Assembly (NCBI RefSeq): GCF_014699075.1
Contig: NZ_JACXAB010000013.1
Span: forward strand, 1-64,000
Source: Microvirga sp.
Lineage (GTDB): Bacteria > Pseudomonadota > Alphaproteobacteria > Rhizobiales > Beijerinckiaceae
Direction: 5' to 3'
Length of the DNA: 64,000 nt
Shown: piece by piece, positions 1 to 64,000 of the stretch
How the letters are laid out: each line of letters opens with the position of its first letter
How positions within the stretch are numbered: position 1 is the stretch's first letter
Position numbers and translations under genes: made by a program
The notes under the pieces: model-generated
What the model was told of the DNA's origin: nothing
Database searches by the model: none
The model's input: only the letters and a program-made list of their open reading frames with translations

Positions 1-63
1 TTGTTTGAGCCGCGAGAATGTTGGAACTTCCTCAGGGCAGCCGGATATGCGTCCGTTTAACCG

Positions 64-76
64 TCCGATGCTCTAG
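64..76. repeat. Half copy of the GATGCTC palindromic repeat
   Basis: The bases CCGATGCTCTAG match the right arm of the palindrome at 11993-12043. No left arm is visible here, so this looks like a truncated copy. The rest of 1-100 holds nothing else I can support. Confidence 0.3.
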
Positions 77-100
77 CTCAGAGCACTGGCGGATACGAAA

Positions 101-126
101 ATAGCGGCGATGGGAATCGCCGCTAT
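101..126 (-). terminator. Rho-independent terminator of the leftward three-gene operon
   Basis: A perfect 11-bp inverted repeat (101-111 against 116-126) has a 4-nt loop, GGGA. Read on the minus strand, the stem is followed by TTTTCG. It lies 17 bp beyond the stop codon of the leftward gene ending at 144, as expected for the end of that operon. Confidence 0.75.
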
Positions 127-143
127 GCGAAGAAAAATAGAGT

Positions 144-419
144 TTACTCGGCCGCCTGCAGATAGACCACCTTCGACTGCTCGTTCTTCACCTCGCGCAA
201 GGTGCGCGCCATGTAGGTGAGCTGCTCGATAGCCTTCTCGAGATCGTCCGTGGTGCCGGCCTCGAGATCGTAGGCCCTGCGTCCCCGGTAGAGCCGGTTG
301 ACTTGGCTTTCCATCTCCGCGGCGGCTTCACGGATGCGGTGGACGAGATTGTCTGCGATGACATTGGCATTGCCGTCGACAACGCAGAAGCCGACATCGC
401 TTGCGCGAACCTTAGCCAT
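144..419 (-). CDS. Small conserved-looking protein, last gene of an SOS-type operon
   Basis: A 91-residue soluble protein of unknown function. The start at 419 is chosen because AAGAAGAGG lies about 9 nt upstream of that ATG; a longer frame reaching 479 would run into the preceding gene. The protein is rich in charged helices, with a basic stretch around YRGRRAYDLEAGTTDDLEKA, and has no cysteine cluster or membrane segment. It is the last of three leftward genes (1472-867, 861-448, 419-144) and is followed by a clear terminator. The shared SOS-type promoter suggests a role under DNA damage, but nothing in the protein itself shows one. Confidence 0.65.
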   Translation of the reverse strand: MAKVRASDVGFCVVDGNANVIADNLVHRIREAAAEMESQVNRLYRGRRAYDLEAGTTDDLEKAIEQLTYMARTLREVKNEQSKVVYLQAAE

Positions 420-447
420 GGGTTGATACCTCTTCTTGTTGTTCGTT

Positions 448-861
448 TCAGGCAACGGCCCGTTCTCCATGCGCGGCATGGATGCCGAGCCGGCGGGCCA
501 GGGCGTGTTTCGTCACGGGACCGATCCAGGGCAGCGTCGCGAGGTAACGCAGCTTGTCCGGACTTGCCGTGTATTCCGCGAACAGGCGCTCACGCTCGCG
601 CCAGATCAGATCAACGGCTTCGGCCTTCGCCGGGTGGCGAAAGCCCACACGAGCCGTAGAACTGACGCTCAGCGCACGCATGCAGCGCTCGAACGTGCGG
701 CGGCCGATGGCCGGCGTGACGCTGGCATGGCAGATCGTCTCGATCACATGCTGCGCGAACTCGTCCGCGGTTTCAGGCGCCTCCGTCTCCGCACCGGAGA
801 TGTCGCCCTGAAAAGCGCTTGCGCCGCTGCGCATGATCTCTTCAAGCCCAAAGCTCGGCAT
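448..861 (-). CDS. Small helix-hairpin-helix protein
   Basis: A 137-residue protein. Residues about 110-126 (LPWIGPVTKHALARRLG) fit a helix-hairpin-helix DNA-binding motif of the kind found in HhH-GPD DNA glycosylases. In glycosylases the hairpin is followed by a catalytic Asp region. Here the protein ends about 11 residues after the motif, so enzymatic activity is unlikely and DNA binding is the better guess. I place the start at 861 because GGTGAGAG precedes it and it lies 5 nt after the upstream stop at 867. The alternative ATG at 945 would overlap that gene and has no ribosome binding site. It is the second gene of the operon behind the SOS-type promoter at 1547-1586. Confidence 0.6.
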   Translation of the reverse strand: MPSFGLEEIMRSGASAFQGDISGAETEAPETADEFAQHVIETICHASVTPAIGRRTFERCMRALSVSSTARVGFRHPAKAEAVDLIWRERERLFAEYTASPDKLRYLATLPWIGPVTKHALARRLGIHAAHGERAVA

Positions 862-866
862 TGCTC

Positions 867-1472
867 TCACCGTATGTTCCAGGCTGCCTGCAGCAGCCGA
901 ACGAGCTTCGTTCCGGTCTTTCGAATCCGGCGCGGCGCCTGCCATGAGGGGCTGGTTTCACGGGCCGGGTTCAGGCGTTCGGAACGTTGACGCGGGTTTT
1001 TTAGAACGAGGCGCGCACCCAGTTCGGTGCGAATGCGCCAGGCTGCTGCCGAGCTCTGAAAACCTTGACCATTCAGGGGTTTATGCGAGGAGCGCGGCTT
1101 CATTAAAATGGGGTTTGAGCCCTCGGAATGCAAGGTGCGCGGGACCCTCGGAACGGAGCTGGCAGAGGCTCGCGCAGCCTTCGGCCAAGGCGAAACTTCG
1201 CAGCGCGCGACCTTCAGGCTTTGCGCCAGCTCCACACCCGTGCCGATGCCGAAGACGGAGAGGGCGCAGGTGAAGGCTTCCGAGAACGGCTGCATGCCGC
1301 ACCAGGTCTTCTCCGCCATGTGCAGCGGCCACGACCAAAGGCCGTCCTCACGCCGCTGGCCGAGGCTCTCACGGTCGATGAAGTAGCCGGTCGTCTTGTG
1401 CTCGAGGCCGCCCTCGCTGAGGAGCCATTCCTCGTTCTCGAAGATCGGTCGCTCTTCCGTCATGGCACTCAT
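867..1472 (-). CDS. Hypothetical protein, first gene of the leftward SOS-type operon
   Basis: A 201-residue protein of unknown function. The first ~90 residues look like a folded domain rich in aromatic residues (EEWLLSEGGLEH, WSWPLHMAEKTWCGM). The last ~110 residues, from about position 1200 downward, are Ser/Arg/Pro-rich and less convincing, so a frameshift or an untranslated tail is possible. Against that, the stop at 867 sits 5 nt before the next start, as in a tight operon. The start at 1472 has AGGA 7 nt upstream; ATG 1463 is an alternative. The promoter at 1547-1586 lies about 75 nt upstream and carries an SOS box. Confidence 0.55.
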   Translation of the reverse strand: MSAMTEERPIFENEEWLLSEGGLEHKTTGYFIDRESLGQRREDGLWSWPLHMAEKTWCGMQPFSEAFTCALSVFGIGTGVELAQSLKVARCEVSPWPKAARASASSVPRVPRTLHSEGSNPILMKPRSSHKPLNGQGFQSSAAAWRIRTELGARLVLKNPRQRSERLNPARETSPSWQAPRRIRKTGTKLVRLLQAAWNIR

Positions 1473-1546
1473 CACGAGATCCTTGTGCGAAGGGCCGTTC
1501 AGCACTGCCCTAATGAGGTCACATCCGCGACGCATACAGATGATGT

Positions 1547-1586
1547 GAACAAACCAAGAACATAGCCTCGGCGCGTGCTGTGTCAA
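1547..1586 (-). promoter_or_regulatory. SOS-type promoter A: LexA box over the -10 of the leftward operon
   Basis: On the plus strand GAAC (1547-1550) and GAAC (1558-1561) are spaced by exactly 7 nt, the alphaproteobacterial LexA-binding direct repeat. On the minus strand a sigma70-like promoter is visible: TTGACA (1586-1581), 16-nt spacer, TATGTT (1564-1559). The box overlaps the -10, which fits repression by LexA. It reads into the gene starting at 1472. The rightward coiled-coil gene at 1765 is 204 bp away, and I see no good rightward promoter with its own box. Confidence 0.8.
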
Positions 1587-1764
1587 GCAAAGTCCGCTGT
1601 TTGAGACTGTAATCTTGGAGTAACGGATACTATGTGGAGGGTCGGTGCCCAGGATTGAAGACATCGTCCCCGATCCAGACCAAAAAGAGGCGAAGTCGTT
1701 GCGACGAAATAGCGCTGACGATAACTGAAGCTCGACCATTCACTAGCAGCGGAGCCGCGATTCC

Positions 1765-2061
1765 ATGACCAGCCTGTCACGCTCTGAGACCGACCAGCTT
1801 CGCCGCCTGGAGGAGATGCGCAAGGCCTTCGACAAGCTGCGGGCGGAGCGCATCCGCGCAGAGGGCGAGGTGGAGCGCTTGTCGCGTGAACTCGACCAAG
1901 CGCGCGCGCTTGCCAAGGCCGAACTCGGCACCGACGACGAGACGCAGATTCAAAGCCTGATCGAAGAAGCGCAGGCACGAAACGCCAAGCTCGCAGAGGA
2001 GTTCGGCGTCGCCTTGCGCGAGGTGGAGACGCGCCTCAGGCAGCTTGGAGACGAGCGTTGA
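1765..2061 (+). CDS. Small all-helical coiled-coil protein upstream of the Rad50-like ATPase
   Basis: A 98-residue protein, almost entirely charged heptad-like helix (LRRLEEMRKAFDKLRAERIRAEGEVERL is typical in composition) with no cysteine. Its stop overlaps the TTG start of the next gene (2058), so the two are translationally coupled. In a Rad50-type complex an extra coiled-coil arm would be needed to match the arm in the second half of the neighbour. This small protein could supply it, but that is inference. No Shine-Dalgarno is obvious beyond a weak GGAG region upstream. It is co-oriented with the ATPase and the Mre11-like gene as an overlapping trio (1765-4876). I see no specific family match. 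Confidence 0.7.
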   Translation: MTSLSRSETDQLRRLEEMRKAFDKLRAERIRAEGEVERLSRELDQARALAKAELGTDDETQIQSLIEEAQARNAKLAEEFGVALREVETRLRQLGDER

Positions 2062-3878
2062 TCCTGTCGTCCGCTACGCATGATGTCACCCGCGCGGAAG
2101 CGCTGCTCGCGCGCCTCGAAGGGCGGCGCGATGCCATCCGTACGCGGGTCGAAGAACTGACGCGCGAGATCGAGTTCGCCAAGGGCCGCCTTGCGGTCAA
2201 GGATGAGGTCGAGGCCTTCATCGAGGCCGTTCACGGCTCGGCGAGCCGCCGCAGCCTGTCGGCTTTCGAGACGCTGCTGACGGCGCTCGTGCAGGAGGTG
2301 CTGCCGGGCGAGAAGCCCGTGGCATTGGAGCTGTCGACGGAGCGGGGCCTTGCGTCCCTCGACATTTGCGTACGGCGCCCGGACGGCTCGCTCGAAGACG
2401 TGCTGGAGGACAATGGCGGTGCGCTCACCAACGTGATCGGCATGGCCCTGCGCCTGATCGCCGTGGTCAAAGCGGATGTTGCCCGCTTCCTGGCGCTGGA
2501 CGAGGCGGATTGCTGGATCGCGCCGGAGCGCGTGTCGTCCTTCTACACAGTGCTGGAAGATGGCGCGGCGCGGCTTGGCGTGCAGTGCCTCGCCGTCTCG
2601 CACCATGACCTGTCGCAGTTCTCCGGCAAGTTCCACATCGCGCGCATCGCCGGCGAGCCCGCAACCGGTGTCGAGGTGGTGTCCTCCGACACCAGCGCAC
2701 AGTGGGCCGATGCCCAGCCGGGCCTGCGCTTCATCCGCCTCGTCAACGTGCAGGCCTATACGGATGCGACGCTGCATCTGAGCCCCGGCGTCAACGCGCT
2801 GATCGGGCCGAACAACCGCGGCAAGTCCACCTTCATCCGTGCGCTTCGTGCAGTGTTCTACGGCGAGGCCCGCGACAGCCTGGTGCGCGCCGGCGCGAAA
2901 TCCGCCATGGTGGAGATCGGCGTCGCCGGGAAGCGCACTTTGCGCTTCACCCGCCAGCCGCGCCGCTCGCCCGTCAACATCTGGTCCTTGCATGGGGCGG
3001 ATGGCTCCGTTGTCGAGGAGCAGGGCATGCGCTACGAGACCGGCGGGCGTGCTGTGCCGGATTGGGTGGCCGATCTCATCCGCATCCGCAAGGTCGAGGA
3101 TCTCGACGTCCATATCGCACACCAGAAATTTCCCGTGTTCCTGCTCGGCGAAACGCCGTCGCGCCGCTCCGCGGTTCTCTCGATCGGCCAAGAGGCAGGC
3201 TATATCCGCGACATGCTCGTCATCCACAGAGAGCGCTGCCGCCGCGACAACGATCTCGTGCGAAACGGCGAGCGGGAACTGATCGCATTGAGCGAGACGC
3301 TCGACGGGCTCGGCGAACTTGAGCCGCTGAAGGAAAGGATTTCCGCTGCGCGCCGGCAGGCGGAGCGGTTAGCCGTGGCAGCGGCCCAGCTTGAGCGGCT
3401 GCAGAAGCATGCGGCGCAGCTTGCCACGATCCATCGGAGGCTGACATCCGCTGAGGCGCGCGCGCGCATCACCGAGGCCCTTCCTCCTGCGGAGCGGCTC
3501 GCCGATCTCACCCGTGCGGCCGAGCGCGCTCGCGAGCGTGAGCGCATCGGGCGGCAGGTCCTGCAACTCGGTCGTGATCTGAAGCGAAGCCAAGCGAGGC
3601 TGAAGGCGTTGCATGGCTTGCCGGAGGCCGTGCCGGCCCTTGAAAACACCGCCTCTGCACAAAATATTCTGAAGCGCATGAAGGATCTTCATGCGGCCTC
3701 TCAGATCGCTAAGAGCCGGATGACTCAAGTCGACGAGGGGCTAAAATCCCTGCAGGCCGAGATGGCGCGCCTCGTCGAGGAAACCGGTGGGCTGTGCCCC
3801 ACCTGCGGTTCGCCCGTAAAGCCCGAGACCCTGCTCGACCACCACACCCATTCGCCTATGGAGCGGCTCACCGCATGA
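2058..3878 (+). CDS. Rad50/SbcC-like ATPase with its two halves in reversed order
   Basis: A 606-residue protein. Visible in order: a short N-terminal coiled coil (about 10-60); a signature-like DNGGALTN (118-125); Walker B FLALDEAD (144-151); an H-loop SHH (181-183); then a second half starting with a strand-rich head and Walker A GPNNRGKST (250-258); a Q-loop candidate at Gln356; a long coiled coil (about 390-570); and a C-terminal CPTCG hook motif (Cys580, Cys583). In ordinary Rad50/SbcC the order is Walker A, coil, CxxC hook, coil, signature/Walker B, so this is the layout expected if the chain were cut at the hook and the old ends joined. The TTG start at 2058 overlaps the previous stop, and ATGA joins it to the Mre11-like gene. 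The role is probably DNA end or gap processing with that nuclease. The permutation is read from motif order only. Confidence 0.8.
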   Translation: MILSSATHDVTRAEALLARLEGRRDAIRTRVEELTREIEFAKGRLAVKDEVEAFIEAVHGSASRRSLSAFETLLTALVQEVLPGEKPVALELSTERGLASLDICVRRPDGSLEDVLEDNGGALTNVIGMALRLIAVVKADVARFLALDEADCWIAPERVSSFYTVLEDGAARLGVQCLAVSHHDLSQFSGKFHIARIAGEPATGVEVVSSDTSAQWADAQPGLRFIRLVNVQAYTDATLHLSPGVNALIGPNNRGKSTFIRALRAVFYGEARDSLVRAGAKSAMVEIGVAGKRTLRFTRQPRRSPVNIWSLHGADGSVVEEQGMRYETGGRAVPDWVADLIRIRKVEDLDVHIAHQKFPVFLLGETPSRRSAVLSIGQEAGYIRDMLVIHRERCRRDNDLVRNGERELIALSETLDGLGELEPLKERISAARRQAERLAVAAAQLERLQKHAAQLATIHRRLTSAEARARITEALPPAERLADLTRAAERARERERIGRQVLQLGRDLKRSQARLKALHGLPEAVPALENTASAQNILKRMKDLHAASQIAKSRMTQVDEGLKSLQAEMARLVEETGGLCPTCGSPVKPETLLDHHTHSPMERLTA

Positions 3879-4876
3879 TCCTGACTGGAGATCGTCTCAC
3901 CCCTGTTGCCTGCAACGGGATTCTCGTGATCGGGGATCCGCATGTGGGCTCGCGGCGTCCGGGGCGGCGCAAGGATGCCGTCTGGCCTCAGGCCGTGCTG
4001 GGCAAGCTGGAGCGCTGCGTTTCCATCGCCAATGAGCGGCAGCTGGCCGTGGTCATTCTCGGCGATCTCTTCGATCGGCCGGTCGAGACCGACATGGCGC
4101 TCAAGAACCAACTCGTCCGCATCCTGAAGAGCTTCCACCATCGACCCATCGTCAATGTGGGCAATCATGACATTCAGCATACCACGCTCACCGACAGCGA
4201 CTCGCTGGCGCTGCTTGGGTTGTGCGATGTCGTCGACGTGGTGGCCACATCCGCTCCCGTGGCCGAGTTCCAGATTGGCACAAGACGGATCGGTGTCGGC
4301 ATGACGCCGTACGGCCAGACGATTCCAACAGATGCGCGGGGCTCCTTTTCCGGGGCCGATCTCCAGGCCTGGTTCACGCATCACGACATTGCCTTCGACG
4401 GCGGCTATCCCGGCGCCGTCGCGCCCTTCGCGGTCGAAGGCTGCGATGTGCTGATCAACGGGCACATCCACAAGACCCAGAAGGCTGTTCTTGCGGGCCG
4501 GACACGCTGGCTCAACCCCGGCAACATCACGCGTCAGTCCGTCGATCTCGTGGATCACGTGCCGCGCGCCTGGATCCTTGACGGCAGCGGAGCGCTCGAA
4601 GCGCAGGCGCTGCCGTTCGAGAGCAATGTTTTCGATCTTACCGGACGGGTGGTCGATGCGGCCGACGAGGCGCTGGTGGCGCGCGAGGTGGAGAGCGCCT
4701 TCGTCACCCTGCTACAGGCGGAATCCTCGACCGAGCTGAAGCGCAGCGGCGACGGCTCGATCATCCGCGACGAGATCGAGGCGAAGTTTGCCGCCGACAG
4801 CACCTCGGATGCCGTGCGCGCCATCGTGCGCTCGCTCCTGGGCGAGGCCGTGGAGCGCCACGCCGCACAATCTTAA
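3875..4876 (+). CDS. Mre11/SbcD-like metallophosphoesterase nuclease
   Basis: A 333-residue calcineurin-like phosphoesterase. The metal-ligand motifs are present in the usual order: DPH (21-23), GDLFD (63-67), GNHD (96-99), a possible HH (169-170) and GHIH (196-199). These fit a two-metal nuclease core of the Mre11/SbcD type. The ~120 residues after residue 210 would form the capping and partner-binding region. The start at 3875 is set by the ATGA overlap with the Rad50-like gene. The 27 codons in the longer open frame upstream lie inside that gene. The pairing of a Mre11-type nuclease directly behind a Rad50-type ATPase is the standard MR/SbcCD arrangement. The 3' end overlaps by 4 nt the convergent gene at 4873. 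Confidence 0.85.
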   Translation: MILTGDRLTPVACNGILVIGDPHVGSRRPGRRKDAVWPQAVLGKLERCVSIANERQLAVVILGDLFDRPVETDMALKNQLVRILKSFHHRPIVNVGNHDIQHTTLTDSDSLALLGLCDVVDVVATSAPVAEFQIGTRRIGVGMTPYGQTIPTDARGSFSGADLQAWFTHHDIAFDGGYPGAVAPFAVEGCDVLINGHIHKTQKAVLAGRTRWLNPGNITRQSVDLVDHVPRAWILDGSGALEAQALPFESNVFDLTGRVVDAADEALVAREVESAFVTLLQAESSTELKRSGDGSIIRDEIEAKFAADSTSDAVRAIVRSLLGEAVERHAAQS

Positions 4877-5523
4877 AAGGCAAACGGGTCGGCAAAGGGC
4901 AGGCGGCGCCGACGCACCTGCGTCTCGGGCAGGATCGGGCGGCTGATGTCGACCGCAACCAAGCCCTCGCAGGCCAGCGCCAGAACGGCCGCCACACCAT
5001 CCTGCGTGTTCATCACGGCACTGGCGCAATCAACAAGCCGCATGGTGCCGAGTTCGTCGAGCTGGTGCAGGATGCGCACCCGGTCGCCGGCTGTCACCGG
5101 CGTGCGCTTGCAGGCCATGATCAGGCGCATGGTGGTAAAGCGCGGCTCCGCCCGGATGCTGGCTGCCGTCTCGATCAGGAAGGCGCGTCCGTCGGCGGCG
5201 GTGATGCTATGGATCGAAGCCGTGCGCAGGGGATGGGCGAGCAGGTCGTCGTCCGTCACCACGTCGATCAAGTAAGCCGACCCGTCGCGGACAATCTCGA
5301 AATCGGCCACATGCTCGACTGCCTCATCGCCGATGGTGAAGGTTGCCGGATCTGCCGGCGCACGCAGCGACTCCACGTCCGCATCAAGTTCGCAGAGCGC
5401 CAGGAAGTCAGCAATCAGGGCATTTCGCGTGAGAGGCGTCGCCGGGCGCTTGGCAGCCCGGCGGGCGCCGCCACGGCGGGCGGGGCGTCGATCCGATAGG
5501 TCGAGGATCGCTTGCGCGGACAT
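4873..5523 (-). CDS. Unknown protein with a possible TnsA/PD-(D/E)XK-like segment, SOS-type promoter
   Basis: A 216-residue protein I cannot name firmly. Residues around HVADFEIVRDGSAYLIDVVTDDD resemble the beta-hairpin core of TnsA and other restriction-nuclease-like folds (an Asp, then a beta-strand ending in an acidic residue). The Lys that usually follows in (D/E)xK is absent, so the site would be degenerate or rearranged. The N-terminus is Arg/Ala-rich. It is transcribed leftward from a promoter with an SOS box 82 nt upstream and converges on the Mre11-like gene with a 4-bp overlap. The context suggests a DNA repair accessory. Its function is unknown; the fold call is a low-confidence guess. 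Confidence 0.6.
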   Translation of the reverse strand: MSAQAILDLSDRRPARRGGARRAAKRPATPLTRNALIADFLALCELDADVESLRAPADPATFTIGDEAVEHVADFEIVRDGSAYLIDVVTDDDLLAHPLRTASIHSITAADGRAFLIETAASIRAEPRFTTMRLIMACKRTPVTAGDRVRILHQLDELGTMRLVDCASAVMNTQDGVAAVLALACEGLVAVDISRPILPETQVRRRRLPFADPFAF

Positions 5524-5604
5524 CCGGTCCTCCAGGGTGGCGGTTGCGACGAGCAGTCAGGCCGCCTCGGGAAATATGGCGTCGGGTTACATCCTGACTG
5601 ATGA

Positions 5605-5636
5605 GAACATATATAGAACATAGAAGTTATGGTCAA
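5605..5636 (-). promoter_or_regulatory. SOS-type promoter B for the leftward gene at 5523
   Basis: GAAC (5605-5608) and GAAC (5616-5619) are spaced by 7 nt. On the minus strand TTGACC (5636-5631), a 17-nt spacer and TATATG (5613-5608) make a good sigma70-type promoter whose -10 lies inside the box. The 364-bp gap 5524-5887 holds this promoter, promoter C (5771-5813) on the other strand, and no other gene I can support. Confidence 0.85.
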
Positions 5637-5770
5637 ATCATGACGCTACTGCTGAACGCTCCCTTGGAGCCCACTGCGCGAGTGAGGGCATCCACCCGTT
5701 GAGACAAAATGGCACAGCGTATAAGTCTCTGTAACAAATAGGATAAATCCTCCTGATTGCTGCCTCCTGA

Positions 5771-5813
5771 TTGGACCTGAGAGCCTAAATTTGGTATAGA
5801 ACAAAGAACGAAC
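5771..5813 (+). promoter_or_regulatory. SOS-type promoter C for the annealase-like/RecD2 operon
   Basis: TTGGAC (5771-5776), an 18-nt spacer and TATAGA (5795-5800) form a rightward promoter. GAAC (5799-5802) and GAAC (5810-5813) are spaced by 7 nt, so the LexA-type box starts in the -10. The downstream start codon is at 5888. Promoter B is divergent, about 160 bp to the left. Confidence 0.82.
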
Positions 5814-5887
5814 ACGCCTGCCGCAGAAGACGATTTCGATAAGAGCGTGAGCCGATGTGCGGGCCCTGATAAAAGTTAGGATCGAGG

Positions 5888-6559
5888 ATGAATACGACCG
5901 ATAAGAAAATCTCCGAGGTGCTGGCCAAGTTCGGTGAGCCGATGGCCGGCAATATCTGGCGGGTCCAGGGAACGGCCGTAGTCTACCACAAGACGCTTGA
6001 GCGCATTGCCGCCCAGGCCAATGTGGTCTTCGACGAGCCGAAGATCATCCGGGCCGAGCGCGACGAGGCGGTGATTCAGGTCACCGGCCGCATGGGCGAG
6101 CGGGTCGAGTGGTCGATCGGCGAGGCGCTGATCGGCGTGAACTACCGCGTCTCGGGCAAGCAGGCGGCCTATGTCTATGCCATGGCCGAGAAGCGGGCGA
6201 AGGACCGCGTGATCCTCAAGCTCATCGAACTGCACGGCTACGTCTATTCCGAGGAGGAAGCGGACGAGTTCAAGCAGGGCCGTCCGGGCTTTGCCGATCC
6301 GCATGTGGAGATCGAGAAGACCGAGCCTCAGACGCAGAAGGGCAGGGTCGAGGCTGCTGCCGCCGACGACAAGGTCGAGGACGATCTGAAGGCGAAGATC
6401 AAGAAGGCCAAGACCATCAATGCGGTCACGGACCTGATGCTCCATGCCGATACGCAGAAGGTGCTCGCCGAACTGCCGGAGGGCATCCGCGACGAGATCC
6501 GCGACTATGCCAAGGCGCGGCTGGTCGAACTCGGCTGGCCCACCAAGAAGGCAGCCTAA
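5888..6559 (+). CDS. Putative RAD52/DdrA-like single-strand annealing protein
   Basis: A 223-residue protein. The N-terminal ~125 residues have an alpha/beta layout ending in a long helix, AAYVYAMAEKRAKDRVILK (about 93-111), followed by LHGYVYSEEE. This is the pattern of RAD52/DdrA and related phage annealing proteins, where a helix with conserved Ala and Arg/Lys residues precedes a glycine-tyrosine turn. The middle (about 140-165) is a charged, probably disordered linker, and the tail (about 165-220) is a small helical domain. The ATG at 5888 follows GGATCGAGG. The SOS-type promoter C and the next gene, a RecD2-type helicase, support a recombination role. The family assignment rests on pattern only and could also be an unrelated conserved protein. 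Confidence 0.6.
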   Translation: MNTTDKKISEVLAKFGEPMAGNIWRVQGTAVVYHKTLERIAAQANVVFDEPKIIRAERDEAVIQVTGRMGERVEWSIGEALIGVNYRVSGKQAAYVYAMAEKRAKDRVILKLIELHGYVYSEEEADEFKQGRPGFADPHVEIEKTEPQTQKGRVEAAAADDKVEDDLKAKIKKAKTINAVTDLMLHADTQKVLAELPEGIRDEIRDYAKARLVELGWPTKKAA

Positions 6560-6575
6560 ATTCCGCTGCGATCAT

Positions 6576-6612
6576 GGGCGAGACGGAACAAGCCGTCTCG
6601 CCCTTTTCATTT
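6576..6612 (+). terminator. Rho-independent terminator after the annealase-like gene
   Basis: A perfect 11-bp stem (6576-6586 against 6593-6603) with a 6-nt loop is followed by TTTTCATTT. It lies between the gene ending at 6559 and the helicase starting at 6651, so part of the transcription would stop before the helicase. Confidence 0.8.
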
Positions 6613-6650
6613 CTCCAGTGGCGTCCCGGCGCTTGTGGTCCCGCTGATCG

Positions 6651-8840
6651 ATGCCGAAATCCTCCGCCATGGCTGCCTCCGATCAGGAGGCGCTGCTCCT
6701 CTCCGAACATCTCGTCGGCTCCATCGAGCGGGTGACGTTCCACAACGATGAAACCGGCTTCTGCGTGCTACGCGTCAAGGCGCGCGGGCACCGCAAGCCC
6801 GTTGTCGTCGTGGGGCATGCGCCCTCGGTTGCTATCGGCGAGGTGGTGGAGGCGAACGGCGGATGGCTTCACGACCGCAATCACGGGGTTCAGTTTCGCG
6901 CGAGCGAGCTGATGACCTCGGCGCCGACCACCGCGGAAGACTTGCAGCGCTTTCTCGGCTCCGGCCTGCTGAAGGGCGTTGGGCCCTCTCTCGCTCAGAG
7001 GCTCATTGCATCCTTTGGTGCGCGCATTCTCGACGTGATCGAAACGAAGCCGCATGAGCTGACGCGCGTGCATGGCATCGCGATGGCCAAAGCGCTCAGC
7101 ATCGGTGAGGCCTGGGCCGAGCACCGGGCGCTGAAGGACATTGCTGCCTTCCTCAATGCCCATGGCATCGGGGGCTTTCTGCTGACGCGCATCTACCGCG
7201 CCTATGGGGTTGGTGCCATCGACATCGTCAAAGCCAATCCGTACAGGCTCGTCCTCGACATTCCGGGCTTTGAGTTCGCGCTCGCCGATCAGGTGGCCCT
7301 GCAGCTCAATGTGGAGCCCACCGCTGCGATCAGGCTTCAAGTCGGTCTTGCGCATGTTCTCTCCGAGGCTGTCAAGGAGGGCCATTCCGGGTTGCCGGCA
7401 GAGGAGTTGCTGCGGCAGGCCAGTCGCCTGCTCGAAATTCCTGAAGCTGAAGTGAAGCCCGTGCTCGATGCGCAATGTGCGGCGGGTCAGCTCGTGGCCG
7501 ACGAACTCGATGGCCAGCGCAGCACCTTCCTGAAAGGCCTCTACGGTGCCGAGCTTTTCATCGCACAGCGCCTGAAGGAGATTGCCCAGGGACTGCACCC
7601 GTGGAACGGACTTGATAGCGAGCAGGTGATCGCCGAGGCTGAAGCAGCCATCGGCGTGTCCTACTCGCCGAGCCAGCGCGAGGCCCTGGCGTCCGCCTGC
7701 CGCTCGAAGGTTCTCGTGGTCACCGGCGGGCCGGGCGTCGGCAAGACGACCTTGATCAGGAGCCTGACCCATCTGTGTGCGCAGCATGAGCTGACGATTG
7801 CCCTGTGCGCACCAACTGGGCGCGCTGCAAAGCGGCTGTCGGAAAGCACAGGCCTTCCGGCCAAGACCGTCCATCGATTGCTGGAGGCCTCCGAGGGCGG
7901 CTTCCGGCGCAATGCGAAGATGCCGCTCGACTGCAACCTTCTCGTGGTCGATGAGACCTCGATGCTCGACATCCGCCTGATGGCAGCGCTGCTGCGTGCG
8001 CTGCCGGATGAAGCCTCGCTCGTTCTCGTCGGCGACGTGGATCAGCTGCCCTCCATCGGTCCGGGACAGATCCTGTCGGACATCATCGCATCCGGCGCTA
8101 TTCCCGTCGTGCATCTCAAAGAGGTGTTCCGGCAGGAGCGGGAGAGCCGCATCATCACCGTGGCCCATGCGATCAATCGCGGGCTTGTGCCTGACCTCGG
8201 GCACCAGCCGGATTCGGATTTCTACTTCGTCGAAGCCGATACGCCGTCCGAGGTCATGGCCAAGATGACCATCCTGATCCGCGACCGGATCCCGCGGCGG
8301 TTCGAACTCGATCCCGTGCGCGATGTGCAGGTGCTGTGCGCGATGAACCGTGGGCGCCTCGGCACGCATATGCTGAACGGAGAATTGCAGCAGCTCTTCA
8401 ATCCGCCGGGCCTTGAGAGCCTGCACCGGGCCGGCTGGAGCTATGGGCCCGGCGACAAGGTCATGCAGGTTCGCAATGACTACGAGCGCGACGTCTACAA
8501 CGGCGAGGTCGGCATCGTGCGCGAGGTGCGCCGCGATCACGGCGAACTCACCGTTGCCTTTGATGACAGGCTGGTGGTCTATTCTCTCCAGGAACTCGAT
8601 GAACTGGCTCTGGCCTACGCCGTGACGATCCACAAGGCGCAAGGATCCGAGTATCCTGCCGTGGTCATCCCGGTCGCCTTGCAGCAGGCCTCGATGCTGC
8701 GGCGCAAGCTTCTCTATACGGGGGTGACGCGGGCAAGCCGTTTGGTGATCCTCGTCGGCAGCCGGTCCGCCTTGGTTCAGGCTGTCGGCTCGGAAGAGGA
8801 GCCCCGCCTGTCCCGGCTCAGGCACTGGCTTGAGGCCTGA
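6651..8840 (+). CDS. recD2: RecD2-type (RecD/TraA family) ATP-dependent DNA helicase
   Basis: A 729-residue SF1B helicase, the usual length for RecD2. Domains in order: an N-terminal OB-like domain (about 20-90); tandem helix-hairpin-helix region (about 105-175); Walker A GGPGVGKTT (359-367); motif Ia APTGRAAKRL (387-396); Walker B VVDE (432-435); motif III GDVDQLPSIGPG (461-472); and a UvrD_C_2-type end with IHKAQGSEY and YTGVTRAS. RecD2 proteins are 5'-3' single-strand translocases that work outside RecBCD. ATG 6669 is an alternative start; neither has a clear ribosome binding site. It probably shares SOS-type promoter C with the annealase-like gene, with partial termination between them. 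Confidence 0.92.
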   Translation: MPKSSAMAASDQEALLLSEHLVGSIERVTFHNDETGFCVLRVKARGHRKPVVVVGHAPSVAIGEVVEANGGWLHDRNHGVQFRASELMTSAPTTAEDLQRFLGSGLLKGVGPSLAQRLIASFGARILDVIETKPHELTRVHGIAMAKALSIGEAWAEHRALKDIAAFLNAHGIGGFLLTRIYRAYGVGAIDIVKANPYRLVLDIPGFEFALADQVALQLNVEPTAAIRLQVGLAHVLSEAVKEGHSGLPAEELLRQASRLLEIPEAEVKPVLDAQCAAGQLVADELDGQRSTFLKGLYGAELFIAQRLKEIAQGLHPWNGLDSEQVIAEAEAAIGVSYSPSQREALASACRSKVLVVTGGPGVGKTTLIRSLTHLCAQHELTIALCAPTGRAAKRLSESTGLPAKTVHRLLEASEGGFRRNAKMPLDCNLLVVDETSMLDIRLMAALLRALPDEASLVLVGDVDQLPSIGPGQILSDIIASGAIPVVHLKEVFRQERESRIITVAHAINRGLVPDLGHQPDSDFYFVEADTPSEVMAKMTILIRDRIPRRFELDPVRDVQVLCAMNRGRLGTHMLNGELQQLFNPPGLESLHRAGWSYGPGDKVMQVRNDYERDVYNGEVGIVREVRRDHGELTVAFDDRLVVYSLQELDELALAYAVTIHKAQGSEYPAVVIPVALQQASMLRRKLLYTGVTRASRLVILVGSRSALVQAVGSEEEPRLSRLRHWLEA

Positions 8841-8904
8841 TCCCTTCCGCCCAGAGCCAAAGCGCTCTATATCTTGTGCCTGGAGGCATCCTCCGGAGCA
8901 GCGC

Positions 8905-9072
8905 ATGAGCACAGAGACCGAACATACGGACCAGCAGGAGCAGCGGGCGCGCATTGGCCTCGTTGCGGCCGCGGTCCTGTGCCTGGTGGCCTCGGGCGGA
9001 ATTCTGTGGTGGCGCTATGGCGGCGCCGTGTTCAACGACCTGGTGACCGCCGGCTTGGCCTGGTGCTTCTGA
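8905..9072 (+). CDS. Small single-pass membrane protein
   Basis: A 55-residue protein with a charged N-terminus (MSTETEHTDQQEQRAR) and one transmembrane helix (about 17-40, ending in WWRYGG). The start at 8905 has CCGGAG 9 nt upstream; a longer frame from 8830 has none. Its 3' end overlaps the convergent glycosyltransferase gene by 58 bp. Function unknown. Confidence 0.5.
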   Translation: MSTETEHTDQQEQRARIGLVAAAVLCLVASGGILWWRYGGAVFNDLVTAGLAWCF

Positions 9073-10898
9073 AACAGCCCGGCCCGCGACGTGCGGGCAA
9101 GACCGTGGCTTGTCTTGTTCCAGCGAAATGGCGCGATGGCCAATTCCCATAAGCCTCTCCAGGCAGCAACACTGACGAGGCCGTAATAGAGCGGCAGCAG
9201 CAGGATCCAGGGCAGGAGCCGCCAGAGCTTGCGCCGGTGCAGGGCCACGCAGGCGGGAATGAGCACCGAGGCCAGGCCGGACACAAACAGCGTCAGGGCA
9301 TAAGCCTTGAAAGCTGTCGCCAAGCGCAGGCCGAGAGCCTGTTCCGGCCCTGCAAGCCATGACGCCACATAGAGCCCTGTAAAGAGCGGATAGACCAAGG
9401 CGCTGAGCACGGCGCCCCAGGTCAGGGCGAGGGCACCGGAGAAGCGCCAGAGCCCGAGCTGGCGCAGCATGATCCAGGGCTTGCGTGTATGGCTCGCGGC
9501 GGTCTGCACATAACCTTTCATCCAACGCGTCCGCTGCCGCATCCAGAGCCGCAGCGTGCCGGGCGCCTCCTCGAGGGTGGAGGAGGGGAGATCCCTGACC
9601 TCATAACCGAGCCGCGCCAGACGAATGCCGAGATCAGCGTCCTCGGTGACGTTCCAGGCATCCCAGCCATGGACCTTCCGCAGCAAGGAGGTGCGGAAAT
9701 GGTTGGAGGTGCCGCCCAGGGCGATAGGGCTGCCGATCTCGGCCAGCCCCGGATTGAACACGTCGAACAGGGCCGCGTATTCGATGGTGAAGAGCCGCGT
9801 GAGCCAGGTGTCGTCCGTGTTGTCGATGGTGAGCCGCGCCTGCAGGCAGGCGACGCGCGGCGGCGCTTCGGCGAAGCGCGACACGGCCAGGCGCAGCTGA
9901 CCCGGATCGGGCACGTCCTCGGCGTCGTAAATCACCGTATAGCGGCCCCGCGCCAGCGGCAGGGCGACGTTGAGCGCGCGAGGTTTCGTGCGTGGCTCGC
10001 CCGGAGGTGCGATCAGGATCTCGACATTGCCTGGAACATCGCTGGAGCGGAGAGCCCCCGGGGTCTCCCGGTCGTCTGCCTCGAGCACGAGCTTGATGTC
10101 GAGCTTGGAGGTGGGATAGTCGATCCGCTCCAGAGCGTCGAGAAGCCGGGCGACGACCCGCTTCTCCCGATAGAGGGCTGCGATCACTGTGTAGACCGGC
10201 AGATCGGAATCTTCGTCACGGGGCGGCTGGACCAACGGCTCGACGGGATTGCCTAGAATCGACGCAGCAATCCGGAGAACAATAATCGCGAGGAACAGGG
10301 GACCCAGGGCCGCTCCAAGGATGCCGATGGCTGGTCCGAACGCGTGGACAAGGCCGAACGAGATCAGCGTGAGGCTGATGAACAGAAGGGCGATCTGCCC
10401 GTAGCTGACATCGGTTGCAAGGTGAGGGGCCTTGTCGGCCAGCTCATGGGCAGCCCGCCGGGCGATCAGCGGACTTTGAGCCCGAAAGACAGCCTCGCGC
10501 AGCCTGGTGGGCGTCGTGATGGCGAGCAGCCGATGCCGGGAGCGGGTCTTGAGAAGGTCCGCCAGGGCAGGGCCGCGCGGCGCCGCCACGAAGCTGGCGT
10601 TCGCCCTGGCCAGAGGGGCCACGTCTGCCAGGACGCTATCAGGATAGCGAACCTCCGGTGACAGGCGCGGGCTTGCCAAGAACGGCAGGCCGAGCTCGGC
10701 CGCAAGGGCCCGGAAGAAGTCATCCTCGGGGATCATCCCCTCCCTGAGGAGAAATTCATCGGGCGAGACACCGGCCGCCTGGGCGAAAATGGCAGCCCGC
10801 CTCAGGGTGTCGGGGGCATGCCCGTGATGGCTGAGAAATCCGATCTCGACCGGCAGCGCTGTTGACTGTGCGTCCCCGTCCGCTAGACCCTGCCTCAT
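9015..10898 (-). CDS. Membrane family-2 glycosyltransferase with MshEN-like N-terminal domain
   Basis: A 627-residue inner-membrane glycosyltransferase. Residues about 20-140 resemble the MshEN domain that precedes type II secretion ATPases and is also found on some processive glycosyltransferases. Two membrane helices follow (about 168-212). The catalytic GT2 domain shows EADD (273-276), DAED (325-328), TED (418-420) and QRTRW (455-459), the D,D,D,QxxRW set of cellulose-synthase-like enzymes. Four or so helices lie at about 485-585. It probably makes an extracellular polysaccharide; the sugar is not evident. MshEN domains can bind cyclic di-GMP in some proteins, which is a possible control here. 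No polysaccharide partner genes are adjacent. Confidence 0.85.
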   Translation of the reverse strand: MRQGLADGDAQSTALPVEIGFLSHHGHAPDTLRRAAIFAQAAGVSPDEFLLREGMIPEDDFFRALAAELGLPFLASPRLSPEVRYPDSVLADVAPLARANASFVAAPRGPALADLLKTRSRHRLLAITTPTRLREAVFRAQSPLIARRAAHELADKAPHLATDVSYGQIALLFISLTLISFGLVHAFGPAIGILGAALGPLFLAIIVLRIAASILGNPVEPLVQPPRDEDSDLPVYTVIAALYREKRVVARLLDALERIDYPTSKLDIKLVLEADDRETPGALRSSDVPGNVEILIAPPGEPRTKPRALNVALPLARGRYTVIYDAEDVPDPGQLRLAVSRFAEAPPRVACLQARLTIDNTDDTWLTRLFTIEYAALFDVFNPGLAEIGSPIALGGTSNHFRTSLLRKVHGWDAWNVTEDADLGIRLARLGYEVRDLPSSTLEEAPGTLRLWMRQRTRWMKGYVQTAASHTRKPWIMLRQLGLWRFSGALALTWGAVLSALVYPLFTGLYVASWLAGPEQALGLRLATAFKAYALTLFVSGLASVLIPACVALHRRKLWRLLPWILLLPLYYGLVSVAAWRGLWELAIAPFRWNKTSHGLARTSRAGLFQKHQAKPAVTRSLNTAPP

Positions 10899-10966
10899 GA
10901 GCGTCGGGTGCTTCCTGCGGGCATTCCTGAGCGGCGCAAAGGCAAGAGCAAGGGAATGTCGCCTCG

Positions 10967-11851
10967 ATGGTCCTAAATATCGTTACATTGGTTGCCTGCC
11001 TTTCCCGCAAGATCAAGCCCCTGGCACTGACCGGGATGCTCCTGCCCCTGACTTTTGCCCTGCTGACCAGCGTGGTTCAGGCCCAGGGGGTGAGCATCCC
11101 GAATTTCTGGGATCCGAGGACGCAGCTCGAGCGCCCGGAACTGCCGGCCACGCGCACGATCCGCTTTCTGGTCGACGACGACTTCCCGCCGCTCCACTTT
11201 CCGGGCCTCGACGGCAACCCGACCGGGCTGTCGGTGGAGCTCGCGCGGGCCGCCTGTGAGCGCCTGGTCCTGACCTGCACGGTTCAGGTGCGCCGCTTCG
11301 ATACGCTGCTGAACGCCCTCAGCGAGAAGCAGGGCGACGTGGTGGCGGCCGCTATTCCCATCACGGCTGATCTGCGGCAGCGCTTTGCCGTGACCGGCCC
11401 CTATTTCAAGATCCCAGCCCGCTTTGTCGTGCGAAAGGACAAGAACCCGCCGGCACCGGACGCCAAGGCCCTGCAGGGCAAGACCCTGGGTGTAGTCGGT
11501 GGAACGGCTCACGAAGCCTATGCCAAGGCCTTCATGGGGGGAGCCTCCCTCAAGCCTTATCCCGAGCTGGCGGCGGCGCAGACGGCCCTCAAGGCCGGTG
11601 AGATCGACTACCTGTTCGCCGATGGCCTTGGGCTTGCCCTCTGGATCGGTGGCGAGGAGGCGGCGGGATGCTGCGACTTCTCGGGCGGTCCATACCTCGA
11701 GAGCCGCTACTTCGGCGAGGGCATCGGCTTCATCGCCCGCACCGAGGACGACGTCCTGCGACGGGCGCTGGACTTCGCGCTTCAGCAGCTCTGGCGCGAG
11801 GGCAAATACGCCGAACTCTACCTGCGCTTCTTCCCGACGAGCCCCTATTGA
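10967..11851 (+). CDS. Periplasmic amino-acid-type solute-binding protein (family 3)
   Basis: A 294-residue protein with an N-terminal signal region (hydrophobic [15 protein letters not shown], cleavage near residue 40) followed by a bilobed binding domain: [67 protein letters not shown]. These are the typical strands of SBP family 3. There are no adjacent permease or ATPase genes, so its transporter partner is unknown; a stand-alone sensor or scavenger role is possible. The ATG at 11036 is an alternative start that would still keep the signal peptide. It is divergent from the glycosyltransferase at 10898, with 68 bp between them. Confidence 0.8.
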
Positions 11852-11908
11852 GGCATTCCAGTCCCTCAAGGAACGGGTTTGCCGCATTGACCCTCGCGAG
11901 CGTCGTCC

Positions 11909-11980
11909 AGCGCATCGTGCGGACCCAGCGGGCCGCGCTAGCGAAAAGTGGGCCCGGTCTTCCGGTCCACACGATGCGCT
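11909..11980. repeat. Palindromic repeat, AGCGCATCGTG family
   Basis: AGCGCATCGTGC at 11909-11920 is mirrored by ACGATGCGCT at 11971-11980, with GGACC/GGTCC extending the arms. The centre carries GAAAAGTGGGCCC. It is a 72-bp imperfect palindrome in the gap before lysK and could fold as an RNA hairpin. Confidence 0.65.
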
Positions 11981-11992
11981 ATCTAAAGAATT

Positions 11993-12043
11993 GAGCATCG
12001 AATGGGCCCCAAAAGTGCATTCCACTTTTGGGTTCGATGCTCT
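11993..12043. repeat. Palindromic repeat, GAGCATCGAA family
   Basis: GAGCATCGAA at 11993-12002 is mirrored by TTCGATGCTC (12033-12042), with an inner AAAAGTG/CACTTTT pair. It is a 51-bp palindrome, 44 bp before the lysK start. A right-arm fragment of the same repeat is at 64-76. Confidence 0.65.
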
Positions 12044-12086
12044 AGTGTGCCGCGCTTCTGGAAGCATTTCCGTAAGCACTAGGTCC

Positions 12087-13808
12087 ATGTCTCGAACCCT
12101 GTCCCTTGATCCCGCTCTGATTGAAGCCGCCCAGACTGCCACCGCCTGGCCTTTCGAGGAGGCGCGCAAGCTTGTCGAACGGCTCAAACGGACGGGCAAG
12201 AAGGAAGCGCTGTTCGAGACGGGTTACGGCCCCTCGGGCCTGCCGCATATTGGCACCTTCGGCGAGGTGGCCCGCACCAGCATGGTGCGGCACGCCTTCC
12301 GGGTGCTGACGGGCGATACCATCCCGACCCGCCTCGTCGCCTTCTCGGACGACATGGACGGCCTGCGCAAGGTGCCGGACAACATCCCCAACAAGGAGCT
12401 GGTGGCAGCCTCCCTGGGTAAGCCCCTCACGCAGGTTCCGGATCCGTTCGGGACGCACGAGAGCTTCGCGCATCACAACAATGCGCGTCTGCGGGAATTT
12501 CTCGACACCTTCGGCTTCGACTACGAGTTCATGTCGGCGACCGAGTGCTACAAGGCCGGCAAGTTCGATAAAACGCTGCTCACCGTGCTGGAGCGCTATG
12601 ATGCAGTGATGGCGATCATGCTGCCGTCGCTACGCGAGGAGCGCCAGCAATCCTATTCGCCGTTCTTACCCATCCACCCGAAGACCGGCATCGTGATGCA
12701 GGTGCCGATCGACGAGCGGAAGGTGGACGCCGGCACTATCGTGTGGCGTGACCCCGAGACGGGCGAGCGCTTCGAGACCCCGGTCACCGGCGGTCACGCG
12801 AAGCTGCAGTGGAAGCCCGATTGGGCGATGCGCTGGGTGGCGCTCGGCGTCGATTACGAAATGGCCGGCAAGGACCTGATCGACAGCGTGAAGCTCTCAG
12901 GGGAAATCGCCAAGGCGCTCGGGGGCCTGCCGCCGGATGGGTTCAACTACGAGCTCTTCCTCGACGACAAGGGCCAGAAGATCTCCAAGTCCAAGGGCAA
13001 CGGCCTCACCATCGACGAGTGGCTCACCTACGGCACGCCGGACAGCCTGCGGCTGTTCATGTTCAACAAGCCGCGTGAGGCGAAGAAGCTTCATTTCGAC
13101 GTGATCCCGCGGCAGGTGGACGACTACCTGACCTTCCTGGAGAAGTTCCCGGCGCAGGATGCGAAGATGCGCCTGATGAACCCGGTCTGGCATCTGCATG
13201 CGGGCACGCCGCCTGCGCCCGAACTGGTGTCATCTGAGGGCTCGAACCAGCCGGGCACGACAATCTCCTTCTCCATGCTGCTCAACCTCGTGGCGGTGGC
13301 TAATTCCGAAGACCCGTCGGTGCTCTGGGGCTTCATCCGCCGCTATGCGCCGGGCGTCTCGCCGGAGACGCATCCGCGCCTCGACAGCCTTGCGAAGCGC
13401 GCCGTGCGCTACTTCGAGGATTTCGTGAAGCCGCAGAAGACCTATCGTCTGGCGGACGAGGTCGAGGCCGCTTCCCTGCGGCGTCTCGACGAGGTGCTCG
13501 CAGCCTTCGAGTCGGGAGAGCGTCCCGCAACGGCCGAGGCGATCCAGGACGAGATCTACAATGTCGGCCGCGCCGAGCCGCGCTATCAGGACTTCAAGGC
13601 CAAGGGCGCCACGCCCGAGCGTCCGGGCGTGTCCATCGAGTGGTTCAACACGATCTATCAGGTGCTGCTCGGCGAGCCGCGCGGTCCGCGCTTCGGCTCC
13701 TTCGTGGCGCTCTACGGCGTGAAGGAAAGTCGGGCACTGATCCGCAAGGCACTCAACGGAGATCTCGTGCGTGAGCACGAGGCGTTTCTGAAGGATCGCG
13801 CAGCCTAA
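12087..13808 (+). CDS. lysK: Class I lysyl-tRNA synthetase
   Basis: A 573-residue class I LysRS, which charges tRNA-Lys. It shows the HIGH-like signature HIGT (54-57, in [12 protein letters not shown]) and the KMSKS-like KISKS (298-302). The class I form is normal in archaea and many alphaproteobacteria, unlike the class II enzyme of most bacteria. The start at 12087 begins MSRTLSLDP. The open frame continues another 196 codons upstream to 11499, but that part lies within the solute-binding gene and the repeats and is not coding. It lies alone between convergent and repeat-rich flanks. Confidence 0.95.
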
Positions 13809-13811
13809 AGG

Positions 13812-14444
13812 CTACTGCCGCGCCCACATGATGCGGGCCGTCCAGGCGATCTCCTCGGTGGGGATCACCTGGTCCTCCTGGTCCTTCACAAGAGAAGTCA
13901 TCTCCAGGGTCTTGGCCGAGCGGCGCTTGAGCTCCTTGGCCAGGATCTGACCGCCTGTGGTGCACACCACGATCCGGTCTCCCTTGCGGGTGCTGGCGGT
14001 AGGCGAGACGATGAGCACATCTCCGTCCCGGTAGAGCGGCGCGAGCGTGTCGCCGGTGACTTCGAGGGCGAAGACCTTCTCCTGGCCGAAGTCGGGAAAT
14101 TCGAGTTCGTCCCAACCGGAGCCTTCCGTCGGCGTGCCGTCCTCGTTGAGGATCTTTGCGGACGTCGCTTCCTCCATGCTGATCAGGGGGATCATGGAGC
14201 GGCGCAAGGAACCGGTAGGTTCGACGAGGCGCAGGAAATCCTCGAGCGTCGCGCCGGTCGCTTTCAGGATTTTCGAGATCGACTCCGTCGAGGGCCAACG
14301 CTCCCGGCCCTCCGGACTGACGCGTTTCGAACGATTGAAGCTTGTTGCATCGAGACCGGCCTTGCGGGCGAGGCCCGATGCGGTCATGCCATGACGTGAT
14401 GCCAACGCATCGATCGCAGCCCAAACGCGCTCATGGGACAACAT
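13812..14444 (-). CDS. XRE-type repressor with a degenerate S24 (LexA/C1-like) domain
   Basis: A 210-residue regulator: a helix-turn-helix (about 16-70: TASGLARKAGLDATSFNRSKR) and a LexA/C1-like C-terminal domain (about 115-205). In active S24 peptidases the turn reads GDSM; here it is GDT (Thr133), followed by LAPLYRDGDV, and the partner Lys is at position 170. With Thr in place of the catalytic Ser, self-cleavage is probably weak or absent, so it may be a constitutive or ligand-controlled repressor. No AG or CG cleavage site is evident in the linker. It is convergent with lysK (3 bp apart) and divergent from the DUF952 gene. Confidence 0.85.
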   Translation of the reverse strand: MLSHERVWAAIDALASRHGMTASGLARKAGLDATSFNRSKRVSPEGRERWPSTESISKILKATGATLEDFLRLVEPTGSLRRSMIPLISMEEATSAKILNEDGTPTEGSGWDELEFPDFGQEKVFALEVTGDTLAPLYRDGDVLIVSPTASTRKGDRIVVCTTGGQILAKELKRRSAKTLEMTSLVKDQEDQVIPTEEIAWTARIMWARQ

Positions 14445-14455
14445 CGTAAAAAACC

Positions 14456-14484
14456 TTCGCGAGAAGCGAATAACTGAAAGCGAA
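14456..14484. promoter_or_regulatory. Possible operator of the S24-type repressor
   Basis: TTCGC (14456-14460) and GCGAA (14466-14470) form a short inverted repeat with a 5-nt spacer, and AGCGAA recurs at 14479-14484. They lie 12-40 bp upstream of the repressor start and could be autoregulatory sites. The repeat is short. Confidence 0.3.
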
Positions 14485-14598
14485 CCTATGATTAGGAATT
14501 AAGATTGTTCTAAGGCATAGACAATGGCCTCCCGCCTCTTGAGACAATATGTCTAATCAGGATTGCTCCTGAAGCGACGCACGATTAATCGGGTTATC

Positions 14599-14943
14599 AT
14601 GCGCATAATCTACAAAATCTGCCCGGCACTGCTCTGGCGCGAGGCTGAAAAGGTTGGTTTCTTCGTGGGAGCGCCTATCGATATCCAAGATGGGTACCTC
14701 CACTTCTCCACCGCCGAGCAGGTCCGCGAGACAGCCACTAGGCACTTTGCCGGTCAAAGCGATCTCCTGCTGATCGCCATCGATGGCGACTCACTCGGGG
14801 ATGCCCTACGCTATGAGCCGTCCCGTGGCGGGGATCTCTTCCCGCATCTCTACGCTCGGCTGCCTTTATCGGCTGTGCGATGGGTGAAGCCGCTGCCTCT
14901 CGGGCAGGATAACCACCACATCTTTCCGGATCTCGACGCATGA
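14599..14943 (+). CDS. DUF952 family protein
   Basis: A 114-residue protein of the DUF952 family, recognised by [33 protein letters not shown] and the C-terminal [19 protein letters not shown]. Function is not established; the fold has been compared to small ADP-ribosyl-handling proteins. The start at 14599 gives the canonical MRIIYKI opening; a TTG 36 nt upstream is unlikely. Its stop overlaps the pyrD start (ATGA at 14940), so the two are cotranslated, as often seen in alphaproteobacteria. Confidence 0.85.
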
Positions 14944-16025
14944 TCGGTGCACTGTTTTCCCTCGCCAAGCCCGCGCTGCATGCGCTCGATGCGGAAACCG
15001 CACACCAGTTGACGATCAGGGGATTGTCCCTGATGCCGATGATGCCCGCGCCTACCGACGATCCTCGTCTGTCCGTCGAGGTGTTCGGCAGAACCTTCCC
15101 CAATCCCGTCGGGCTTGCGGCGGGGTTCGACAAACAATGCGAGGTGCCGGATCAGCTTCTGGGTCTCGGCTTCGGCTTCGTCGAACTCGGCGGCGTCGTG
15201 CCGAAGCCGCAAGAGGGCAACCCGCGCCCGCGCGTTTTCCGGCTCACCCAGGACGAGGCGGTGATCAACCGCTTCGGGCTCAACAGCGACGGGCTCGATG
15301 CGGCATGCAAGCGCCTGGCGCAGCGCCGCGGGCGCACCGGTATCGTCGGCGTCAATATCGGGGCGAACAAGGATTCCGTCGACCGCATCGCCGATTACGT
15401 GCTGTGCATCCAACGGCTGTGCGGGCTTGCCGATTTTCTGACGATCAACGTGTCCTCGCCCAATACGCCGGGCCTGCGCGACCTGCAGGGCGAAGCGTTC
15501 CTCGACGATCTTCTCGCCCGCAGCATCGAAGCACGGAATAAGAGCGAACAGGGCAGACACAAGACGATCATGCTCCTGAAGATCGCACCCGATATCTCGC
15601 TCGATGCGCTCGATGCGATCGTGGCCACGGCGCTCAAGCGCGGCATCGACGGGATCACCGTTTCCAACACGACAGTTGCGCGGCCCGATAGCCTGAAGGA
15701 CAAAGCGCTCGCATCGGAGACCGGCGGCCTATCGGGCAAGCCCCTCTTCATTCCCTCCACGAAGCTTCTGGCCGAGACCTTCCTGCGCGTGGAGCGCAGG
15801 ATCCCTCTCATCGGCGTCGGCGGCGTCGATTCCGCTGAGACCGCCTGGGCGAAGATCCGCGCCGGCGCCAGCCTGGTGCAGTTCTACTCGGCCATGGTCT
15901 ACAAGGGGCCCGGCCTCGTCAGCGACATTAAGAACGGTCTGGTGCAGACGCTCGCGGGTGAGAAAACATCGCTGGCGCAGGCGCTCGGTCGTGATGCTGC
16001 GGCGATGGCCAGGGGAGAGTTCTGA
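14940..16025 (+). CDS. pyrD: Dihydroorotate dehydrogenase (quinone), class 2
   Basis: A 361-residue class 2 DHODH: pyrimidine synthesis, dihydroorotate to orotate with electrons to the quinone pool, at the inner membrane. The N-terminal helix pair (about 1-40, with [16 protein letters not shown]) is the membrane-associated extension typical of class 2. [12 protein letters not shown] is replaced by [28 protein letters not shown] carries the catalytic Ser; and [24 protein letters not shown] is the FMN phosphate site. It overlaps the DUF952 stop by 4 nt. Confidence 0.95.
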
Positions 16026-16034
16026 AGCCTAAAC

Positions 16035-17372
16035 TCACGCAAGACTGGCGAAGGTCTTTCTCGCCAGCCTCGGATAGAGAATGAACTGGCCCAGGCCTCT
16101 TGCGCTTAAGAAAACGAGCAGCGCAATCCAGAGAGCCGTGTTGCCGAGATTGCCGGCGGCGAGAAGGATGCCGGCATAAATCACGAACGCGATCACCATC
16201 AGGTCGCGCATGGAGCGGGTCCAGGTCGCGCCCGTGTAAATGCCGTCGAAGGCAAAGGCCGCGGCACCGAAGAACGGGGTCAGGGCTGCGAAAACAAGAT
16301 AGTCGCGTGCATAGGACCGCACGTCGGGATTGGTCGACACGAAGTCGATGAACGGCCCGCCGCTAATCAGGACGAGCGCCGAGACGGCAAGGCCGAAGCC
16401 GAGGCTCCATCCGAGGCTCAAGCGGATGGCGCGGCGGAAGCCGCGCTCGTCGCGGGCGCCGATGCTCTGGCCGCACAGGGTCTCGGCCGCAGTGGCGAAG
16501 CCATCGAGGAAATAGCCGCCGATCAGGAACATGTTGTAGAGCACCGCATTCGCCGCGAGCGTCACGTCTCCGGAGCGCGCGCCCATGGCGCTGAAGATCG
16601 AGAAGGCGAGGATCAGCGCCACGTTGCGGATCATGATGTCCCGGTTCATGGTGAGCGTCTGCAGCATGGCCGCCCGGTTCAGCACCTCCGCCCATGTGAC
16701 GGCCAGCGGGTTGGAGCCGAGGCGGCGCTGCACGAGAAGCCCAAGCCCTACGCCCAGCACCTCGGCCAGCGCCGTGCCGATGGCCGCACCCGCGATGCCG
16801 AGGTCGAGGCCCAGCACCAGCGCCATGGTCAGCACGATGTTGGCCACATTAATCGCCACCTGCAGCAGCAGGCCGAGATCCGTGCGGCCGCGGCCCAGCG
16901 TGGAGCCGAGGATCACATAATTCGCCAGGGTGAAGGGCGCCGCCCAGATGCGAATGAAGAAATAGGTAGAGAGCGCCTCCGTCACCGCTTCGCTCGCGCC
17001 CGCCATGGAGAAGGCCATGGCAGCAATCGGCCATTGCAGCAGGATGAGCAGGAGACCCGTGATCGCGGCCACCAGAAACGCACGGGCCAGCGTCACATCG
17101 ACCTCGTGCCGGTTGCCGGCGCCCGTCGCCTGCGCCGTGAGGCCGGCGGTTGCCATGCGCAGCGACCCGAAGCTCCAGAACACGAAGTCGAAGATGACGG
17201 CCCCGAGCGCCACCGCGCCGAGGAGATGCGCCTCGCCCAAGCGGCCGATCACCGTCGCGTCGACGAGCCCCAGCAGGGGCGTCGTCACATGCGACAGGGT
17301 CATCGGCAGCGCGAGCAACAGGATGCGGCGATGGGAAACGTCCAGCCGCTGCGTGGTCGGTGCGCCGTCCAT
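16035..17372 (-). CDS. MATE family efflux transporter (DinF-like)
   Basis: A 445-residue membrane protein with about 12 transmembrane helices and the MATE opening ILLLALPMTLSHVTTPLLGLVDATVIGRLG. The closest style is the DinF branch, which exports organic cations or bile-salt-like compounds by Na+ or H+ exchange. The start at 17372 (MDGAPTTQ) is preferred over 17417, which would overlap the upstream gene. It begins 8 nt after the DUF6460 stop, so the two share a transcript. It converges with pyrD, 9 bp away. Confidence 0.88.
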   Translation of the reverse strand: MDGAPTTQRLDVSHRRILLLALPMTLSHVTTPLLGLVDATVIGRLGEAHLLGAVALGAVIFDFVFWSFGSLRMATAGLTAQATGAGNRHEVDVTLARAFLVAAITGLLLILLQWPIAAMAFSMAGASEAVTEALSTYFFIRIWAAPFTLANYVILGSTLGRGRTDLGLLLQVAINVANIVLTMALVLGLDLGIAGAAIGTALAEVLGVGLGLLVQRRLGSNPLAVTWAEVLNRAAMLQTLTMNRDIMIRNVALILAFSIFSAMGARSGDVTLAANAVLYNMFLIGGYFLDGFATAAETLCGQSIGARDERGFRRAIRLSLGWSLGFGLAVSALVLISGGPFIDFVSTNPDVRSYARDYLVFAALTPFFGAAAFAFDGIYTGATWTRSMRDLMVIAFVIYAGILLAAGNLGNTALWIALLVFLSARGLGQFILYPRLARKTFASLA

Positions 17373-17380
17373 GATGGGCC

Positions 17381-17644
17381 TCAGCGCCGGCTGCCGAACA
17401 GGCGGGAGATGAGCCAAAGCGGGACCACGATGACGGCCCCGTAGAGGATCCAGAGCCCCACCTTCTGCACGGTCTCGAAGCTGAGATCCAGAACCGAGGC
17501 GATCCAGTCGAACAGCCCTTCGATCAACCCGAAGGGCGTGAGGTTCAGGAAGTACAGGAACGCGCCGACGAGGAGCGACAGGAAGATCAGCTTCACCAGC
17601 ACCGAGCCAGGGGAGCCGCCGAGAAAACGGTTCAGGTTGGACAT
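17381..17644 (-). CDS. Small membrane protein, DUF6460-like
   Basis: An 87-residue protein with two hydrophobic helices (about 18-40 and 58-80) and the opening MSNLNRFLGGSPGSVLVKL, the pattern of the DUF6460 family. Function unknown. The start at 17644 excludes a 26-residue upstream stretch that lacks family character. It precedes the MATE transporter by 8 nt and is divergent from the hydrolase at 17713. Confidence 0.7.
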   Translation of the reverse strand: MSNLNRFLGGSPGSVLVKLIFLSLLVGAFLYFLNLTPFGLIEGLFDWIASVLDLSFETVQKVGLWILYGAVIVVPLWLISRLFGSRR

Positions 17645-17712
17645 GCTTCTCATCTCGTCAGAAAGCGTAATGGACCTTGAGCTTTGCGTGTGCTTCATCG
17701 CAGGGGCCGGCG

Positions 17713-18681
17713 ATGAACGCAACCCAACCCGAGTTTCGCATGATCGACCCCGCCCTCTTCGATCCCTCCGCCGTCAGCGAGGAGATCCGCGCCCAGAATG
17801 CCGAGATCGTCGCCAAGCTCTCCGGGCTCGGCCGCTACTGGGAGGCGCCCCCCGCCCTGATCCGGGAGAACAGGCGCAAGGGCCTCGGAGCCTTCCCGCT
17901 CATGCCCCTGAGCAGCAGGGCGGCAGTCATCACCATCGACGGGCCGAGCGGGCCGCTTCCGCTGCGGATCATCGCTCCTGAGAACCCGCGAGGGGCCTAT
18001 CTCCACATCCATGGCGGCGGCTGGACCATCGGCACCGCCGACGAGCAGGATCCCTGGCTCGACCGGCTGGCGGAGCGATGCGGCCTTGCGGTGGTGTCGG
18101 TGGAGTACCGGCTTGCGCCCGAGCATCCGTTCCCGGCCGGTCCCGATGATTGCGAGGCGGCGGCCCTCTGGCTCGTCCGCGAGGCGGAAAGCCGCTTCGG
18201 CACCTCGCGCCTGTTCATCGGCGGCGAGTCGGCGGGTGCGCATCTCTCCGCCCTGACCCTGCTGCGCCTGCGCGACAAGCATGGGCTCAGCCCCTTCAGA
18301 GGCGCAAACCTCTTCGCCGGCTGCTACGACGTGAGCCTGACCCCGAGTGCCGCCAATTGGGGCGACGAGCCCCTCATCCTGAACACCCCCGGGGTCAAGC
18401 TTTTCGCCGACAATTTCTGCGGCCCGGATCTCGACCGGCGCAATCCGGCCGTCTCGCCGCTCTATGCCGACCTGACGGGCATGCCGCCTGCGCTCTTCTC
18501 GGTGGGAACGCGCGATCTGCTTCTCGACGACACGCTGTTCATGGCCTCCCGCTGGGTTCCCGCCGGCAACAAGGCGGAGTTCGCGGTCTGGCCGGGCGGC
18601 GCCCACGTGTTCATCCGCTTCGATAGCGCGCTTGCCGAGCAAGCCCTGTCGCGGATCGACTCGTTTATCGAGGGGTTGTAA
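17713..18681 (+). CDS. Alpha/beta hydrolase of the hormone-sensitive-lipase family
   Basis: A 322-residue esterase-like enzyme. It shows the oxyanion-hole motif HIHGGGW, the nucleophile elbow GGESAGA (Ser in GxSxG) and the C-terminal GGAHVF with the catalytic His; the acid is likely Asp in DLLLDDT. This is family IV (HSL) carboxylesterase architecture. Substrate unknown. The start at 17713 (MNATQPEF) replaces a frame 36 nt longer that runs upstream of a weak ribosome binding site. It overlaps the convergent membrane-protein gene by 17 bp. Confidence 0.85.
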   Translation: MNATQPEFRMIDPALFDPSAVSEEIRAQNAEIVAKLSGLGRYWEAPPALIRENRRKGLGAFPLMPLSSRAAVITIDGPSGPLPLRIIAPENPRGAYLHIHGGGWTIGTADEQDPWLDRLAERCGLAVVSVEYRLAPEHPFPAGPDDCEAAALWLVREAESRFGTSRLFIGGESAGAHLSALTLLRLRDKHGLSPFRGANLFAGCYDVSLTPSAANWGDEPLILNTPGVKLFADNFCGPDLDRRNPAVSPLYADLTGMPPALFSVGTRDLLLDDTLFMASRWVPAGNKAEFAVWPGGAHVFIRFDSALAEQALSRIDSFIEGL

Positions 18682-18964
18682 CGGAGACGTCGTTCAACAC
18701 GCTGGCTGCGAGGATCAGCAGGCAAGCGATTAAGGCAGCAAGCGCAACTACTCTTTGCTGATAAAGGCCTGCCATACGAGCCTCTTCCAACCATGATACC
18801 AAGTTGAAGATTCTCAATTGCCAATAAGGACTGTATGGCCAGGACAAGGAGTAGGGTCTGCCTTCCCGCCTGCAGACATCGCGAATGATGATGCTATCCA
18901 GTACGGCCTGCACCAGGGCCAAGGCTCCGCCTAGGGCAAACAGGAAGGCTGTCGTGGCGCTCAT
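18665..18964 (-). CDS. Small hypothetical membrane protein
   Basis: A 99-residue protein with two hydrophobic segments: residues about 5-25 (TAFLFALGGALALVQAVL) and about 72-92 (VVALAALIACLLILAASVL). A polar loop lies between them. No family is recognised. It converges on the hydrolase, overlapping its last 17 bp. Confidence 0.5.
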   Translation of the reverse strand: MSATTAFLFALGGALALVQAVLDSIIIRDVCRREGRPYSLSWPYSPYWQLRIFNLVSWLEEARMAGLYQQRVVALAALIACLLILAASVLNDVSVTTPR

Positions 18965-19009
18965 TCAGACGGTCCCTAGGGCAGCCTTATCCGTCATCCT
19001 GACCTGTAG

Positions 19010-19681
19010 CTAATCCGCTCCAGCCTGGGAGGGGCGCTGGGTCACGCCGATCTTGGAGGCGGCGATGACGGCTTGCGTGCGGCTGTCGACGCCGAGCTTG
19101 TCGAGGATGGCGGAAACGTGGGCCTTCACAGTGGCCTCGGAGACCCCGAGTTCGTAGGCGATCTGCTTGTTGAGCAGGCCCTCGGACAGCATGGTCAGCA
19201 CGCGCACCTGCTGCGGGGTCAGGGTGCCGAGGCGACGGACGAGATCGGCGGTTTCCGCGTCCTCGGTGGCCGAGAGGTCCACGTCCGGCGGGGTCCAGGT
19301 GTCGCCCGCGAGCACCGCCTGGATGGCGCCGCCGATGCTGTCGATGTCGATGGATTTCGGGATGAACCCGGAGGCGCCGAAATCCATGGCCCGGCGGATC
19401 ACGGTGGGCTCCTCCGTGGCGGACACGATCACCACCGGAAGCTCTGGATATTGCGCCCTGAGGGACATGAGGCCGGAAAAGCCCTGGACGCCCGGCATGG
19501 TCAGGTCGAGCAGGATCAGGTCGACGTCGCGTTCCTGGGAGAGGGTGGCGTTCAGGTCATCCATGCCGCTCGCTTCCATCACCCGGGCATGGGGCATGAT
19601 GGAGGCAACGGATTGCCGCAGCGCGCCGCGAAACAGCGGATGGTCGTCGGCAATGATGATCGTGGTGGACTGACTTTGCAC
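19010..19681 (-). CDS. LuxR/NarL-type response regulator (orphan)
   Basis: A 223-residue two-component regulator: receiver domain (about 7-125) with the acidic pocket DD (13-14), phospho-acceptor Asp in LILLDLTMPG (about 59), Ser/Thr in VIVSATEE and Lys in GFIPKS; then a LuxR-type helix-turn-helix (about 150-210, LTPQQVRVLTMLSEGLLNKQIAYELGVSEATVKAHV). It starts with GTG at 19681 behind GGGAG. No kinase gene is adjacent. The hybrid kinase at 44949 is one possible partner in this window, but that is speculation. Confidence 0.92.
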   Translation of the reverse strand: MQSQSTTIIIADDHPLFRGALRQSVASIMPHARVMEASGMDDLNATLSQERDVDLILLDLTMPGVQGFSGLMSLRAQYPELPVVIVSATEEPTVIRRAMDFGASGFIPKSIDIDSIGGAIQAVLAGDTWTPPDVDLSATEDAETADLVRRLGTLTPQQVRVLTMLSEGLLNKQIAYELGVSEATVKAHVSAILDKLGVDSRTQAVIAASKIGVTQRPSQAGAD

Positions 19682-19809
19682 GTGTGGCTACTCCCACGAG
19701 ACGCTTGCCCTGTGCCTTAGCCGCTTCCTTTGGGCAATGGCAAGGCAGCAAACGTTTTTCTGCGTTATTCTACGGGAAAGTCCGGCGGCGTCCCATCCAA
19801 TCATGTGGA

Positions 19810-20262
19810 TTACGCTCCGATCAGATGGACGATCAGGTCGCGGGTATGCGGCCGGTCCCGGTGCTCGGCCAGATAGACGCCCTGCCAGGTGCCCAGCACC
19901 ATCTGACCCTCCACCACGGGAATGCTCAGGGACACCTCGGAAAGCATGGTCCTGATATGGGCCGGCATGTCGTCCGGTCCCTCGATGGAGTGGACATAGC
20001 CGGCCTCCCGGGGCGCCAGCCGGTCGAGGGCGGTGAGCAGGTCCCGGCGCACATCGGGGTCGGCGTTCTCCTGGATGAGGAGGGAGGCCGAGGTGTGGCG
20101 GCAGAAGACGGTCAGGAGGCCGTTCAGAACCCCGGTGCCGAACACCCAGCGCGCCAGAGGGTCGGTGATCTCGGTAAAGCCCGGGCCTTCGGTCTCCACC
20201 ACGAGCCGGCCGCTCACCTGTTGGGTGACGCTTGCCTCGGAGAGGGTTTCCACGTTCAGCAT
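19810..20262 (-). CDS. yjbQ: YjbQ/UPF0047 family protein
   Basis: A 150-residue UPF0047 protein. The family motif CRHTSASLLIQENADPDVRRD, with conserved His, Ser and Asp, is present, as is DDMPAHIRTML and GTWQGVYLAEHR. Members have reported thiamin-phosphate-synthase-like activity, but the true role is unclear. The start at 20262 (MLNVETLS) is 2 nt after the ligase stop; the longer open frame to 20718 is a shadow of the ligase. It is the third gene of the exonuclease-ligase operon. Confidence 0.9.
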   Translation of the reverse strand: MLNVETLSEASVTQQVSGRLVVETEGPGFTEITDPLARWVFGTGVLNGLLTVFCRHTSASLLIQENADPDVRRDLLTALDRLAPREAGYVHSIEGPDDMPAHIRTMLSEVSLSIPVVEGQMVLGTWQGVYLAEHRDRPHTRDLIVHLIGA

Positions 20263-20264
20263 CG

Positions 20265-21983
20265 TCAGGCCTCCTGATCCTTCAACGGATGAACCTCCTG
20301 TTCGCCCCGCTCCAGGATTTTTTCGAGGGTCTCGATCCGGTCGGCCTCGGCTGCGGGCTTGTCCCAGCGGATGCGGTTGATGCGCGGAAACCGCATGGCG
20401 ACGCCCGATTTGTGCCGGGTCGAGCGCTGCAGCCCCTCGAAGGCCACCTCCAGCACGAGCCCCCGGTCCTTGCCGTATTCCACCTCGCGCACCGGGCCGA
20501 AGCGCTTGACCGTATGGTTGCGGACAAAGCGGTCGAGCTTCACCAGCTCCTCGTCGGTGAAGCCGTGATAGGCCTTGCCCACCGGCACCAGCTCCTCGCC
20601 CCCCGGACCGTCGCGCCAGACCCCGAAGGTGTAGTCGGAATAGAAGGACGAGCGCTTTCCGTGGCCGCGCTGGCCGTACATCATCACGGCGTCGACAAGG
20701 TACGGGTCGCGCTTCCACTTGTACCAGTAGCCCTTGGGGCGGCCGGGCAGATAGGGGCTGCTCGCCCGCTTCACCATGCAGCCCTCGATGGCATCCGCAT
20801 CGGGACCGGCCCCGACCGAGGCCGGATCCGCGCGGGCTGCGGCAAGGTCTTCCCAGGTCTCGAAGGGCACCATGGGCGAGAGGTCGATGCGCGGGTCATC
20901 GAGCCGGGCAACGAGGGCTTCCAGGCGCCGGCGCCTTTCGGCGAAGGGCAGGGCGCGCAGGTCCTCCTCGCCCTCGAACAGGATGTCGTAGACGCGCAGG
21001 TGAGCGGGAAACTCCGCGATGAGCTTCGGGGTCACGGCCTTCCGGTTCAGGCGCTGCTGGAGCACGTTGAAGGTCTGCACCCGGCCCTCACGCACGATCA
21101 GCAATTCGCCGTCGATGGCGCCCTCGAAATCGAGCGCCTCCACGAGATCGGGAAAGGCACGGGAGACGTCCTCGCCGGTGCGGGAGTAGATTCGCCGCAC
21201 CGGGCGCCCGTCGCTGCCGTGGCCTGAAGCCGCTTGGAGGCGGATGCCGTCCCATTTCCATTCGGCCATGAACTCGGACGCCTCGAGCTTCGCAAAGTTT
21301 TCGTCCTCCAGCGGATGCGAGAGCATGGAGGGGCGGAACGGCGCCGGGTTGCCGGATTCCGGTTTCTCGCCCCGGCCCTCGACCCAGGCGAAGAGATCCT
21401 CGTAAGGCGCCTCGAGCCCGTGCCAGACCAGCTCGACCTCGTCGGGCTCGATGCCCCCGAGCTGGGCGACGGCGGTTTTGGCCAGCCGCGCCGAGACGCC
21501 GACGCGCAGCTCCCGGGTGATCAGCTTGATCAGCGCCCAGCGCCCGGTCTCGTCCAGCGCATCCATCCACCCGGCGACCCGGGCCGGCAGATCGCTCTTG
21601 CTGGTGGTTGCCAGTGTCTCGATCACCTCGGTGAGGGTCGGCACGTGCGGCGGCGGGTTGTTGTGGCCGATGGTGGGGGTGCCGTCTACTTTCGCCGCTG
21701 CATCATGCCCCGGAGCGGGCCAGATCAGGGCCACGGTCTCCGCAAGATCGCCCACATAATGATAGGACATCCGGAACAGCTCCGGGTCAGTCCGCTCCTC
21801 CACGAGGCCGCGGATCAGGCCGGGCTTGGCTTCCTTGAACATCAGCGCGCCGGTCATGGCGGCGAGCGCATAGCCGCGATCGGGATCCGGCGTATGGCGG
21901 AAATAATCCGTGAGCAGCCGCAGCTTCGCGTTGCGGCGCGGCTCGTAGCCGAGGCGGTCGAGGAGGGCAGCGAAGCGGTTCAT
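20265..21983 (-). CDS. ligB: ATP-dependent DNA ligase of the ligase-associated repair cluster
   Basis: A 572-residue ATP-dependent DNA ligase. Motif I is KWDG (Lys243 is the AMP-accepting residue, in EWKWDGIRLQ). An N-terminal alpha-helical DNA-binding domain (about 1-200) precedes it and an OB domain follows (about 430-560). This branch of ligases is encoded with an Lhr-type helicase, an MBL-fold exonuclease and a PdeM phosphoesterase in many bacteria. Here the ligase overlaps the exonuclease stop by 4 nt (ATGA) and is followed 2 nt later by yjbQ. The gene symbol is used loosely. Confidence 0.93.
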   Translation of the reverse strand: MNRFAALLDRLGYEPRRNAKLRLLTDYFRHTPDPDRGYALAAMTGALMFKEAKPGLIRGLVEERTDPELFRMSYHYVGDLAETVALIWPAPGHDAAAKVDGTPTIGHNNPPPHVPTLTEVIETLATTSKSDLPARVAGWMDALDETGRWALIKLITRELRVGVSARLAKTAVAQLGGIEPDEVELVWHGLEAPYEDLFAWVEGRGEKPESGNPAPFRPSMLSHPLEDENFAKLEASEFMAEWKWDGIRLQAASGHGSDGRPVRRIYSRTGEDVSRAFPDLVEALDFEGAIDGELLIVREGRVQTFNVLQQRLNRKAVTPKLIAEFPAHLRVYDILFEGEEDLRALPFAERRRRLEALVARLDDPRIDLSPMVPFETWEDLAAARADPASVGAGPDADAIEGCMVKRASSPYLPGRPKGYWYKWKRDPYLVDAVMMYGQRGHGKRSSFYSDYTFGVWRDGPGGEELVPVGKAYHGFTDEELVKLDRFVRNHTVKRFGPVREVEYGKDRGLVLEVAFEGLQRSTRHKSGVAMRFPRINRIRWDKPAAEADRIETLEKILERGEQEVHPLKDQEA

Positions 21984-23164
21984 GCCGCGCCTCCTTGACC
22001 GCTCTCCTCATCCTCCCCTTGAGGGGGAGGATCGGCTTGTAAAGCCGAGGTGGGGTGATTGGCGCCGACACTCTTCGAGCTTGGCGCTTCCACCCCGCCC
22101 CGCTCGCCCTGCTCACGACCCTCCCCCTCAAGGGGAGGGTGGGCAGCCTCCTCCGCCTCGCCCTCGTCGCCGTAGCCCAGCATGTGCAGGGGGCGCGCTT
22201 TGATGCCGTGGGTGGTGCACCAATGGACCAGGGCATCCTCCTGCCCGTGGGTGACCCAGACCTCGCCGGCCCCGGTCTCCAGGATGGTGCGGCAGAGATC
22301 GTCCCAGTCGGAATGGTCGGAGATCACCAGCGGCAGCTCCACGCCCTTCTGCCGGGCCCGCCCCCGTACCCGCATCCAGCCCGAGGCGAAGCAGGTGACG
22401 GGATCGGGAAAGCGCCGGGACCAGATGTCCTGGATCGAGGAGGGCGGGCAGATCACGATGGCCCCAGCAAGCTTCGAGCGCTCGGCGGCCACGACCTTCG
22501 GGGTCTCGCCCAAGGGGATGCCTTCGGATTTGTAAAGCTCGGTCAGGCGCTCCATGGCGCCGTGGAGATGGATCGGTTGGTCGTAGCCCTCCTCGCGCAG
22601 GAGCGCCATGACCCGCTGCGCCTTGCCGAGCGCATAGGCCCCGACGATATGGGCGCGCTCGGGAAAGAGGGCGACGGAATCGAGGAGCTTGCGCACCTCC
22701 GCCCGCGTGTCCGGGTGGCGGAACACCGGCAGGCCGAAGGTCGCCTCGGTGATGAAGACGTCGCAGGGCACGACCTCGTAAGGAAGGCAGGTCGGGTCCT
22801 CGGCGCGCTTGTAGTCGCCGGACACGACGACCCGGGTGCCGCCGGCCTCGATGGTGATCTGCGCCGAGCCCAGCACATGGCCTGCCGGCGTAAACCGCAC
22901 GGTCACGTCGCCGACGCGGAGGCTCTCCCGCAAGGTTGCCTCCTGGGTCGCGTCGGCGAAGTCCTCGCCGTAGCGCACGCCCATGATCCGCAGGGTCTCT
23001 CGCGTTGCCATGACCGAGCGGTGGCCTGAGCGGGCATGGTCCGAGTGACCATGGGTGATCAGCGCCCGCTCCACGGGCCGGACCGGATCGATGTGAAAGT
23101 CGCCGAGAGGGCAGTAGAGCCCTTGCGGGGTCTGGGTGAGGATGTCGGTGGAACGCAGCGCCAT
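21980..23164 (-). CDS. Ligase-associated DNA exonuclease (MBL fold) with a repeat-derived tail
   Basis: A 394-residue metallo-beta-lactamase/beta-CASP-type nuclease. The metal motif HGHSDH (38-43) is intact, with further ligands in AGHVLGSAQ (around 112), the SGDYKR Asp and the C-terminal ISDHSDWDDL and WVTHGQED. This is the exonuclease of the Lhr/ligase/PdeM cluster. After residue ~341 the protein changes to a Pro/Glu/Gly-rich tail of 53 residues (HPPLEGEGREQGERGG onward) coded by a palindromic intergenic repeat at about 22005-22145. The natural C-terminus would be near GYGDEGEAEE. The tail overlaps the ligase start (ATGA). Confidence 0.9.
   Translation of the reverse strand: MALRSTDILTQTPQGLYCPLGDFHIDPVRPVERALITHGHSDHARSGHRSVMATRETLRIMGVRYGEDFADATQEATLRESLRVGDVTVRFTPAGHVLGSAQITIEAGGTRVVVSGDYKRAEDPTCLPYEVVPCDVFITEATFGLPVFRHPDTRAEVRKLLDSVALFPERAHIVGAYALGKAQRVMALLREEGYDQPIHLHGAMERLTELYKSEGIPLGETPKVVAAERSKLAGAIVICPPSSIQDIWSRRFPDPVTCFASGWMRVRGRARQKGVELPLVISDHSDWDDLCRTILETGAGEVWVTHGQEDALVHWCTTHGIKARPLHMLGYGDEGEAEEAAHPPLEGEGREQGERGGVEAPSSKSVGANHPTSALQADPPPQGEDEESGQGGAA
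22005..22145. repeat. Palindromic repeat (CCTCCCC/GGGGAGG family) inside the exonuclease 3' end
   Basis: CATCCTCCCC...GGGGGAGGAT near 22010-22032 forms a hairpin, and CCCTCCCCCTCAAGGGGAGGG (22119-22140 region) forms another. Between them lie GTGGGGTG and CACCCCGCCCC. It matches the layout of the repeats at 23531-23660 and 26704-26885. All of it is translated as the exonuclease tail. Confidence 0.7.
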
Positions 23165-23478
23165 GGGTGGGAATATAGGGTCCGGTTGGGGGATGCCAGA
23201 CTGGATAACGCCGAACCAGCGCCTTCGGGCCCGAGGCTGAGTGGCCTCAAGCCGTCAGGTCAATCGAGGGTGGCGCTCAGGGCAGCCCGGCTCGATGTGG
23301 TGTGGGATAAGTGAGAGCCAAGCTGCTCGTCACGCGCGGTTTGTTTCAGCGGACCTGGAGCAAAGCCAGGATCGGCCACCTGCGATCACAGGCTTGCGAG
23401 GCCTGCGGCAGGACCGCTCCTCGCCCCACTCTTGCGACGCCTCGCGAGCGCGCCCCTCATCGGACGAGGATGGGACAA

Positions 23479-23522
23479 GGTATAGCCGAGCTTAGGAGAG
23501 TTGTCAAGAACAAAATAGGAAC
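23479..23522 (-). promoter_or_regulatory. SOS-type promoter D for the exonuclease-ligase-yjbQ operon
   Basis: GAAC (23508-23511) and GAAC (23519-23522) are spaced by 7 nt. On the minus strand the box abuts TTGACA (23507-23502), followed by a 17-nt spacer and TATACC (23484-23479), a near-consensus promoter. Transcription would start near 23472 and give a leader of about 300 nt before the exonuclease start at 23164. I see no gene in that leader (23165-23470). Confidence 0.72.
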
Positions 23523-23530
23523 ATGCACCT

Positions 23531-23660
23531 TGCCCTCTCCCCTCTGCGGGAGAGGGTGACCCTCGCGTCAGCGAGGGTCGGGAGAGGGGCAGTGCTCAAC
23601 CGGACTTCCCCTCTCCCGGCTCACTGCGTTCGCCACCCTCCCCCGCACAGGGGGGAGGGA
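23531..23660. repeat. Palindromic repeat (CCTCTCCCC family), intergenic copy
   Basis: The segment holds a hairpin with arms CCCTCTCCC/GGGAGAGGG, a perfect 9-bp inverted repeat GACCCTCGC/GCGAGGGTC around 23557-23579, and a second CCCCTCTCC...GGGGGGAGGG pair. Layout is like the copies at 22005 and 26704. Confidence 0.7.
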
Positions 23661-23736
23661 TCGCGTTCCGCATAATGCACGCGATCCTGACTCGCCCTCG
23701 ACGTTCTGGATGACGGCAGTGGGATCACAAAGGGAT

Positions 23737-23829
23737 GTCATTCCCGGCGAGCGTAGTGAGGGAAGAGAATCCACTCGCACCCTCAGCGCCATGGATCCCC
23801 TTCCCGGCCTCACGGCCGCCGGGGATGAC
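23737..23829. repeat. Palindromic repeat (GTCATTCCCGGC family)
   Basis: GTCATTCCCGGC at the left end is mirrored by GCCGGGGATGAC at the right end. The centre holds GAATCCACTC and CAGCGCCATGGATCC. Related copies are at 25918-26005 and 29569-29668. The 745-bp gap 23165-23909 holds promoter D, this repeat and the one before it, and no gene I can support. Confidence 0.7.
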
Positions 23830-23909
23830 ACAGGCACGTAACGGCACGAGAGAGGCGTTAGGCGGAACACGTTGTTGACAGCCTCTCCGCTGTCCCGCAT
23901 CCACAAGCC

Positions 23910-24839
23910 ATGCCACCGACCTCGACCGTCCGATCCACCGGCGACTACCGCGCCGATCGCCGCTATGAATATGCCCGCGCGGCTTTCGATGAGCGCGATT
24001 TCGAGGCCGCGGCCGATCTGGCCCGGCAGGTGCTGGAGCTCGCGCCGGATTTCGCGCCCGCCCATGCCATGCTGGGGCGATCGCTCGCCGAACACGGCAT
24101 GCGGGCGGAGGCTGTGGACGCCCTGCGCCGGGCTCTCGCCCTGGAGCCTGCCGATGAGCTGGGCGTACGCCTCGACCTCGCCCGGCTCGGCGCGCTGTCG
24201 CCCGACGAGGCCATCACAGGCGGTTATGTGCGGGCGCTCTTCGACGATTATGCGCCGAAGTTCGACCAGCACCTCACCAAGAGCCTGTCCTATCGCGGAC
24301 CGGAGCTGATCGCCGACGCGCTTCGCCGTGCCTGCTCCAGGCAGACCCGGGAGTATCGCTTCGGCCTCTCTCTCGATCTCGGTTGCGGCACCGGGTTGAT
24401 GGCGCAGGCGCTTAAGGGGCTGTGCTCCTCCCTGGAGGGTGTCGATCTCTCCCCCGGCATGCTGGAGAAGGCGGAGAAGACGAAGCTCTACGACGCGCTG
24501 CACGAGGGCGAGCTCGTGTCGTTTCTCTCAGGCCGTGCCGGTGCGGAGGCCGACCTCGTGCTGGCGGCCGACGTGTTCGTCTACATGGCGGCGCTCGATG
24601 CCGCGTTCCGGGAGGCGCACCGGGTCTTGAAGCGCGAAGGGCTCTTCGCCTTTACCGTACAGGCCCATGAGGGAGAGGGCCTCATCCTCGGCGAGGATGC
24701 GCGCTACGCCCACAGTGAGAGCTACCTGCGGAAGCTCGCGGAGACGGTGGGTTTCACGATGGTGATCTTCGAGCGGGTCTCGACCCGGGAGGATCGCGGC
24801 GTGGCGGTTCCCGGGTTTTTGTGCGTGCTGCAGCGCTGA
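23910..24839 (+). CDS. TPR-containing SAM-dependent methyltransferase
   Basis: A 309-residue protein. The N-terminal ~100 residues are TPR-like helices (YEYARAAFDERDFEAAADLARQV, HAMLGRSLAEHG). A class I methyltransferase follows (about 145-300): motif I LDLGCGTGLMA, motif II EGVDLSPGMLEKA, VLAADVFVYM (motif IV-like) and a C-terminal FLCVLQ strand. Substrate is unknown; TPR-methyltransferase fusions of this type are common in Rhizobiales. It sits between the two halves of the split ligase/helicase repair cluster, with no sign that it belongs to it. ATG 23910 begins MPPTSTV. Confidence 0.85.
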   Translation: MPPTSTVRSTGDYRADRRYEYARAAFDERDFEAAADLARQVLELAPDFAPAHAMLGRSLAEHGMRAEAVDALRRALALEPADELGVRLDLARLGALSPDEAITGGYVRALFDDYAPKFDQHLTKSLSYRGPELIADALRRACSRQTREYRFGLSLDLGCGTGLMAQALKGLCSSLEGVDLSPGMLEKAEKTKLYDALHEGELVSFLSGRAGAEADLVLAADVFVYMAALDAAFREAHRVLKREGLFAFTVQAHEGEGLILGEDARYAHSESYLRKLAETVGFTMVIFERVSTREDRGVAVPGFLCVLQR

Positions 24840-24863
24840 CACTGCGGTTCCATCATCCTCAGT

Positions 24864-24965
24864 CCTCATCCTGAGGAGGTCGCTTAAGCGACCGTCTCGA
24901 AGGAGGTTCCAGTGCTCTCTGGAGGATCCTCAGAGACGCAGCTGCGCTGCTCCTCAGGATGAGAT
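24864..24965. repeat. Palindromic repeat (CCTCATCCTGAGGAG family), copy 1
   Basis: CCTCATCCTGAGGAG at the left is mirrored by CTCCTCAGGATGAG at the right, with inner GTCTCGAAGGA and GAGACGCAGC. Copies 2 and 3 are at 39858-39964 and 44813-44908. It lies between convergent genes 24839 and 24984. Confidence 0.8.
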
Positions 24966-24983
24966 TGTGTTTGTGGGAGCGGT

Positions 24984-25802
24984 TTATTCCACCGGCTTTG
25001 ACGGATGCGGCGCGCTCTCGTAGCAGCCCACCACCGACTGGTCGAAGTCGATGATCGAGCCGGTCATCATGCCGGATTCCGGCGAGGTCAGGAACGCCAC
25101 CGCGCGGGCGACCTCGTTTGGATCCAGGAGACGGCCGAAAGGCTGTTCCTTCTCGGCCTTCTCCAGCCAGCCGTCCTGGGCGCCGTGGTAGAGGCGCACG
25201 ATCCTGTCCTCGCCGGGTGTGTTCATCCAGCCGATGTTGAGGCCGTTCACGCGGATGCGCCAGGGCATGAGGCTGAACGCGGCGTTCTTGGTGAGCGTGG
25301 CAAGCGCCCCCTTCGAGCCGCAATAGGCCGAGATGAAGGGCTGGCCGCCATGGGCCGACATGGACAGGATGTTGACCATCGTGCCCTCGATCTTTTCGCG
25401 CCGCATGATCGTGGCGGCCTCCTGCATCAAGAAGAACGGCGCGCGCACATTGACCGCGAACATGCGGTCGAAGAGCTCCGGGGTGGTGTCGAAGATCGTG
25501 CCGCGGTCGGTGATGCCGGCGGCGTTCACCAGCACGTCGATGCGCCCGAAGACGCTGTCCGCCCGCCCGGTGACCTGGCGGGCCTCTTCGACGCTTTCGA
25601 GATCGGCGCGCACGAATTCCGTGTGGCAGCCCTGGTTGGAGATTTCGCGGGCCACCGCATGCCCGCGCTCCTCGTTGCGGCCGCAGATCACGATGCCCTT
25701 GGCGCCGCGCTCGGCCAGCGTGCGGGCAATGGCCTCCCCCACGCCTTGCGTGCCTCCGGTGACGACGGCGACGGCGTTCTGGAACTGGGTCTCGTGCGGC
25801 AT
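24984..25802 (-). CDS. Short-chain dehydrogenase/reductase
   Basis: A 272-residue classical SDR: the NAD(P)-binding TGGTQGVG (TGxxxGxG), NAAG, catalytic Ser in SMSAHG, and YCGSK (YxxxK). Short-chain dehydrogenases oxidise or reduce alcohols and ketones; the substrate is not evident. The start at 25802 (MPHETQFQ) follows GAGAGGAGCAACGCC. The longer frame to 25871 lacks a ribosome binding site. It is divergent from the Lhr-type helicase. Confidence 0.9.
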   Translation of the reverse strand: MPHETQFQNAVAVVTGGTQGVGEAIARTLAERGAKGIVICGRNEERGHAVAREISNQGCHTEFVRADLESVEEARQVTGRADSVFGRIDVLVNAAGITDRGTIFDTTPELFDRMFAVNVRAPFFLMQEAATIMRREKIEGTMVNILSMSAHGGQPFISAYCGSKGALATLTKNAAFSLMPWRIRVNGLNIGWMNTPGEDRIVRLYHGAQDGWLEKAEKEQPFGRLLDPNEVARAVAFLTSPESGMMTGSIIDFDQSVVGCYESAPHPSKPVE

Positions 25803-25917
25803 GGCGTTGCTCCTCTCAAGTGTTGTTTTTGGCATTGGAGCGACCTGAAAGGATCTCAAGCCGGATAGCAAGCTGGCAAGGGGAGGGGTTCACATGTTCT
25901 GATGAGGCACCGCCAGT

Positions 25918-26005
25918 GTCGTCCCCGGCGCCCGTAGGCCGGGAAGGGGATCCATGGCGCTGAGTGGATTCCCTTCTCCTCCGCTGCGCTCTGGCCGGGA
26001 ATGAC
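25918..26005. repeat. Palindromic repeat (GTC-CCCGGC family)
   Basis: GTCGTCCCCGGC at 25918 and GGCCGGGAATGAC ending at 26005 are inverted arms. The centre holds GGATCCATGGCGCTGAG, the inverse of the centre of the copy at 23737-23829. Confidence 0.7.
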
Positions 26006-26062
26006 AAGGGGGCGGTGCCCAGCCATAGCGGAACCATTCCGGGGGCCCTATCTTGAGGACTC

Positions 26063-28759
26063 ATGTCTCGAGTCTCCGCCTCTCTTCTCCCCAAGACCTT
26101 CCGTGACTGGTTCAAGAGCCGAGGCTGGAAGCCGAGGGCGCACCAGCTGGACCTGCTCGCCAAGGCGCGTGAAGGGCGCTCCGTGCTTCTGGTGGCGCCG
26201 ACGGGCGCGGGCAAGACGCTGGCCGGGTTCCTGCCGAGCCTCGTGGAACTAGCGGAGAGGGGGCCGAGCCGCGGCACGGCCAAGGACAGGCGGGGCCTCC
26301 ACACCCTCTACATCTCGCCCCTGAAGGCGCTGGCGACCGATGTGGCGCGCAATCTTGAGATCCCGGTCGCCGAGATGGGATTGCCCATCCGCGTTGAGAC
26401 CCGCACGGGCGATACGCCGTCGCACAAGCGCGCCCGCCAGATCGAGCGGCCGCCGGACATCCTGCTCACCACGCCGGAGCAGCTGGCGCTGCTGTTGGCG
26501 CACGCGGAGGCGCAGGAGTTCTTCCAACATCTGCGCCGCGTGGTGCTGGACGAGCTGCACTCGCTGGTCACCTCGAAGCGCGGCGACCTGCTGTCCCTGG
26601 GCTTGGCACGGCTGATGACGATCGCCCCGCAGGTGACGGCCGTGGGATTGTCGGCGACGGTGCGCGAGCCGGATGATCTGAGGCGCTATCTGGTGCCGCA
26701 GCGTTCCACCTCCCCCTCGAGGGGGGAGGTCGCACCGGAGGTGCGGGAGGGGGTGGAAACACAACCGTCGTCGGCGCTACCACCCCACCCCGGAGCGCTG
26801 ACGCGCTCCGACCCTCCCCCACCCAAGTCAGATGTTTCTGACTTGGGCAGGCAAGAGCGGATCTCGGGAACACCCGAGATCCGAGGGGAGGATAAAGAGA
26901 GGCTCGCCGATCTCGTCGTGGTGCAGGGCGGCGCGAAGCCCGATATCCGCATGCTCGACCTCGACGAGCGCCTGCCGCTCGCCGGCCACACGGCGTCCTT
27001 GTCGATGCCGGCGATCTACGATCTCATCCGCACGCACAAGACCACGCTCGTCTTCGTCAACACGCGGCTTCAAGCCGAATACACGTTCCAGGAGCTGTGG
27101 AAGCTCAACGACGACAACCTCGCCATCGCGCTTCACCATGGTTCGCTCGACGTGTCGCAGCGCCGCCGCGTCGAGGAGGCGATGGGGGCGGGAAAGCTCA
27201 AGGCGGTTGTGTGCACGGCAACGCTCGACCTCGGCATCGACTGGGGCGATGTGGATCTCGTGGTCAATGTCGGCGCGCCGAAAGGGGCCTCGCGCATCAT
27301 GCAGCGCATCGGGCGCTCGAACCATCGCATGGACGAGCCCTCGGAAGCTTATCTCGTTCCGGCCAACCGTTTCGAGATCCTCGAATGCCGCGCCGCGCTC
27401 GATGCCGTGCACGAGGCCGCGCAGGACACGCCGGATGCGCGCGTCGGTGCGCTCGACGTGCTCTGCCAGCACATCCTCGGCATGGCCTGCGCCGGGCCTT
27501 TCGGCTTGGAGGACTTGTACGAGGAGGTGCGTTCCGCTGCGCCCTATGCGGGGCTGACATGGGAGGACTTCGAGGCCTGCGTCGCCTTCGTGGCCACGGG
27601 AGGCTACGCCCTTCGGGCCTACGAACGCTTCGCCAAGATCGTGAAGGGCAACGATGGCCTGTGGCGCGTGCGCGATGCGAGAGTGGCGCAGCAATATCGC
27701 CTGAATGTCGGCACCATCGTCGAAGCCACGATGATCAAGGTGCGGCTCGGCAAGAGCATGCGCTCGCGTCCGGGGACCGTGCTGCCGCGTGGACGGATCC
27801 TGGGCGAGATCGAGGAGTATTTTGCCGAGACGCTCACACCGGGCGACACCTTTGTCTTCGCCGGCGAGGTGGTGCGTTTCGAGGGCATCTCAGAGGACGA
27901 GGTGCTGGTCACGCGCGCGGGGTCCGGCACGGACCCGATGGTCCCGTCTTACGCGGGCGGCAAGTTCCCGCTCTCGACTTTTCTCGCCGCGCGCGTTCGC
28001 GCGATCCTCGCCGACCCGTTCGAGTGGGACCGCCTGCCGCAGCAGATGACCGAATGGCTGCTGCAGCAGCGCCGCCGCTCCATCGTGCCGGGCGCGCGCG
28101 ATCTCCTGGTCGAGACATTCCCGCGCGGCAACCGCTTCTACATGACGTGCTTCCCCTTCGAGGGCAGGCTCGCGCATCAGACCCTCGGCATGCTGCTCAC
28201 CCGCCGATTGGAGCGCGCCAAGCTCAAGCCCCTCGGCTTCGTGGCGAACGATTACGGCATCGCGGTCTATGCCTCGGGCGATATCGCCGGGCGGGCAGGG
28301 CGCGATCCCGGCTTCATGGATGAGCTGTTCTCCGAGGACATGCTGGGCGACGACCTCGAGGCTTGGCTGGCGGAATCATCCCTCATGAAGCGCACCTTCC
28401 GCCAATGCGCCGTGATCGCCGGCCTCATCGAGCGCCGGTTCCCGGGGGAGAAGAAAACGGGCAAGCAGGTGACGATCTCCACCGACCTCGTCTACGACGT
28501 GCTGCGCAAGCACGAGCCCGATCACGTTCTGTTGCGCGCTGCGCGGGCGGATGCGGCAACGGGACTCCTCGACGTGAGGCGCCTCGGCATGATGCTTGAG
28601 CGCATCCGGGGGCGAATCATCCACAAGCCGCTCGACCGGGTTTCTCCTTTGAGCGTGTCCGTCATGCTGGAGATCGGCCGCGAGCGCGTCTATAGCGACA
28701 ATGCGGACGAGATTCTGGCCGAGGCGGAAGCAGCGCTTCTCGACGAGGCTTTGGCGTGA
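26063..28759 (+). CDS. Lhr-type DEXH helicase of the ligase-associated repair cluster, with in-frame repeat insertion
   Basis: An 898-residue SF2 helicase of the Lhr-Core type. Walker A APTGAGKT (45-52) and DELH (about 165-168) are present, with SAT (LSATVRE), the helicase C domain (TLVFVNTRLQAE, QRIGRSNHR) and the Lhr C-terminal winged-helix region. The Lhr family makes 3'-5' ssDNA translocases. After LVPQ (residue 213) there is a stretch of ~60 residues (RSTSPSRGEVAPEVREGVE onward), low in complexity, coded by palindromic repeat DNA at 26704-26885; homologous sequence resumes at about KERLADLVVVQGGAKPDIRML. The frame is kept. The stop overlaps the GTG start of PdeM (28756). Confidence 0.92.
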   Translation: MSRVSASLLPKTFRDWFKSRGWKPRAHQLDLLAKAREGRSVLLVAPTGAGKTLAGFLPSLVELAERGPSRGTAKDRRGLHTLYISPLKALATDVARNLEIPVAEMGLPIRVETRTGDTPSHKRARQIERPPDILLTTPEQLALLLAHAEAQEFFQHLRRVVLDELHSLVTSKRGDLLSLGLARLMTIAPQVTAVGLSATVREPDDLRRYLVPQRSTSPSRGEVAPEVREGVETQPSSALPPHPGALTRSDPPPPKSDVSDLGRQERISGTPEIRGEDKERLADLVVVQGGAKPDIRMLDLDERLPLAGHTASLSMPAIYDLIRTHKTTLVFVNTRLQAEYTFQELWKLNDDNLAIALHHGSLDVSQRRRVEEAMGAGKLKAVVCTATLDLGIDWGDVDLVVNVGAPKGASRIMQRIGRSNHRMDEPSEAYLVPANRFEILECRAALDAVHEAAQDTPDARVGALDVLCQHILGMACAGPFGLEDLYEEVRSAAPYAGLTWEDFEACVAFVATGGYALRAYERFAKIVKGNDGLWRVRDARVAQQYRLNVGTIVEATMIKVRLGKSMRSRPGTVLPRGRILGEIEEYFAETLTPGDTFVFAGEVVRFEGISEDEVLVTRAGSGTDPMVPSYAGGKFPLSTFLAARVRAILADPFEWDRLPQQMTEWLLQQRRRSIVPGARDLLVETFPRGNRFYMTCFPFEGRLAHQTLGMLLTRRLERAKLKPLGFVANDYGIAVYASGDIAGRAGRDPGFMDELFSEDMLGDDLEAWLAESSLMKRTFRQCAVIAGLIERRFPGEKKTGKQVTISTDLVYDVLRKHEPDHVLLRAARADAATGLLDVRRLGMMLERIRGRIIHKPLDRVSPLSVSVMLEIGRERVYSDNADEILAEAEAALLDEALA
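26704..26885. repeat. Palindromic repeats inside the Lhr-type helicase coding sequence
   Basis: Hairpins: ACCTCCCCCTC with GAGGGGGGAGGT at about 26708-26731; a CCCAAGTCAGA/TCTGACTTGGG perfect 11-bp pair (26822-26832, 26837-26847); and GGATCTCGGG/CCCGAGATCC, perfect 10 bp (26859-26868, 26873-26882). The first part matches the 22005 and 23531 copies. The helicase frame remains open across it. Confidence 0.85.
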
Positions 28760-29457
28760 CGGCATTGCAGAAGAACAAACAGACAACGCACGAAATCGAG
28801 CTGAAAGGTCAGCTGGCGCTGCTCGACCTGACGGGCGCGATGTATCTGCCGGCCCACGATGCGCTGCTCGTGGCCGATCTCCATTTCGAGAAGGGCTCGT
28901 CCTTTGCCCGGCGCGGCATGATGCTGCCGCCCTACGACACCCGCGAGACCCTTCTGGCGCTCTCCGACGCGGTGTTCCGCTTCAACCCGAAGACCGTCAT
29001 CGCGCTCGGCGACAGCTTCCACGACATCGGCGGGCCGGAGCGCCTCGGAACCGAGGAGCGCACGACGCTTTCGGAGGTGCAGCAGGGCCGCGAGTGGATC
29101 TGGGTCACGGGCAACCATGACCGCATCCTCCCCGACAGCATCGGCGGGCAGGTGGTGGAGGAAATGGCCCTCGGTTCACTGACGCTTCGCCATGAACCGA
29201 TGGCAGGCGAGCAGGCGGAGATCGCCGGCCATCTCCATCCGGTCGGCAAGGTGGTGATGCGCGGACGCTCCACCCGGCGACGCTGCTTCCTCACCGACGG
29301 CAGCCGCTGCGTGATGCCGGCGCTCGGCGCCTATGCGGGCGGCCTGAACGCCTGCGATGCGGCCTTCAAGCCGCTCTTCGCCAACGGCTTCACGGCGCAC
29401 CTCATCGGCACCGAGCGGATCTTTGCCATCGCGAAGTCGATGCTCTGCCGGGACTAA
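28756..29457 (+). CDS. pdeM: Ligase-associated DNA damage response phosphoesterase PdeM
   Basis: A 233-residue calcineurin-like phosphoesterase. The metal motifs are ADLHFEKG (DxH), ALGDSFHD (GDxxxD), GNHD and GHLHP. PdeM is the manganese-dependent phosphodiesterase/nuclease of the Lhr-ligase-exonuclease set. The GTG start at 28756 overlaps the helicase stop (GTGA), so translation is coupled. The ligase and exonuclease of the same set are 3 kb to the left on the other strand. Confidence 0.92.
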   Translation: MTALQKNKQTTHEIELKGQLALLDLTGAMYLPAHDALLVADLHFEKGSSFARRGMMLPPYDTRETLLALSDAVFRFNPKTVIALGDSFHDIGGPERLGTEERTTLSEVQQGREWIWVTGNHDRILPDSIGGQVVEEMALGSLTLRHEPMAGEQAEIAGHLHPVGKVVMRGRSTRRRCFLTDGSRCVMPALGAYAGGLNACDAAFKPLFANGFTAHLIGTERIFAIAKSMLCRD

Positions 29458-29471
29458 GCATTTTAAAGCGC

Positions 29472-29560
29472 CGTCATGCCCGGGCTTGTCCCGGGCATCC
29501 ACGTCTTCATGGCACCGTGGTTCAAAGACGTGGATGGCCGCAACAAGTGCGGCCATGACG
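29472..29560. repeat. Palindromic repeat (CGTCATGCCCGGGC family)
   Basis: CGTCATGCCCGGGC at the left is mirrored by GGCCATGACG at the right. Inner CCACGTCTT/AAGACGTGG arms flank a short centre. It is a classical Rhizobiales-type palindrome just after pdeM. Confidence 0.8.
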
Positions 29561-29568
29561 TGGAGTGT

Positions 29569-29668
29569 GTCATCCTCAGGCTAAGCCGCAGGCGAGGGAA
29601 GGGGATCCACTCACACGCTCAGCGCTTTGGATTCCCTTCCCCTTCGCTGCGCTCCGGCCGGGAATGAC
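29569..29668. repeat. Palindromic repeat (GTCATCCTC/GGGAATGAC family)
   Basis: GTCATCCTC at the left and GGCCGGGAATGAC at the right bracket inner GGGAAGGGGATCCAC and GGATTCCCTTCCCC. It is related to the copies at 23737-23829 and 25918-26005 and follows directly on the previous repeat. Confidence 0.7.
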
Positions 29669-29682
29669 ACTGCGTCCTCCGC

Positions 29683-30660
29683 TCACTCCGCCGTCTTCAC
29701 CACCGGCGCCTCCGAGAAGCGCGCCTGCCGTGGTGAGAGTTCATGCCCCTGTGCTTGCGTGAGGAGCCCATAGAGGTCAGGCCTTCGGCCGCGGATCCAG
29801 CGGCGGCCGGTGGCCAGCGGCAGGAGGTCGAGGTCGAGATCGGCGACGACCAAAGCATCGTCTGCTTTCCAGGTCTCCGCGATGATCCTCCCATAGCAGT
29901 CGATGATCATGGCGTTGCCCGTGCGCACCTCGCCGTCGTCCTCGCCGACGCCGTTGGCGAACAGCAGGAAATAGCCGTTGTCGTGCGCTCGGGCCGGCAG
30001 CCAGCGCATCAGCCACTCGCGTCCTTTGGAGCCGCGGAACTCCGCCTCGATGGCTTCCGGATTGCTGTGCCGGTTCCTCCAGAGGACCGGATCGATCAGC
30101 CCCATGGCCTGTGGGCTGCGCGAATGGCAGCCGCCGGTCTGGTGCGGCGCCATGACGATGTCGGCGCCGAGCAGGGCTGTGGCGCGGGCATTTTCGACGA
30201 GGTTGTTGTCCCAGCAGATGAGAACGCCAACCTTCACGCCCCAGGGCGTGTCGAACACCGTGTAGCTGTCGCCGCTCGCGATGTCGTCGCTCTCAAAGGC
30301 GTGAAGCTTGCGGTGGCGGTGCACCTGTCCGTCGGGCAGGCAGACCACGTAGGTGTTGAAGAGCCGCCCGTCCTCCGCCCGTTCGATCAACCCGACCCCG
30401 ATGGCCATGTCGTGCCGGGCAGCGAGTTTTGAGACCGCCTGCGTGGAGGGTCCCGACGGCACGGGTTCGGCAAGCGCCTCCAGCTGATTGCGCCCGAGAT
30501 TGCGCACATGCCAGTAGCCGGTGAGGCACATCTCTGGAAAGGCGAGAATCTTGACCCCGCGCTCGGCGGCTTCACGGGCGAAGCGTTCCACAACGGCCAT
30601 GTTGTAGGCCTTGTCGTTGGCCCTGTGGTGAAACTGAACCGTTCCGGCCTTCAGCATCAT
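29683..30660 (-). CDS. Nitrilase-superfamily amidohydrolase (carbon-nitrogen hydrolase)
   Basis: A 325-residue enzyme with the catalytic triad of the superfamily: Glu in AFPEMCLTGYW, Lys in HRKLHAFE and Cys in VLICWDNN. It would hydrolyse an amide or nitrile; the substrate is not evident. The start at 30660 (MMLKAGTVQ) follows GAGGAGAG; the ATG at 30657 is an alternative. It is divergent from nothing nearby and is followed by the repeat at 29569. No operon partner is apparent. Confidence 0.9.
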   Translation of the reverse strand: MMLKAGTVQFHHRANDKAYNMAVVERFAREAAERGVKILAFPEMCLTGYWHVRNLGRNQLEALAEPVPSGPSTQAVSKLAARHDMAIGVGLIERAEDGRLFNTYVVCLPDGQVHRHRKLHAFESDDIASGDSYTVFDTPWGVKVGVLICWDNNLVENARATALLGADIVMAPHQTGGCHSRSPQAMGLIDPVLWRNRHSNPEAIEAEFRGSKGREWLMRWLPARAHDNGYFLLFANGVGEDDGEVRTGNAMIIDCYGRIIAETWKADDALVVADLDLDLLPLATGRRWIRGRRPDLYGLLTQAQGHELSPRQARFSEAPVVKTAE

Positions 30661-30736
30661 GGCGCGTGCTCTCCTCAAGCGGCAAGCAGGATCGCCCGAT
30701 GATCCTGACGTGTAAAGGCGAAGCCTGGGGGCTCAT

Positions 30737-31498
30737 TCAGTCGCGCCGGAAGATCACGTTGGCGAGCCAGCCGAAGAAGATCGCGATCACGGCCGTCGCA
30801 AGGCCGTAGAACAATGACCAATCGCGGGCGATAACGCCGACCTGCTCCTCGAAGCCTGTCTTCACCAGCTCGAAATTGGTGGTGGTGCGGGCCAGGATCA
30901 CAGTGTCGGCAAAGAGCGTCACTTCCACATCGTAATTGCCCGGCGGGGCGGTGGCAGGCAGCGGGATTCCTGCGCGGAAGATATCCGGGGTCAGGAAGGT
31001 CACGCCGCGCTCGTCTTCGAGGTAAAGGCCCTCCTGGGCTTTCAGACGGTAGAGGGCATCCCGGAACGGCCTGTCCGCTCCATTGCGGTCGGTGGTGAAG
31101 TCGTTGGAGTTGACGAGGGCCGTGAGACCGATCTTCTGCCGCTGGCGCAGCTGGACGCTGGTGATCTCCGTAATGGGCCGGGAGGTCATCACGCTGATAT
31201 AGGCGGGAACGGAGGGAAACTTCTGCTGTTCCTGGTTGATCCAGACGGGGCCGAGCCGCTCCTTCTCGCGCACGGTCAGGAACTGGCGTGGACCGCGAAC
31301 CGTGACGACCACGTCAAAGGCTGTGGCGCGGGCGACCGTCTGGGCATCGCGCTCGATGGCGCCGAACACGGCGATCTCCGTGCCCGTATAGTTGGAGTTG
31401 ATCAGGACCCGATGGTTCGACAGGGACGTGATCAGGGTCTCGGCCCGGGCGGGAGCAAGGCCGGCCCACAGGAGCAGGAGGAGGCCGAGCGCCCTCAT
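30737..31498 (-). CDS. TIGR02186-family transmembrane protein
   Basis: A 253-residue protein with an N-terminal signal segment (ALGLLLLLWAGLAPARA), a beta-rich periplasmic part (about 22-225, ITEITSVQLRQRQKIGL, PPGNYDVEVTLFAD) and one C-terminal membrane helix (about 228-248). This is the TIGR02186 pattern, regularly found beside TauE/SafE-type permeases. It probably assists that transporter or is part of a sulfur-compound export system. It overlaps the upstream gene stop by 4 nt (31495-31498). Confidence 0.82.
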   Translation of the reverse strand: MRALGLLLLLWAGLAPARAETLITSLSNHRVLINSNYTGTEIAVFGAIERDAQTVARATAFDVVVTVRGPRQFLTVREKERLGPVWINQEQQKFPSVPAYISVMTSRPITEITSVQLRQRQKIGLTALVNSNDFTTDRNGADRPFRDALYRLKAQEGLYLEDERGVTFLTPDIFRAGIPLPATAPPGNYDVEVTLFADTVILARTTTNFELVKTGFEEQVGVIARDWSLFYGLATAVIAIFFGWLANVIFRRD

Positions 31499-32424
31499 GG
31501 GCGCACCTCCTGCACGGAGATGGAGAAAGGCTCTTCCGGCTGCAGCACGAGTTCGAGCCCGAAGCGCAGGCCCACGGCGAGCAGCAGGATCGCGAGAAGG
31601 AAGCGGAACAGCTCCGCCCGCAGATGGCGCCCCATGCGTGCGCCGAACTGGGCGCCGAAGACGCCGCCGACGATGAGGAGGATCGCCAGCACCATGTCCA
31701 CCGCCTGGTTGGTGACCGCGTGGAGAATGAGGGCGACCAGCGTGGTGCAGACGATCTGGAACTGGGAGGTGCCGACCACCACGGTGGTGGGCACGCGGAA
31801 GATGTAGAGCAGCGCCGGCACCACGATGAAGCCGCCGCCGATGCCGAGCAGCGCGCCGGCAAACCCGATGAAGAGCGAGAGCCCCAGGATCGGGATGACG
31901 CTCACATAGAGCTTGGAGCGGTAGAAGCGCATGCGCAGGGGCCAGCCGAGATAGGGCGCATGTTCGCCGGCCTTGCGCCGCAGCCGCACCGTGCCGCCTT
32001 TGCGCCGGTGCCAGAACTCCCGGATGCTCTCCTTCAGCATCAGGCTTCCGACGATGGTGAACAGCGTCACGTAGGAGACGACGATCACGAGATCGAGTTG
32101 CCCGGCCCGGCGCGCAGCCGCGAAGAACCAGACGCCGAGCGCGGATCCCACGAAGCCGCCGGCCACCAGGATGGCGCCGAGCTTGTGGTCGAGGGCGTTG
32201 CGTCTGAGCGCACCGAGCACGCTGGTGGTGGAGGAGGCGACGATCTGGGCCGATTGGGTTGCGACTGCGACCGCCGGGGGGATGCCGAGGAAGATCAGGA
32301 GCGGCGTCATGAGGAAGCCGCCGCCGATGCCGAACAGGCCTGAAATGAAGCCCACCGCCGCACCCATCCCCAGGATGAGAAGAACGCTCACAGGCATTTC
32401 AGCGATAGGCAAATAGATTTGCAA
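31495..32424 (-). CDS. TauE/SafE-family permease (sulfite/organosulfonate exporter type)
   Basis: A 309-residue inner-membrane protein with about eight helices in two repeats. The repeat signatures are FGIGGGFLMTPLLIFLGIPPAVA (around 30) and LGIGGGFIVVPALLYIFRVPTTV (about 185). TauE/SafE (TSUP) proteins move sulfite, sulfonates or related anions. The start is TTG at 32424, behind GAAGGGGAAC; ATG 32397 is an alternative. It is followed directly by the TIGR02186 gene. Confidence 0.88.
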   Translation of the reverse strand: MQIYLPIAEMPVSVLLILGMGAAVGFISGLFGIGGGFLMTPLLIFLGIPPAVAVATQSAQIVASSTTSVLGALRRNALDHKLGAILVAGGFVGSALGVWFFAAARRAGQLDLVIVVSYVTLFTIVGSLMLKESIREFWHRRKGGTVRLRRKAGEHAPYLGWPLRMRFYRSKLYVSVIPILGLSLFIGFAGALLGIGGGFIVVPALLYIFRVPTTVVVGTSQFQIVCTTLVALILHAVTNQAVDMVLAILLIVGGVFGAQFGARMGRHLRAELFRFLLAILLLAVGLRFGLELVLQPEEPFSISVQEVRP

Positions 32425-32526
32425 CCCGGTTCCCCTTCGGCCGGTGCAGCCACTTCGTTGTTACAGCATCATGCAGGCGATGTAACGGTCATGTTCTGAA
32501 CGGAAGATGACGGAGCCTGCCTGCCT

Positions 32527-35500
32527 TCAACTCCTGTCGGTGAGAGATCGATCCAGGGCAGCGGTCCATTCCGGAACGGCAGCCGGGGGCTCGTTCGCAA
32601 TCGGGTCCGCGGCGCGCGGGCGCCACTGATCGACGGCGGCCCGGGCAGCCTTCAGATCCACCGGACCGAGGCGAGCGGCCAGTTCGTCACGCTTCCGGGC
32701 CGCTTCCGCATCGCCCTGAGCGGCCGCGAGGGAAAACCATTGGAAGGCCTTCGGCAGATTGGGCTTCGAGCCGATGCCGCGGGTGAGGAGCAGGCCCGTG
32801 TTGAATTGGCTGTCGCGGAAGCCCGACTCTGCGGCCTCATTGTACCAGCGCAGGGCCGTCGCATAGTCCGGCTTGCCACTGGCTCCGGAGGCAAGCAGGG
32901 TTGCGAGGTTGTGCATGGCGCGAACATGGCCGCCAAGAGCCGCCCGCTCATACCAGAAGACGGCCTGCTTGAGATCGCGCCCGACCCCGAGGCCTTTCTC
33001 GAACATCGCGGCCAGCCGTTCCTGCGCCGGCGGAAGCCCTGCCTGGGCGGCGCGCTCGAAGAGGCGGACGGCCGCCGCCGGATCCTCGGCCACGCCGCGT
33101 CCCTCAGCCAGCCGGGCGCCGATCTCGTACAGCGCCGCCGCATCGCCGGACAGGGCCGCCTGCCGCAAGCCTGCCGGAACCTCTGCCGGGATGCCGCCGA
33201 CTGTCGCCGGATCCACGAGGAAGCGGCCCGCTGCCAGGGGTGCTGGGATCGAGGGTTGCGCGGCAAAGCTCGACGGCTGGAACAGGCTCAACTCCTGCTT
33301 GGCCGCAGGAGCATTGGGTGTGCCCTGTGCGTCAGCCTCGGGGGCTTGAACCTGCTGCGGCGCACTCGCCGACGCGGCGGTTGGAACGCTCTGCTGTCCG
33401 GACAGGATCTGTGCGGTCCCGGCGGCCAGGACCAGAAACGCGAGCCCGAGAAGGAGTGGACGGCTGTGGTTGTCGAAGGTCCGGCGCAGGCGCTCGAAAA
33501 GGCCGGGCAGTGGCGGCTCGCCCGTCTCGGACTCACCGTTCTGTTCTTCGCCTGTGAGACCTGCCTCCTGCACGGGCGACAGGCGGGAAGGCTCCGCGAT
33601 CTCCGGCGGCGCATTCTGCGCTGCCCTTCGTGCCGCCGCGATGAGGCTCGCACGCATCTGGCCGGCCTCTTCGTCCGCAGCGGCAACAGGCATGGCATCG
33701 ACAGGTCTTGCGTCATGCACGGGTGCATCGTGGTTATGAAGCGCAGTCTCCTCAATCCGCGACAGGGTGACCGCATGAAGCTTGCGCACGGCCGCTTCGA
33801 GACGGTCAGCGGGCGGCAGGTCTGAGGGCGGGAGGGTCACGCTGCTGGGTGCCGGCGCAGCCTGACTTGGCAGGCGGGATGCCAGTGCCTCCAGGGCCTC
33901 ATGAACCGACTTCAGGGTTTCCTGCGTCTTCCGGTCCGAGCGGGTATGAAGAGCCTTCAGCTCGACAAAGCCATGCTTGAGAGCATCCAGATCGCCCGCA
34001 TCCGGCACGGCTGCACGGATGTCGTTCAACGCGGCCCTGGCCGCACGCTCGGCGATTCCGGCTGCCTCGTTTTGCAGGTTCGTCAGATGACCGACCGCTT
34101 CTTCGAGGGCTTTATGCAGCGGTTCGCCGGGCACGGACCCGAGGCGTTCCGTCAGTGCCGCAACCTGCCGCTCCAGATCGTCGAAGGCAGCCGGCTGTGC
34201 GGGTGTGCGTTCGAGCTTCTCGTCGATGGAACGGAGCATCTGCGCCACGCTGGTGGTATCGCTCTGCTGGGTGAGCTGGCGCAGTTCCTGCCCGATCCGG
34301 TCGAACCGCTCCACGAGCGGCTCATAGGACATTCCGCTGACGGCATCCCCTTCGGCGGAGCGGCCGCCTGACAGATCGGCCATGCGCTCAGACAGGAGGG
34401 CCAGCTGGTCGCTGATCGGCGCGAGATCGGCCGGCTTCGGGTCCGGGCGGCGGACGAGGAGATCGAGGCGGCGGTCCACGCTCTCCAGCAGTTCCGGAAC
34501 CTTGCTGGTATCCTGGGCCGTGGCGGTCACGTAGAGGGCTGAGCACACATCGTCGAGGGACCGCTTCAGGGCCGTGAAGTCGCCCTTGCTCACCTGATGG
34601 AGGCGAAGCTCGGCGATCTGCCGGCCAAGAGCTTCGATGTCGCCGGAGAGACGGTCCATCTGCTGCGGTTCGGCCCGGCTCGCCAGGTCGTGGCGCAGGT
34701 CCACGATCTGACCGCTCAGGAATTCGATCACCGATCGGTTGATCCCTGTCTCGGCCACGCGCTCGATCTTTTCCGCGATGCGGTCGATCCCGAGGCCGAG
34801 GTGCTGATGCAGCTCATGATTGACCCGCTCGGAGAGGGTCTGGACCTCTTCGTAGAGAACGGTCATCGAGCCCGCGAGGGTGTGCAGGTCCCTGGTCGTC
34901 GGTCCCTGCTCGAGATCCTTGGCCAGGGAGCCGAGGGATGCGCCAAGGGCAGCGATCTCTTCGCGGGTCGCCAGGTGATCCATGCCGGCCCGGAGGGTGT
35001 CGATCTCGGTGCGGATCGTCTCAACGGCCGGGGAGACGTCCGGATGCGGCTGCTCCAGGCGGCCTGCGAGCCGGGACATGTCGGCTCGCAGGCTGGACAG
35101 GGTTTGGGATATGGGGGCGAGCGCCTTGAGCGCCTCCGCAACAGGAAATTCGACGCGCGGCGGAGCGGACTGCTCGGACGCGACCCGGCGCTCGACCGTG
35201 TCGAGGCGCTCCTTCAGGGAAGAGAGGGCCTGGGACAGGATCGCGGCGATGCGCTCCTGCTGGTCCGTGGACGCGCGGGCCGCATCGTTGAGGCGGGTCT
35301 CTGCCTGCTCGATCCAGCTCGCCATCGATTCCAGGGCGATGGTCGTCCGTGAGGACTGATCCTGGGCTTGCCGCTCGCTCTCGGCCGCAATGGCCGCCCT
35401 GAGGGTCTCGTAATCCGGCTTCGGCCGCGGGCGCGGCGCGGAGGACATCCGGGCGATCAGGCTGTCGAGATCGCTGCCGGCCGTCCGGCGTGGCTTGGGC

Positions 35501-35646
35501 CGAAAAGCGGGGGCGGGTTCGTCCAACTCGGCCAGAACGGCTGCCGTCCATTCCTCAAGACTCAAGCCCGCCCGGCGTGCCGCGGCCATGGCCAGCTCAC
35601 GGGCGTCGAGGTCGTCAAGTCTTGAGAGGACGTGTCGTCTCATCAT
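32527..35646 (-). CDS. Large coiled-coil membrane protein with C-terminal SEL1 repeats (PodJ-like)
   Basis: A 1039-residue protein. The first ~60 residues hold a short helical domain (MAAARRAGLSLEEWTAAVL). About 75-600 is coiled coil. A single transmembrane helix lies near 745 (LLLGLAFLVLAAG) after a linker rich in Ala/Pro. The C-terminus (about 830-1000) holds tandem SEL1 repeats (AARLFERAAQAGLPPAQERLAAMFEKGLGV; AVFWYERAALGGHVRAMHNLA). This layout fits PodJ-type polar localisation factors, which recruit proteins at the old pole of dividing alphaproteobacteria. Start choices are 35646 or 35643 (MMRRHV). It stands alone. Confidence 0.8.
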   Translation of the reverse strand: MMRRHVLSRLDDLDARELAMAAARRAGLSLEEWTAAVLAELDEPAPAFRPKPRRTAGSDLDSLIARMSSAPRPRPKPDYETLRAAIAAESERQAQDQSSRTTIALESMASWIEQAETRLNDAARASTDQQERIAAILSQALSSLKERLDTVERRVASEQSAPPRVEFPVAEALKALAPISQTLSSLRADMSRLAGRLEQPHPDVSPAVETIRTEIDTLRAGMDHLATREEIAALGASLGSLAKDLEQGPTTRDLHTLAGSMTVLYEEVQTLSERVNHELHQHLGLGIDRIAEKIERVAETGINRSVIEFLSGQIVDLRHDLASRAEPQQMDRLSGDIEALGRQIAELRLHQVSKGDFTALKRSLDDVCSALYVTATAQDTSKVPELLESVDRRLDLLVRRPDPKPADLAPISDQLALLSERMADLSGGRSAEGDAVSGMSYEPLVERFDRIGQELRQLTQQSDTTSVAQMLRSIDEKLERTPAQPAAFDDLERQVAALTERLGSVPGEPLHKALEEAVGHLTNLQNEAAGIAERAARAALNDIRAAVPDAGDLDALKHGFVELKALHTRSDRKTQETLKSVHEALEALASRLPSQAAPAPSSVTLPPSDLPPADRLEAAVRKLHAVTLSRIEETALHNHDAPVHDARPVDAMPVAAADEEAGQMRASLIAAARRAAQNAPPEIAEPSRLSPVQEAGLTGEEQNGESETGEPPLPGLFERLRRTFDNHSRPLLLGLAFLVLAAGTAQILSGQQSVPTAASASAPQQVQAPEADAQGTPNAPAAKQELSLFQPSSFAAQPSIPAPLAAGRFLVDPATVGGIPAEVPAGLRQAALSGDAAALYEIGARLAEGRGVAEDPAAAVRLFERAAQAGLPPAQERLAAMFEKGLGVGRDLKQAVFWYERAALGGHVRAMHNLATLLASGASGKPDYATALRWYNEAAESGFRDSQFNTGLLLTRGIGSKPNLPKAFQWFSLAAAQGDAEAARKRDELAARLGPVDLKAARAAVDQWRPRAADPIANEPPAAVPEWTAALDRSLTDRS

Positions 35647-35918
35647 GGGCTCGCGGGGATACGCTGGAACTCCTCAGGACGACGATGGGCCCCGTGCCGA
35701 TCCTCGTCTGGCGGGCAAAGGGCAGTGGAGAAGAGGCGAATCATGACGCCTCCAAACCCTTCATCCGGCAGAACAGCTTTCGTCGAGCGTAGTAAAAAAC
35801 CCGTTAAATGGAGGGGGTTTCGGGCAGATTGCCCGCCAGGCAGGCAAATTGTTACCTTACGTCATGCCGCAGAAGGCAGGTTCTTTTGCCCTACCGGCAT
35901 CTGTTGCTTGTAATACTC

Positions 35919-35948
35919 TTGCATCTTCCGAAATATATGTTATATAAT
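35919..35948 (+). promoter_or_regulatory. Sigma70-like promoter for the MerR-type gene
   Basis: TTGCAT (35919-35924), an 18-nt spacer and TATAAT (35943-35948) lie in an AT-rich patch about 50 nt before the regulator start. The rest of 35647-35918 holds nothing I can name. Confidence 0.6.
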
Positions 35949-35998
35949 TTCATTACCAAAGGGGATGTGCGCTGAGCACCGAGCCGAGAAGTAATGAG

Positions 35999-36424
35999 AT
36001 GACGGGGCAATCCATGGACCAATACGCAATCGGCGCCAAAGCTGGAGACGCAGCAGAAGGTGCCAAGTACTACACGATCGGTGATCTCGCGCGCGAGTTC
36101 GGAGTAACCCTCCGCACCCTGCGCTTCTACGAGGATCGCGGCCTCCTGTCCCCCCGCCGGGACGGCACCGCCCGCATCTACGATGCCCGCGACCGTGAGC
36201 GCCTCTCCGTAATCCTGAAGGGCAAGCAGCTCGGCTTCACCCTCACCGAGATCCGCGCCATGCTGGCCGAGGAGCGCTCGGGCAATGGCCCGGCCATGAA
36301 CCTCAAGCTGTCCCTCGACCAGGTCGAGGACCAAATCCAGCACCTTGAGCAGCAGAAGAAAGAGATCGAGGAAGCCTTGGCCGAACTCCAGGCCCGCCGC
36401 GCCGGTCTGGCCGCCGCTGCCTGA
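35999..36424 (+). CDS. MerR-family transcriptional regulator
   Basis: A 141-residue MerR-type regulator: helix-turn-helix (about 25-95: TIGDLAREFGVTLRTLRFYEDRGLLSPRRDG) and a C-terminal coiled coil (about 105-135) that would form the dimer. No cysteine pattern for metal sensing is present. Start is ATG 35999 or ATG 36014 (MDQYAIG). It is the first gene before the beta-oxidation operon, from which it is separated by a terminator, so it may control that operon; the palindrome at 36625-36646 is a candidate site. Confidence 0.88.
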   Translation: MTGQSMDQYAIGAKAGDAAEGAKYYTIGDLAREFGVTLRTLRFYEDRGLLSPRRDGTARIYDARDRERLSVILKGKQLGFTLTEIRAMLAEERSGNGPAMNLKLSLDQVEDQIQHLEQQKKEIEEALAELQARRAGLAAAA

Positions 36425-36454
36425 TCTGCTCCGCACAATCTAGTTCTCTGAAAC

Positions 36455-36500
36455 AAGCCCTTCGGGATCAGGCTGTTCGCCTCGGTCCGGAGGGCTTTTC
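36455..36500 (+). terminator. Rho-independent terminator after the MerR-type gene
   Basis: AAGCCCTTCGG (36456-36466 region) pairs with CCGGAGGGCTT with one G-U pair, followed by TTCGTTTG. It separates the regulator from the acyl-CoA dehydrogenase gene. Confidence 0.6.
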
Positions 36501-36624
36501 GTTTGTGCGCTGAAACGCGCGAGGAGGGGTGTGGCCCAAGAGCGGCCGTCAGGCCTTTGAGCCGGCACCCCATCTCCATCGATCCCCTAAAGATTTACCG
36601 CCCCGCCTCTTCCAAACCGGGCTT

Positions 36625-36646
36625 GATAGTTTATATGTGAACTATC
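36625..36646. promoter_or_regulatory. Palindrome upstream of the acyl-CoA dehydrogenase gene
   Basis: GATAGTT (36625-36631), 8 nt, AACTATC (36640-36646): a perfect 7-bp inverted repeat 65 nt before the start at 36711. It is a plausible operator for the neighbouring MerR-type regulator or another factor. Confidence 0.5.
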
Positions 36647-36710
36647 TGCTTGGCCGTGATCTTTTCGTATGGGAAGATGCGTGCCGGAATCCGACCTGGG
36701 AGACATCCGA

Positions 36711-38504
36711 ATGCCGGTCTACAAGGCCCCCATCGAAGACGTCATGTTCCTTCTGAAGGACGTGTTCCCGATTGAGCGCTACAACAACCTGCCCGGTTTC
36801 GCCGATGCGACGACCGACACGGTGGAGGCGATCCTGGCCGAGGGCGCCAAGCTCTGCGAGGAGGTGTTCGCGCCCCTGAACCTGTCCGGCGACCAGGAGG
36901 GCTGCACCCGCAATCCGGACGGGTCGGTGACCACGCCAACGGGTTTCAGGCAAGCTTACGAGGCTTATGCCGCCGGCGGCTGGATGGGTCTCGCCGCACC
37001 TGAGGAATATGGTGGGCAGGGGCTGCCCTCCGTTCTCAACACCATCATGCAGGAGTTCGTCTCCTCGTCGAACCTGGCGCTGGGCATGTATCCGGGCTTG
37101 ACGCAAGGCGCCATCGCGGCGCTCATCGAGCACGGCACCGAGGAGCAGAAGCAGATTTATCTGCCCAAGATGATCGAGGGCACATGGACCGGCACCATGA
37201 ACCTCACCGAGCCCCATTGCGGCACGGATCTCGGGATGCTCAAGACCAAGGCCGTGCCGAACGGCGACGGCTCCTATGCCATCTCCGGCACCAAGATCTT
37301 CATCTCCGCCGGTGAGCACGACATGGCAGAGAACATCGTCCATCTGGTGCTCGCCCGCATCGAGGGCGCACCCCAAGGCACCAAGGGCATCTCGCTCTTC
37401 GTGGTGCCGAAGGTTCTCGTGAACCAGGATGGCTCGCTGGGTGAGCGCAACGGCGTCTCCTGCGGCTCCTTGGAGCACAAGATGGGCATCCACGGCAACG
37501 CCACCGCCGTCATGAACTACGATGGCGCCAAGGGTTGGCTCGTGGGTCAGGAGAATCGCGGTCTCAACGCCATGTTCGTGATGATGAACGAGGCGCGTCT
37601 GGCCGTCGGCGTGCAGGGGCTGGCCCAGTCCGAGGTCGCCTACCAGAACGCGGTCGCCTACGCGAAGGACCGTCTCCAGGGCCGCTCGCTCACCGGCGCG
37701 AAGTTCCCCGACAAGCCCGCCGATCCGATCATCGTGCATCCTGACGTGCGCCGCACGCTCATGTCGATCAAGGCCTTCAACGAGGCGGGGCGCGCGCTCA
37801 TCGTCTGGACCGGTCTCAACAGCGATATCGCGCACCGCTCCTCCGACGACACGCAGCGCCAGACCGCCGAAGATTACATGGGCCTCATGACCCCGGTGGT
37901 GAAAGGCGTGCTCACCGATCTCGGCTTCGACAATGCCGTCAAGGCGCAGCAGATGTTCGGCGGCCACGGCTACATCGAGGAATGGGGCATGTCGCAGTTC
38001 GTGCGCGATGCCCGCATCACGCAGATCTACGAGGGCGCCAACGGCATCCAGGCCATGGACCTCGTCGGCCGTAAGCTCGGCAAGGACGGCGGCCGCGCCG
38101 TCATGACCTTCTTCAACGAGGTCGGGGCCTTCTGCCAGGAGAACGCGGGCGACGAAAGCTTGCAGTCCTATATCGCTCCCCTGCAGCAGGGTCTCGGCCA
38201 TCTCCAGCAGGCCACCATGTGGTTCATGCAGAACGCAATGGCAAAGCCCGATAATGCGGGCGCCGGCGCCACCGACTACATGCATCTCTTCGGCACCGTG
38301 GTCATGGGCTATATGTGGGCCAAGATGGCGAAGGCTGCACAGACCCGAAAGGCTGAAGGCAACGGCGTGGCCGACAAGATGGACGCCAAGCTCCTGACTG
38401 GCCGCTTCTACATGGAACGCATGATGCCTGAGACCGCCACGCGCCTGGCCCGCATCACGACGGGCGCGGACACGACCATGGCGCTGCCGGCTGAGGCGTT
38501 CTAA
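36711..38504 (+). CDS. Acyl-CoA dehydrogenase
   Basis: A 597-residue acyl-CoA dehydrogenase of the long type (with C-terminal extension). It shows GLAAPEEYGGQGLP, AGLTEPHCGTDLG-like (LTEPHCGTDLGMLK) and MFGGHGYIEEWGMSQFVRDARI followed by IYEGANGIQAMDLVGRKL, where the catalytic Glu sits. It carries out the first FAD-dependent step of beta-oxidation. The start at 36711 (MPVYKAP) follows GGGAGACATCCGA; the extra 14 codons upstream are not used. Beta-oxidation cluster member with the next two genes. Confidence 0.93.
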   Translation: MPVYKAPIEDVMFLLKDVFPIERYNNLPGFADATTDTVEAILAEGAKLCEEVFAPLNLSGDQEGCTRNPDGSVTTPTGFRQAYEAYAAGGWMGLAAPEEYGGQGLPSVLNTIMQEFVSSSNLALGMYPGLTQGAIAALIEHGTEEQKQIYLPKMIEGTWTGTMNLTEPHCGTDLGMLKTKAVPNGDGSYAISGTKIFISAGEHDMAENIVHLVLARIEGAPQGTKGISLFVVPKVLVNQDGSLGERNGVSCGSLEHKMGIHGNATAVMNYDGAKGWLVGQENRGLNAMFVMMNEARLAVGVQGLAQSEVAYQNAVAYAKDRLQGRSLTGAKFPDKPADPIIVHPDVRRTLMSIKAFNEAGRALIVWTGLNSDIAHRSSDDTQRQTAEDYMGLMTPVVKGVLTDLGFDNAVKAQQMFGGHGYIEEWGMSQFVRDARITQIYEGANGIQAMDLVGRKLGKDGGRAVMTFFNEVGAFCQENAGDESLQSYIAPLQQGLGHLQQATMWFMQNAMAKPDNAGAGATDYMHLFGTVVMGYMWAKMAKAAQTRKAEGNGVADKMDAKLLTGRFYMERMMPETATRLARITTGADTTMALPAEAF

Positions 38505-38570
38505 GTAACAAACGCGATCCAGACCGAAGTGCCGGGATCGCGTGACGCGTAAAGCGCTCTATTCTGCCAA

Positions 38571-38604
38571 CGATCCCGGGTTCTGCTCCGCAGCCCCGGG
38601 ATGA
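38571..38604. repeat. Half palindromic repeat (GATCCCGGG/CCCGGGATGAC)
   Basis: CGATCCCGGGTTCTGC at 38571 continues to CCCCGGGATGAC at 38604. It is the inverse complement of the left arm of the repeat at 42196-42297. It lies in the 125-bp gap between the dehydrogenase and the thiolase. Confidence 0.65.
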
Positions 38605-38629
38605 CACATGATCGTTCTGGGAGGCCGCC

Positions 38630-39838
38630 ATGGCTGAAGCCTATATCTACGACGCCGTTCGCACGCCGCGCGGACGCGGCAAGCCGGATGGTTCGCTGCA
38701 CGAGGTTCCGGCGGTGGACCTCGCCGTCACGACGCTGGACGCCATCCGCCGCCGCAACAACCTCGACCCGAAGCTGGTGGAGGATGTGGTGCTCGGCTGC
38801 GTGGATCCCGTCGGCGAGGCCGGCGGCGATATCGCCCGCGCGGCGGCGCTCAAGGCCGGCTTCGGCAAGGAGGTGCCGGGCGTTCAGATCAACCGCTTCT
38901 GCGCCTCCGGCCTCGATGCGGTGGCGCTCGCCGCCGCGCAGGTCATGTCGGGCATGAAGGACATCACCATCGGTGGTGGCGTCGAGTCCATGAGCCGCAT
39001 CGGCATGGGCGCCTCGGGCGGCGCATGGCCGGTGGATCCGGGCATTGCCATCGACAACTACTTCCTGCCGCAGGGCATCTCGGCGGATCTGATCGCCACG
39101 AAATACGGCTTCTCCCGCGACGATGTGGACGCCTATGCGGTCGAGTCGCAGAAGCGCGCCGGAAAGGCCTGGGACGAGGGACGCTTCTCGAAGTCCGTGG
39201 TGCCGGTAAAGGACATCAACGGCCTCACGATCCTCGGCAAGGACGAGCACATGCGGCCGCAGACCGACATGCAGTCGCTGGGCCAGCTCAAGGCCGCCTT
39301 CGTGCAGATGGGCGAGATGGGCGGCTTCGATGCGGTGGCGATCGCGGCGCACCCGGATGTGGAGTTCGTCAACCACGTGCATCACGCCGGCAACTCGTCG
39401 GGCATCGTGGATGGCGCCGCTGCCGTGCTCGTCGGCAACAAGGAGGGCGGCACAAAGGCGGGCTTGAAGCCGCGCGCGCGCATCAAGGGCTTTGCCTCCA
39501 TCGGGTCCGATCTCGCGCTCATGCTCACCGGGCCCATCGACGTGTCGGAGCTGGCCCTTCGCAAGGCCGGGATGACCAAGGACGACATCGATCTCTTCGA
39601 GATCAACGAGGCGTTCTCGTCGGTGGTGCTGCGATACATCCAGGCGATGGATCTCGACCCCGCGAAGGTCAACGTGAACGGCGGTGCCATCGCCATGGGC
39701 CATCCGCTCGGCGCCACCGGCGCCATGATCCTCGGCACCGTGCTCGACGAGCTGGAGCGCACGAACAAGCAGACGGCGCTCGTCACCCTATGCGTGGCCG
39801 CCGGCATGGGAACGGCTGCGATCATCGAGCGGGTTTGA
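38630..39838 (+). CDS. fadA: Acetyl-CoA C-acyltransferase (thiolase)
   Basis: A 402-residue thiolase: the acyl-binding Cys91 in NRFCASGLDA, the active-site His in GHPLGATGAM and a second Cys in TLCVAAGMG near the C-terminus. It performs the last beta-oxidation step, splitting 3-ketoacyl-CoA. The start ATG 38630 gives the canonical MAEAYIYDAVRTPRG. It lies between the acyl-CoA dehydrogenase and the multifunctional enzyme, with palindromic repeats in both gaps. Confidence 0.94.
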   Translation: MAEAYIYDAVRTPRGRGKPDGSLHEVPAVDLAVTTLDAIRRRNNLDPKLVEDVVLGCVDPVGEAGGDIARAAALKAGFGKEVPGVQINRFCASGLDAVALAAAQVMSGMKDITIGGGVESMSRIGMGASGGAWPVDPGIAIDNYFLPQGISADLIATKYGFSRDDVDAYAVESQKRAGKAWDEGRFSKSVVPVKDINGLTILGKDEHMRPQTDMQSLGQLKAAFVQMGEMGGFDAVAIAAHPDVEFVNHVHHAGNSSGIVDGAAAVLVGNKEGGTKAGLKPRARIKGFASIGSDLALMLTGPIDVSELALRKAGMTKDDIDLFEINEAFSSVVLRYIQAMDLDPAKVNVNGGAIAMGHPLGATGAMILGTVLDELERTNKQTALVTLCVAAGMGTAAIIERV

Positions 39839-39857
39839 GGGAAAGCAACGCAAGCAT

Positions 39858-39964
39858 CCTCATCCTGAGGAGGCGCGAAGCGCCGTCTCGAAGGACGAGG
39901 ATGCGGTTCAAGTGCACATTGGACCATCCTTCGAGACGCAGCTGCGCTGCTCCTCAGGATGAGG
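39858..39964. repeat. Palindromic repeat (CCTCATCCTGAGGAG family), copy 2
   Basis: CCTCATCCTGAGGAGG at the left is mirrored by CTCCTCAGGATGAGG at the right, with GTCTCGAAGGA and TTCGAGACGC inside. It fills the gap between the thiolase and the multifunctional enzyme. Confidence 0.85.
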
Positions 39965-39980
39965 TCGGAGGGAGAACGAA

Positions 39981-42188
39981 ATGAACTTCACCAATTTCCG
40001 CTTCGAAACCGATGCCGACGGCATCGCGCTCGCCACCTGGGACATGCCGGGCCGCTCCATGAACGTCATCACCCCCGAGGTAATGGGTGAACTGGAGCGG
40101 ATCATCGAGACGGTTGTGGGCGACGAGGCCATCAAGGGCTGCGTGATCACCTCCGGCAAGGAGGCGTTCTCGGGCGGCGCGGACCTCACCATGCTGCAAG
40201 GGCTTGGCGCGGAATATGCGCGCCTTGCCAAGGAGAAGGGCGAGGAGGCTGCCATGCAGTTCTTCTTCAACGAGTCGCGCAAGCTCTCGCTGCTCTATCG
40301 CCGTCTCGAGACCTGCGGCAAGCCGTTCGCCGCGGCCGTGCATGGCGTGTGCCTCGGCGGCGCCTTCGAGCTGGCGCTCGCCTGCCATTTCCGCGTGCTG
40401 TCGGATGTGGATTCCACCCGCGTCGGCCTACCTGAAGTAAAGGTGGGCTTGTTCCCCGGCGCCGGCGGCACGCAGCGCGTGGCGCGTCTCATGCAGACAG
40501 GCGATGCGTTGCAGATGCTGTTCAAGGGCGAGCAGATCCGCCCGCTCATGGCACGCAACATGGGCCTCGTTCATGCGGTCGCACCGCGCGACGGGATCGT
40601 ACAGGCGGCCAAGGACTGGATCAAGCAAGGCGGCTCGGCCGTCGCGCCCTGGGACCAGAAGGGCTACAAGCTGCCCTCCAACAAGGTGTTCTCCGCCGCC
40701 GGCATGCAGATCTGGCCTCCGGCCAATGCCATCTACCGCCGCGAGACGCAGGACAACTACCCGGCGATCCGCGCCATTCTCGAATCCGTCTATCAGGGCC
40801 TCCAGCTGCCGATGGATCTCGCCTTGAAGGTGGAGTCGCGCTGGTTCGCCAAGATCCTGCGCTCGAAGGAAGCGGCGGCCATGATCCGCACGCTCTTCAT
40901 CTCCATGCAGGACCTCAACAAGGGTGCGCGCCGCCCGAAGGATGTGCCGGCCACAAGCCTCAAGAAGGTCGGCGTGATCGGTGCGGGCTTCATGGGCGCG
41001 AGCGTCGCCTATGTGACGGCGAATGCCGGCCTTGAGGTCGTGCTCATCGACCGTGATGTGGAAGCCGCCGAGAAGGGCAAGGCGCATTCGCACAAGCTCA
41101 TGAGCGATCAGGTCATGAAGGGCCGGGCCAAGACGGCGGACCGCGACGCGCTGCTCGCACGCATCACGCCATCGGCGGACTACAATGATCTCAAGGATTG
41201 CGATCTCGTCATCGAGGCGGTGTTCGAGGATCCAAAGGTGAAGGCCGAGGTGATCGGGAAAGTCGAAGCGGCGATCCGTCCGGACTGCATCTTCGCCTCC
41301 AACACATCGACCCTGCCGATCTCAGGCTTGGCCCAGCAGTCGAAGAACGCCGGCCAGTTCATCGGCATCCACTTCTTCTCGCCGGTCGAGAAGATGATGC
41401 TGGTCGAGGTGATCATGGGCAAGGAGACCGGCGACAAAGCGCTCGCCACCGCGCTCGACTATGTGCGCCTGATCAAGAAGACGCCCATCGTGGTGAACGA
41501 CTCGCGCGGCTTCTTCGCCAACCGCTGCGTGCTCGCCTACATCCTCGAAGGCCACCTTATGCTGACAGGGGGTGTTCCGGCATCCATGATCGAGCAGGCG
41601 GGCAAGCAGGCCGGCATGCCGGTGGGGCCGCTCTCCCTCAACGACGAGGTCGGCGTCGACCTCGGCCTTAAGATTCTGCGCGCCACCAAGGCGCAGCTGG
41701 GCGATGCCGCCATCATCCCTGAGCAGGAGCAACTGCTCACCACCCTGGTGGAGCGGGAAGGTCGCTTCGGCCGCAAGAACCGCAAGGGCTTCTACGATTA
41801 TCCGGAAGGCGGCCAGAAGCGTCTCTGGCCCGGCCTGAAGGATCTGCAGGTGGATACGGCGGCGGCCGAGCTCATCGACATGGACGAGTTGAAGCAACGC
41901 CTGCTCGTGACGCAGGCCCTGGAGGCGGCGCGCACGGTCGAGGAGGGCGTGGTCACCGATCCGCGCGAGGCGGATGTGGGCTCGATCCTCGGCTTCGGCT
42001 TCGCGCCGTATACGGGGGGCGCGCTGTCCTACATCGACTTCATGGGTGCGAAAGCCTTCGTGGAGCTGTGCCAGAAGCTCCAAGCCAAGCACGGCGCCCG
42101 CTTCGCGCCGCCGAAGCTGCTCGTCGACATGGCAGCAAGCGGCGAGACCTTCTACGGACGCGCTGCCAAGGAGAAAAAGGCAGCTTAA
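39981..42188 (+). CDS. fadJ: Multifunctional 3-hydroxyacyl-CoA dehydrogenase / enoyl-CoA hydratase
   Basis: A 735-residue fused enzyme. The N-terminal hydratase (about 1-200) shows GMSVGGAF-like GVCLGGAFELALACHFRV; the NAD-binding dehydrogenase starts at about 325 with VGVIGAGFMGASVAY; and the second C-terminal domain ends with GGALSYIDFMGA. It carries the hydratase and 3-hydroxyacyl-CoA dehydrogenase steps of beta-oxidation. It lacks an N-terminal isomerase mark of E. coli FadB, so the FadJ name is used loosely. Start ATG 39981 follows GGAGGGAGAACGAA. Confidence 0.93.
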   Translation: MNFTNFRFETDADGIALATWDMPGRSMNVITPEVMGELERIIETVVGDEAIKGCVITSGKEAFSGGADLTMLQGLGAEYARLAKEKGEEAAMQFFFNESRKLSLLYRRLETCGKPFAAAVHGVCLGGAFELALACHFRVLSDVDSTRVGLPEVKVGLFPGAGGTQRVARLMQTGDALQMLFKGEQIRPLMARNMGLVHAVAPRDGIVQAAKDWIKQGGSAVAPWDQKGYKLPSNKVFSAAGMQIWPPANAIYRRETQDNYPAIRAILESVYQGLQLPMDLALKVESRWFAKILRSKEAAAMIRTLFISMQDLNKGARRPKDVPATSLKKVGVIGAGFMGASVAYVTANAGLEVVLIDRDVEAAEKGKAHSHKLMSDQVMKGRAKTADRDALLARITPSADYNDLKDCDLVIEAVFEDPKVKAEVIGKVEAAIRPDCIFASNTSTLPISGLAQQSKNAGQFIGIHFFSPVEKMMLVEVIMGKETGDKALATALDYVRLIKKTPIVVNDSRGFFANRCVLAYILEGHLMLTGGVPASMIEQAGKQAGMPVGPLSLNDEVGVDLGLKILRATKAQLGDAAIIPEQEQLLTTLVEREGRFGRKNRKGFYDYPEGGQKRLWPGLKDLQVDTAAAELIDMDELKQRLLVTQALEAARTVEEGVVTDPREADVGSILGFGFAPYTGGALSYIDFMGAKAFVELCQKLQAKHGARFAPPKLLVDMAASGETFYGRAAKEKKAA

Positions 42189-42195
42189 AGCAGCG

Positions 42196-42297
42196 GTCAT
42201 CCCGGGGCTGCGCAGCAGAACCCGGGATCGTCGGATGAGAATGGCGCCACATTCCTGAAGCGATCCCGGATCTTCGCTGCGCTCCGTCCGGGATGAC
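42196..42297. repeat. Palindromic repeat (GTCATCCCGGGG family)
   Basis: GTCATCCCGGGGCTGCGCAGC at the left and CGTCCGGGATGAC at the right form the outer arms. The inner arms are CCCGGGATCG and CGATCCCGG. It lies between the multifunctional enzyme and the DinB gene. A half copy is at 38571-38604. Confidence 0.8.
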
Positions 42298-42341
42298 GAC
42301 AGGGTGCCGCTTCCGGAAATGAACGACATGAGGGAAGTCCC

Positions 42342-42851
42342 ATGAAGCAGCACTTCGCCATGATGGCGGGCTATAATGCTTGGTGCAACGAGCGCCTCTA
42401 TGAGGTTGCCGCGCAACTGCCCAATGCGGATTACCGCGCTGATCGCGGGGCGTTCTTCAAATCGGTTCACGGCACTCTCAACCATCTCCTCGTAGCTGAC
42501 CGAATCTGGATGAAGCGGTTCACGGGTGAAGGAGCGGCGCCGAGCCAGCTCGATGCCATCCTGTTCGAGGCGCTCCCCGAACTTCGCGCCGCGCGCCAGA
42601 CGGAGGACGAGCGCATCGTTGCCTATATCGGCAACCTGTCCGAGGCTGCTCTGGCGGGACAGATCCGCTACCACACGATCGTAAACCGAACCGAGATCCA
42701 GCAGCCGCTGACACCGGCGCTGGTGCATTTCTTCAACCATCAGACCCACCATCGTGGGCAGGTTCACTGCCTGCTCACCGGGTTTGGCCTGCCCGCGCCG
42801 TCGCTCGATCTCATCCTGTTTCAGCGCGAGACAGGAATTGGCCTCGCATGA
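42342..42851 (+). CDS. DinB family protein
   Basis: A 169-residue four-helix-bundle protein of the DinB/YfiT type. Candidate metal ligands are His in SVHGTLNHLLVAD and HQTHHRGQVH (two His) near residue 130. These proteins are often thiol-dependent or metal-dependent transferases; the role here is unknown. It overlaps the next start by 4 nt (ATGA at 42848). Confidence 0.85.
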   Translation: MKQHFAMMAGYNAWCNERLYEVAAQLPNADYRADRGAFFKSVHGTLNHLLVADRIWMKRFTGEGAAPSQLDAILFEALPELRAARQTEDERIVAYIGNLSEAALAGQIRYHTIVNRTEIQQPLTPALVHFFNHQTHHRGQVHCLLTGFGLPAPSLDLILFQRETGIGLA

Positions 42852-43396
42852 ATCTCTGGCTTCGCATCCTCCACCTCATCATCGCGTCCTTTGTCCGGCC
42901 GAAGCTCAACCCGGTGAGGGACGTGTCGCGCCTGACTTTTCGCGTATGGCCTCATGATCTCGACACGTCGCTGCACATGAACAACGGGCGCTACTGGACG
43001 CTCATGGATCTCGGCCGCACGGACCTGATGATCCGCTCCGGCCTATGGCGGCCCATCCTCAAGCACGGCTGGGTGCCCGTGGTGGCCGCGGGGCAGATCC
43101 GGTTCCGGCGTGAGCTGAAGCCTTTTCGCGCCTTCACGATGGAGACGCGCATCCTCACCTGGTCGGACAGCCATGTGGTGATGGAGCACCGGCTCGTGTC
43201 CCGGAACAAGGATGGCAGCCCGATCCTGAATGCCATCGCGCTCGTACGGGCAGGGCTCTACGACCGCAAGGAGCGGCGCTTCGTTGCCATGGAGCGCCTT
43301 CTCGGCGAGATCAGCGTGCAGGCGGAGGCGCCGGTTGCCGCCCCCGAGGTCGAGGCCTTCCTCACCGCGGAAGAGACGTTGAAGAGCGCGGCGTGA
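42848..43396 (+). CDS. 4-hydroxybenzoyl-CoA-thioesterase-fold protein
   Basis: A 182-residue thioesterase-like protein. Hot-dog-fold marks are DLDTSLHMNNGRYWTLMDLGRTD (the Asp and Asn of acyl-CoA thioesterases) and REL-KPF followed by DSHVVMEHRLV. It may release fatty acids from acyl-CoA next to the beta-oxidation genes. It is translationally coupled to the DinB gene upstream. Confidence 0.85.
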   Translation: MNLWLRILHLIIASFVRPKLNPVRDVSRLTFRVWPHDLDTSLHMNNGRYWTLMDLGRTDLMIRSGLWRPILKHGWVPVVAAGQIRFRRELKPFRAFTMETRILTWSDSHVVMEHRLVSRNKDGSPILNAIALVRAGLYDRKERRFVAMERLLGEISVQAEAPVAAPEVEAFLTAEETLKSAA

Positions 43397-43448
43397 TGGT
43401 CCAAGCTGGAGCATCGCCGCTCCGGCTTGCCAACCCCGAATCGAGCCC

Positions 43449-44072
43449 ATGCCCCGCATCATCGACTACTACTTCTCGCTCGTGAGCCCCTGGGCTTATA
43501 TTGGCCATGCGCCTTTCATGGAGATCGCCCGGAAGCATGGCGCTGAGGTCAACTACAAGCCGGTCTTCCTGGGCCGGGTCTTTGCGGAAACCGGAGGCCT
43601 GCCGCTGGCCCAACGCCACCCGGCCCGGCAGCGCTACAGGATTCTCGAACTCCAGCGCTGGCGCGACAAGCGGGGCCTCTCCTTCAACATCACCCCGAAA
43701 CACTGGCCCTTCGACGTGAACCTCGCCGACCGGTTCGTGATCGCCATCAACGCCTCCGGCAAGAGCCCGGACGCCTTCCTGCGCCGTGCTTACGCGGCCG
43801 TGTGGGAGGAGGAGCGCAATCTGGCCGATCCGCTCGTGCTCGCGGAACTGGCGGAGCAGGCCGGGCTCGACTCGTCCTCGCTCATGGATGTGGCCACCGG
43901 CAGCACCACCGAGGCGATCTACGCCCTCAACCTCGAGAATGCGGTTGCGGGCGACGTCTTCGGCTCTCCGGCCTATGTGCTCGAAGGCGAGGTGTTCTGG
44001 GGCCAGGACAGGCTTGACCTTCTCGCCGATGCCCTGGCGAGCGGCCGCGCGCCCTACACGCCAAATCTCTAG
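43449..44072 (+). CDS. 2-hydroxychromene-2-carboxylate isomerase family protein
   Basis: A 207-residue thioredoxin-fold GST-kappa-like protein (DSBA family). It opens with IDYYFSLVSPWAYIGHAPFMEIA, the SPW/AYxG site typical of HCCA isomerases, which in naphthalene pathways act with glutathione. There are no other aromatic-degradation genes nearby, so the substrate is open. Start ATG 43449 (MPRIIDYY). Confidence 0.85.
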   Translation: MPRIIDYYFSLVSPWAYIGHAPFMEIARKHGAEVNYKPVFLGRVFAETGGLPLAQRHPARQRYRILELQRWRDKRGLSFNITPKHWPFDVNLADRFVIAINASGKSPDAFLRRAYAAVWEEERNLADPLVLAELAEQAGLDSSSLMDVATGSTTEAIYALNLENAVAGDVFGSPAYVLEGEVFWGQDRLDLLADALASGRAPYTPNL

Positions 44073-44080
44073 AGCCCATC

Positions 44081-44779
44081 ATGCAGACCATCGGGCTCAT
44101 CGGCGGCATGAGCTGGGAGAGCTCGGCCGAGTATTACCGCATCATCAATCAGGAGACGAACCGACGGCTCGGCGGGGTGCACTCGGCGCAATCCCTGATG
44201 TGGTCCGTCGATTTCGAGGGGATCAAGCGTCTTCAGCATGAAGGCGAATGGGAAAAGCTTGCGGATGCGATGAAAGAGGCGGCCATCCGGCTGGAGCGCG
44301 GCGGCGCCGATTTTATCATTCTCTGCACCAACACCATGCATCGTCTGGCCGATGCGGTCTCCTCCGCAGTCAACATCCCGCTGCTCCATATCGCCGACCC
44401 CACGGCCGAGCAGATCAAGGCCTCGGGCTTCGAACGTGTCGGCCTGCTCGGCACGGCCTTCACCATGGAGCAGGAATTTTACAAAGGCCGCTTGCAGCAG
44501 CGCCATGGCCTCGACGTTCTGGTGCCGGACGAGGATGACCGCCGAGTCGTGCACGAGATCATCTACAAGGAGCTCGTGCTCGGGCAGGTCAGGCCGGAGT
44601 CCCGTCAGGCTTATCGCGACATCATCGCCCGGCTGATCGAGCGCGGTGCTCAGTGCGTCATTCTGGGCTGCACCGAGATCATGCTCCTGGTGAAGGATGA
44701 AGACAGCGCCGTGCCGCTGTTCGACACCACGACGATCCACGCCGTGGCGGCGGTGGATCGTGCGTTGCAATCTGCGTGA
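44081..44779 (+). CDS. Aspartate/glutamate racemase family protein
   Basis: A 232-residue protein of the Asp/Glu racemase fold. It shows GLIGGMSWESSAEYYRIIN at the N-terminus and the two catalytic Cys in LCTNTMH (about 86) and GCTEIML (about 194). It may interconvert D- and L-aspartate. It starts 8 nt after the HCCA-type stop, so is likely cotranscribed. Confidence 0.9.
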   Translation: MQTIGLIGGMSWESSAEYYRIINQETNRRLGGVHSAQSLMWSVDFEGIKRLQHEGEWEKLADAMKEAAIRLERGGADFIILCTNTMHRLADAVSSAVNIPLLHIADPTAEQIKASGFERVGLLGTAFTMEQEFYKGRLQQRHGLDVLVPDEDDRRVVHEIIYKELVLGQVRPESRQAYRDIIARLIERGAQCVILGCTEIMLLVKDEDSAVPLFDTTTIHAVAAVDRALQSA

Positions 44780-44812
44780 CATGTCCGTTCCGGCTAATTA
44801 TCTCACAACACT

Positions 44813-44908
44813 TCATCCTGAGGAGGTCACACAGTGACCGTCTCGAAGGAGGCTCCAGTGCTCTATGGAGGATCCTTCGAGACGCCGCTTGCAGCGGCTC
44901 CTCAGGAG
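44813..44908. repeat. Palindromic repeat (CATCCTGAGGAG family), copy 3
   Basis: TCATCCTGAGGAGG at the left is mirrored by CTCCTCAGGA at the right. Inner GTCTCGAAGGA and TTCGAGACGCC arms match copies 1 and 2. It lies between convergent genes. Confidence 0.8.
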
Positions 44909-44948
44909 GGCGGAGCTAAGGGGAGTTCGCGTGGGGCTGAGGCGAAAT

Positions 44949-47900
44949 CTACTCCGCCGCCACTCGGGTGGCCCGCCATTGCGTCAGCAGCGCGCGCAGG
45001 GCTGCGGGTTTCAGCGGCTTGTTGAGAACATGGATGTTCATTGCGGCTGCCGCGTCGCGCACGACGGGCGTGCGGTCGGCGGTGACGAGCAGGGCCGGCA
45101 TGTCGACCTGGGTCTTCCAGCGCAGGGCCTTGATGACTTCGAGCCCATCCGTCTCGTCCAGATGGTAATCGGCGATGATCACCTCCGGCAGGCCCTTGTT
45201 CGTGCGCAGGGCCTGGTGCGCGCTCTCCAGGTCCGATGCCGTCCAGACCTCGCAGCCCCATCCCGTGAGCAGAAGGCGCATGCCTTCGAGGATAGCCGGC
45301 TCGTTGTCGATGACGAGCACGCGCAGGCCCGACAGCACGGTCGCAGGGGCTTTCGGCGGCTCGGGCGCTGCGGCCGTTGCCGGAAGCGCGGCGACCACGG
45401 GCACTTCGACCCGGAACACGGAACCGCGCCCGACCTCGGAATTCAGCGTGATCGGGTGCTTGAGCACGCGGCCGATGCGCTCCACGATGGAAAGGCCGAG
45501 GCCCAGGCCTCGCGCGACCTTCATGCCCTGGTCCAGGCGCTGGAACTCGCGGAAGACCACACGCTGCTTGGAGGCCGGGATGCCGAGCCCTGTGTCCCAG
45601 ACTTCAAGAAGGATGTGTCCGCCGCGCCTGCGTCCACCGACGAGCACGCGCCCGGACGGCGTGTACTTGATCGCATTGGAGATCAGGTTCTGCAGCAGGC
45701 GCCGCATGAGACGCCTGTCCGAGCGCACCGTCAGGGAGGAGGGGACGAAGGTGAGCGTCAGGCCCTTGTTCTTCGCCACCGGCCCGAATTCGCGCTGCAA
45801 CTGGCGGAACATCTCGTCGATGCGGAAGCTCGACCATTGCGGCTTCATGGCGCCCGTATCGAGACGGGAGATGTCGAGAATGGCGGTGAGGATCTCCTCA
45901 ACCGCATCGAGGGATGCGTCGATATTCTCGGCCAGCGTGACATCGCCTGCTTCGCGATCCCGCTCCACGAGCGACGTGGCATAAAGGCGGGCCGCGTTGA
46001 GCGGCTGCAGGATGTCGTGCGAGGCGGCGGCGAGGAAGCGCGTCTTGGAGATGTTGGCCTCATCGGCCTCTGCCTTGGCGTTCCTGAGCGCTTCATTGAG
46101 GCGTGTGAGCTCCTCGGTTCGCTCGCGCACCCGCTGCTCCAGGGTCTCGTTGGCGCGCCGGCTCGCTTCTTCGGCGAGAACCGTTTCGGTCACATCCGTG
46201 TAGGTGGTCACATGGCCGCCATCGGGCAGAAGATTCGAGCGGATCTCGATCACCTTGCCGGAGGGATAAAGCCTGAGGCGCACCGGCTCCACATCGTGGC
46301 GGAAGGAGTGGAGGCGGGCCTCCACGAGATCCTCGATCTTGCCCGGTCCATAGGAGCCGCGCGAGGCGTTGTAGCGCACGATCTGTTCCATGCCGATTCC
46401 CACCTGCACGAAGTTGGGCGGCATGTCGTAGAGGTCGAGAAAGGCCTGGTTCCAGGCGAGCAGCCGCAGGTCTCCGTCGATCACCGTGATGCCCTGCTTG
46501 GCGTAATTGAGCGCATGCTGGAGAAGATCGCGGCTGTGCTGGATCGCCGCCGAGGCGTCGTCGAGCAGCTTGAGGGCGGCTTCCGTGGAGACGGTGCGGC
46601 GGCGCAGGAGCAGCGACAAGGCAAGACGGGAGGACGCGGTGCCGATGGCCGAAGCCAGAAGGTGCTCCGCATAGCGCAGGAGGTGGATATCCGCCTCGGC
46701 GCGGATGTCGAGATTTTGTCCGCGGCTGTGGGCGAACCCTTCGAAGGACCGGACCGTGCGCTCCTCGCCGAGGTAGCGGGCGACGGTGGCACGCAGCTCG
46801 CCGACGCTCACGCTGGCGCGGAAGAGGCGGAAGCTTGGTGTCGCGGAAGCGGCAGCCTCACCGAGGAAGACGTTGGCCTGGATCTGCTCCATGGCCGTCA
46901 CGGGCCGCCACAGGGAGAAGGCGATGTAGCTCAGGATGTTGAGCGTCAGGCTCCAGACGACACCGTGGGTCAGCTGGGGCAGGTCGACTCCGAACAGGGA
47001 CGTGGGCTTCAGCGCCGTGATGCCGAAGGGGCCCGTGACAACCACATCGGACCAGAACACGCCGTCCCAGACGAGGCTCGGCAGGAGGAGCGTGTAGGCC
47101 CAGGTCATGAAGCCTACGACGAGCCCGACGCTGGCGCCAAGCGCCGTGCCGCGCGACCAGATGAGGCCGCCGAGGAAAGCGGGAGCAACCTGGGCGATGG
47201 CGGCGAAGGACAGAAGGCCGATGGCTGCGAGCGCTGCTTCCCCCGAAGCACGGTAATACGCATAGCCTAGCAGAATGACCACGACGATGGAGATACGCCT
47301 CACGCCGATCACGAAGCTGCCGGGATCGATACCCGCGAAGGCGCGCCGCCGCAGCACGATGGGCATGACCAGGTGGTTCGAGATCATCACCGCTACGGCG
47401 ACGGAGTCGACGATGACCATGGCGGTGGCCGCCGAGAAGCCGCCAAGGAATGCGATCACGGCCAGGGTGCCGGCCTTGTCCATCAAAGGCAGGGCAAGAA
47501 CCGTCATGTCCCGGTCGACGGCTCCCTCGGGAAAGGCCGCAAGGCCTGCCAGCGCGACCGGAATGACGAAGAGATTGATGAGCAGGAGATAGACCGGGAA
47601 CAGCCAGGCTGCGCGCTTCAAATCCGAGATGTCGTGGTTCTCCACCACTGTCACATGAAACTGACGCGGCAGGAGTATGGTGGCGCAGGCTGAGAGCAGG
47701 ATGAGGGTGATGTAGCTGCCGAAGCCGGAGGTCAGCCCCATCAGGTCGGAGCTTGTGCCCTGGGCGTTGAGGCGCTCCAGGATCCCATCGTAGCCGTCGA
47801 ACATGAGAAACGTGATGTAGCCGCCGATCATCAGGAAGGCGACGAGCTTCACCAGGGACTCGATGGAGATGGCGAGGAGAAGGCCGTTCTGGTGTGCCGT

Positions 47901-48458
47901 GGCATCCGTATGGCGCGTGCCGAAAGCGACGGCAAAGCCCGCCAGCACGAGGGCGACCACGAGGGCGAGATCGCCGAGGAACGGAAGTTGCGACAGGGAT
48001 GCTCCGTCCGCATCGGACAGGAACACGTCGAGGGATGAGGCGACCGCCTTCAGCTGCAGGGCGATGTAGGGAATGGAGCCGACAAGGGCGATCAGGCTGA
48101 CGAGGGCTGCCACGCGCTCGCTCTTGCCGTAGCGGGCCGCCACGAAGTCGGCGATCGATGAAATGTTCTGGGTCTTTGCGATCCGTACGATGCGGGCGAC
48201 CAGCGGATAACCCAGCCCGATCACCAGGATGGGGCCGATATAGATGGCGAGGAAGTCGAAGCCCGAGCGGCTGGCGAGCCCGACCGATCCGAAGAAGGTC
48301 CAAGACGTGCAATAAACCGCCAAGGCGAGGGCCGCGATCGTGGAGCGAGCCGGCCCCTGAACGAAGCGGCGTCCCCAGTTGTCGCCCCAATAGGCCACCG
48401 TGAACAGGAAGCAGAGATAGACCAGTGCCGACAACACGACGGCCCAGGTGGCGACCAT
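44949..48458 (-). CDS. NahK/ErcS-like hybrid histidine kinase with a transporter-type sensor
   Basis: A 1169-residue membrane sensor kinase. Residues about 5-500 form a sodium/solute-symporter-like domain (12-13 helices), the usual sensor of this family. A PAS-like region and coiled coil follow (about 610-790). The phospho-acceptor His is in AAASHDILQPLNAARLYA (about 800); the ATP site has NLISNAIKYTPSG and DTGLGI; and a C-terminal receiver domain (about 1045-1160) has VLVIDNEPAILEG and IADYHLDETDG. The start ATG 48458 (MVATWAVVL) is clear. It might phosphorylate the orphan LuxR regulator at 19010, which is speculative. Confidence 0.9.
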   Translation of the reverse strand: MVATWAVVLSALVYLCFLFTVAYWGDNWGRRFVQGPARSTIAALALAVYCTSWTFFGSVGLASRSGFDFLAIYIGPILVIGLGYPLVARIVRIAKTQNISSIADFVAARYGKSERVAALVSLIALVGSIPYIALQLKAVASSLDVFLSDADGASLSQLPFLGDLALVVALVLAGFAVAFGTRHTDATAHQNGLLLAISIESLVKLVAFLMIGGYITFLMFDGYDGILERLNAQGTSSDLMGLTSGFGSYITLILLSACATILLPRQFHVTVVENHDISDLKRAAWLFPVYLLLINLFVIPVALAGLAAFPEGAVDRDMTVLALPLMDKAGTLAVIAFLGGFSAATAMVIVDSVAVAVMISNHLVMPIVLRRRAFAGIDPGSFVIGVRRISIVVVILLGYAYYRASGEAALAAIGLLSFAAIAQVAPAFLGGLIWSRGTALGASVGLVVGFMTWAYTLLLPSLVWDGVFWSDVVVTGPFGITALKPTSLFGVDLPQLTHGVVWSLTLNILSYIAFSLWRPVTAMEQIQANVFLGEAAASATPSFRLFRASVSVGELRATVARYLGEERTVRSFEGFAHSRGQNLDIRAEADIHLLRYAEHLLASAIGTASSRLALSLLLRRRTVSTEAALKLLDDASAAIQHSRDLLQHALNYAKQGITVIDGDLRLLAWNQAFLDLYDMPPNFVQVGIGMEQIVRYNASRGSYGPGKIEDLVEARLHSFRHDVEPVRLRLYPSGKVIEIRSNLLPDGGHVTTYTDVTETVLAEEASRRANETLEQRVRERTEELTRLNEALRNAKAEADEANISKTRFLAAASHDILQPLNAARLYATSLVERDREAGDVTLAENIDASLDAVEEILTAILDISRLDTGAMKPQWSSFRIDEMFRQLQREFGPVAKNKGLTLTFVPSSLTVRSDRRLMRRLLQNLISNAIKYTPSGRVLVGGRRRGGHILLEVWDTGLGIPASKQRVVFREFQRLDQGMKVARGLGLGLSIVERIGRVLKHPITLNSEVGRGSVFRVEVPVVAALPATAAAPEPPKAPATVLSGLRVLVIDNEPAILEGMRLLLTGWGCEVWTASDLESAHQALRTNKGLPEVIIADYHLDETDGLEVIKALRWKTQVDMPALLVTADRTPVVRDAAAAMNIHVLNKPLKPAALRALLTQWRATRVAAE

Positions 48459-48530
48459 AGGCGTAAACCCTCGAAAACAGACCTCGGTTAGCTTTAGCCG
48501 TTTAAAGGTGCAAAGGCCATCGCCAGCCGG

Positions 48531-49445
48531 TCACAGGCCCCGGTCCCAAGCGGGCTCCGGTCCGAAGCGCTGCGCCAGGAACGCAATGAAGGCGCGCACC
48601 TTCGCCGGCGCCTGGCGGCCGGAGGGCAGGACGGCGTGGATGCCCGGCTGATAAGTCGGGTAGGCGCCGAGCACGCGCACGAGCCTGCCGTCGCGCAGGC
48701 AATCGCCGACAATGAAGGTGGGCTGATAGATGAGCCCCTGTCCGGCGACGGCTGCGGCCAGCAGCGCATCGCCATTATTGGCCCGCAGGTTGCCCTGCAC
48801 CGGCACGACAATCTCGCCGTCCTGGCCGAAGGGCCAGCGGTTCGCCCCGATGGCGCTCGGCAGGGTGTAGCCAAGGCAGTTGTGGTGGGCGAGATCGTCG
48901 AGTTTTTCCGGCGTACCATGCTCCTTCAGGTAAGTGGGAGCGGCGCAGACCACGGTGCGGCAGGGGGCAAGGCGCCGGGCGACGAGGCTCGAATCCTTCA
49001 GCCGCCCGATCCGGATCGCCAGATCCCACCCTTCCTCGATGAGATCCACGTAGCGGTCGGCGAGGCCGAGATCGAAGGAGACGGCCGGGTGGAGGCGGGT
49101 AAATTCAGGCAGGGCCGGGGCGATGTGCCGAAAGCCGAAGGTGAGGGGCACGTTGAGCCGCAGGGTCCCGCGCGGCTCGATCCTGTCGAGGCTGGCAGAG
49201 GCCTCCGCCTCCTCGATCTCGGCCAGAATGCGATCGCAGGCCGCGAGGTAAGTCCGCCCGCCCTCGGTCAGCACCAGCTTGCGGGTGGAGCGGTGCAGCA
49301 GCTTGACCCCGAGCCTGCCTTCGAGGGCAGCCACATGCTTCGTCACCATGGTCTGGGAGAGGTTGAGCGCTCGCCCCGCGGCCGAGAAGCTGCCGAGAGT
49401 GGCGACGCGAAGGAAGACCTGCATGCTGGTGACCCGGTCGAGCAT
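48531..49445 (-). CDS. LysR-family transcriptional regulator
   Basis: A 304-residue LysR regulator. The N-terminal winged helix-turn-helix (about 5-65: FLRVATLGSFSAAGRALNLSQTMVTKHVAALE) and substrate-binding domain (about 95-300) are present. It starts ATG 49445 and is divergent from the DoxX gene at 49546, which is the likely target together with the VOC gene; the 100-bp gap between them would hold the operator. Effector unknown. Confidence 0.92.
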   Translation of the reverse strand: MLDRVTSMQVFLRVATLGSFSAAGRALNLSQTMVTKHVAALEGRLGVKLLHRSTRKLVLTEGGRTYLAACDRILAEIEEAEASASLDRIEPRGTLRLNVPLTFGFRHIAPALPEFTRLHPAVSFDLGLADRYVDLIEEGWDLAIRIGRLKDSSLVARRLAPCRTVVCAAPTYLKEHGTPEKLDDLAHHNCLGYTLPSAIGANRWPFGQDGEIVVPVQGNLRANNGDALLAAAVAGQGLIYQPTFIVGDCLRDGRLVRVLGAYPTYQPGIHAVLPSGRQAPAKVRAFIAFLAQRFGPEPAWDRGL

Positions 49446-49545
49446 GGGATGATTTCACTCTATCAGTGTGAGTTGATATTCCTGGGCAGGGATTATCCTA
49501 TCATTGGTTTGAGGTCATATCGACGGACCATTCTGGAGATCCTCG

Positions 49546-49980
49546 ATGATTGACACCCGCACTGCTCCCTACGCCGCCCTGATCCTGCGCATCACCCTCG
49601 GCATCCTGTTCCTGGCCCATGCCGGCCTGAAGTTCTTCGTGTTCACGCCGGCCGGCGCCGCCCAGTTCTTCGGCAGCCTCGGCCTGCCTCCGGCTCTGGC
49701 CTATCTCACCATCGCGGCGGAAGCGTTGGGTGGCATTGCCCTGATCCTCGGCCTCTTCACCCGCTGGGCGTCCCTGGTCCTGATCCCGATCCTCGTGGGC
49801 GCCATCGTTCTGGTTCATGGCAAGGCCGGCTTCTTCTTCAGCAACCCGAACGGCGGCTGGGAATTCCTCGCCTTCTGGATCGCGGCGCTTGCGGCTCAGG
49901 CTCTGTTGGGCGACGGCGCTCTTGCTCTGCGCCTCGGAACGGCGAAGACTGCTCCCTCGCTGGCTACACGTTCAGCCTGA
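49546..49980 (+). CDS. DoxX-family membrane protein
   Basis: A 144-residue membrane protein with four helices and the DoxX pattern ILRITLGILFLAHAGLKFF, plus GIALILGLFTRWASLVLIPIL. DoxX proteins are associated with redox and quinone functions. It is divergent from the LysR regulator and 11 nt before the VOC gene, so probably co-regulated. Confidence 0.85.
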   Translation: MIDTRTAPYAALILRITLGILFLAHAGLKFFVFTPAGAAQFFGSLGLPPALAYLTIAAEALGGIALILGLFTRWASLVLIPILVGAIVLVHGKAGFFFSNPNGGWEFLAFWIAALAAQALLGDGALALRLGTAKTAPSLATRSA

Positions 49981-49991
49981 GGTTCATCACA

Positions 49992-50519
49992 ATGTCGAAC
50001 CCTATCTCCCAGAACGCCACCAGAACCCTGGTGGCGCGGCCCATCGATCCAGGCGTCCGGATCGGCCATGTCCACCTCAAGGTGGCCGATCTCGATCGCG
50101 CGCTTGCCTTCTATTGCGGCGTGCTCGGCTTCGAGCTGATGCAGCGCTATGGCACCCAGGCCGCCTTCGTGTCGGCCGGTGGCTATCACCACCACATCGG
50201 CCTCAACACCTGGGAGAGCCAGGGCGGGTCCCCGCCGCCTCCCGGCACCACGGGGCTCTACCATGTGGCGATCCTCTACCCCACGCGGGCTGCCTTGGCC
50301 GATGCGCTCTACCGGCTTGCCGAGGCCGGCATCACGCTGCAGGGCGCAAGCGACCATGGCGTGAGCGAGGCTCTTTACTTGAGCGATCCCGACGGCAACG
50401 GCATCGAGCTTTATGTCGACCGGCCGCAGGACCAGTGGCCGAGGACGCCGGATGGCGAACTCCAGATGGTCACTCGCCGACTGGACCTGCAGAACCTGCT
50501 CGCTAGCCGGGAGGCTTGA
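49992..50519 (+). CDS. VOC-superfamily (glyoxalase/dioxygenase fold) protein
   Basis: A 175-residue protein with one vicinal-oxygen-chelate domain: IGHVHLKVADLDRALAFYCGVLGFELMQRYG, then GLYHVAILYPTRAALADALYRLAEAGITLQGASDHGVSEALYLSDPDGNGIELY. The metal His and Glu (HV..., IELY) are present. Candidate roles are ring-cleavage dioxygenase or glyoxalase-type detoxification; the substrate is unknown. Same transcript as the DoxX gene. Confidence 0.85.
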   Translation: MSNPISQNATRTLVARPIDPGVRIGHVHLKVADLDRALAFYCGVLGFELMQRYGTQAAFVSAGGYHHHIGLNTWESQGGSPPPPGTTGLYHVAILYPTRAALADALYRLAEAGITLQGASDHGVSEALYLSDPDGNGIELYVDRPQDQWPRTPDGELQMVTRRLDLQNLLASREA

Positions 50520-50576
50520 CGAAATTCTTAAGTAGGGCAGCCTGAAGCTTGAGACGAAGCGACAAGAGGCCCGGTT

Positions 50577-51011
50577 ATGTGGAACGAGTTCAAGCAGTTT
50601 GCGCTTCGCGGCAACGTGGTCGATCTCGCCATCGGCATCATCATCGGGGCCGCTTTCAGCAAGATCGTTGATTCACTGGTCGGCGACATCTTCATGCCGG
50701 TCATCGGGGCCGTCACCGGCGGCCTCGATTTCTCGAATTACTTCATGCCCTTGTCCGAAGCGGTCACGGCTCCCGCCTTGGCAGAGGCCAAGAACCAGGG
50801 CGCCGTGCTGGCCTGGGGCAGCTTCATCACGGCCGCCATCAACTTCATCATCATCGCGTGGATCCTGTTCCTTTTGGTCAAGGGCATGAACCGCCTGCGG
50901 CGCAAGGAGGATGCCAAGACCGGTACCGCCGATAAGCCTGCCGAGCTTCCGGCCGATGTGAAGCTTCTGACGGAAATCCGCGATCTGATGAAGACGGGCC
51001 GGACGCTCTGA
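50577..51011 (+). CDS. mscL: Large-conductance mechanosensitive channel MscL
   Basis: A 144-residue MscL: two membrane helices (about 16-45, 76-100), the N-terminal [27 protein letters not shown] and a charged C-terminal helix. It opens on osmotic down-shock to release solutes. Start ATG 50577 with AGGCCCGG-type spacing. It stands alone. Confidence 0.95.
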
Positions 51012-51125
51012 ATCATCACCGGTTTCGATCGGATCCTTCGTCTTTTGTCATGCGACGCACTCAACGCTTGCCTTGAGGGGCCGAACGGGCCATCCCTGTT
51101 CGCCGGATTTCCAAGGAATTCTCCC

Positions 51126-52328
51126 ATGAATGCGTCCGTCTCGATTCCGTCCGTTCTCAACCTGCGCTCTGAGGCGGAGCAGGCACCGACCAGCGGCATC
51201 GTCGACGTGTTCAGCTATGGCCGGCTGAAGCCCGGCATCATTCCCCTCTGGGTGGGCGAGGGCGATCTGCCGACTCCGTCGTTCATCTGCGAGGCGGCGG
51301 CGCAGTCGCTGGCGAAGGGCGAGACCTTCTACACCTATCAGCGTGGCATTCCCGAACTGCGACAGGCCATCGCCCGCTATCACGAGCAGGTCTACCGCAA
51401 GGCTTTCGATCCCGAGCGCTTCTTCGTGACCTCCGGCGGCATGCCGGCCATGCAGCTTGCCTTCCGCATGCTGGCGGGCAACGGCGACGAGGTGCTGATC
51501 CCCACGCCCGCATGGCCGAACTTTGCTGGCGCCATCACCATTGCCGGTGCACGTCCCGTGCCCGTGCCGATGACCATTGACGACAAGGGGTGGCACCTGG
51601 ATCTCGATCGGCTCGAGAAAGCGATCACGCCGCGCACCCGTGTGCTCGTGGTCAACTCGCCCTCGAACCCGACGGGATGGGTGGCAAGTCATGACGATCT
51701 TCGCGCTGCGCTCGATCTCGCCCGCCGTCACGGTCTCTGGATCGTGGCGGACGAGATCTACAGCCGCTTCATCCATGACCCGGCGCTGACCATCGATGGG
51801 CGCACGCCTTCGTTCCGCGATGTGATGGAAGCGGACGACAAGATCATCTTCGTTCAGACCTTCTCCAAGAACTGGGCCATGACCGGCTGGCGCCTCGGCT
51901 GGCTGGAGGCCTCACCCGCTCTCGGGCAGGTCATCGAAAACCTGGTGCAGTATCAGACCTCGGGAACACCGGTCTTCGTTCAGCGCGCAGGTGTGGCGGC
52001 CATCGAACAGGGCGAGAGCTTCCTGGCCGATCAGATCGTCCGGGCGCGTCAGGGTCGGGAGATCGTCGCGCGGCTTGGCGACACAGGTCTCGTGGAACTG
52101 CCGCCGCCGAGCGGCGCCTTCTATGCGTTCCTGAAGATCAAGGGTGCCAAGAGCTCCAAGGACATCGCCTTCCGCCTCATCGACGAGGCGAATGTGGGCC
52201 TGGCACCGGGCTCCGCCTTCGGCGAGGCGGGCGAGGGGTATCTGCGCCTGTGCTACCTGCGCAAGCCCGAGGATGTGGAAGAGGCGGTGCGGCGCATCAG
52301 CGAAGCCCTGCCGCGGCTCGTGGCCTGA
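51126..52328 (+). CDS. Pyridoxal-phosphate aminotransferase, class I/II
   Basis: A 400-residue fold-type I aminotransferase. The PLP lysine is in TFSKNWAMTGWRLGW; other marks are PTPAWPNFAGA, NSPSNPTGWV and VADEIYSRF. The substrate cannot be read from the sequence; amino-acid or keto-acid transamination is expected. The start at 51126 (MNASVSIPS) replaces a frame 81 nt longer that has no ribosome binding site. Confidence 0.9.
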   Translation: MNASVSIPSVLNLRSEAEQAPTSGIVDVFSYGRLKPGIIPLWVGEGDLPTPSFICEAAAQSLAKGETFYTYQRGIPELRQAIARYHEQVYRKAFDPERFFVTSGGMPAMQLAFRMLAGNGDEVLIPTPAWPNFAGAITIAGARPVPVPMTIDDKGWHLDLDRLEKAITPRTRVLVVNSPSNPTGWVASHDDLRAALDLARRHGLWIVADEIYSRFIHDPALTIDGRTPSFRDVMEADDKIIFVQTFSKNWAMTGWRLGWLEASPALGQVIENLVQYQTSGTPVFVQRAGVAAIEQGESFLADQIVRARQGREIVARLGDTGLVELPPPSGAFYAFLKIKGAKSSKDIAFRLIDEANVGLAPGSAFGEAGEGYLRLCYLRKPEDVEEAVRRISEALPRLVA

Positions 52329-52432
52329 ACGCTGCATCTGCGTCTGCAAAACCTCGGTCTGCTGCTTTGCAGATGCTGGCCGCATGGCTTGTGCGCGTCA
52401 TCCGCATTTGACGAGCGGGCAGAGGGCGTCCA

Positions 52433-53497
52433 TTGAGCAACACCGTGATGCCTCCCTTTCTCGCTCATCTCGTCCAGATCCTGATCGCCGCCCTCGGCGG
52501 GCTCGTGTTCCACTGGCTCGGCGTTCCGGCGGCGTGGCTGTCCGGTGCAGCGATTGCGGCTACCCTGTGGGGGCTCACTGGATGGGCTGTGTCCCTGCCG
52601 CGGGCTCTCGCCGACGCAGCGATGCTGATCTCCGGTGCCGCCATGGGCGCGGCGGTGACGCCGGAAGCCATTGCTGCCATGGGCCGCTATCCCGGCAGCC
52701 TCATCCTTCTGGTGATCGGCGTGGTGGCGATCTCCTCAACGTCGACGGCTTGGCTCGTGCGCATATCGGGCTGGCGCAGGGCCGATGCGGTGCTGGCCTC
52801 CGTGCCTGGCGCGCTCTCCACCGTCCTTGCCGTTGCCGCTGACCGAAAGGCGGAGGTGGCCTCCATCGCCATCGTGCAGAACTTTCGTCTCTTCGTGCTG
52901 ATCGCTCTGCTGCCGAGCCTTGTCGTGCTCACGGGCGACGGAGGCAACACCGGCGCGCTGATCGGTGAAGGCTTTCCGGTCGAGAGCCCGGGAGGCATGG
53001 CCTTCATCCTCCTCGGCGGATTGCTCCTGGGCGCCGTGTTCAAGCAGTTGAGGGTTGCCGCCCCCATCCTGCTCGGCGCAACGGTGATGAGTTCGGTGAG
53101 CCACGGGACCGGTTGGGTCACCGGCGTGATCCCTCCCGTCATCGCAACCGGCGGCCTCGTGCTGATCGGCCTCTTCATCGCGGAGCGCTTCCGCAACATC
53201 CAGCGCTCGACCCTCAAGCGTGCCTTCATCGCGGCTCTCGGCTCCTTCACGGTTGGGATGATCGTCGCCGCGCTTTTCGCCGCCGCCGCCGCCTGGATCG
53301 CGGGCGTGAGCTTCGCCAATGGGCTCGTCGCCTTTGCGCCCGGGGGGCTTGAGGCCATGACGGTGCTTGCGCTCATCCTCGGGCTCGACCCGCTCTATGT
53401 CGGCATCCACCATCTCGTCCGCTTCCTCGGCATCGGTCTCGTGCTGCCGTTCCTGATCGGCTGGTTGCAGCGGGACAAGGCCGCGGCTGCGGAATAG
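52433..53497 (+). CDS. AbrB-family membrane protein (ammonia-monooxygenase-like)
   Basis: A 354-residue protein with about ten helices in two repeats (LISGAAMGAAVTPEAIAAMGRYPGSLILLV; LVAFAPGGLEAMTVLALILGLDPLYVGIHHL). The AbrB family is named for similarity to an ammonia monooxygenase regulator and probably transports or senses a small molecule. The start is TTG 52433 behind AGAGGG; ATG 52448 is an alternative. It converges on the RpiR-type gene, 3 nt apart. Confidence 0.85.
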   Translation: MSNTVMPPFLAHLVQILIAALGGLVFHWLGVPAAWLSGAAIAATLWGLTGWAVSLPRALADAAMLISGAAMGAAVTPEAIAAMGRYPGSLILLVIGVVAISSTSTAWLVRISGWRRADAVLASVPGALSTVLAVAADRKAEVASIAIVQNFRLFVLIALLPSLVVLTGDGGNTGALIGEGFPVESPGGMAFILLGGLLLGAVFKQLRVAAPILLGATVMSSVSHGTGWVTGVIPPVIATGGLVLIGLFIAERFRNIQRSTLKRAFIAALGSFTVGMIVAALFAAAAAWIAGVSFANGLVAFAPGGLEAMTVLALILGLDPLYVGIHHLVRFLGIGLVLPFLIGWLQRDKAAAAE

Positions 53498-53500
53498 GGC

Positions 53501-54388
53501 TCAGGATCGCTCGTTGCGCAGGCGCTCCACCGTCTCCATGCGGGGCTTTGCCGTCTCCCACAGGCGCTTGGTCACGGCCGCGACGAGAGCTTCCGTCAGC
53601 AGCAGAAGGCCCGCCGAGGAATCCCAGTTGGACGGAGCCACGATGTGGGCGGGCAGCACGTGCCGAGCCACACGGGCGATGGGGGAGAGCCAGGGATCGG
53701 TGAGCAGGACCACCGTTGCTCCCTGTCGCGAGGCCGTTTCACAGAGTGCGGTGACATCCTCCTGGTAGCGGCGGATGTCGAAGGCGACGATCACGTCCTT
53801 GCGCCCGATCTCGATCATCCTGTCGCGCCACAGGGCCGGCTGCCCCTCGATGAAGTCCACATGGCTGCGCACGATGCGGAAATGGCTCTCGGCGTAGCGC
53901 GCGAGAGCGCCGGTGAAGCGCCCGCCGGTGAAATGGATGTGACGGCGCGGATCGGAGAGAAGGGCCACGACCGCGTCGAATTCGGCCGGCGCGATGTTCT
54001 CCACCGTTGCCTTCAGGTTCCCGATCACGGCCTCCGCGAATGAAGCGAGCGCCGGGGCGCCTTGGCCCTTGTCGGAGGGACTGGCCTTCGCGAGCGGCGA
54101 GAGCAGCTGGGCCTCCAGCTCCTCCCGCAGGTGCTTCTGAAACTCCGGGAAGCCGCTGAAGCCGAGCCGGGTGACGAAGCGCAGGACGGACGGGGCGGAG
54201 ATGCCGGCCCGCGAGGCGAATTCCGCAACGGTGTCGAGACCGGCGAAGGGGTAGTGGCTCAGGAGCAGGTGGGCGGCCCGCTTTTCGCTGGGCGTGAAGG
54301 ATTCCATCTCGAGCCGGATGCGCTCGGCGAGGCTCGGCGGGTCCGTGGGAGGGAGGCGGCGGTCGCCACGCATACCGGATTGATTCAC
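53501..54388 (-). CDS. RpiR/MurR-family transcriptional regulator
   Basis: A 295-residue regulator with an N-terminal helix-turn-helix (about 30-95: TVAEFASRAGISAPSVLRFVTRLGFSGF) and a C-terminal SIS domain (about 130-285: HIHFTGGRFTGALARYAE, VIVAFDIRRYQ) that would bind a phosphosugar-like or amino-acid-derived effector. Start GTG 54388 follows AAGGAGGGG; ATG 54373 is an alternative. It is divergent from the N-formylglutamate amidohydrolase gene and the catabolic operon, so it is the likely repressor or activator of that operon. Confidence 0.9.
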   Translation of the reverse strand: MNQSGMRGDRRLPPTDPPSLAERIRLEMESFTPSEKRAAHLLLSHYPFAGLDTVAEFASRAGISAPSVLRFVTRLGFSGFPEFQKHLREELEAQLLSPLAKASPSDKGQGAPALASFAEAVIGNLKATVENIAPAEFDAVVALLSDPRRHIHFTGGRFTGALARYAESHFRIVRSHVDFIEGQPALWRDRMIEIGRKDVIVAFDIRRYQEDVTALCETASRQGATVVLLTDPWLSPIARVARHVLPAHIVAPSNWDSSAGLLLLTEALVAAVTKRLWETAKPRMETVERLRNERS

Positions 54389-54419
54389 AGCCCCTCCTTG
54401 ACGCCTCTCAAAAGCTGTA

Positions 54420-54447
54420 TCAGAAATTTCAGAACCTGAGAATTCAG
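54420..54447. promoter_or_regulatory. Possible RpiR operator pair between divergent genes
   Basis: TCAGAAATTTCAG (54420-54432) and CTGAGAATTCAG (54436-54447) are two similar palindromic boxes in the 110-bp gap between the regulator and the catabolic operon. They are candidate RpiR sites; experimental support is absent. Confidence 0.4.
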
Positions 54448-54512
54448 TAAGAAACGTACCAAGCGTTCAACCGGGGACAATCCTGCCTTCAGGCAGATTG
54501 ACGGAGAACCGC

Positions 54513-55301
54513 ATGACGCAGGCGAGCCGGGTCGCAGCCGATCGATCCTCTGCCGCAACTGCAGGGGAGCCGGTTGCCGCCATCGAGAACCCACAAGGGC
54601 GCTCACCGATCCTGCTCATCTGTGAACACGCCTCCAACCACCTGCCGGCCCGCTATGGCACGTTGGGGCTCGGGCCTGACGAACGCGAGAGCCACATCGC
54701 CTGGGATCCCGGCGCGCTCGGCGTGGCACGAGAACTCTCGCGGCTCCTCGATGCGTCGCTGATCCACGCCACGGTGTCGCGCCTCGTGCTCGACCTCAAC
54801 CGCGATCCGTCCGCGCCGGATTCCATCTGGACCCTGAGCGAGCGCACTACGATCCCCGGCAACCTCGACCTCGGCGAAGAGGAGCGGGCCATCCGCGTGC
54901 GCGAGGTCTACGATGCGTTCCACGATGCGGTCGATGATCTCGCGAATGCGCGCATGGCAGCAGGCGAGCTTGGCGCCGTCGTGTCCATCCATTCCTTCAC
55001 GCCCGTCTACCGGGACGTGCCGAGGCCTTGGCAGATCGGCCTCATCTTCAACCGCGACGAGCGCTATGCCCGTCATGTCGAAGCCGGGCTGAAGCAGGAC
55101 TCGACGCTTATCGTCGGCATGAATGAACCCTATTCGCCAGCGGACCGGGTGTTCCACACCCTGGAGCGCCACGCCGAGAGGCGCGGTCTTCCCCCGCTGA
55201 TGATCGAAATCCGCAACGACCTGATCCGCACAGAAGACGGACAGGCGTCGTGGGCCAAACGTCTGGCGCCGCTTTTGAGGGAGGGGGCACGGACGCTCTA
55301 A
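54513..55301 (+). CDS. N-formylglutamate amidohydrolase family enzyme
   Basis: A 262-residue enzyme of the N-formylglutamate amidohydrolase (HutG-like) family. Visible marks: LLICEHASNHLPARYG, SHIAWDPGA, VSIHSFTPVYRDVPRPW and LMIEIRNDLIRT. In histidine degradation the family removes formate from N-formyl-Glu. Here the operon (permease, ligase, two dehydrogenases) rather suggests hydrolysis of a gamma-glutamyl compound at the end of a pathway; that is inference. Start ATG 54513 follows ACGGAGAACCGC; TTG 54498 is unlikely. Confidence 0.85.
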   Translation: MTQASRVAADRSSAATAGEPVAAIENPQGRSPILLICEHASNHLPARYGTLGLGPDERESHIAWDPGALGVARELSRLLDASLIHATVSRLVLDLNRDPSAPDSIWTLSERTTIPGNLDLGEEERAIRVREVYDAFHDAVDDLANARMAAGELGAVVSIHSFTPVYRDVPRPWQIGLIFNRDERYARHVEAGLKQDSTLIVGMNEPYSPADRVFHTLERHAERRGLPPLMIEIRNDLIRTEDGQASWAKRLAPLLREGARTL

Positions 55302-55364
55302 TCACTGGTGTGGCGCATGACGTGCCACGGCCTGAGAGGTAGCCTATTCTTGGAGGAAGAGTCG

Positions 55365-56900
55365 ATGTCAGTCGGACAAGGGAATCCCGGGGTTCACGCC
55401 CCGCCAGCCGGTGTGCAGAATTCTGCCGGCGTCACCTACACCACGGTGGATCAAGACTACTTCGAAGCCCGGCGCCTTAAGCGTCACGCACGCGTCTGGT
55501 CGCTCTGGGCGCTCGGCGTCGGCGCGGTGATCTCGGGCCATTACTCGGGCTGGAATCTTGGCCTCGCCAACGGCTTCGGGGCGATGTTCTTCGCCACCAT
55601 CATCATCGCCATCATGTATCTGGGCCTCACCTTCTCGCTTGCCGAGATGTCGCCAGCCCTGCCGCATACGGGCGGTGCCTATTCCTTTGCCCGCACGTCC
55701 ATGGGGCCGTGGGCTGGCTACATCACGGGCATCGCGGAGAACATCGAGTTCGTGCTGACACCGGCCGTGATCGTGTTCTTCATCAGCTCGTATCTCTCGG
55801 CGATCTTCGAGACGGCGCCGGCGTTCCAGCCCGTGTACTGGGTGCTGTGCTACGCGCTGTTCGTCGGCCTCAACATCATCGGTGTCGAGCTGTCGTTCAG
55901 GGTCACTGTAGGCGTCACGCTGGCGGCCCTTGCCGTGCTTGCCGCCTTCTACCTGTCGGTTCTGTTCTCCGGCCAGTTCGACTTCTCGCGCTGGGCGCTG
56001 AACATCGGGCCTGACGGCGCAGAGCTCCCCAGCGGCAACGGTCCTTTCCTGCCCTTAGGCATCGGCAGCATCCTGGCCTCGCTGCCCTTCGCGGTCTGGC
56101 TGTTCCTCGCCATCGAGCAACTGCCGCTGGCGGCCGAAGAATCGCACGATCCGCAGCGGGACATGCCCAAAGGCATCATCGCCGGCATCCTGACGCTGAT
56201 CGCTTCGGCGTTCCTCGTGCTCTTCCTGAACACCGGCATCGCGCCGGGTGCGGTGGGCTTGGGCAAGTCGGGTGAGCCGCTGCTCGACGGGTTCCGCACC
56301 CTGTTCGGCACGGACATCGCGAAGATTCTGGCCGCGATTGCCGTGATCGGCCTCATCGCCTCGTTCCACACCATCATCTTCGCCTTCGGTCGGCAGATCT
56401 ACTCACTCTCGCGGGCAGGCTACTTCCCGAGCTTCCTGTCGGTCACGCACGGCGAACGCAAGACGCCGCATGTGGCCCTGATTGCAGGCGCGGTGCTGGG
56501 CCTTCTGGTGATGCTGATCATCTGGTTCTCGGCAGGAGCTGAGGCGGGTGCGACGGTCATCGGCGGCACGCTGCTGAACATGGCGGTGGCGGGCGCAATG
56601 CTGGCCTACTTCATGCAGGGCATGTCCTATGTGGTGCTCAAGAAGAAGTTCCCGAACCTGCACCGCCCCTACAGGAGCCCGTTTGGCATCGCGGGTGCCA
56701 TCATCTGCATGGTGATCGCCGCGGTGACGCTCTATTTCCAGCTCACCGACTCGGTCTTCCGGACCGCCGTCATCGGCGTTGCGGTCTATTATGCGGTGAT
56801 GATGGCCTACTTCCTGCTCATCGGTCGGCACAAGCTCATCCTCTCGCCGGAGGAAGAGTTCGCGCTCACCAAGGGCGAGAGCGAGTACAAGTCCTACTAA
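55365..56900 (+). CDS. APC-family permease, ethanolamine-permease-like
   Basis: A 511-residue transporter with about 12 membrane helices. RRLKRHARVWSLWALGVGAVISGHYSGWNLGLANGFG and LAEMSPALPHTGGAYSFARTSMGPWAGYITGIAENIEF resemble ethanolamine permeases of the APC superfamily. Start ATG 55365 follows TGGAGGAAGAGTCG; a longer frame from 55308 lacks it. It follows the amidohydrolase by 63 nt and would import the substrate of the operon. Confidence 0.85.
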   Translation: MSVGQGNPGVHAPPAGVQNSAGVTYTTVDQDYFEARRLKRHARVWSLWALGVGAVISGHYSGWNLGLANGFGAMFFATIIIAIMYLGLTFSLAEMSPALPHTGGAYSFARTSMGPWAGYITGIAENIEFVLTPAVIVFFISSYLSAIFETAPAFQPVYWVLCYALFVGLNIIGVELSFRVTVGVTLAALAVLAAFYLSVLFSGQFDFSRWALNIGPDGAELPSGNGPFLPLGIGSILASLPFAVWLFLAIEQLPLAAEESHDPQRDMPKGIIAGILTLIASAFLVLFLNTGIAPGAVGLGKSGEPLLDGFRTLFGTDIAKILAAIAVIGLIASFHTIIFAFGRQIYSLSRAGYFPSFLSVTHGERKTPHVALIAGAVLGLLVMLIIWFSAGAEAGATVIGGTLLNMAVAGAMLAYFMQGMSYVVLKKKFPNLHRPYRSPFGIAGAIICMVIAAVTLYFQLTDSVFRTAVIGVAVYYAVMMAYFLLIGRHKLILSPEEEFALTKGESEYKSY

Positions 56901-56906
56901 CCCTTC

Positions 56907-56940
56907 GGGAGCGCGCTGCTTGCGCGCTCCCTTTCTCCTT
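56907..56940 (+). terminator. Terminator after the permease gene
   Basis: A perfect 10-bp stem (56907-56916 against 56922-56931) with a 5-nt loop is followed by TTTCTCCTTTT. It lies between the permease and the glutamine-synthetase-like gene and may attenuate rather than end the transcript. Confidence 0.75.
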
Positions 56941-56960
56941 TTGCGGTCAAGGTTATTCGT

Positions 56961-58331
56961 ATGGACGCTCCCAAGATCAAGAATGCTGCTGACGCGCTGG
57001 AATACGTGCGCAGTCGCGATCTGCCCTTCGTGAAGATCGGTCTTACCGATGTGGACGGCATCATGCGTGGCAAGTACATGGCCCGCGACAAGTTCGAGTC
57101 CGCCCTCGATAAAGGTTTCGGCTTCTGCGACGTGGTGCTGGGCTGGGACTCCAACGATCAGCTCTACGACAACACCACGCTCACCGGCTGGCACACGGCC
57201 TATCCCGATGCGACGGCACGGGTGATCCCGGAATCCATGCGTCTCATTCCTTTCGAGAACGATCTGCCGTTCTTCCTGGCCGAGTTCGAAGGCTATGCGG
57301 AGGCGGCCTGCCCCCGCGGCGTGCTGCGGCGTGTGCTGAAGAAGGCTGAGGACATGGGCTTTGCCGTCTCGGCTGCGGCCGAGTTCGAGTTCTTCCTGTT
57401 CGAGGAAACGCCCCATTCCGTGCGCGAGAAGAGCTATCGCGATCTCAAGAACATCACGCCGGGCTTCTTCGGCTATTCAGTGCTGCGCTCCGGCGTTCAT
57501 TCCGATTTCTATCATGAGCTCCTCGACCTCGGAAAAAAGATGGATTTCGAGATCGAGGGCCTGCACACGGAAACCGGCCCCGGCGTGCTGGAGGCGGCGA
57601 TCCGCGTCGACGATGCGTTGAAGGCGGCCGACAAGGCGGCCCTGTTCAAGACCTACACCAAGATCCTGGCCCAGCGCCGTGGCTGGATGGCCACCTTCAT
57701 GGCCAAGTGGTCGCGCGACTGGCCCGGCCAGTCCGGCCACCTGCATGCTTCACTGAAGGATCTCAACACCAGCAAGGGGGCGTTCTACGATCCGCAGGCC
57801 AAGCATAACATGTCCGAGACCATGCGATGGTTCGTGGGCGGGCAGCAGCAGCTGATGCCGGAAATCCTCGCCATGGTGGCCTGCACGGTGAACAGCTACA
57901 CGCGGCTGATCCCGGGCTTCTGGGCGCCCACCAACTCCGCCTGGGGCGTGGAGAACCGCACCACGGCACTACGCGTCATCCCCGGCTCCGAGAAATCGCA
58001 GCGGGTGGAGTACCGGGTGGCGGCCGCCGACATCAACCCCTACATCGCGCTCGCGGCCGCCATCGGGTCAGGGCTTTGGGGCATCGAGAACCGGGTCGAT
58101 CCGGGCGAGCCGATCCAGGGCAATGCCTATGCGGTCGAGCACCCAAAGGATCGGGCCCTGCCGCGCTCCCTCGGCGAGGCCGCCGAGCGGCTGAAAGGGT
58201 CGCAGGCCGCGCGCCAGCTCTTCGGTGACACCTTCGTGGACCATTACACTGCAACCCGCGAATGGGAGGAGCGCGAGGCGCGCAAGGCTATCACCGATTG
58301 GCAGCTCGCCCGTTACTTCGAGATCATCTAA
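56961..58331 (+). CDS. Glutamine synthetase-like ligase (gamma-glutamyl-amide synthetase type)
   Basis: A 456-residue member of the glutamine synthetase superfamily. Conserved marks: AAAEFEFFLFEE (metal Glu), GQSGHLHASL (metal His), FWAPTNSAWGVENRTTALRV and EYRVAAADINPYIALAAAIGSG. The adenylylation tyrosine site of housekeeping GlnA is not evident, and the neighbours are a permease and dehydrogenases. This suggests gamma-glutamylation of an amine (as in PuuA or GlnA4-type enzymes), with ethanolamine the likeliest. Start ATG 56961. Confidence 0.85.
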   Translation: MDAPKIKNAADALEYVRSRDLPFVKIGLTDVDGIMRGKYMARDKFESALDKGFGFCDVVLGWDSNDQLYDNTTLTGWHTAYPDATARVIPESMRLIPFENDLPFFLAEFEGYAEAACPRGVLRRVLKKAEDMGFAVSAAAEFEFFLFEETPHSVREKSYRDLKNITPGFFGYSVLRSGVHSDFYHELLDLGKKMDFEIEGLHTETGPGVLEAAIRVDDALKAADKAALFKTYTKILAQRRGWMATFMAKWSRDWPGQSGHLHASLKDLNTSKGAFYDPQAKHNMSETMRWFVGGQQQLMPEILAMVACTVNSYTRLIPGFWAPTNSAWGVENRTTALRVIPGSEKSQRVEYRVAAADINPYIALAAAIGSGLWGIENRVDPGEPIQGNAYAVEHPKDRALPRSLGEAAERLKGSQAARQLFGDTFVDHYTATREWEEREARKAITDWQLARYFEII

Positions 58332-58359
58332 AAGCCTTTTCAGGACTCAATCATAGGAG

Positions 58360-58389
58360 AAGACCATGGTCTTACGGACTCATGGTCTT
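58360..58389 (+). other. Displaced ribosome binding site and repeat before the aldehyde dehydrogenase gene
   Basis: TAGGAGAAGACC-ATG at 58353-58368 is a strong start region, but its frame does not match the dehydrogenase. AAGACCATG (58360-58368) and CATGGTCTT (58381-58389) form a 9-bp inverted repeat 12 nt apart. The real start at 58404 has no good Shine-Dalgarno. A 38-nt displacement or a short upstream reading frame is likely; the frame from 58366 runs to 58596. Confidence 0.5.
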
Positions 58390-58403
58390 TCAGGCATCAC
58401 ACC

Positions 58404-59795
58404 ATGGCCGATACCGATATCGTCTGCATTTCCCCCATCGATGGACGCGAGCTCGTCCGTCGCCCCATCATGCCCGAGGCCGCCATCGATGCGGCGATCA
58501 CGTCCGCCCGCGAGGCGCAAGTTGCCTGGCGCAACACCAGCATCGCGGAGCGTACGAGTAGGGTGTCTGCCTTCCTCGATGCGCTGCTCGCCATGAACCA
58601 GGAGGTGGTGCCCGAGATCGCCCAGCAGATGGGCCGGCCCGTACGCTATGGCGGCGAGTTCCGGGGCGTCGAGGAGCGGGCGCGCTACATGATCTCGATT
58701 GCCGAGAAGAGCCTGCAGCCCATCCCGGCCGATGACGAGAAGCCGGGCTTCCGCCGCATGATCAAGCGCGAGCCGGTGGGGCTCGTGCTGGTGATCGCCC
58801 CGTGGAATTACCCGTATCTCACCGCCATCAACACCATCGTGCCGGCACTCATGGCCGGCAATGCGGTGCTGTTGAAGCATGCATCCCAGACGGTGCTGGC
58901 AGGCGAGCGCTTCCAGATGGCCATGGACCGGGCCGGCATGCCGAAGGGCCTGTTCCAGAACATGCACCTCTCCCACGATCAGACGAGCCGCATCCTTGGC
59001 GGCGGCCTCGTCGATCACTGCAACTTCACCGGCTCCGTTTCCGGCGGGCGCTCCATCGAGCGCGCGGCGGCGGGATCCTTCACGTCGCTCGGCCTTGAGC
59101 TCGGCGGCAAGGATCCGTCTTATGTGCGCGCGGATGCCAATCTCGATCATGCTATCGAGAACCTTGTGGATGGCGCCTTCTTCAACTCAGGGCAATGCTG
59201 CTGCGGCATCGAGCGCATCTATGTGCACGAAAAGCACTACGACCGCTTCGTCGAAGGCGCGGTCGACCTCGTGAACAAGTACGTGCTCGGCAATCCACTT
59301 GAAGAGGCGACGACGCTCGGACCCATGGCACACCGGCGCTTCGCCGATCTCGTGCGCGGGCAGAACGCGGAAGCTGTGGCGAAAGGCGCGAAGGCGCATA
59401 TCGACACGAAGCGCTTTGCCGCTGACACCGGCAACACCGCTTATATCGCACCGCAGGTGCTCACAGGCGTGGATCACTCCATGAGCGTCATGCGCGATGA
59501 GAGCTTCGGCCCCACCGTCGGCATCATGAAGGTGAATGGGGATGAGGAGGCGATCCGCCTCATGAACGACTCGCCCTACGGCCTCTCCGCCGCCATCTGG
59601 ACCTCCGACGTGGATGCGGCGGAGGCCATCGGCGAGCGCCTAGAGACCGGCACGGTGTTCATGAACCGCTGCGATTATCTCGATCCCGCTCTCGCTTGGA
59701 CCGGCGTGAAAGATACGGGCCGCGGCGCGAGCCTGTCGCGGCTGGCCTACGAGTCGCTCACCCGTCCGAAATCCTACCACCTCCGCCAGATCTGA
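58404..59795 (+). CDS. Aldehyde dehydrogenase (NAD(P)-dependent)
   Basis: A 463-residue ALDH-superfamily enzyme: VLVIAPWNYPYLTAIN, the catalytic Glu region ELGGKDPSYV, and the Cys region NSGQCCCGIER (Cys within QCC). In this operon it would oxidise the aldehyde made by the iron-dependent alcohol dehydrogenase. Start ATG 58404 (MADTDIVC) has a weak ribosome binding site (see the feature before it). Confidence 0.92.
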   Translation: MADTDIVCISPIDGRELVRRPIMPEAAIDAAITSAREAQVAWRNTSIAERTSRVSAFLDALLAMNQEVVPEIAQQMGRPVRYGGEFRGVEERARYMISIAEKSLQPIPADDEKPGFRRMIKREPVGLVLVIAPWNYPYLTAINTIVPALMAGNAVLLKHASQTVLAGERFQMAMDRAGMPKGLFQNMHLSHDQTSRILGGGLVDHCNFTGSVSGGRSIERAAAGSFTSLGLELGGKDPSYVRADANLDHAIENLVDGAFFNSGQCCCGIERIYVHEKHYDRFVEGAVDLVNKYVLGNPLEEATTLGPMAHRRFADLVRGQNAEAVAKGAKAHIDTKRFAADTGNTAYIAPQVLTGVDHSMSVMRDESFGPTVGIMKVNGDEEAIRLMNDSPYGLSAAIWTSDVDAAEAIGERLETGTVFMNRCDYLDPALAWTGVKDTGRGASLSRLAYESLTRPKSYHLRQI

Positions 59796-59806
59796 TTGAA
59801 AGCACT

Positions 59807-60970
59807 ATGACCATGTCTCCCCGTTCCAACTGGAGCTATCCCACCGCGATCCGCTTCGGCGCAGGCCGCATTTCAGAATTGGCTGAGGCCTGCAAGTCGG
59901 TCGGCATGCAGGCGCCGCTTATCGTGACGGATCCGTTCCTCGTCACGCAGCCGATGACGAAGGCGGCGCTTGATCAGCTTCTGTCCGCAGGGCTCAAAGC
60001 GGCGGTCTTCTCCGACATCAAGCCGAACCCGGTCGAGACGAACGTGTACAAGGGCTTGGAAGCCCTGAAGGCCGGCAAGCACGATGGCGTTGTCGCCTTC
60101 GGCGGCGGCTCGGCGCTCGATGCCGGCAAGGTCATTGCCTTCATGGCGGGCCAGACGCGCCCCATGTGGGACTTCGAAGATGTCGGCGACTGGTGGACCC
60201 GCGCAGACCCGAACGGCATTCAGCCGATCATCGCCGTGCCGACCACTGCGGGCACGGGCTCGGAAGTCGGCCGTGCCGGCGTGATCACGCAGGAAGCCAC
60301 GCACACCAAGAAGGTGATCTTCCATCCGCTGATGATGCCGAAGATCGTGATCTGCGATCCGGAGCTGACGGTCGGCATGCCGCCCCACATCACGGCGGGC
60401 ACGGGCCTCGATGCGCTTGCGCATTGCCTCGAGGCTTATTGCGCGCCGGGCTATCACCCATTAGCCGATGGCATCGCGGTCGAAGGCATCCGCCTCGTGA
60501 AAGAATACCTGCCGCGGGCGTACAAGGACGGCAAGGACATCGAGGCTCGTGCGCAGCTGATGTCGGCGGCCGCTATGGGTGCCACGGCGTTCCAGAAGGG
60601 ACTTGGCGCCATCCACGCACTCTCGCACCCGACCGGCGCTCTCTACGACACGCATCATGGCCTGACCAATGCGGTCTTCATGCCCTACGTGCTGGTCTAT
60701 AACCGCAAGGCCATCGAGGAGCGGATCGAACGGCTTGCCGCCTATATCGGCCTTGAGCCCTCGTTCCAGGCTTTCCTCGACTGGATCCTGCAGCTGCGCA
60801 AGGATCTCGGCGTACCGCACACACTGGAGGGTCTGAAGGTGGACAGCGCCCGCTTCGACGAGATGTCCGAGATGGCGCCCAACGATCCCACCGCCGGCGG
60901 TAATCCGGTGCCGATCACCAGGGCAAGCGCCCGCAAGCTCTTCGAGGATGCGCTCGCCGGGCGTGTCTGA
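59807..60970 (+). CDS. Iron-containing alcohol dehydrogenase
   Basis: A 387-residue group III (Fe-dependent) alcohol dehydrogenase. GGGSALDAGKVIAFM binds the cofactor, and the metal His in GLDALAHCLEAY, HALSHPTGALYDTHHG are in place. It probably oxidises the alcohol group of the gamma-glutamylated amino alcohol. Start ATG 59807 (MTMSPRS), 11 nt after the aldehyde dehydrogenase stop; a longer frame from 59696 lies inside that gene. Confidence 0.9.
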   Translation: MTMSPRSNWSYPTAIRFGAGRISELAEACKSVGMQAPLIVTDPFLVTQPMTKAALDQLLSAGLKAAVFSDIKPNPVETNVYKGLEALKAGKHDGVVAFGGGSALDAGKVIAFMAGQTRPMWDFEDVGDWWTRADPNGIQPIIAVPTTAGTGSEVGRAGVITQEATHTKKVIFHPLMMPKIVICDPELTVGMPPHITAGTGLDALAHCLEAYCAPGYHPLADGIAVEGIRLVKEYLPRAYKDGKDIEARAQLMSAAAMGATAFQKGLGAIHALSHPTGALYDTHHGLTNAVFMPYVLVYNRKAIEERIERLAAYIGLEPSFQAFLDWILQLRKDLGVPHTLEGLKVDSARFDEMSEMAPNDPTAGGNPVPITRASARKLFEDALAGRV

Positions 60971-60990
60971 GTTCAAATAGGACGCAAAAG

Positions 60991-61026
60991 AAAGGCACCG
61001 CTGAGCAGCAGCGGTGCCTTTTGTTT
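60991..61026 (+). terminator. Rho-independent terminator at the end of the catabolic operon
   Basis: A perfect 10-bp stem (60994-61003 against 61009-61018), extended by AAA/TTT, with a 5-nt loop is followed by TTTTGTTTT. It lies 20 nt after the alcohol dehydrogenase stop. Confidence 0.9.
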
Positions 61027-61043
61027 TGATTGGGCTGTGTGCC

Positions 61044-61640
61044 TTAAGCAGCAGCCTTCATAGGAGTTTTACGATCAGCCCTGAGTGCCTTGAGGGCTTC
61101 CGTCCAGCGCAGGAGTTCATCGAGCATGGTTGCTGCCGACGTCCTGTAGATGTCCTGGGGCTTGAGCTTGCCGTTCTCGTCCAGGTTTTGGAACACCATC
61201 GGCATCGGCACGCCTTCCGGGATCGGCATCATCTTCAGGGTCGTGACGATCTGCTTGGCCACCTGGACCGAACGCAAGCCGCCGGAGATGCCGCCATAGC
61301 TCACGAAGCCGGCAGGGGCATAGTTCCATTCGCGCGACAGGTAATTCAGTGCGTTCACCAGCGCCGGCGGCGGAGCGTAGTTGTACTCGGGCGTGACGAA
61401 CACGAAGGCATCCGCTGCGGACACGCTCTCGGCCCAGGCCTTGGTATGGGCATAGTGATAGTTCTGCTTCATCGGGTGCTCGGGCTCGTCGAAGAGCGGC
61501 AGGTTGAACTCCGCGAGGTCCACCAGCACAGGCTCGAACTTGCCATGCTCGGCGGCGTATTCGCTGAACCACTGGGCGATGCTCGGGCCGACTCGGCCGG
61601 GGCGGGTGCTGGCGATGATGATGTGAAGCTTGGGCTTCAT
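61044..61640 (-). CDS. NADPH-dependent FMN reductase
   Basis: A 198-residue flavodoxin-like reductase with the loop IIASTRPGRVGPSIAQWF, VFVTPEYNYAPPPALVNALNYL and SYGGISGGLR. The start at 61640 (MKPKLHI) replaces a frame 36 nt longer. It is divergent from the HxlR-type gene, its likely regulator. Confidence 0.9.
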   Translation of the reverse strand: MKPKLHIIIASTRPGRVGPSIAQWFSEYAAEHGKFEPVLVDLAEFNLPLFDEPEHPMKQNYHYAHTKAWAESVSAADAFVFVTPEYNYAPPPALVNALNYLSREWNYAPAGFVSYGGISGGLRSVQVAKQIVTTLKMMPIPEGVPMPMVFQNLDENGKLKPQDIYRTSAATMLDELLRWTEALKALRADRKTPMKAAA

Positions 61641-61690
61641 GGAGCGTCCTTCATTTGCAATCGGAGGCGGGAGCACCTAAGTTCCCTTTT

Positions 61691-61713
61691 GTTACCGAGG
61701 CTCATTAAGTAAC
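61691..61713. promoter_or_regulatory. Possible HxlR operator
   Basis: GTTAC (61691-61695) and GTAAC (61709-61713) are inverted with 13 nt between them in the gap of the divergent pair. HxlR-type regulators commonly bind GTAAC-like inverted repeats, so this is a candidate. It is short. Confidence 0.4.
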
Positions 61714-61743
61714 TTCCGCAGCCTTTCGCAAGGAGGCACTTTC

Positions 61744-62145
61744 ATGTCACCCAGTCACATCCATGTGCCCACCGATTGCCGGACCGTGACGGAGATCCTG
61801 TCGCGGGTCGGCGATAAATGGAGTGTCCAGGTGGTGGTCCAGATGGGTGAAGGGCCCAAGAGATTCAACGAGTTACGCCGAGCCGTAACCGGGATATCCC
61901 AACGGATGCTGACCTTGACGTTGCGTGGGCTGGAGCGAGACGGGCTCGTCACGCGCACCGTCTACCCGACCATTCCTCCCCGGGTGGATTACCAGCTCAC
62001 AGGGCTGGGTTGCTCCCTGCTCAAGACTGTGAGGGGCCTAGGCGATTGGGCGATCCAGAATCGAGACGAAATCTTGGCTGCCCGGCAACGCTTCGATGCG
62101 GGAGGTGACGAGGAGCTTGAACGGGAGCGGTCCGACGCAGCTTAA
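61744..62145 (+). CDS. HxlR-family transcriptional regulator
   Basis: A 133-residue winged helix-turn-helix regulator. It opens with CRTVTEILSRVGDKWSVQVVVQMGEGPKRFNEL, the HxlR mark (Cys in TDCRT near the N-terminus may be the redox switch), and KQLTLTLRGLERDG-like LTLTLRGLERDGLVTRT. It is divergent from the FMN reductase, which it probably controls. Confidence 0.9.
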   Translation: MSPSHIHVPTDCRTVTEILSRVGDKWSVQVVVQMGEGPKRFNELRRAVTGISQRMLTLTLRGLERDGLVTRTVYPTIPPRVDYQLTGLGCSLLKTVRGLGDWAIQNRDEILAARQRFDAGGDEELERERSDAA

Positions 62146-62148
62146 GCC

Positions 62149-62808
62149 TCAAGCGGCGAGCCTGCGCTCCAGAACCTCCCAGAGAGCGTGGTCGCGGAAG
62201 GTCTCGATCGTCCTGTCTGCCCCGACCTTGGTGAGTTCAGCGGCGCTCAAACCCGTCAGGACGCCGAAGGAGAACAGTCCCGCCGCCTTGGCCGCCTTCA
62301 TGCCCGAGGGTGAATCCTCGAAAGCGATGGCTTCCTCAGCACGGATGCCCAGCCGCTCGATGGCCGTGAGGTAGGGCAGGGGATCGGGCTTGCCGCGCTC
62401 GACCTGATCGATGGTAATCTTGACCTCGAAACGGTCGGTAATGCCGAGAATATCGAGGATATGAGTCGCGTTCAGCAGGGGAGCATTGGTGACCAGGGCA
62501 AGCCTGATGCCGCGGGCATCCGCCCAGTCGAACAGCTCGAGCAGCCCCTCCAGAGGCTTGAGCTCGAGCGCGAGGCGCCGGAAGGCGGCTTCCTTGCGCT
62601 CCGCATAGACCTCATGCTCCTCGACCGGCAGGTGAGGCAGGAGTGCGGCGAAGATCGACTCGTTGGTGTGGCCGATGATCGACGTGCGATACAGGTCCTC
62701 GCTGATCACGATGCCCTGAGGGCCCAGGGTATGGGCGAAGGCTTCCAAGTGGGCCGGATCGCTGTGCACCAAGGTGCCGTCCATATCGAAGATCAAGGCT
62801 TTGAGCAT
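62149..62808 (-). CDS. HAD-superfamily phosphatase, beta-phosphoglucomutase-like
   Basis: A 219-residue HAD enzyme. The nucleophile Asp is in FDMDGTLVHSD, with TNAP (motif II), Lys in KPDPLPYLTA (motif III) and EDSPSGMKAAKAAG (motif IV). The substrate is not evident; sugar or glycolate phosphates are typical. Start ATG 62808 (MLKALIF); GTG 62811 is an alternative. It converges on the HxlR gene, 3 nt apart. Confidence 0.88.
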   Translation of the reverse strand: MLKALIFDMDGTLVHSDPAHLEAFAHTLGPQGIVISEDLYRTSIIGHTNESIFAALLPHLPVEEHEVYAERKEAAFRRLALELKPLEGLLELFDWADARGIRLALVTNAPLLNATHILDILGITDRFEVKITIDQVERGKPDPLPYLTAIERLGIRAEEAIAFEDSPSGMKAAKAAGLFSFGVLTGLSAAELTKVGADRTIETFRDHALWEVLERRLAA

Positions 62809-62930
62809 CACGTCGTCTCTAGAATGTCTTGGCTAACGGCGAAGGACATAAACCCTCGCGCCCTGGAATGCACCCCACTGGAGTTGCAACCCTGCTCTCA
62901 TATTTCCGATGAAGATGCGTTTTAGCGTCT

Positions 62931-63977
62931 TCAAGCATCCGGAATGATGGCGACGCCGCGCTGGGTGGCGAAGGAGATCGACACCGGAGTGCCGGGGGCA
63001 ATGGCCTCCTTTCGGCCGTACTGGACCACGAACAGGTTCCCGATCGGACTCTCCACGTCGTATTCCATCTGCGTGCCGAGATAGGATGTCTTGCGCACCG
63101 TGCCGGCCAAGGCTCCCGCCTGCACGGTCTCGTCGAGGAAAATGGCATCGGGCCGGGCAGCCAGCTTCACGGGACCCTGACCGGCGCCGCGATGGGGGAG
63201 CTGGAGATTAAGACCGCCGATCTTCACCTGCGCTATCGGGCCAGCGATGCTTGCAACATCTCCGGTGATGATGTTGGCGTCACCGATGAAGTCGGCAACG
63301 AACAGGTTCGCCGGCTCCTCATAGAGCTCGTGCGGCGTACCGGTCTGGGCGATACGGGCGTTCGACATGACGATGATGTGGTCGGAGACCGCCAGCGCCT
63401 CCTCCTGGTCATGTGTCACATAGGCCACGGTGAGATTGAGGTTCTGCTGCAGCTCGCGGATGTCCTCGCGAACGCGACGACGCAGCTTGGCGTCGAGGTT
63501 CGACAAGGGTTCGTCGAAGAGCAGGACCTGCGGCTCCAGCACGAGCGCCCGCGCGACCGCCACACGCTGCTGCTGCCCGCCGGAGAGTTCCGATGGAGCG
63601 CGCTTCTCAAGGCCCTTGAGGCCAATGATGTCGAGCTTCTCCATCGCCATCGCATAGGCGTCCTTCTTCGGCACACCCTGCACGGTTGGGCCATAGGCCA
63701 CGTTCTCCAGCACCGACATGTGCGGGAAGAGCGCGTAGGACTGGAACACCATGCTCACGTCCCGGTCGGCGGCGGACAGGTTCGTCACATCACGGTCGCC
63801 GATCAGGATCTGGCCCTCGCTGGCCATCTCCAACCCGGCGATCATGCGCAAGGTCGTGGTCTTGCCGCAGCCCGAGGGGCCGAGCAGGGTGACGAGCTGG
63901 CCCGGCGCGATGGTGAAGGAGACATTGTCCACGGCCGTGACGGTGCCATAGCGCTTTGTCACGTTGCGGAATTCCAC
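62931..63977 (-). CDS. potA: ABC transporter ATP-binding protein, spermidine/putrescine (PotA) type, possibly cut by the window edge
   Basis: A 348-residue ATPase: Walker A GPSGCGKT, signature LSGGQQQRVA, Walker B VLLFDEPLSN, H-loop VTHDQEEAL, and a C-terminal TOBE-like domain (about 265-345). The longest ORF starts at GTG 63977 (MEFRNVTKRYG). The reading frame stays open to the window end (SKKQAAS precedes it), so the true start may be an ATG just outside. It would power a polyamine or amino-acid-type importer; the permeases are outside the window. Confidence 0.88.
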   Translation of the reverse strand: MEFRNVTKRYGTVTAVDNVSFTIAPGQLVTLLGPSGCGKTTTLRMIAGLEMASEGQILIGDRDVTNLSAADRDVSMVFQSYALFPHMSVLENVAYGPTVQGVPKKDAYAMAMEKLDIIGLKGLEKRAPSELSGGQQQRVAVARALVLEPQVLLFDEPLSNLDAKLRRRVREDIRELQQNLNLTVAYVTHDQEEALAVSDHIIVMSNARIAQTGTPHELYEEPANLFVADFIGDANIITGDVASIAGPIAQVKIGGLNLQLPHRGAGQGPVKLAARPDAIFLDETVQAGALAGTVRKTSYLGTQMEYDVESPIGNLFVVQYGRKEAIAPGTPVSISFATQRGVAIIPDA

Positions 63978-64000
63978 GGATGCTGCCTGCTTCTTGGATG

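Follow-up and report, generated by a model that had tools for sequence, protein, structure and literature searches.

Rad50 and SMC chains are viewed as extending as far as a hook or hinge and then returning, with the arm closed by covalent continuity. Three overlapping genes in the window (the whole 64,000-nucleotide stretch of Microvirga sp. DNA analysed here) raise the question of whether such a chain can also exist in the opposite topology, opened at its hook and re-joined at its head. The answer that we favour, with a probability of about 0.77, is that they encode an Mre11-Rad50-like complex of three subunits, in which the Rad50 chain is circularly permuted, most likely from a split Rad50, and which would stand in for SbcCD.

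The trio of ORFs was found as an earlier note, made from the sequence alone, had described it (Table 1). The ATPase starts with a TTG that shares bases with the TGA stop of the 98-aa gene ('TTGA'), and the Mre11-like gene, which likely starts at ATG 3875 and not at GTG 3794, overlaps the ATPase stop in the same manner ('ATGA'). This three-gene order recurs, with a small ORF before and another ORF after the ATPase in 30/30 loci; similarity to the genes of the window backs 22 of the upstream and 27 of the downstream ORFs, the other eight and three showing no significant similarity to the window's proteins in pairwise comparison. In all 30 loci the upstream ORF, of 96-213 aa when read from the longest ATG/GTG start, either overlaps the start of the ATPase or ends no more than 90 bases before it. 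For five Microvirga pairs, dN/dS was 0.04-0.09 in the C-lobe, 0.09-0.16 in the N-lobe and coil, and 0.07-0.13 in the 98-aa gene, low values that point to purifying selection on both halves of the ATPase and on the small gene.

Table 1 Features of the locus (positions in the window)
Feature	Position	Strand	Remark
98-aa proline-free small protein	1765..2061	+	predicted helical (judged from sequence); proposed separate coiled-coil subunit (descending arm)
606-aa permuted Rad50-like ATPase	2058..3878	+	C-lobe, N-lobe, coil, terminal CxxC
Rad50-head C-terminal lobe, placed first, residues 1-221	2058..2720	+	with short N-terminal coil
Signature-like DNGGALTN, residues 118-125	2409..2432	+	G121, N125 invariant 30/30
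Walker B FLALDEAD, residues 144-151	2487..2510	+	D148, E149 invariant
H-loop SHHD, residues 181-184	2598..2609	+	H182 invariant
Rad50-head N-terminal lobe, ascending coil and CxxC, residues 222-606	2721..3875	+
Walker A GPNNRGKST, residues 250-258	2805..2831	+	G250, G255, K256 invariant
Putative Q-loop Gln356	3123..3125	+	named from position and invariance of Q356
CPTC hook motif, residues 580-583	3795..3806	+	CxxC in 63/63 complete members
C-terminal His-x-His, residues 596-598	3843..3851	+	possible extra zinc ligands
333-aa Mre11/SbcD-like metallophosphoesterase	3875..4876	+	C-terminal helical stretch; Metallophos E 2.1e-7

Canonical Rad50 and SbcC share with the window's ATPase homologous head lobes, the Walker A and B motifs, the H-loop, the CxxC and an Mre11-like operon partner, but they carry N-lobe, coil, hook, coil and C-lobe in one chain, with an LSGGE signature. 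The motif positions given in the earlier note were exact, from DNGGALTN, FLALDEAD and GPNNRGKST to CPTCG at residues 580-584, and the permuted order it read from them is a property of a family. In an alignment of 30 members, with identity to the window protein down to 22% (alignment A1), the invariant columns are, in sequence order, G121, N125, D148, E149, H182, G250, G255, K256, Q356, C580 and C583. A scripted check for the order signature-like motif, Walker B, Walker A, CxxC found it in 63/67 members, which are all 63 complete ones, the four misses (L044, L048, L049 and L050) being ORFs cut by contig edges; the count of 67 excludes 18 of the 20 loci L053-L072, which are identical to counted rows, and 8 of 21 plasmid records. 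The canonical chain order is thus replaced by the permuted one in 63/63 complete members. As a control, seven stretches with a canonical SbcD were fetched, in four of which the SbcC ORF could be scored by patterns, and all four read Walker A, then a mid-chain CxxC, then SGGE; in a fifth (L156), CxxC lies mid-chain and SGGE late, the Walker A being missed by the pattern used. The signature itself is degenerate, since 29/30 rows of A1 carry GG[AS] but neither the Ser before it nor the Glu after it that an LSGGE-type motif has, and L078 reads SGA at this position, so the ATP contacts in trans may differ. Past the CxxC, the 63 members have HxH (55), HxxH (2) or one or two isolated His (6).

A sequencing or assembly error that joined two genes into one frame could mimic such an order, and phages and Firmicutes plasmids do carry the halves as separate genes. 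This reading is refuted, and its likelihood negligible, since 42 near-full-length matches in the genus Microvirga hold zero in-frame stops, the same order is seen in 63 complete members of many assemblies, and dN/dS is low on both halves. The ATPase ORF is one gene, and the missed frameshift weighed in the earlier note falls away.

That note had also taken the first half of the protein for the signature/Walker B lobe, and profile comparisons agree. A profile built from 19 family first halves alone has as its top PDB matches the Rad50 C-lobe chains 3qkr_B (E 8.9e-6) and 1ii8_B (3.3e-5); its seven top matches are all Rad50 entries, the best being P. furiosus Rad50 C-lobes, and with four phage C-halves added the two values become 1.5e-8 and 7.2e-8. 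When profiles were aligned with hhalign, the permuted C-half matched a phage C-half profile at E 1.4e-18 and the permuted N-half a phage N-half profile at E 3.6e-35 across 398 columns, while cross-lobe controls (C-half against N-half) gave no significant match; nor did the permuted C-half match a profile of just four canonical SbcC C-lobes. The N-half alignment, together with a Pfam AAA_23 match to residues 226-462 (E 5.5e-11), rules out that the second half is a plain P-loop false positive. The top six PDB matches of the predicted ATPase model in Foldseek are Rad50 or Mre11-Rad50 chains. Among curated models, PRK03918 is not passed (39.1 bits against a cut-off of 700) and TIGR00618 is not among the matches listed.

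By hhalign, the nearest relatives of both ATPase halves are the separate genes of a split Rad50, which we found in a Bacillus phage, in related viral contigs and in large plasmids of Firmicutes. Loci from the phage C-half search all have the N-half first, followed by coil, C-half and Mre11-like ORF (28/28). In the phage sets (phrog_16465 N-half, phrog_15167 C-half; for example gp32, gp34 and gp35 of Bacillus phage vB_BboS-125), the halves are homologous to ours over most of their length and share the terminal CxxC (often with HxH), and a small helical gene and an Mre11-like ORF lie nearby, but N-half, coil and C-half are three proteins, neither fused nor permuted. Of seven Firmicutes plasmid loci read, six carry a phosphoesterase and N-half, then a small gene, then a C-half, with both domains confirmed and phosphoesterase and N-half fused in five and separate in one. 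These Paenibacillus polymyxa pSC2-type sets hold the same kinds of part, with a small gene before the C-half and a CxxC near the end of the N-half; they differ in that the N-half is joined behind a phosphoesterase domain in five of the six and the C-half is free. Some viral sets appeared incomplete: Microbacterium phage Magritte has a lone C-half, with no N-half seen among the translated genes of its two ends, and the stretch read from metagenomic phage LR745208 (L168) contains an Mre11-like ORF and a C-half, with no N-half found in it. In Bacillus phage 0305phi8-36, where a separate C-half was expected, none is among the tblastn matches listed for two C-half queries. A class sample searched with the phage C-half profile gave one match in 289, an ORF with its N-lobe match first and C-half last, hence not permuted.

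Because both halves are nearest to split-Rad50 genes, we propose that split halves were fused in swapped order. The ancestor would have been a split Rad50 in three parts, with an N-half that stops at the hook, a C-half and a small coil protein, and the permuted chain would have arisen when the C-half was joined in front of the N-half. The earlier note had offered a permuted Rad50 and a fusion of phage-type split genes as alternatives; the hhalign matches and the synteny let both hold together.

Both lobes of the fused chain would together form one ABC head, and the ATPase would dimerise with ATP bound across the Walker A and signature sites. The predicted model, with a pTM of 0.53, leaves the arrangement of the two lobes unsettled, and for this reason we considered head dimers in which each C-lobe pairs with an N-lobe from a different chain, the fused protein thereby linking heads. 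The linker of only ~15 residues between the lobes (about 208-222, read from alignment A1) could speak for such a swap, as could the split relatives, which suggest that lobes can associate without a covalent link; in the canonical Rad50 head, however, the two lobes of a single chain meet and a short linker suffices, so we regard the swap as improbable.

The third gene encodes an Mre11-type partner, as had been proposed. Its PDB profile matches are, in 20 of 21 cases, Mre11, Rad32, SbcD, a chimera of these or 'exonuclease, putative' (Mre11 entries), and the top 25 matches of a fold search are Mre11/SbcD entries, although the protein does not pass the curated SbcD model TIGR00619 (17.8 bits against 77.65). 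The metal ligands D21, H23, D64, N97, H98, H169, H197 and H199 are each present in 16/16 non-gamma rows of the phosphoesterase alignment (15 family members and one phage). They are mostly gone in the seven rows that represent partners on gammaproteobacterial plasmids, which, judging from these residues, are probably catalytically dead; this clade may be a natural case of tethering separated from cutting. The nuclease would be bound to the ATPase via its own C-terminal helices, which are predicted at 266-284, 295-308 and 312-332, mostly at pLDDT 49-69, and in which F276 is kept in 22/23 rows and I301 in 21/23.

The role of the 98-aa protein, which matches no Pfam family above cut-off, is less firmly placed. 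The earlier note's suggestion that it is the missing second arm is supported by synteny, as both the split and the permuted sets have a small gene before the C-half, but finds support neither in consistent co-variation of arm lengths nor in detectable homology to the phage coil. A direct comparison with the phage coil gene did not detect homology (hhalign probability 0.7%), and the match to the Firmicutes plasmid coil is weak (probability 18%, E 0.0013). The length of the hook-side arm compared with that of the coil gene plus ATPase N-terminus gave Spearman values of -0.16 to 0.23 among 20 divergent members (p 0.51, 0.34) and 0.09 to 0.45 among all 30 (p 0.65, 0.014), the ranges reflecting the choice of start codon. 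Such inconsistent tracking could also mean that the protein is a regulator or loader, with the coil of the ATPase folding back to bring its CxxC end near the head. In the predicted model, a 96-residue helix (378-473) leads into two shorter ones, of 42 and 44 residues, that could fold back along its length; family members, however, differ by one ~40-residue coil unit gained or lost, and in a strict zigzag each such unit would reverse the last helix. With the shared position of the small gene before the C-half also against it, we think this reading rather unlikely, though a more serious contender than the swapped heads. In the permuted complex that we prefer, the ~96-residue helix of the N-lobe would pair with the short N-terminal helix of the ATPase and with the separate coil protein, and beyond it the tip would extend mostly in ~40-residue steps to end in CxxC...HxH, where the HxH may allow one chain to hold its own zinc or make a two-chain hook firmer. 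More tentatively still, and on balance with some doubt, we suggest an arm made of an open-ended permuted chain and a separate coil subunit, its CxxC...HxH zinc tip being self-sufficient; the gammaproteobacterial-plasmid version of this machine, having lost nuclease chemistry, would be purely an ATP-driven DNA tether or organiser of the replicon.

Members of the permuted family, found on very large plasmids and on some chromosomes, come from Microvirga, Methylobacterium, Aurantimonadaceae and 13 large proteobacterial plasmids, and include Vibrio, Pseudomonas, Alteromonas and Rhizobium representatives. Within the genus Microvirga, the ATPase gene is present in 43/48 genomes, and two of its neighbour genes are conserved. 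In a phylum sample of 398 genomes, 363 had a match at E <= 1e-3; among the matches listed, only two (G000 and G261) read as family members and the others cover little beyond the P-loop region of other ATPases. IMG/VR scans with short peptide patterns only, from the family alignment and from the Pseudomonas, Alteromonas and Rhizobium members, did not find the permuted form, a weak negative. The SbcD model had no match in the window's own genome and matched 13/14 control genomes. The complex may thus replace SbcCD in a lineage whose genomes fail this model, and would provide ATP-gated DNA-end binding, tethering and nucleolytic trimming in its place. SbcD-model matches below cut-off occur in 21/48 genomes of the genus, 12 of them at E below 1e-10, which suggests that other Mre11-like proteins coexist in part of it.

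A Rad50-like head and coil are also found in the Lamassu protein LmuB, whose PADLOC model matches residues 238-588 of the window protein at E 4.9e-11, and the Vibrio member matches AriA at E 2.5e-13, which might indicate an anti-phage or plasmid-conflict ATPase rather than a DNA-end repair complex. Yet, of the 25 listed among the 31 PADLOC matches of the window protein, most cover the P-loop only, PADLOC has no match for the coil protein or the Mre11-like protein (the latter standing where Lamassu partners would be expected), no effector was recognised among the scanned neighbour proteins, and the gene is present across most of the genus, with two conserved neighbours. A defence role therefore seems to us slightly less probable even than swapped heads.

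No permuted Rad50 is described in the titles, abstracts and passages brought up by searches of open-access PMC text, a scope that takes in neither subscription journals nor bioRxiv. The HxH after the CxxC, the ligand loss in the gammaproteobacterial plasmid partners and the absence of an SbcD match from the window's genome are new here. A conserved family whose chain is open at the hook and joined at the head implies that the opposite topology is tolerated in nature, and offers a natural permutation experiment on whether DNA entrapment and ATP gating depend on a covalent loop at the tip of the arm; a clamp built from swapped halves also bears on how ring-shaped DNA clamps can assemble. Mre11-Rad50 fusion proteins such as Mimivirus R555, in which Mre11 stands in front of Rad50, are likewise a rearranged architecture of this gene pair on viruses and plasmids, but they join Mre11 to Rad50, and the passages that describe them do not mention permutation (PMC3175470). 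The top viral match by fold is one such protein, the Mre11-Rad50 fusion A7KV18 of Bacillus phage 0305phi8-36.

The 606-residue ATPase encoded by the middle gene of the operon carries the elements of a Rad50 C-lobe (signature-like motif, Walker B, H-loop) ahead of those of an N-lobe (Walker A), followed by a coil and a terminal CxxC. The three ORFs and all the motif coordinates proposed in an earlier note proved correct when checked against the window sequence, and its assignment of the first half to the Rad50 C-lobe was borne out by a profile of 19 permuted first halves, whose best PDB matches were P. furiosus C-lobe chains (3qkr_B, E 8.9e-6; 1ii8_B, E 3.3e-5); adding four phage C-halves to the profile gave 1.5e-8 (3qkr_B, query 30-209) and 7.2e-8 (1ii8_B, query 35-209). 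The second half matched AAA_23 (E 5.5e-11); its PDB matches, to N-lobes of Rad50, SMC and RecN, were weak. When an AlphaFold model of the ATPase (mean pLDDT 79.4, pTM 0.53) was used for a fold search, the six best PDB matches of this predicted structure were all chains of Rad50 or Mre11-Rad50 entries. Judged from sequence, the permuted ATPase complex is homologous to the Mre11-Rad50 (MR) complex and is predicted to work like one. Because chain order and the LSGGE signature, two defining features of canonical Rad50/SbcC, both fail, we do not call the ATPase a Rad50; full-text searches of open-access papers found no description of a permuted Rad50.

Family members were gathered by pattern searches followed by tblastn, which placed the ATPase at 52 genome-contig loci, including one fragment (L050) and one non-member (L051). 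It was present in 43 of the 48 genomes of the window's genus, once as a contig-end fragment, and on 21 of 72,556 plasmid records, all of 253 kb to 1.32 Mb (13 of these loci were read); a plasmid search started from a Pseudomonas member gave the identical 21 records. The order signature-like motif, Walker B, H-loop, Walker A, CxxC was kept throughout an alignment of 30 members with 22-90% identity to the window's protein, and a scripted check recovered the permuted order in 63 of 67 members, the remaining four being truncated at contig ends. As a control, seven stretches around canonical SbcD genes of relatives yielded a scorable SbcC in four, all with the ordinary order. One Microvirga genome (G008) carries a second, divergent match besides its main copy.

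The earlier note had also raised a fusion of two phage-type split-Rad50 genes, and profile matches of both halves to phage halves back this origin. In PHROGs, the first half matched phrog_15167 and the second phrog_16465, both half-length families, whose members in Bacillus phage vB_BboS-125 are gp35 and gp32, respectively, with an AP2-domain gene and gp34 (78 aa) between them. Profile comparison of the N-halves, permuted against phage, gave an E value of 3.6e-35 across 398 columns, extending along the coil as far as the CxxC, and the C-halves matched at 1.4e-18; against four canonical SbcC proteins the permuted N-half gave a far weaker 1.3e-8 and the permuted C-half no match, and cross-lobe profile controls were not significant. 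Since the ties to the phage halves far exceed those to canonical SbcC and the cross-lobe controls fail, the permuted ATPase is most simply explained as a split Rad50 whose C-half would have been moved ahead of, and fused to, its N-half. N-half, coil, C-half and Mre11-like ORF followed in the same order at all 28 viral loci examined (vB_BboS-125, its IMG/VR copy and 26 further IMG/VR contigs). Five Firmicutes plasmids (L161, L163, L165, L166, L167) carry a phosphoesterase::N-half fusion, then a small gene, then the C-half, with a 57-aa gene lying between in L161; both fused domains were confirmed in 5/5, and as separate proteins in Alkaliphilus (L164), where the parts form four genes. In the seventh such plasmid, from Jeotgalibacillus (L162), N-half and phosphoesterase are not annotated next to the C-half. 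Existing annotation of the five fusion plasmids calls these genes only metallophosphoesterase, AAA family ATPase or hypothetical protein.

The TTG start of the ATPase overlaps the stop codon of the 98-aa coil gene, and the mostly TTGA or TGATG junctions at other Microvirga loci point to coupled translation of the two, which in Methylobacterium are usually separated by a short gap. The proposal that the 98-aa protein acts as the second arm gained partial support. At 30/30 loci, a 96-213-aa ORF terminates at the ATPase or just upstream; phmmer detects similarity to the window's protein in 22 of these and not in the other eight (seven gammaproteobacterial plasmids and Variovorax). The coil gene is under purifying selection, and the split sets of phage and plasmids likewise have a small gene upstream of the C-half. 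Conserved position, selection and this shared small gene support the coil protein as the part of the returning arm that the ATPase chain lacks. On the other side, no direct profile match linked the coil genes of phage to those of the permuted loci (the Firmicutes plasmid coil matched the phage coil at 98% probability and the permuted coil weakly, at 18%, E 0.0013), and arm and coil lengths did not track consistently among 20 divergent members (Spearman -0.16 with the longest start, 0.23 with the shortest) or all 30 (0.09, or 0.45 with p 0.014). Among alphaproteobacterial members the arm is 160, 200, 238-240 or 279 residues long except in two (233 and 247). In 28/30 members a proline break occurs 90-103 residues along it, and several have a further proline near 40. 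These lengths step largely by about 40 residues, with similarly placed proline breaks. We interpret the coil protein as pairing only with the first, constant segment of the arm, the tip being a separate modular bundle. Passages of PMC6969161 describe canonical hooks as dimerising through CxxC at the apex. Among 63 complete members, the residues after CxxC comprise HxH in 55, HxxH in two and one or two isolated histidines in six, and this kind of ending recurs in many phage N-halves, e.g. CPLCESPMSFEHSH; the extra histidines could make a self-contained zinc site.

ATG 3875, which overlaps the ATPase stop, is the most likely start of the third gene, whose identification as an Mre11-type nuclease was upheld by profile and fold alike: 20 of 21 PDB profile matches were named Mre11/SbcD or listed as 'exonuclease, putative', and a fold search with its predicted model (pLDDT 74.7) put Mre11/SbcD entries in all of the 25 top places. 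D21, H23, D64, N97, H98, H169, H197 and H199 are conserved in 16/16 non-gammaproteobacterial rows. The seven gammaproteobacterial rows have lost H23 and H197 in 7/7 and N97 and H98 in 6/7, retaining D21 and D64 in five, H169 in four and H199 in two, while R32, F276, L280 and I301 are retained in all seven. Their third genes are probably catalytically dead Mre11-like partners in L075, L077, L082 and L084, and less surely in L076, L083 and L085, whose membership rests on position and forced alignment because none could be matched significantly to the window's protein in pairwise comparison; if these belong, nuclease chemistry would have been lost and a C-terminal domain, probably the ATPase-binding one, retained.

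Features of the permuted ATPase loci and their relatives (L-numbers, fetched loci; G008, genome)
Feature	Location	Strand	Remark
98-aa coil gene	window 1765-2061		
Permuted ATPase	window 2058-3878		
Arm region of ATPase	window 3195-3794		
Mre11-like gene	window 3875-4876		
Gene without Pfam family above cut-off	window 4873-5523	-	conserved, in 44/66 loci examined
Gene without Pfam family above cut-off	window 5888-6559	+	conserved, in 44/66 loci examined
RecD2	window 6651-8840		in 27/66 loci, many ending before the RecD2 position
ATP-dependent DNA ligase, beta-lactamase-fold protein, Lhr-type helicase	window 20265-28759		close together
Unannotated Mre11-like ORF	L073:7250-8230 (vB_BboS-125, NC_048735)		after gp35, where the published annotation leaves a gap; ligands intact
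Gammaproteobacterial third gene	L075:7730-8635		most metal ligands lost, C-terminal residues kept
Gammaproteobacterial third gene	L077:7721-8614		most metal ligands lost, C-terminal residues kept
Gammaproteobacterial third gene	L082:5616-6518		most metal ligands lost, C-terminal residues kept
Gammaproteobacterial third gene	L084:6859-7749		most metal ligands lost, C-terminal residues kept
Second divergent family-level match	G008:C33:234916-237330	-	35% identity, residues 17-473, open frame 856 aa

The complex would most likely serve in ATP-gated tethering and processing of DNA ends. No SbcD match was obtained in the window's genome, against 13 of 14 control genomes with one, and its SbcC matches were all short, about the size of a P-loop. 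Not one of the 48 genomes of the genus passed the SbcD cut-off; weaker matches to the model in 21 of them (E below 1e-10 in 12) indicate other Mre11-like proteins in part of the genus. Nine of 101 relatives passed, none with a family-level permuted ATPase match among the matches listed, a contrast confounded by kinship. The ligase, beta-lactamase-fold and helicase genes of the window resemble the ligase-associated DNA damage cluster.

In a midpoint-rooted tree of 24 head regions, the gammaproteobacterial members form one clade and the alpha/beta members another. The chromosomal copies of Microvirga, Methylobacterium and Aurantimonadaceae are nested in plasmid lineages, their sisters being Bosea plasmids; deeper placements are unsure because several plasmid branches are long. 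The locus is chromosomal in Microvirga sp. VF16. On four large plasmids of Pseudomonas and Vibrio (L075, L076, L077, L084), the operon adjoins genes for a UvrD-type ATP-dependent helicase, a lytic transglycosylase and a DNA topoisomerase, in conserved order.
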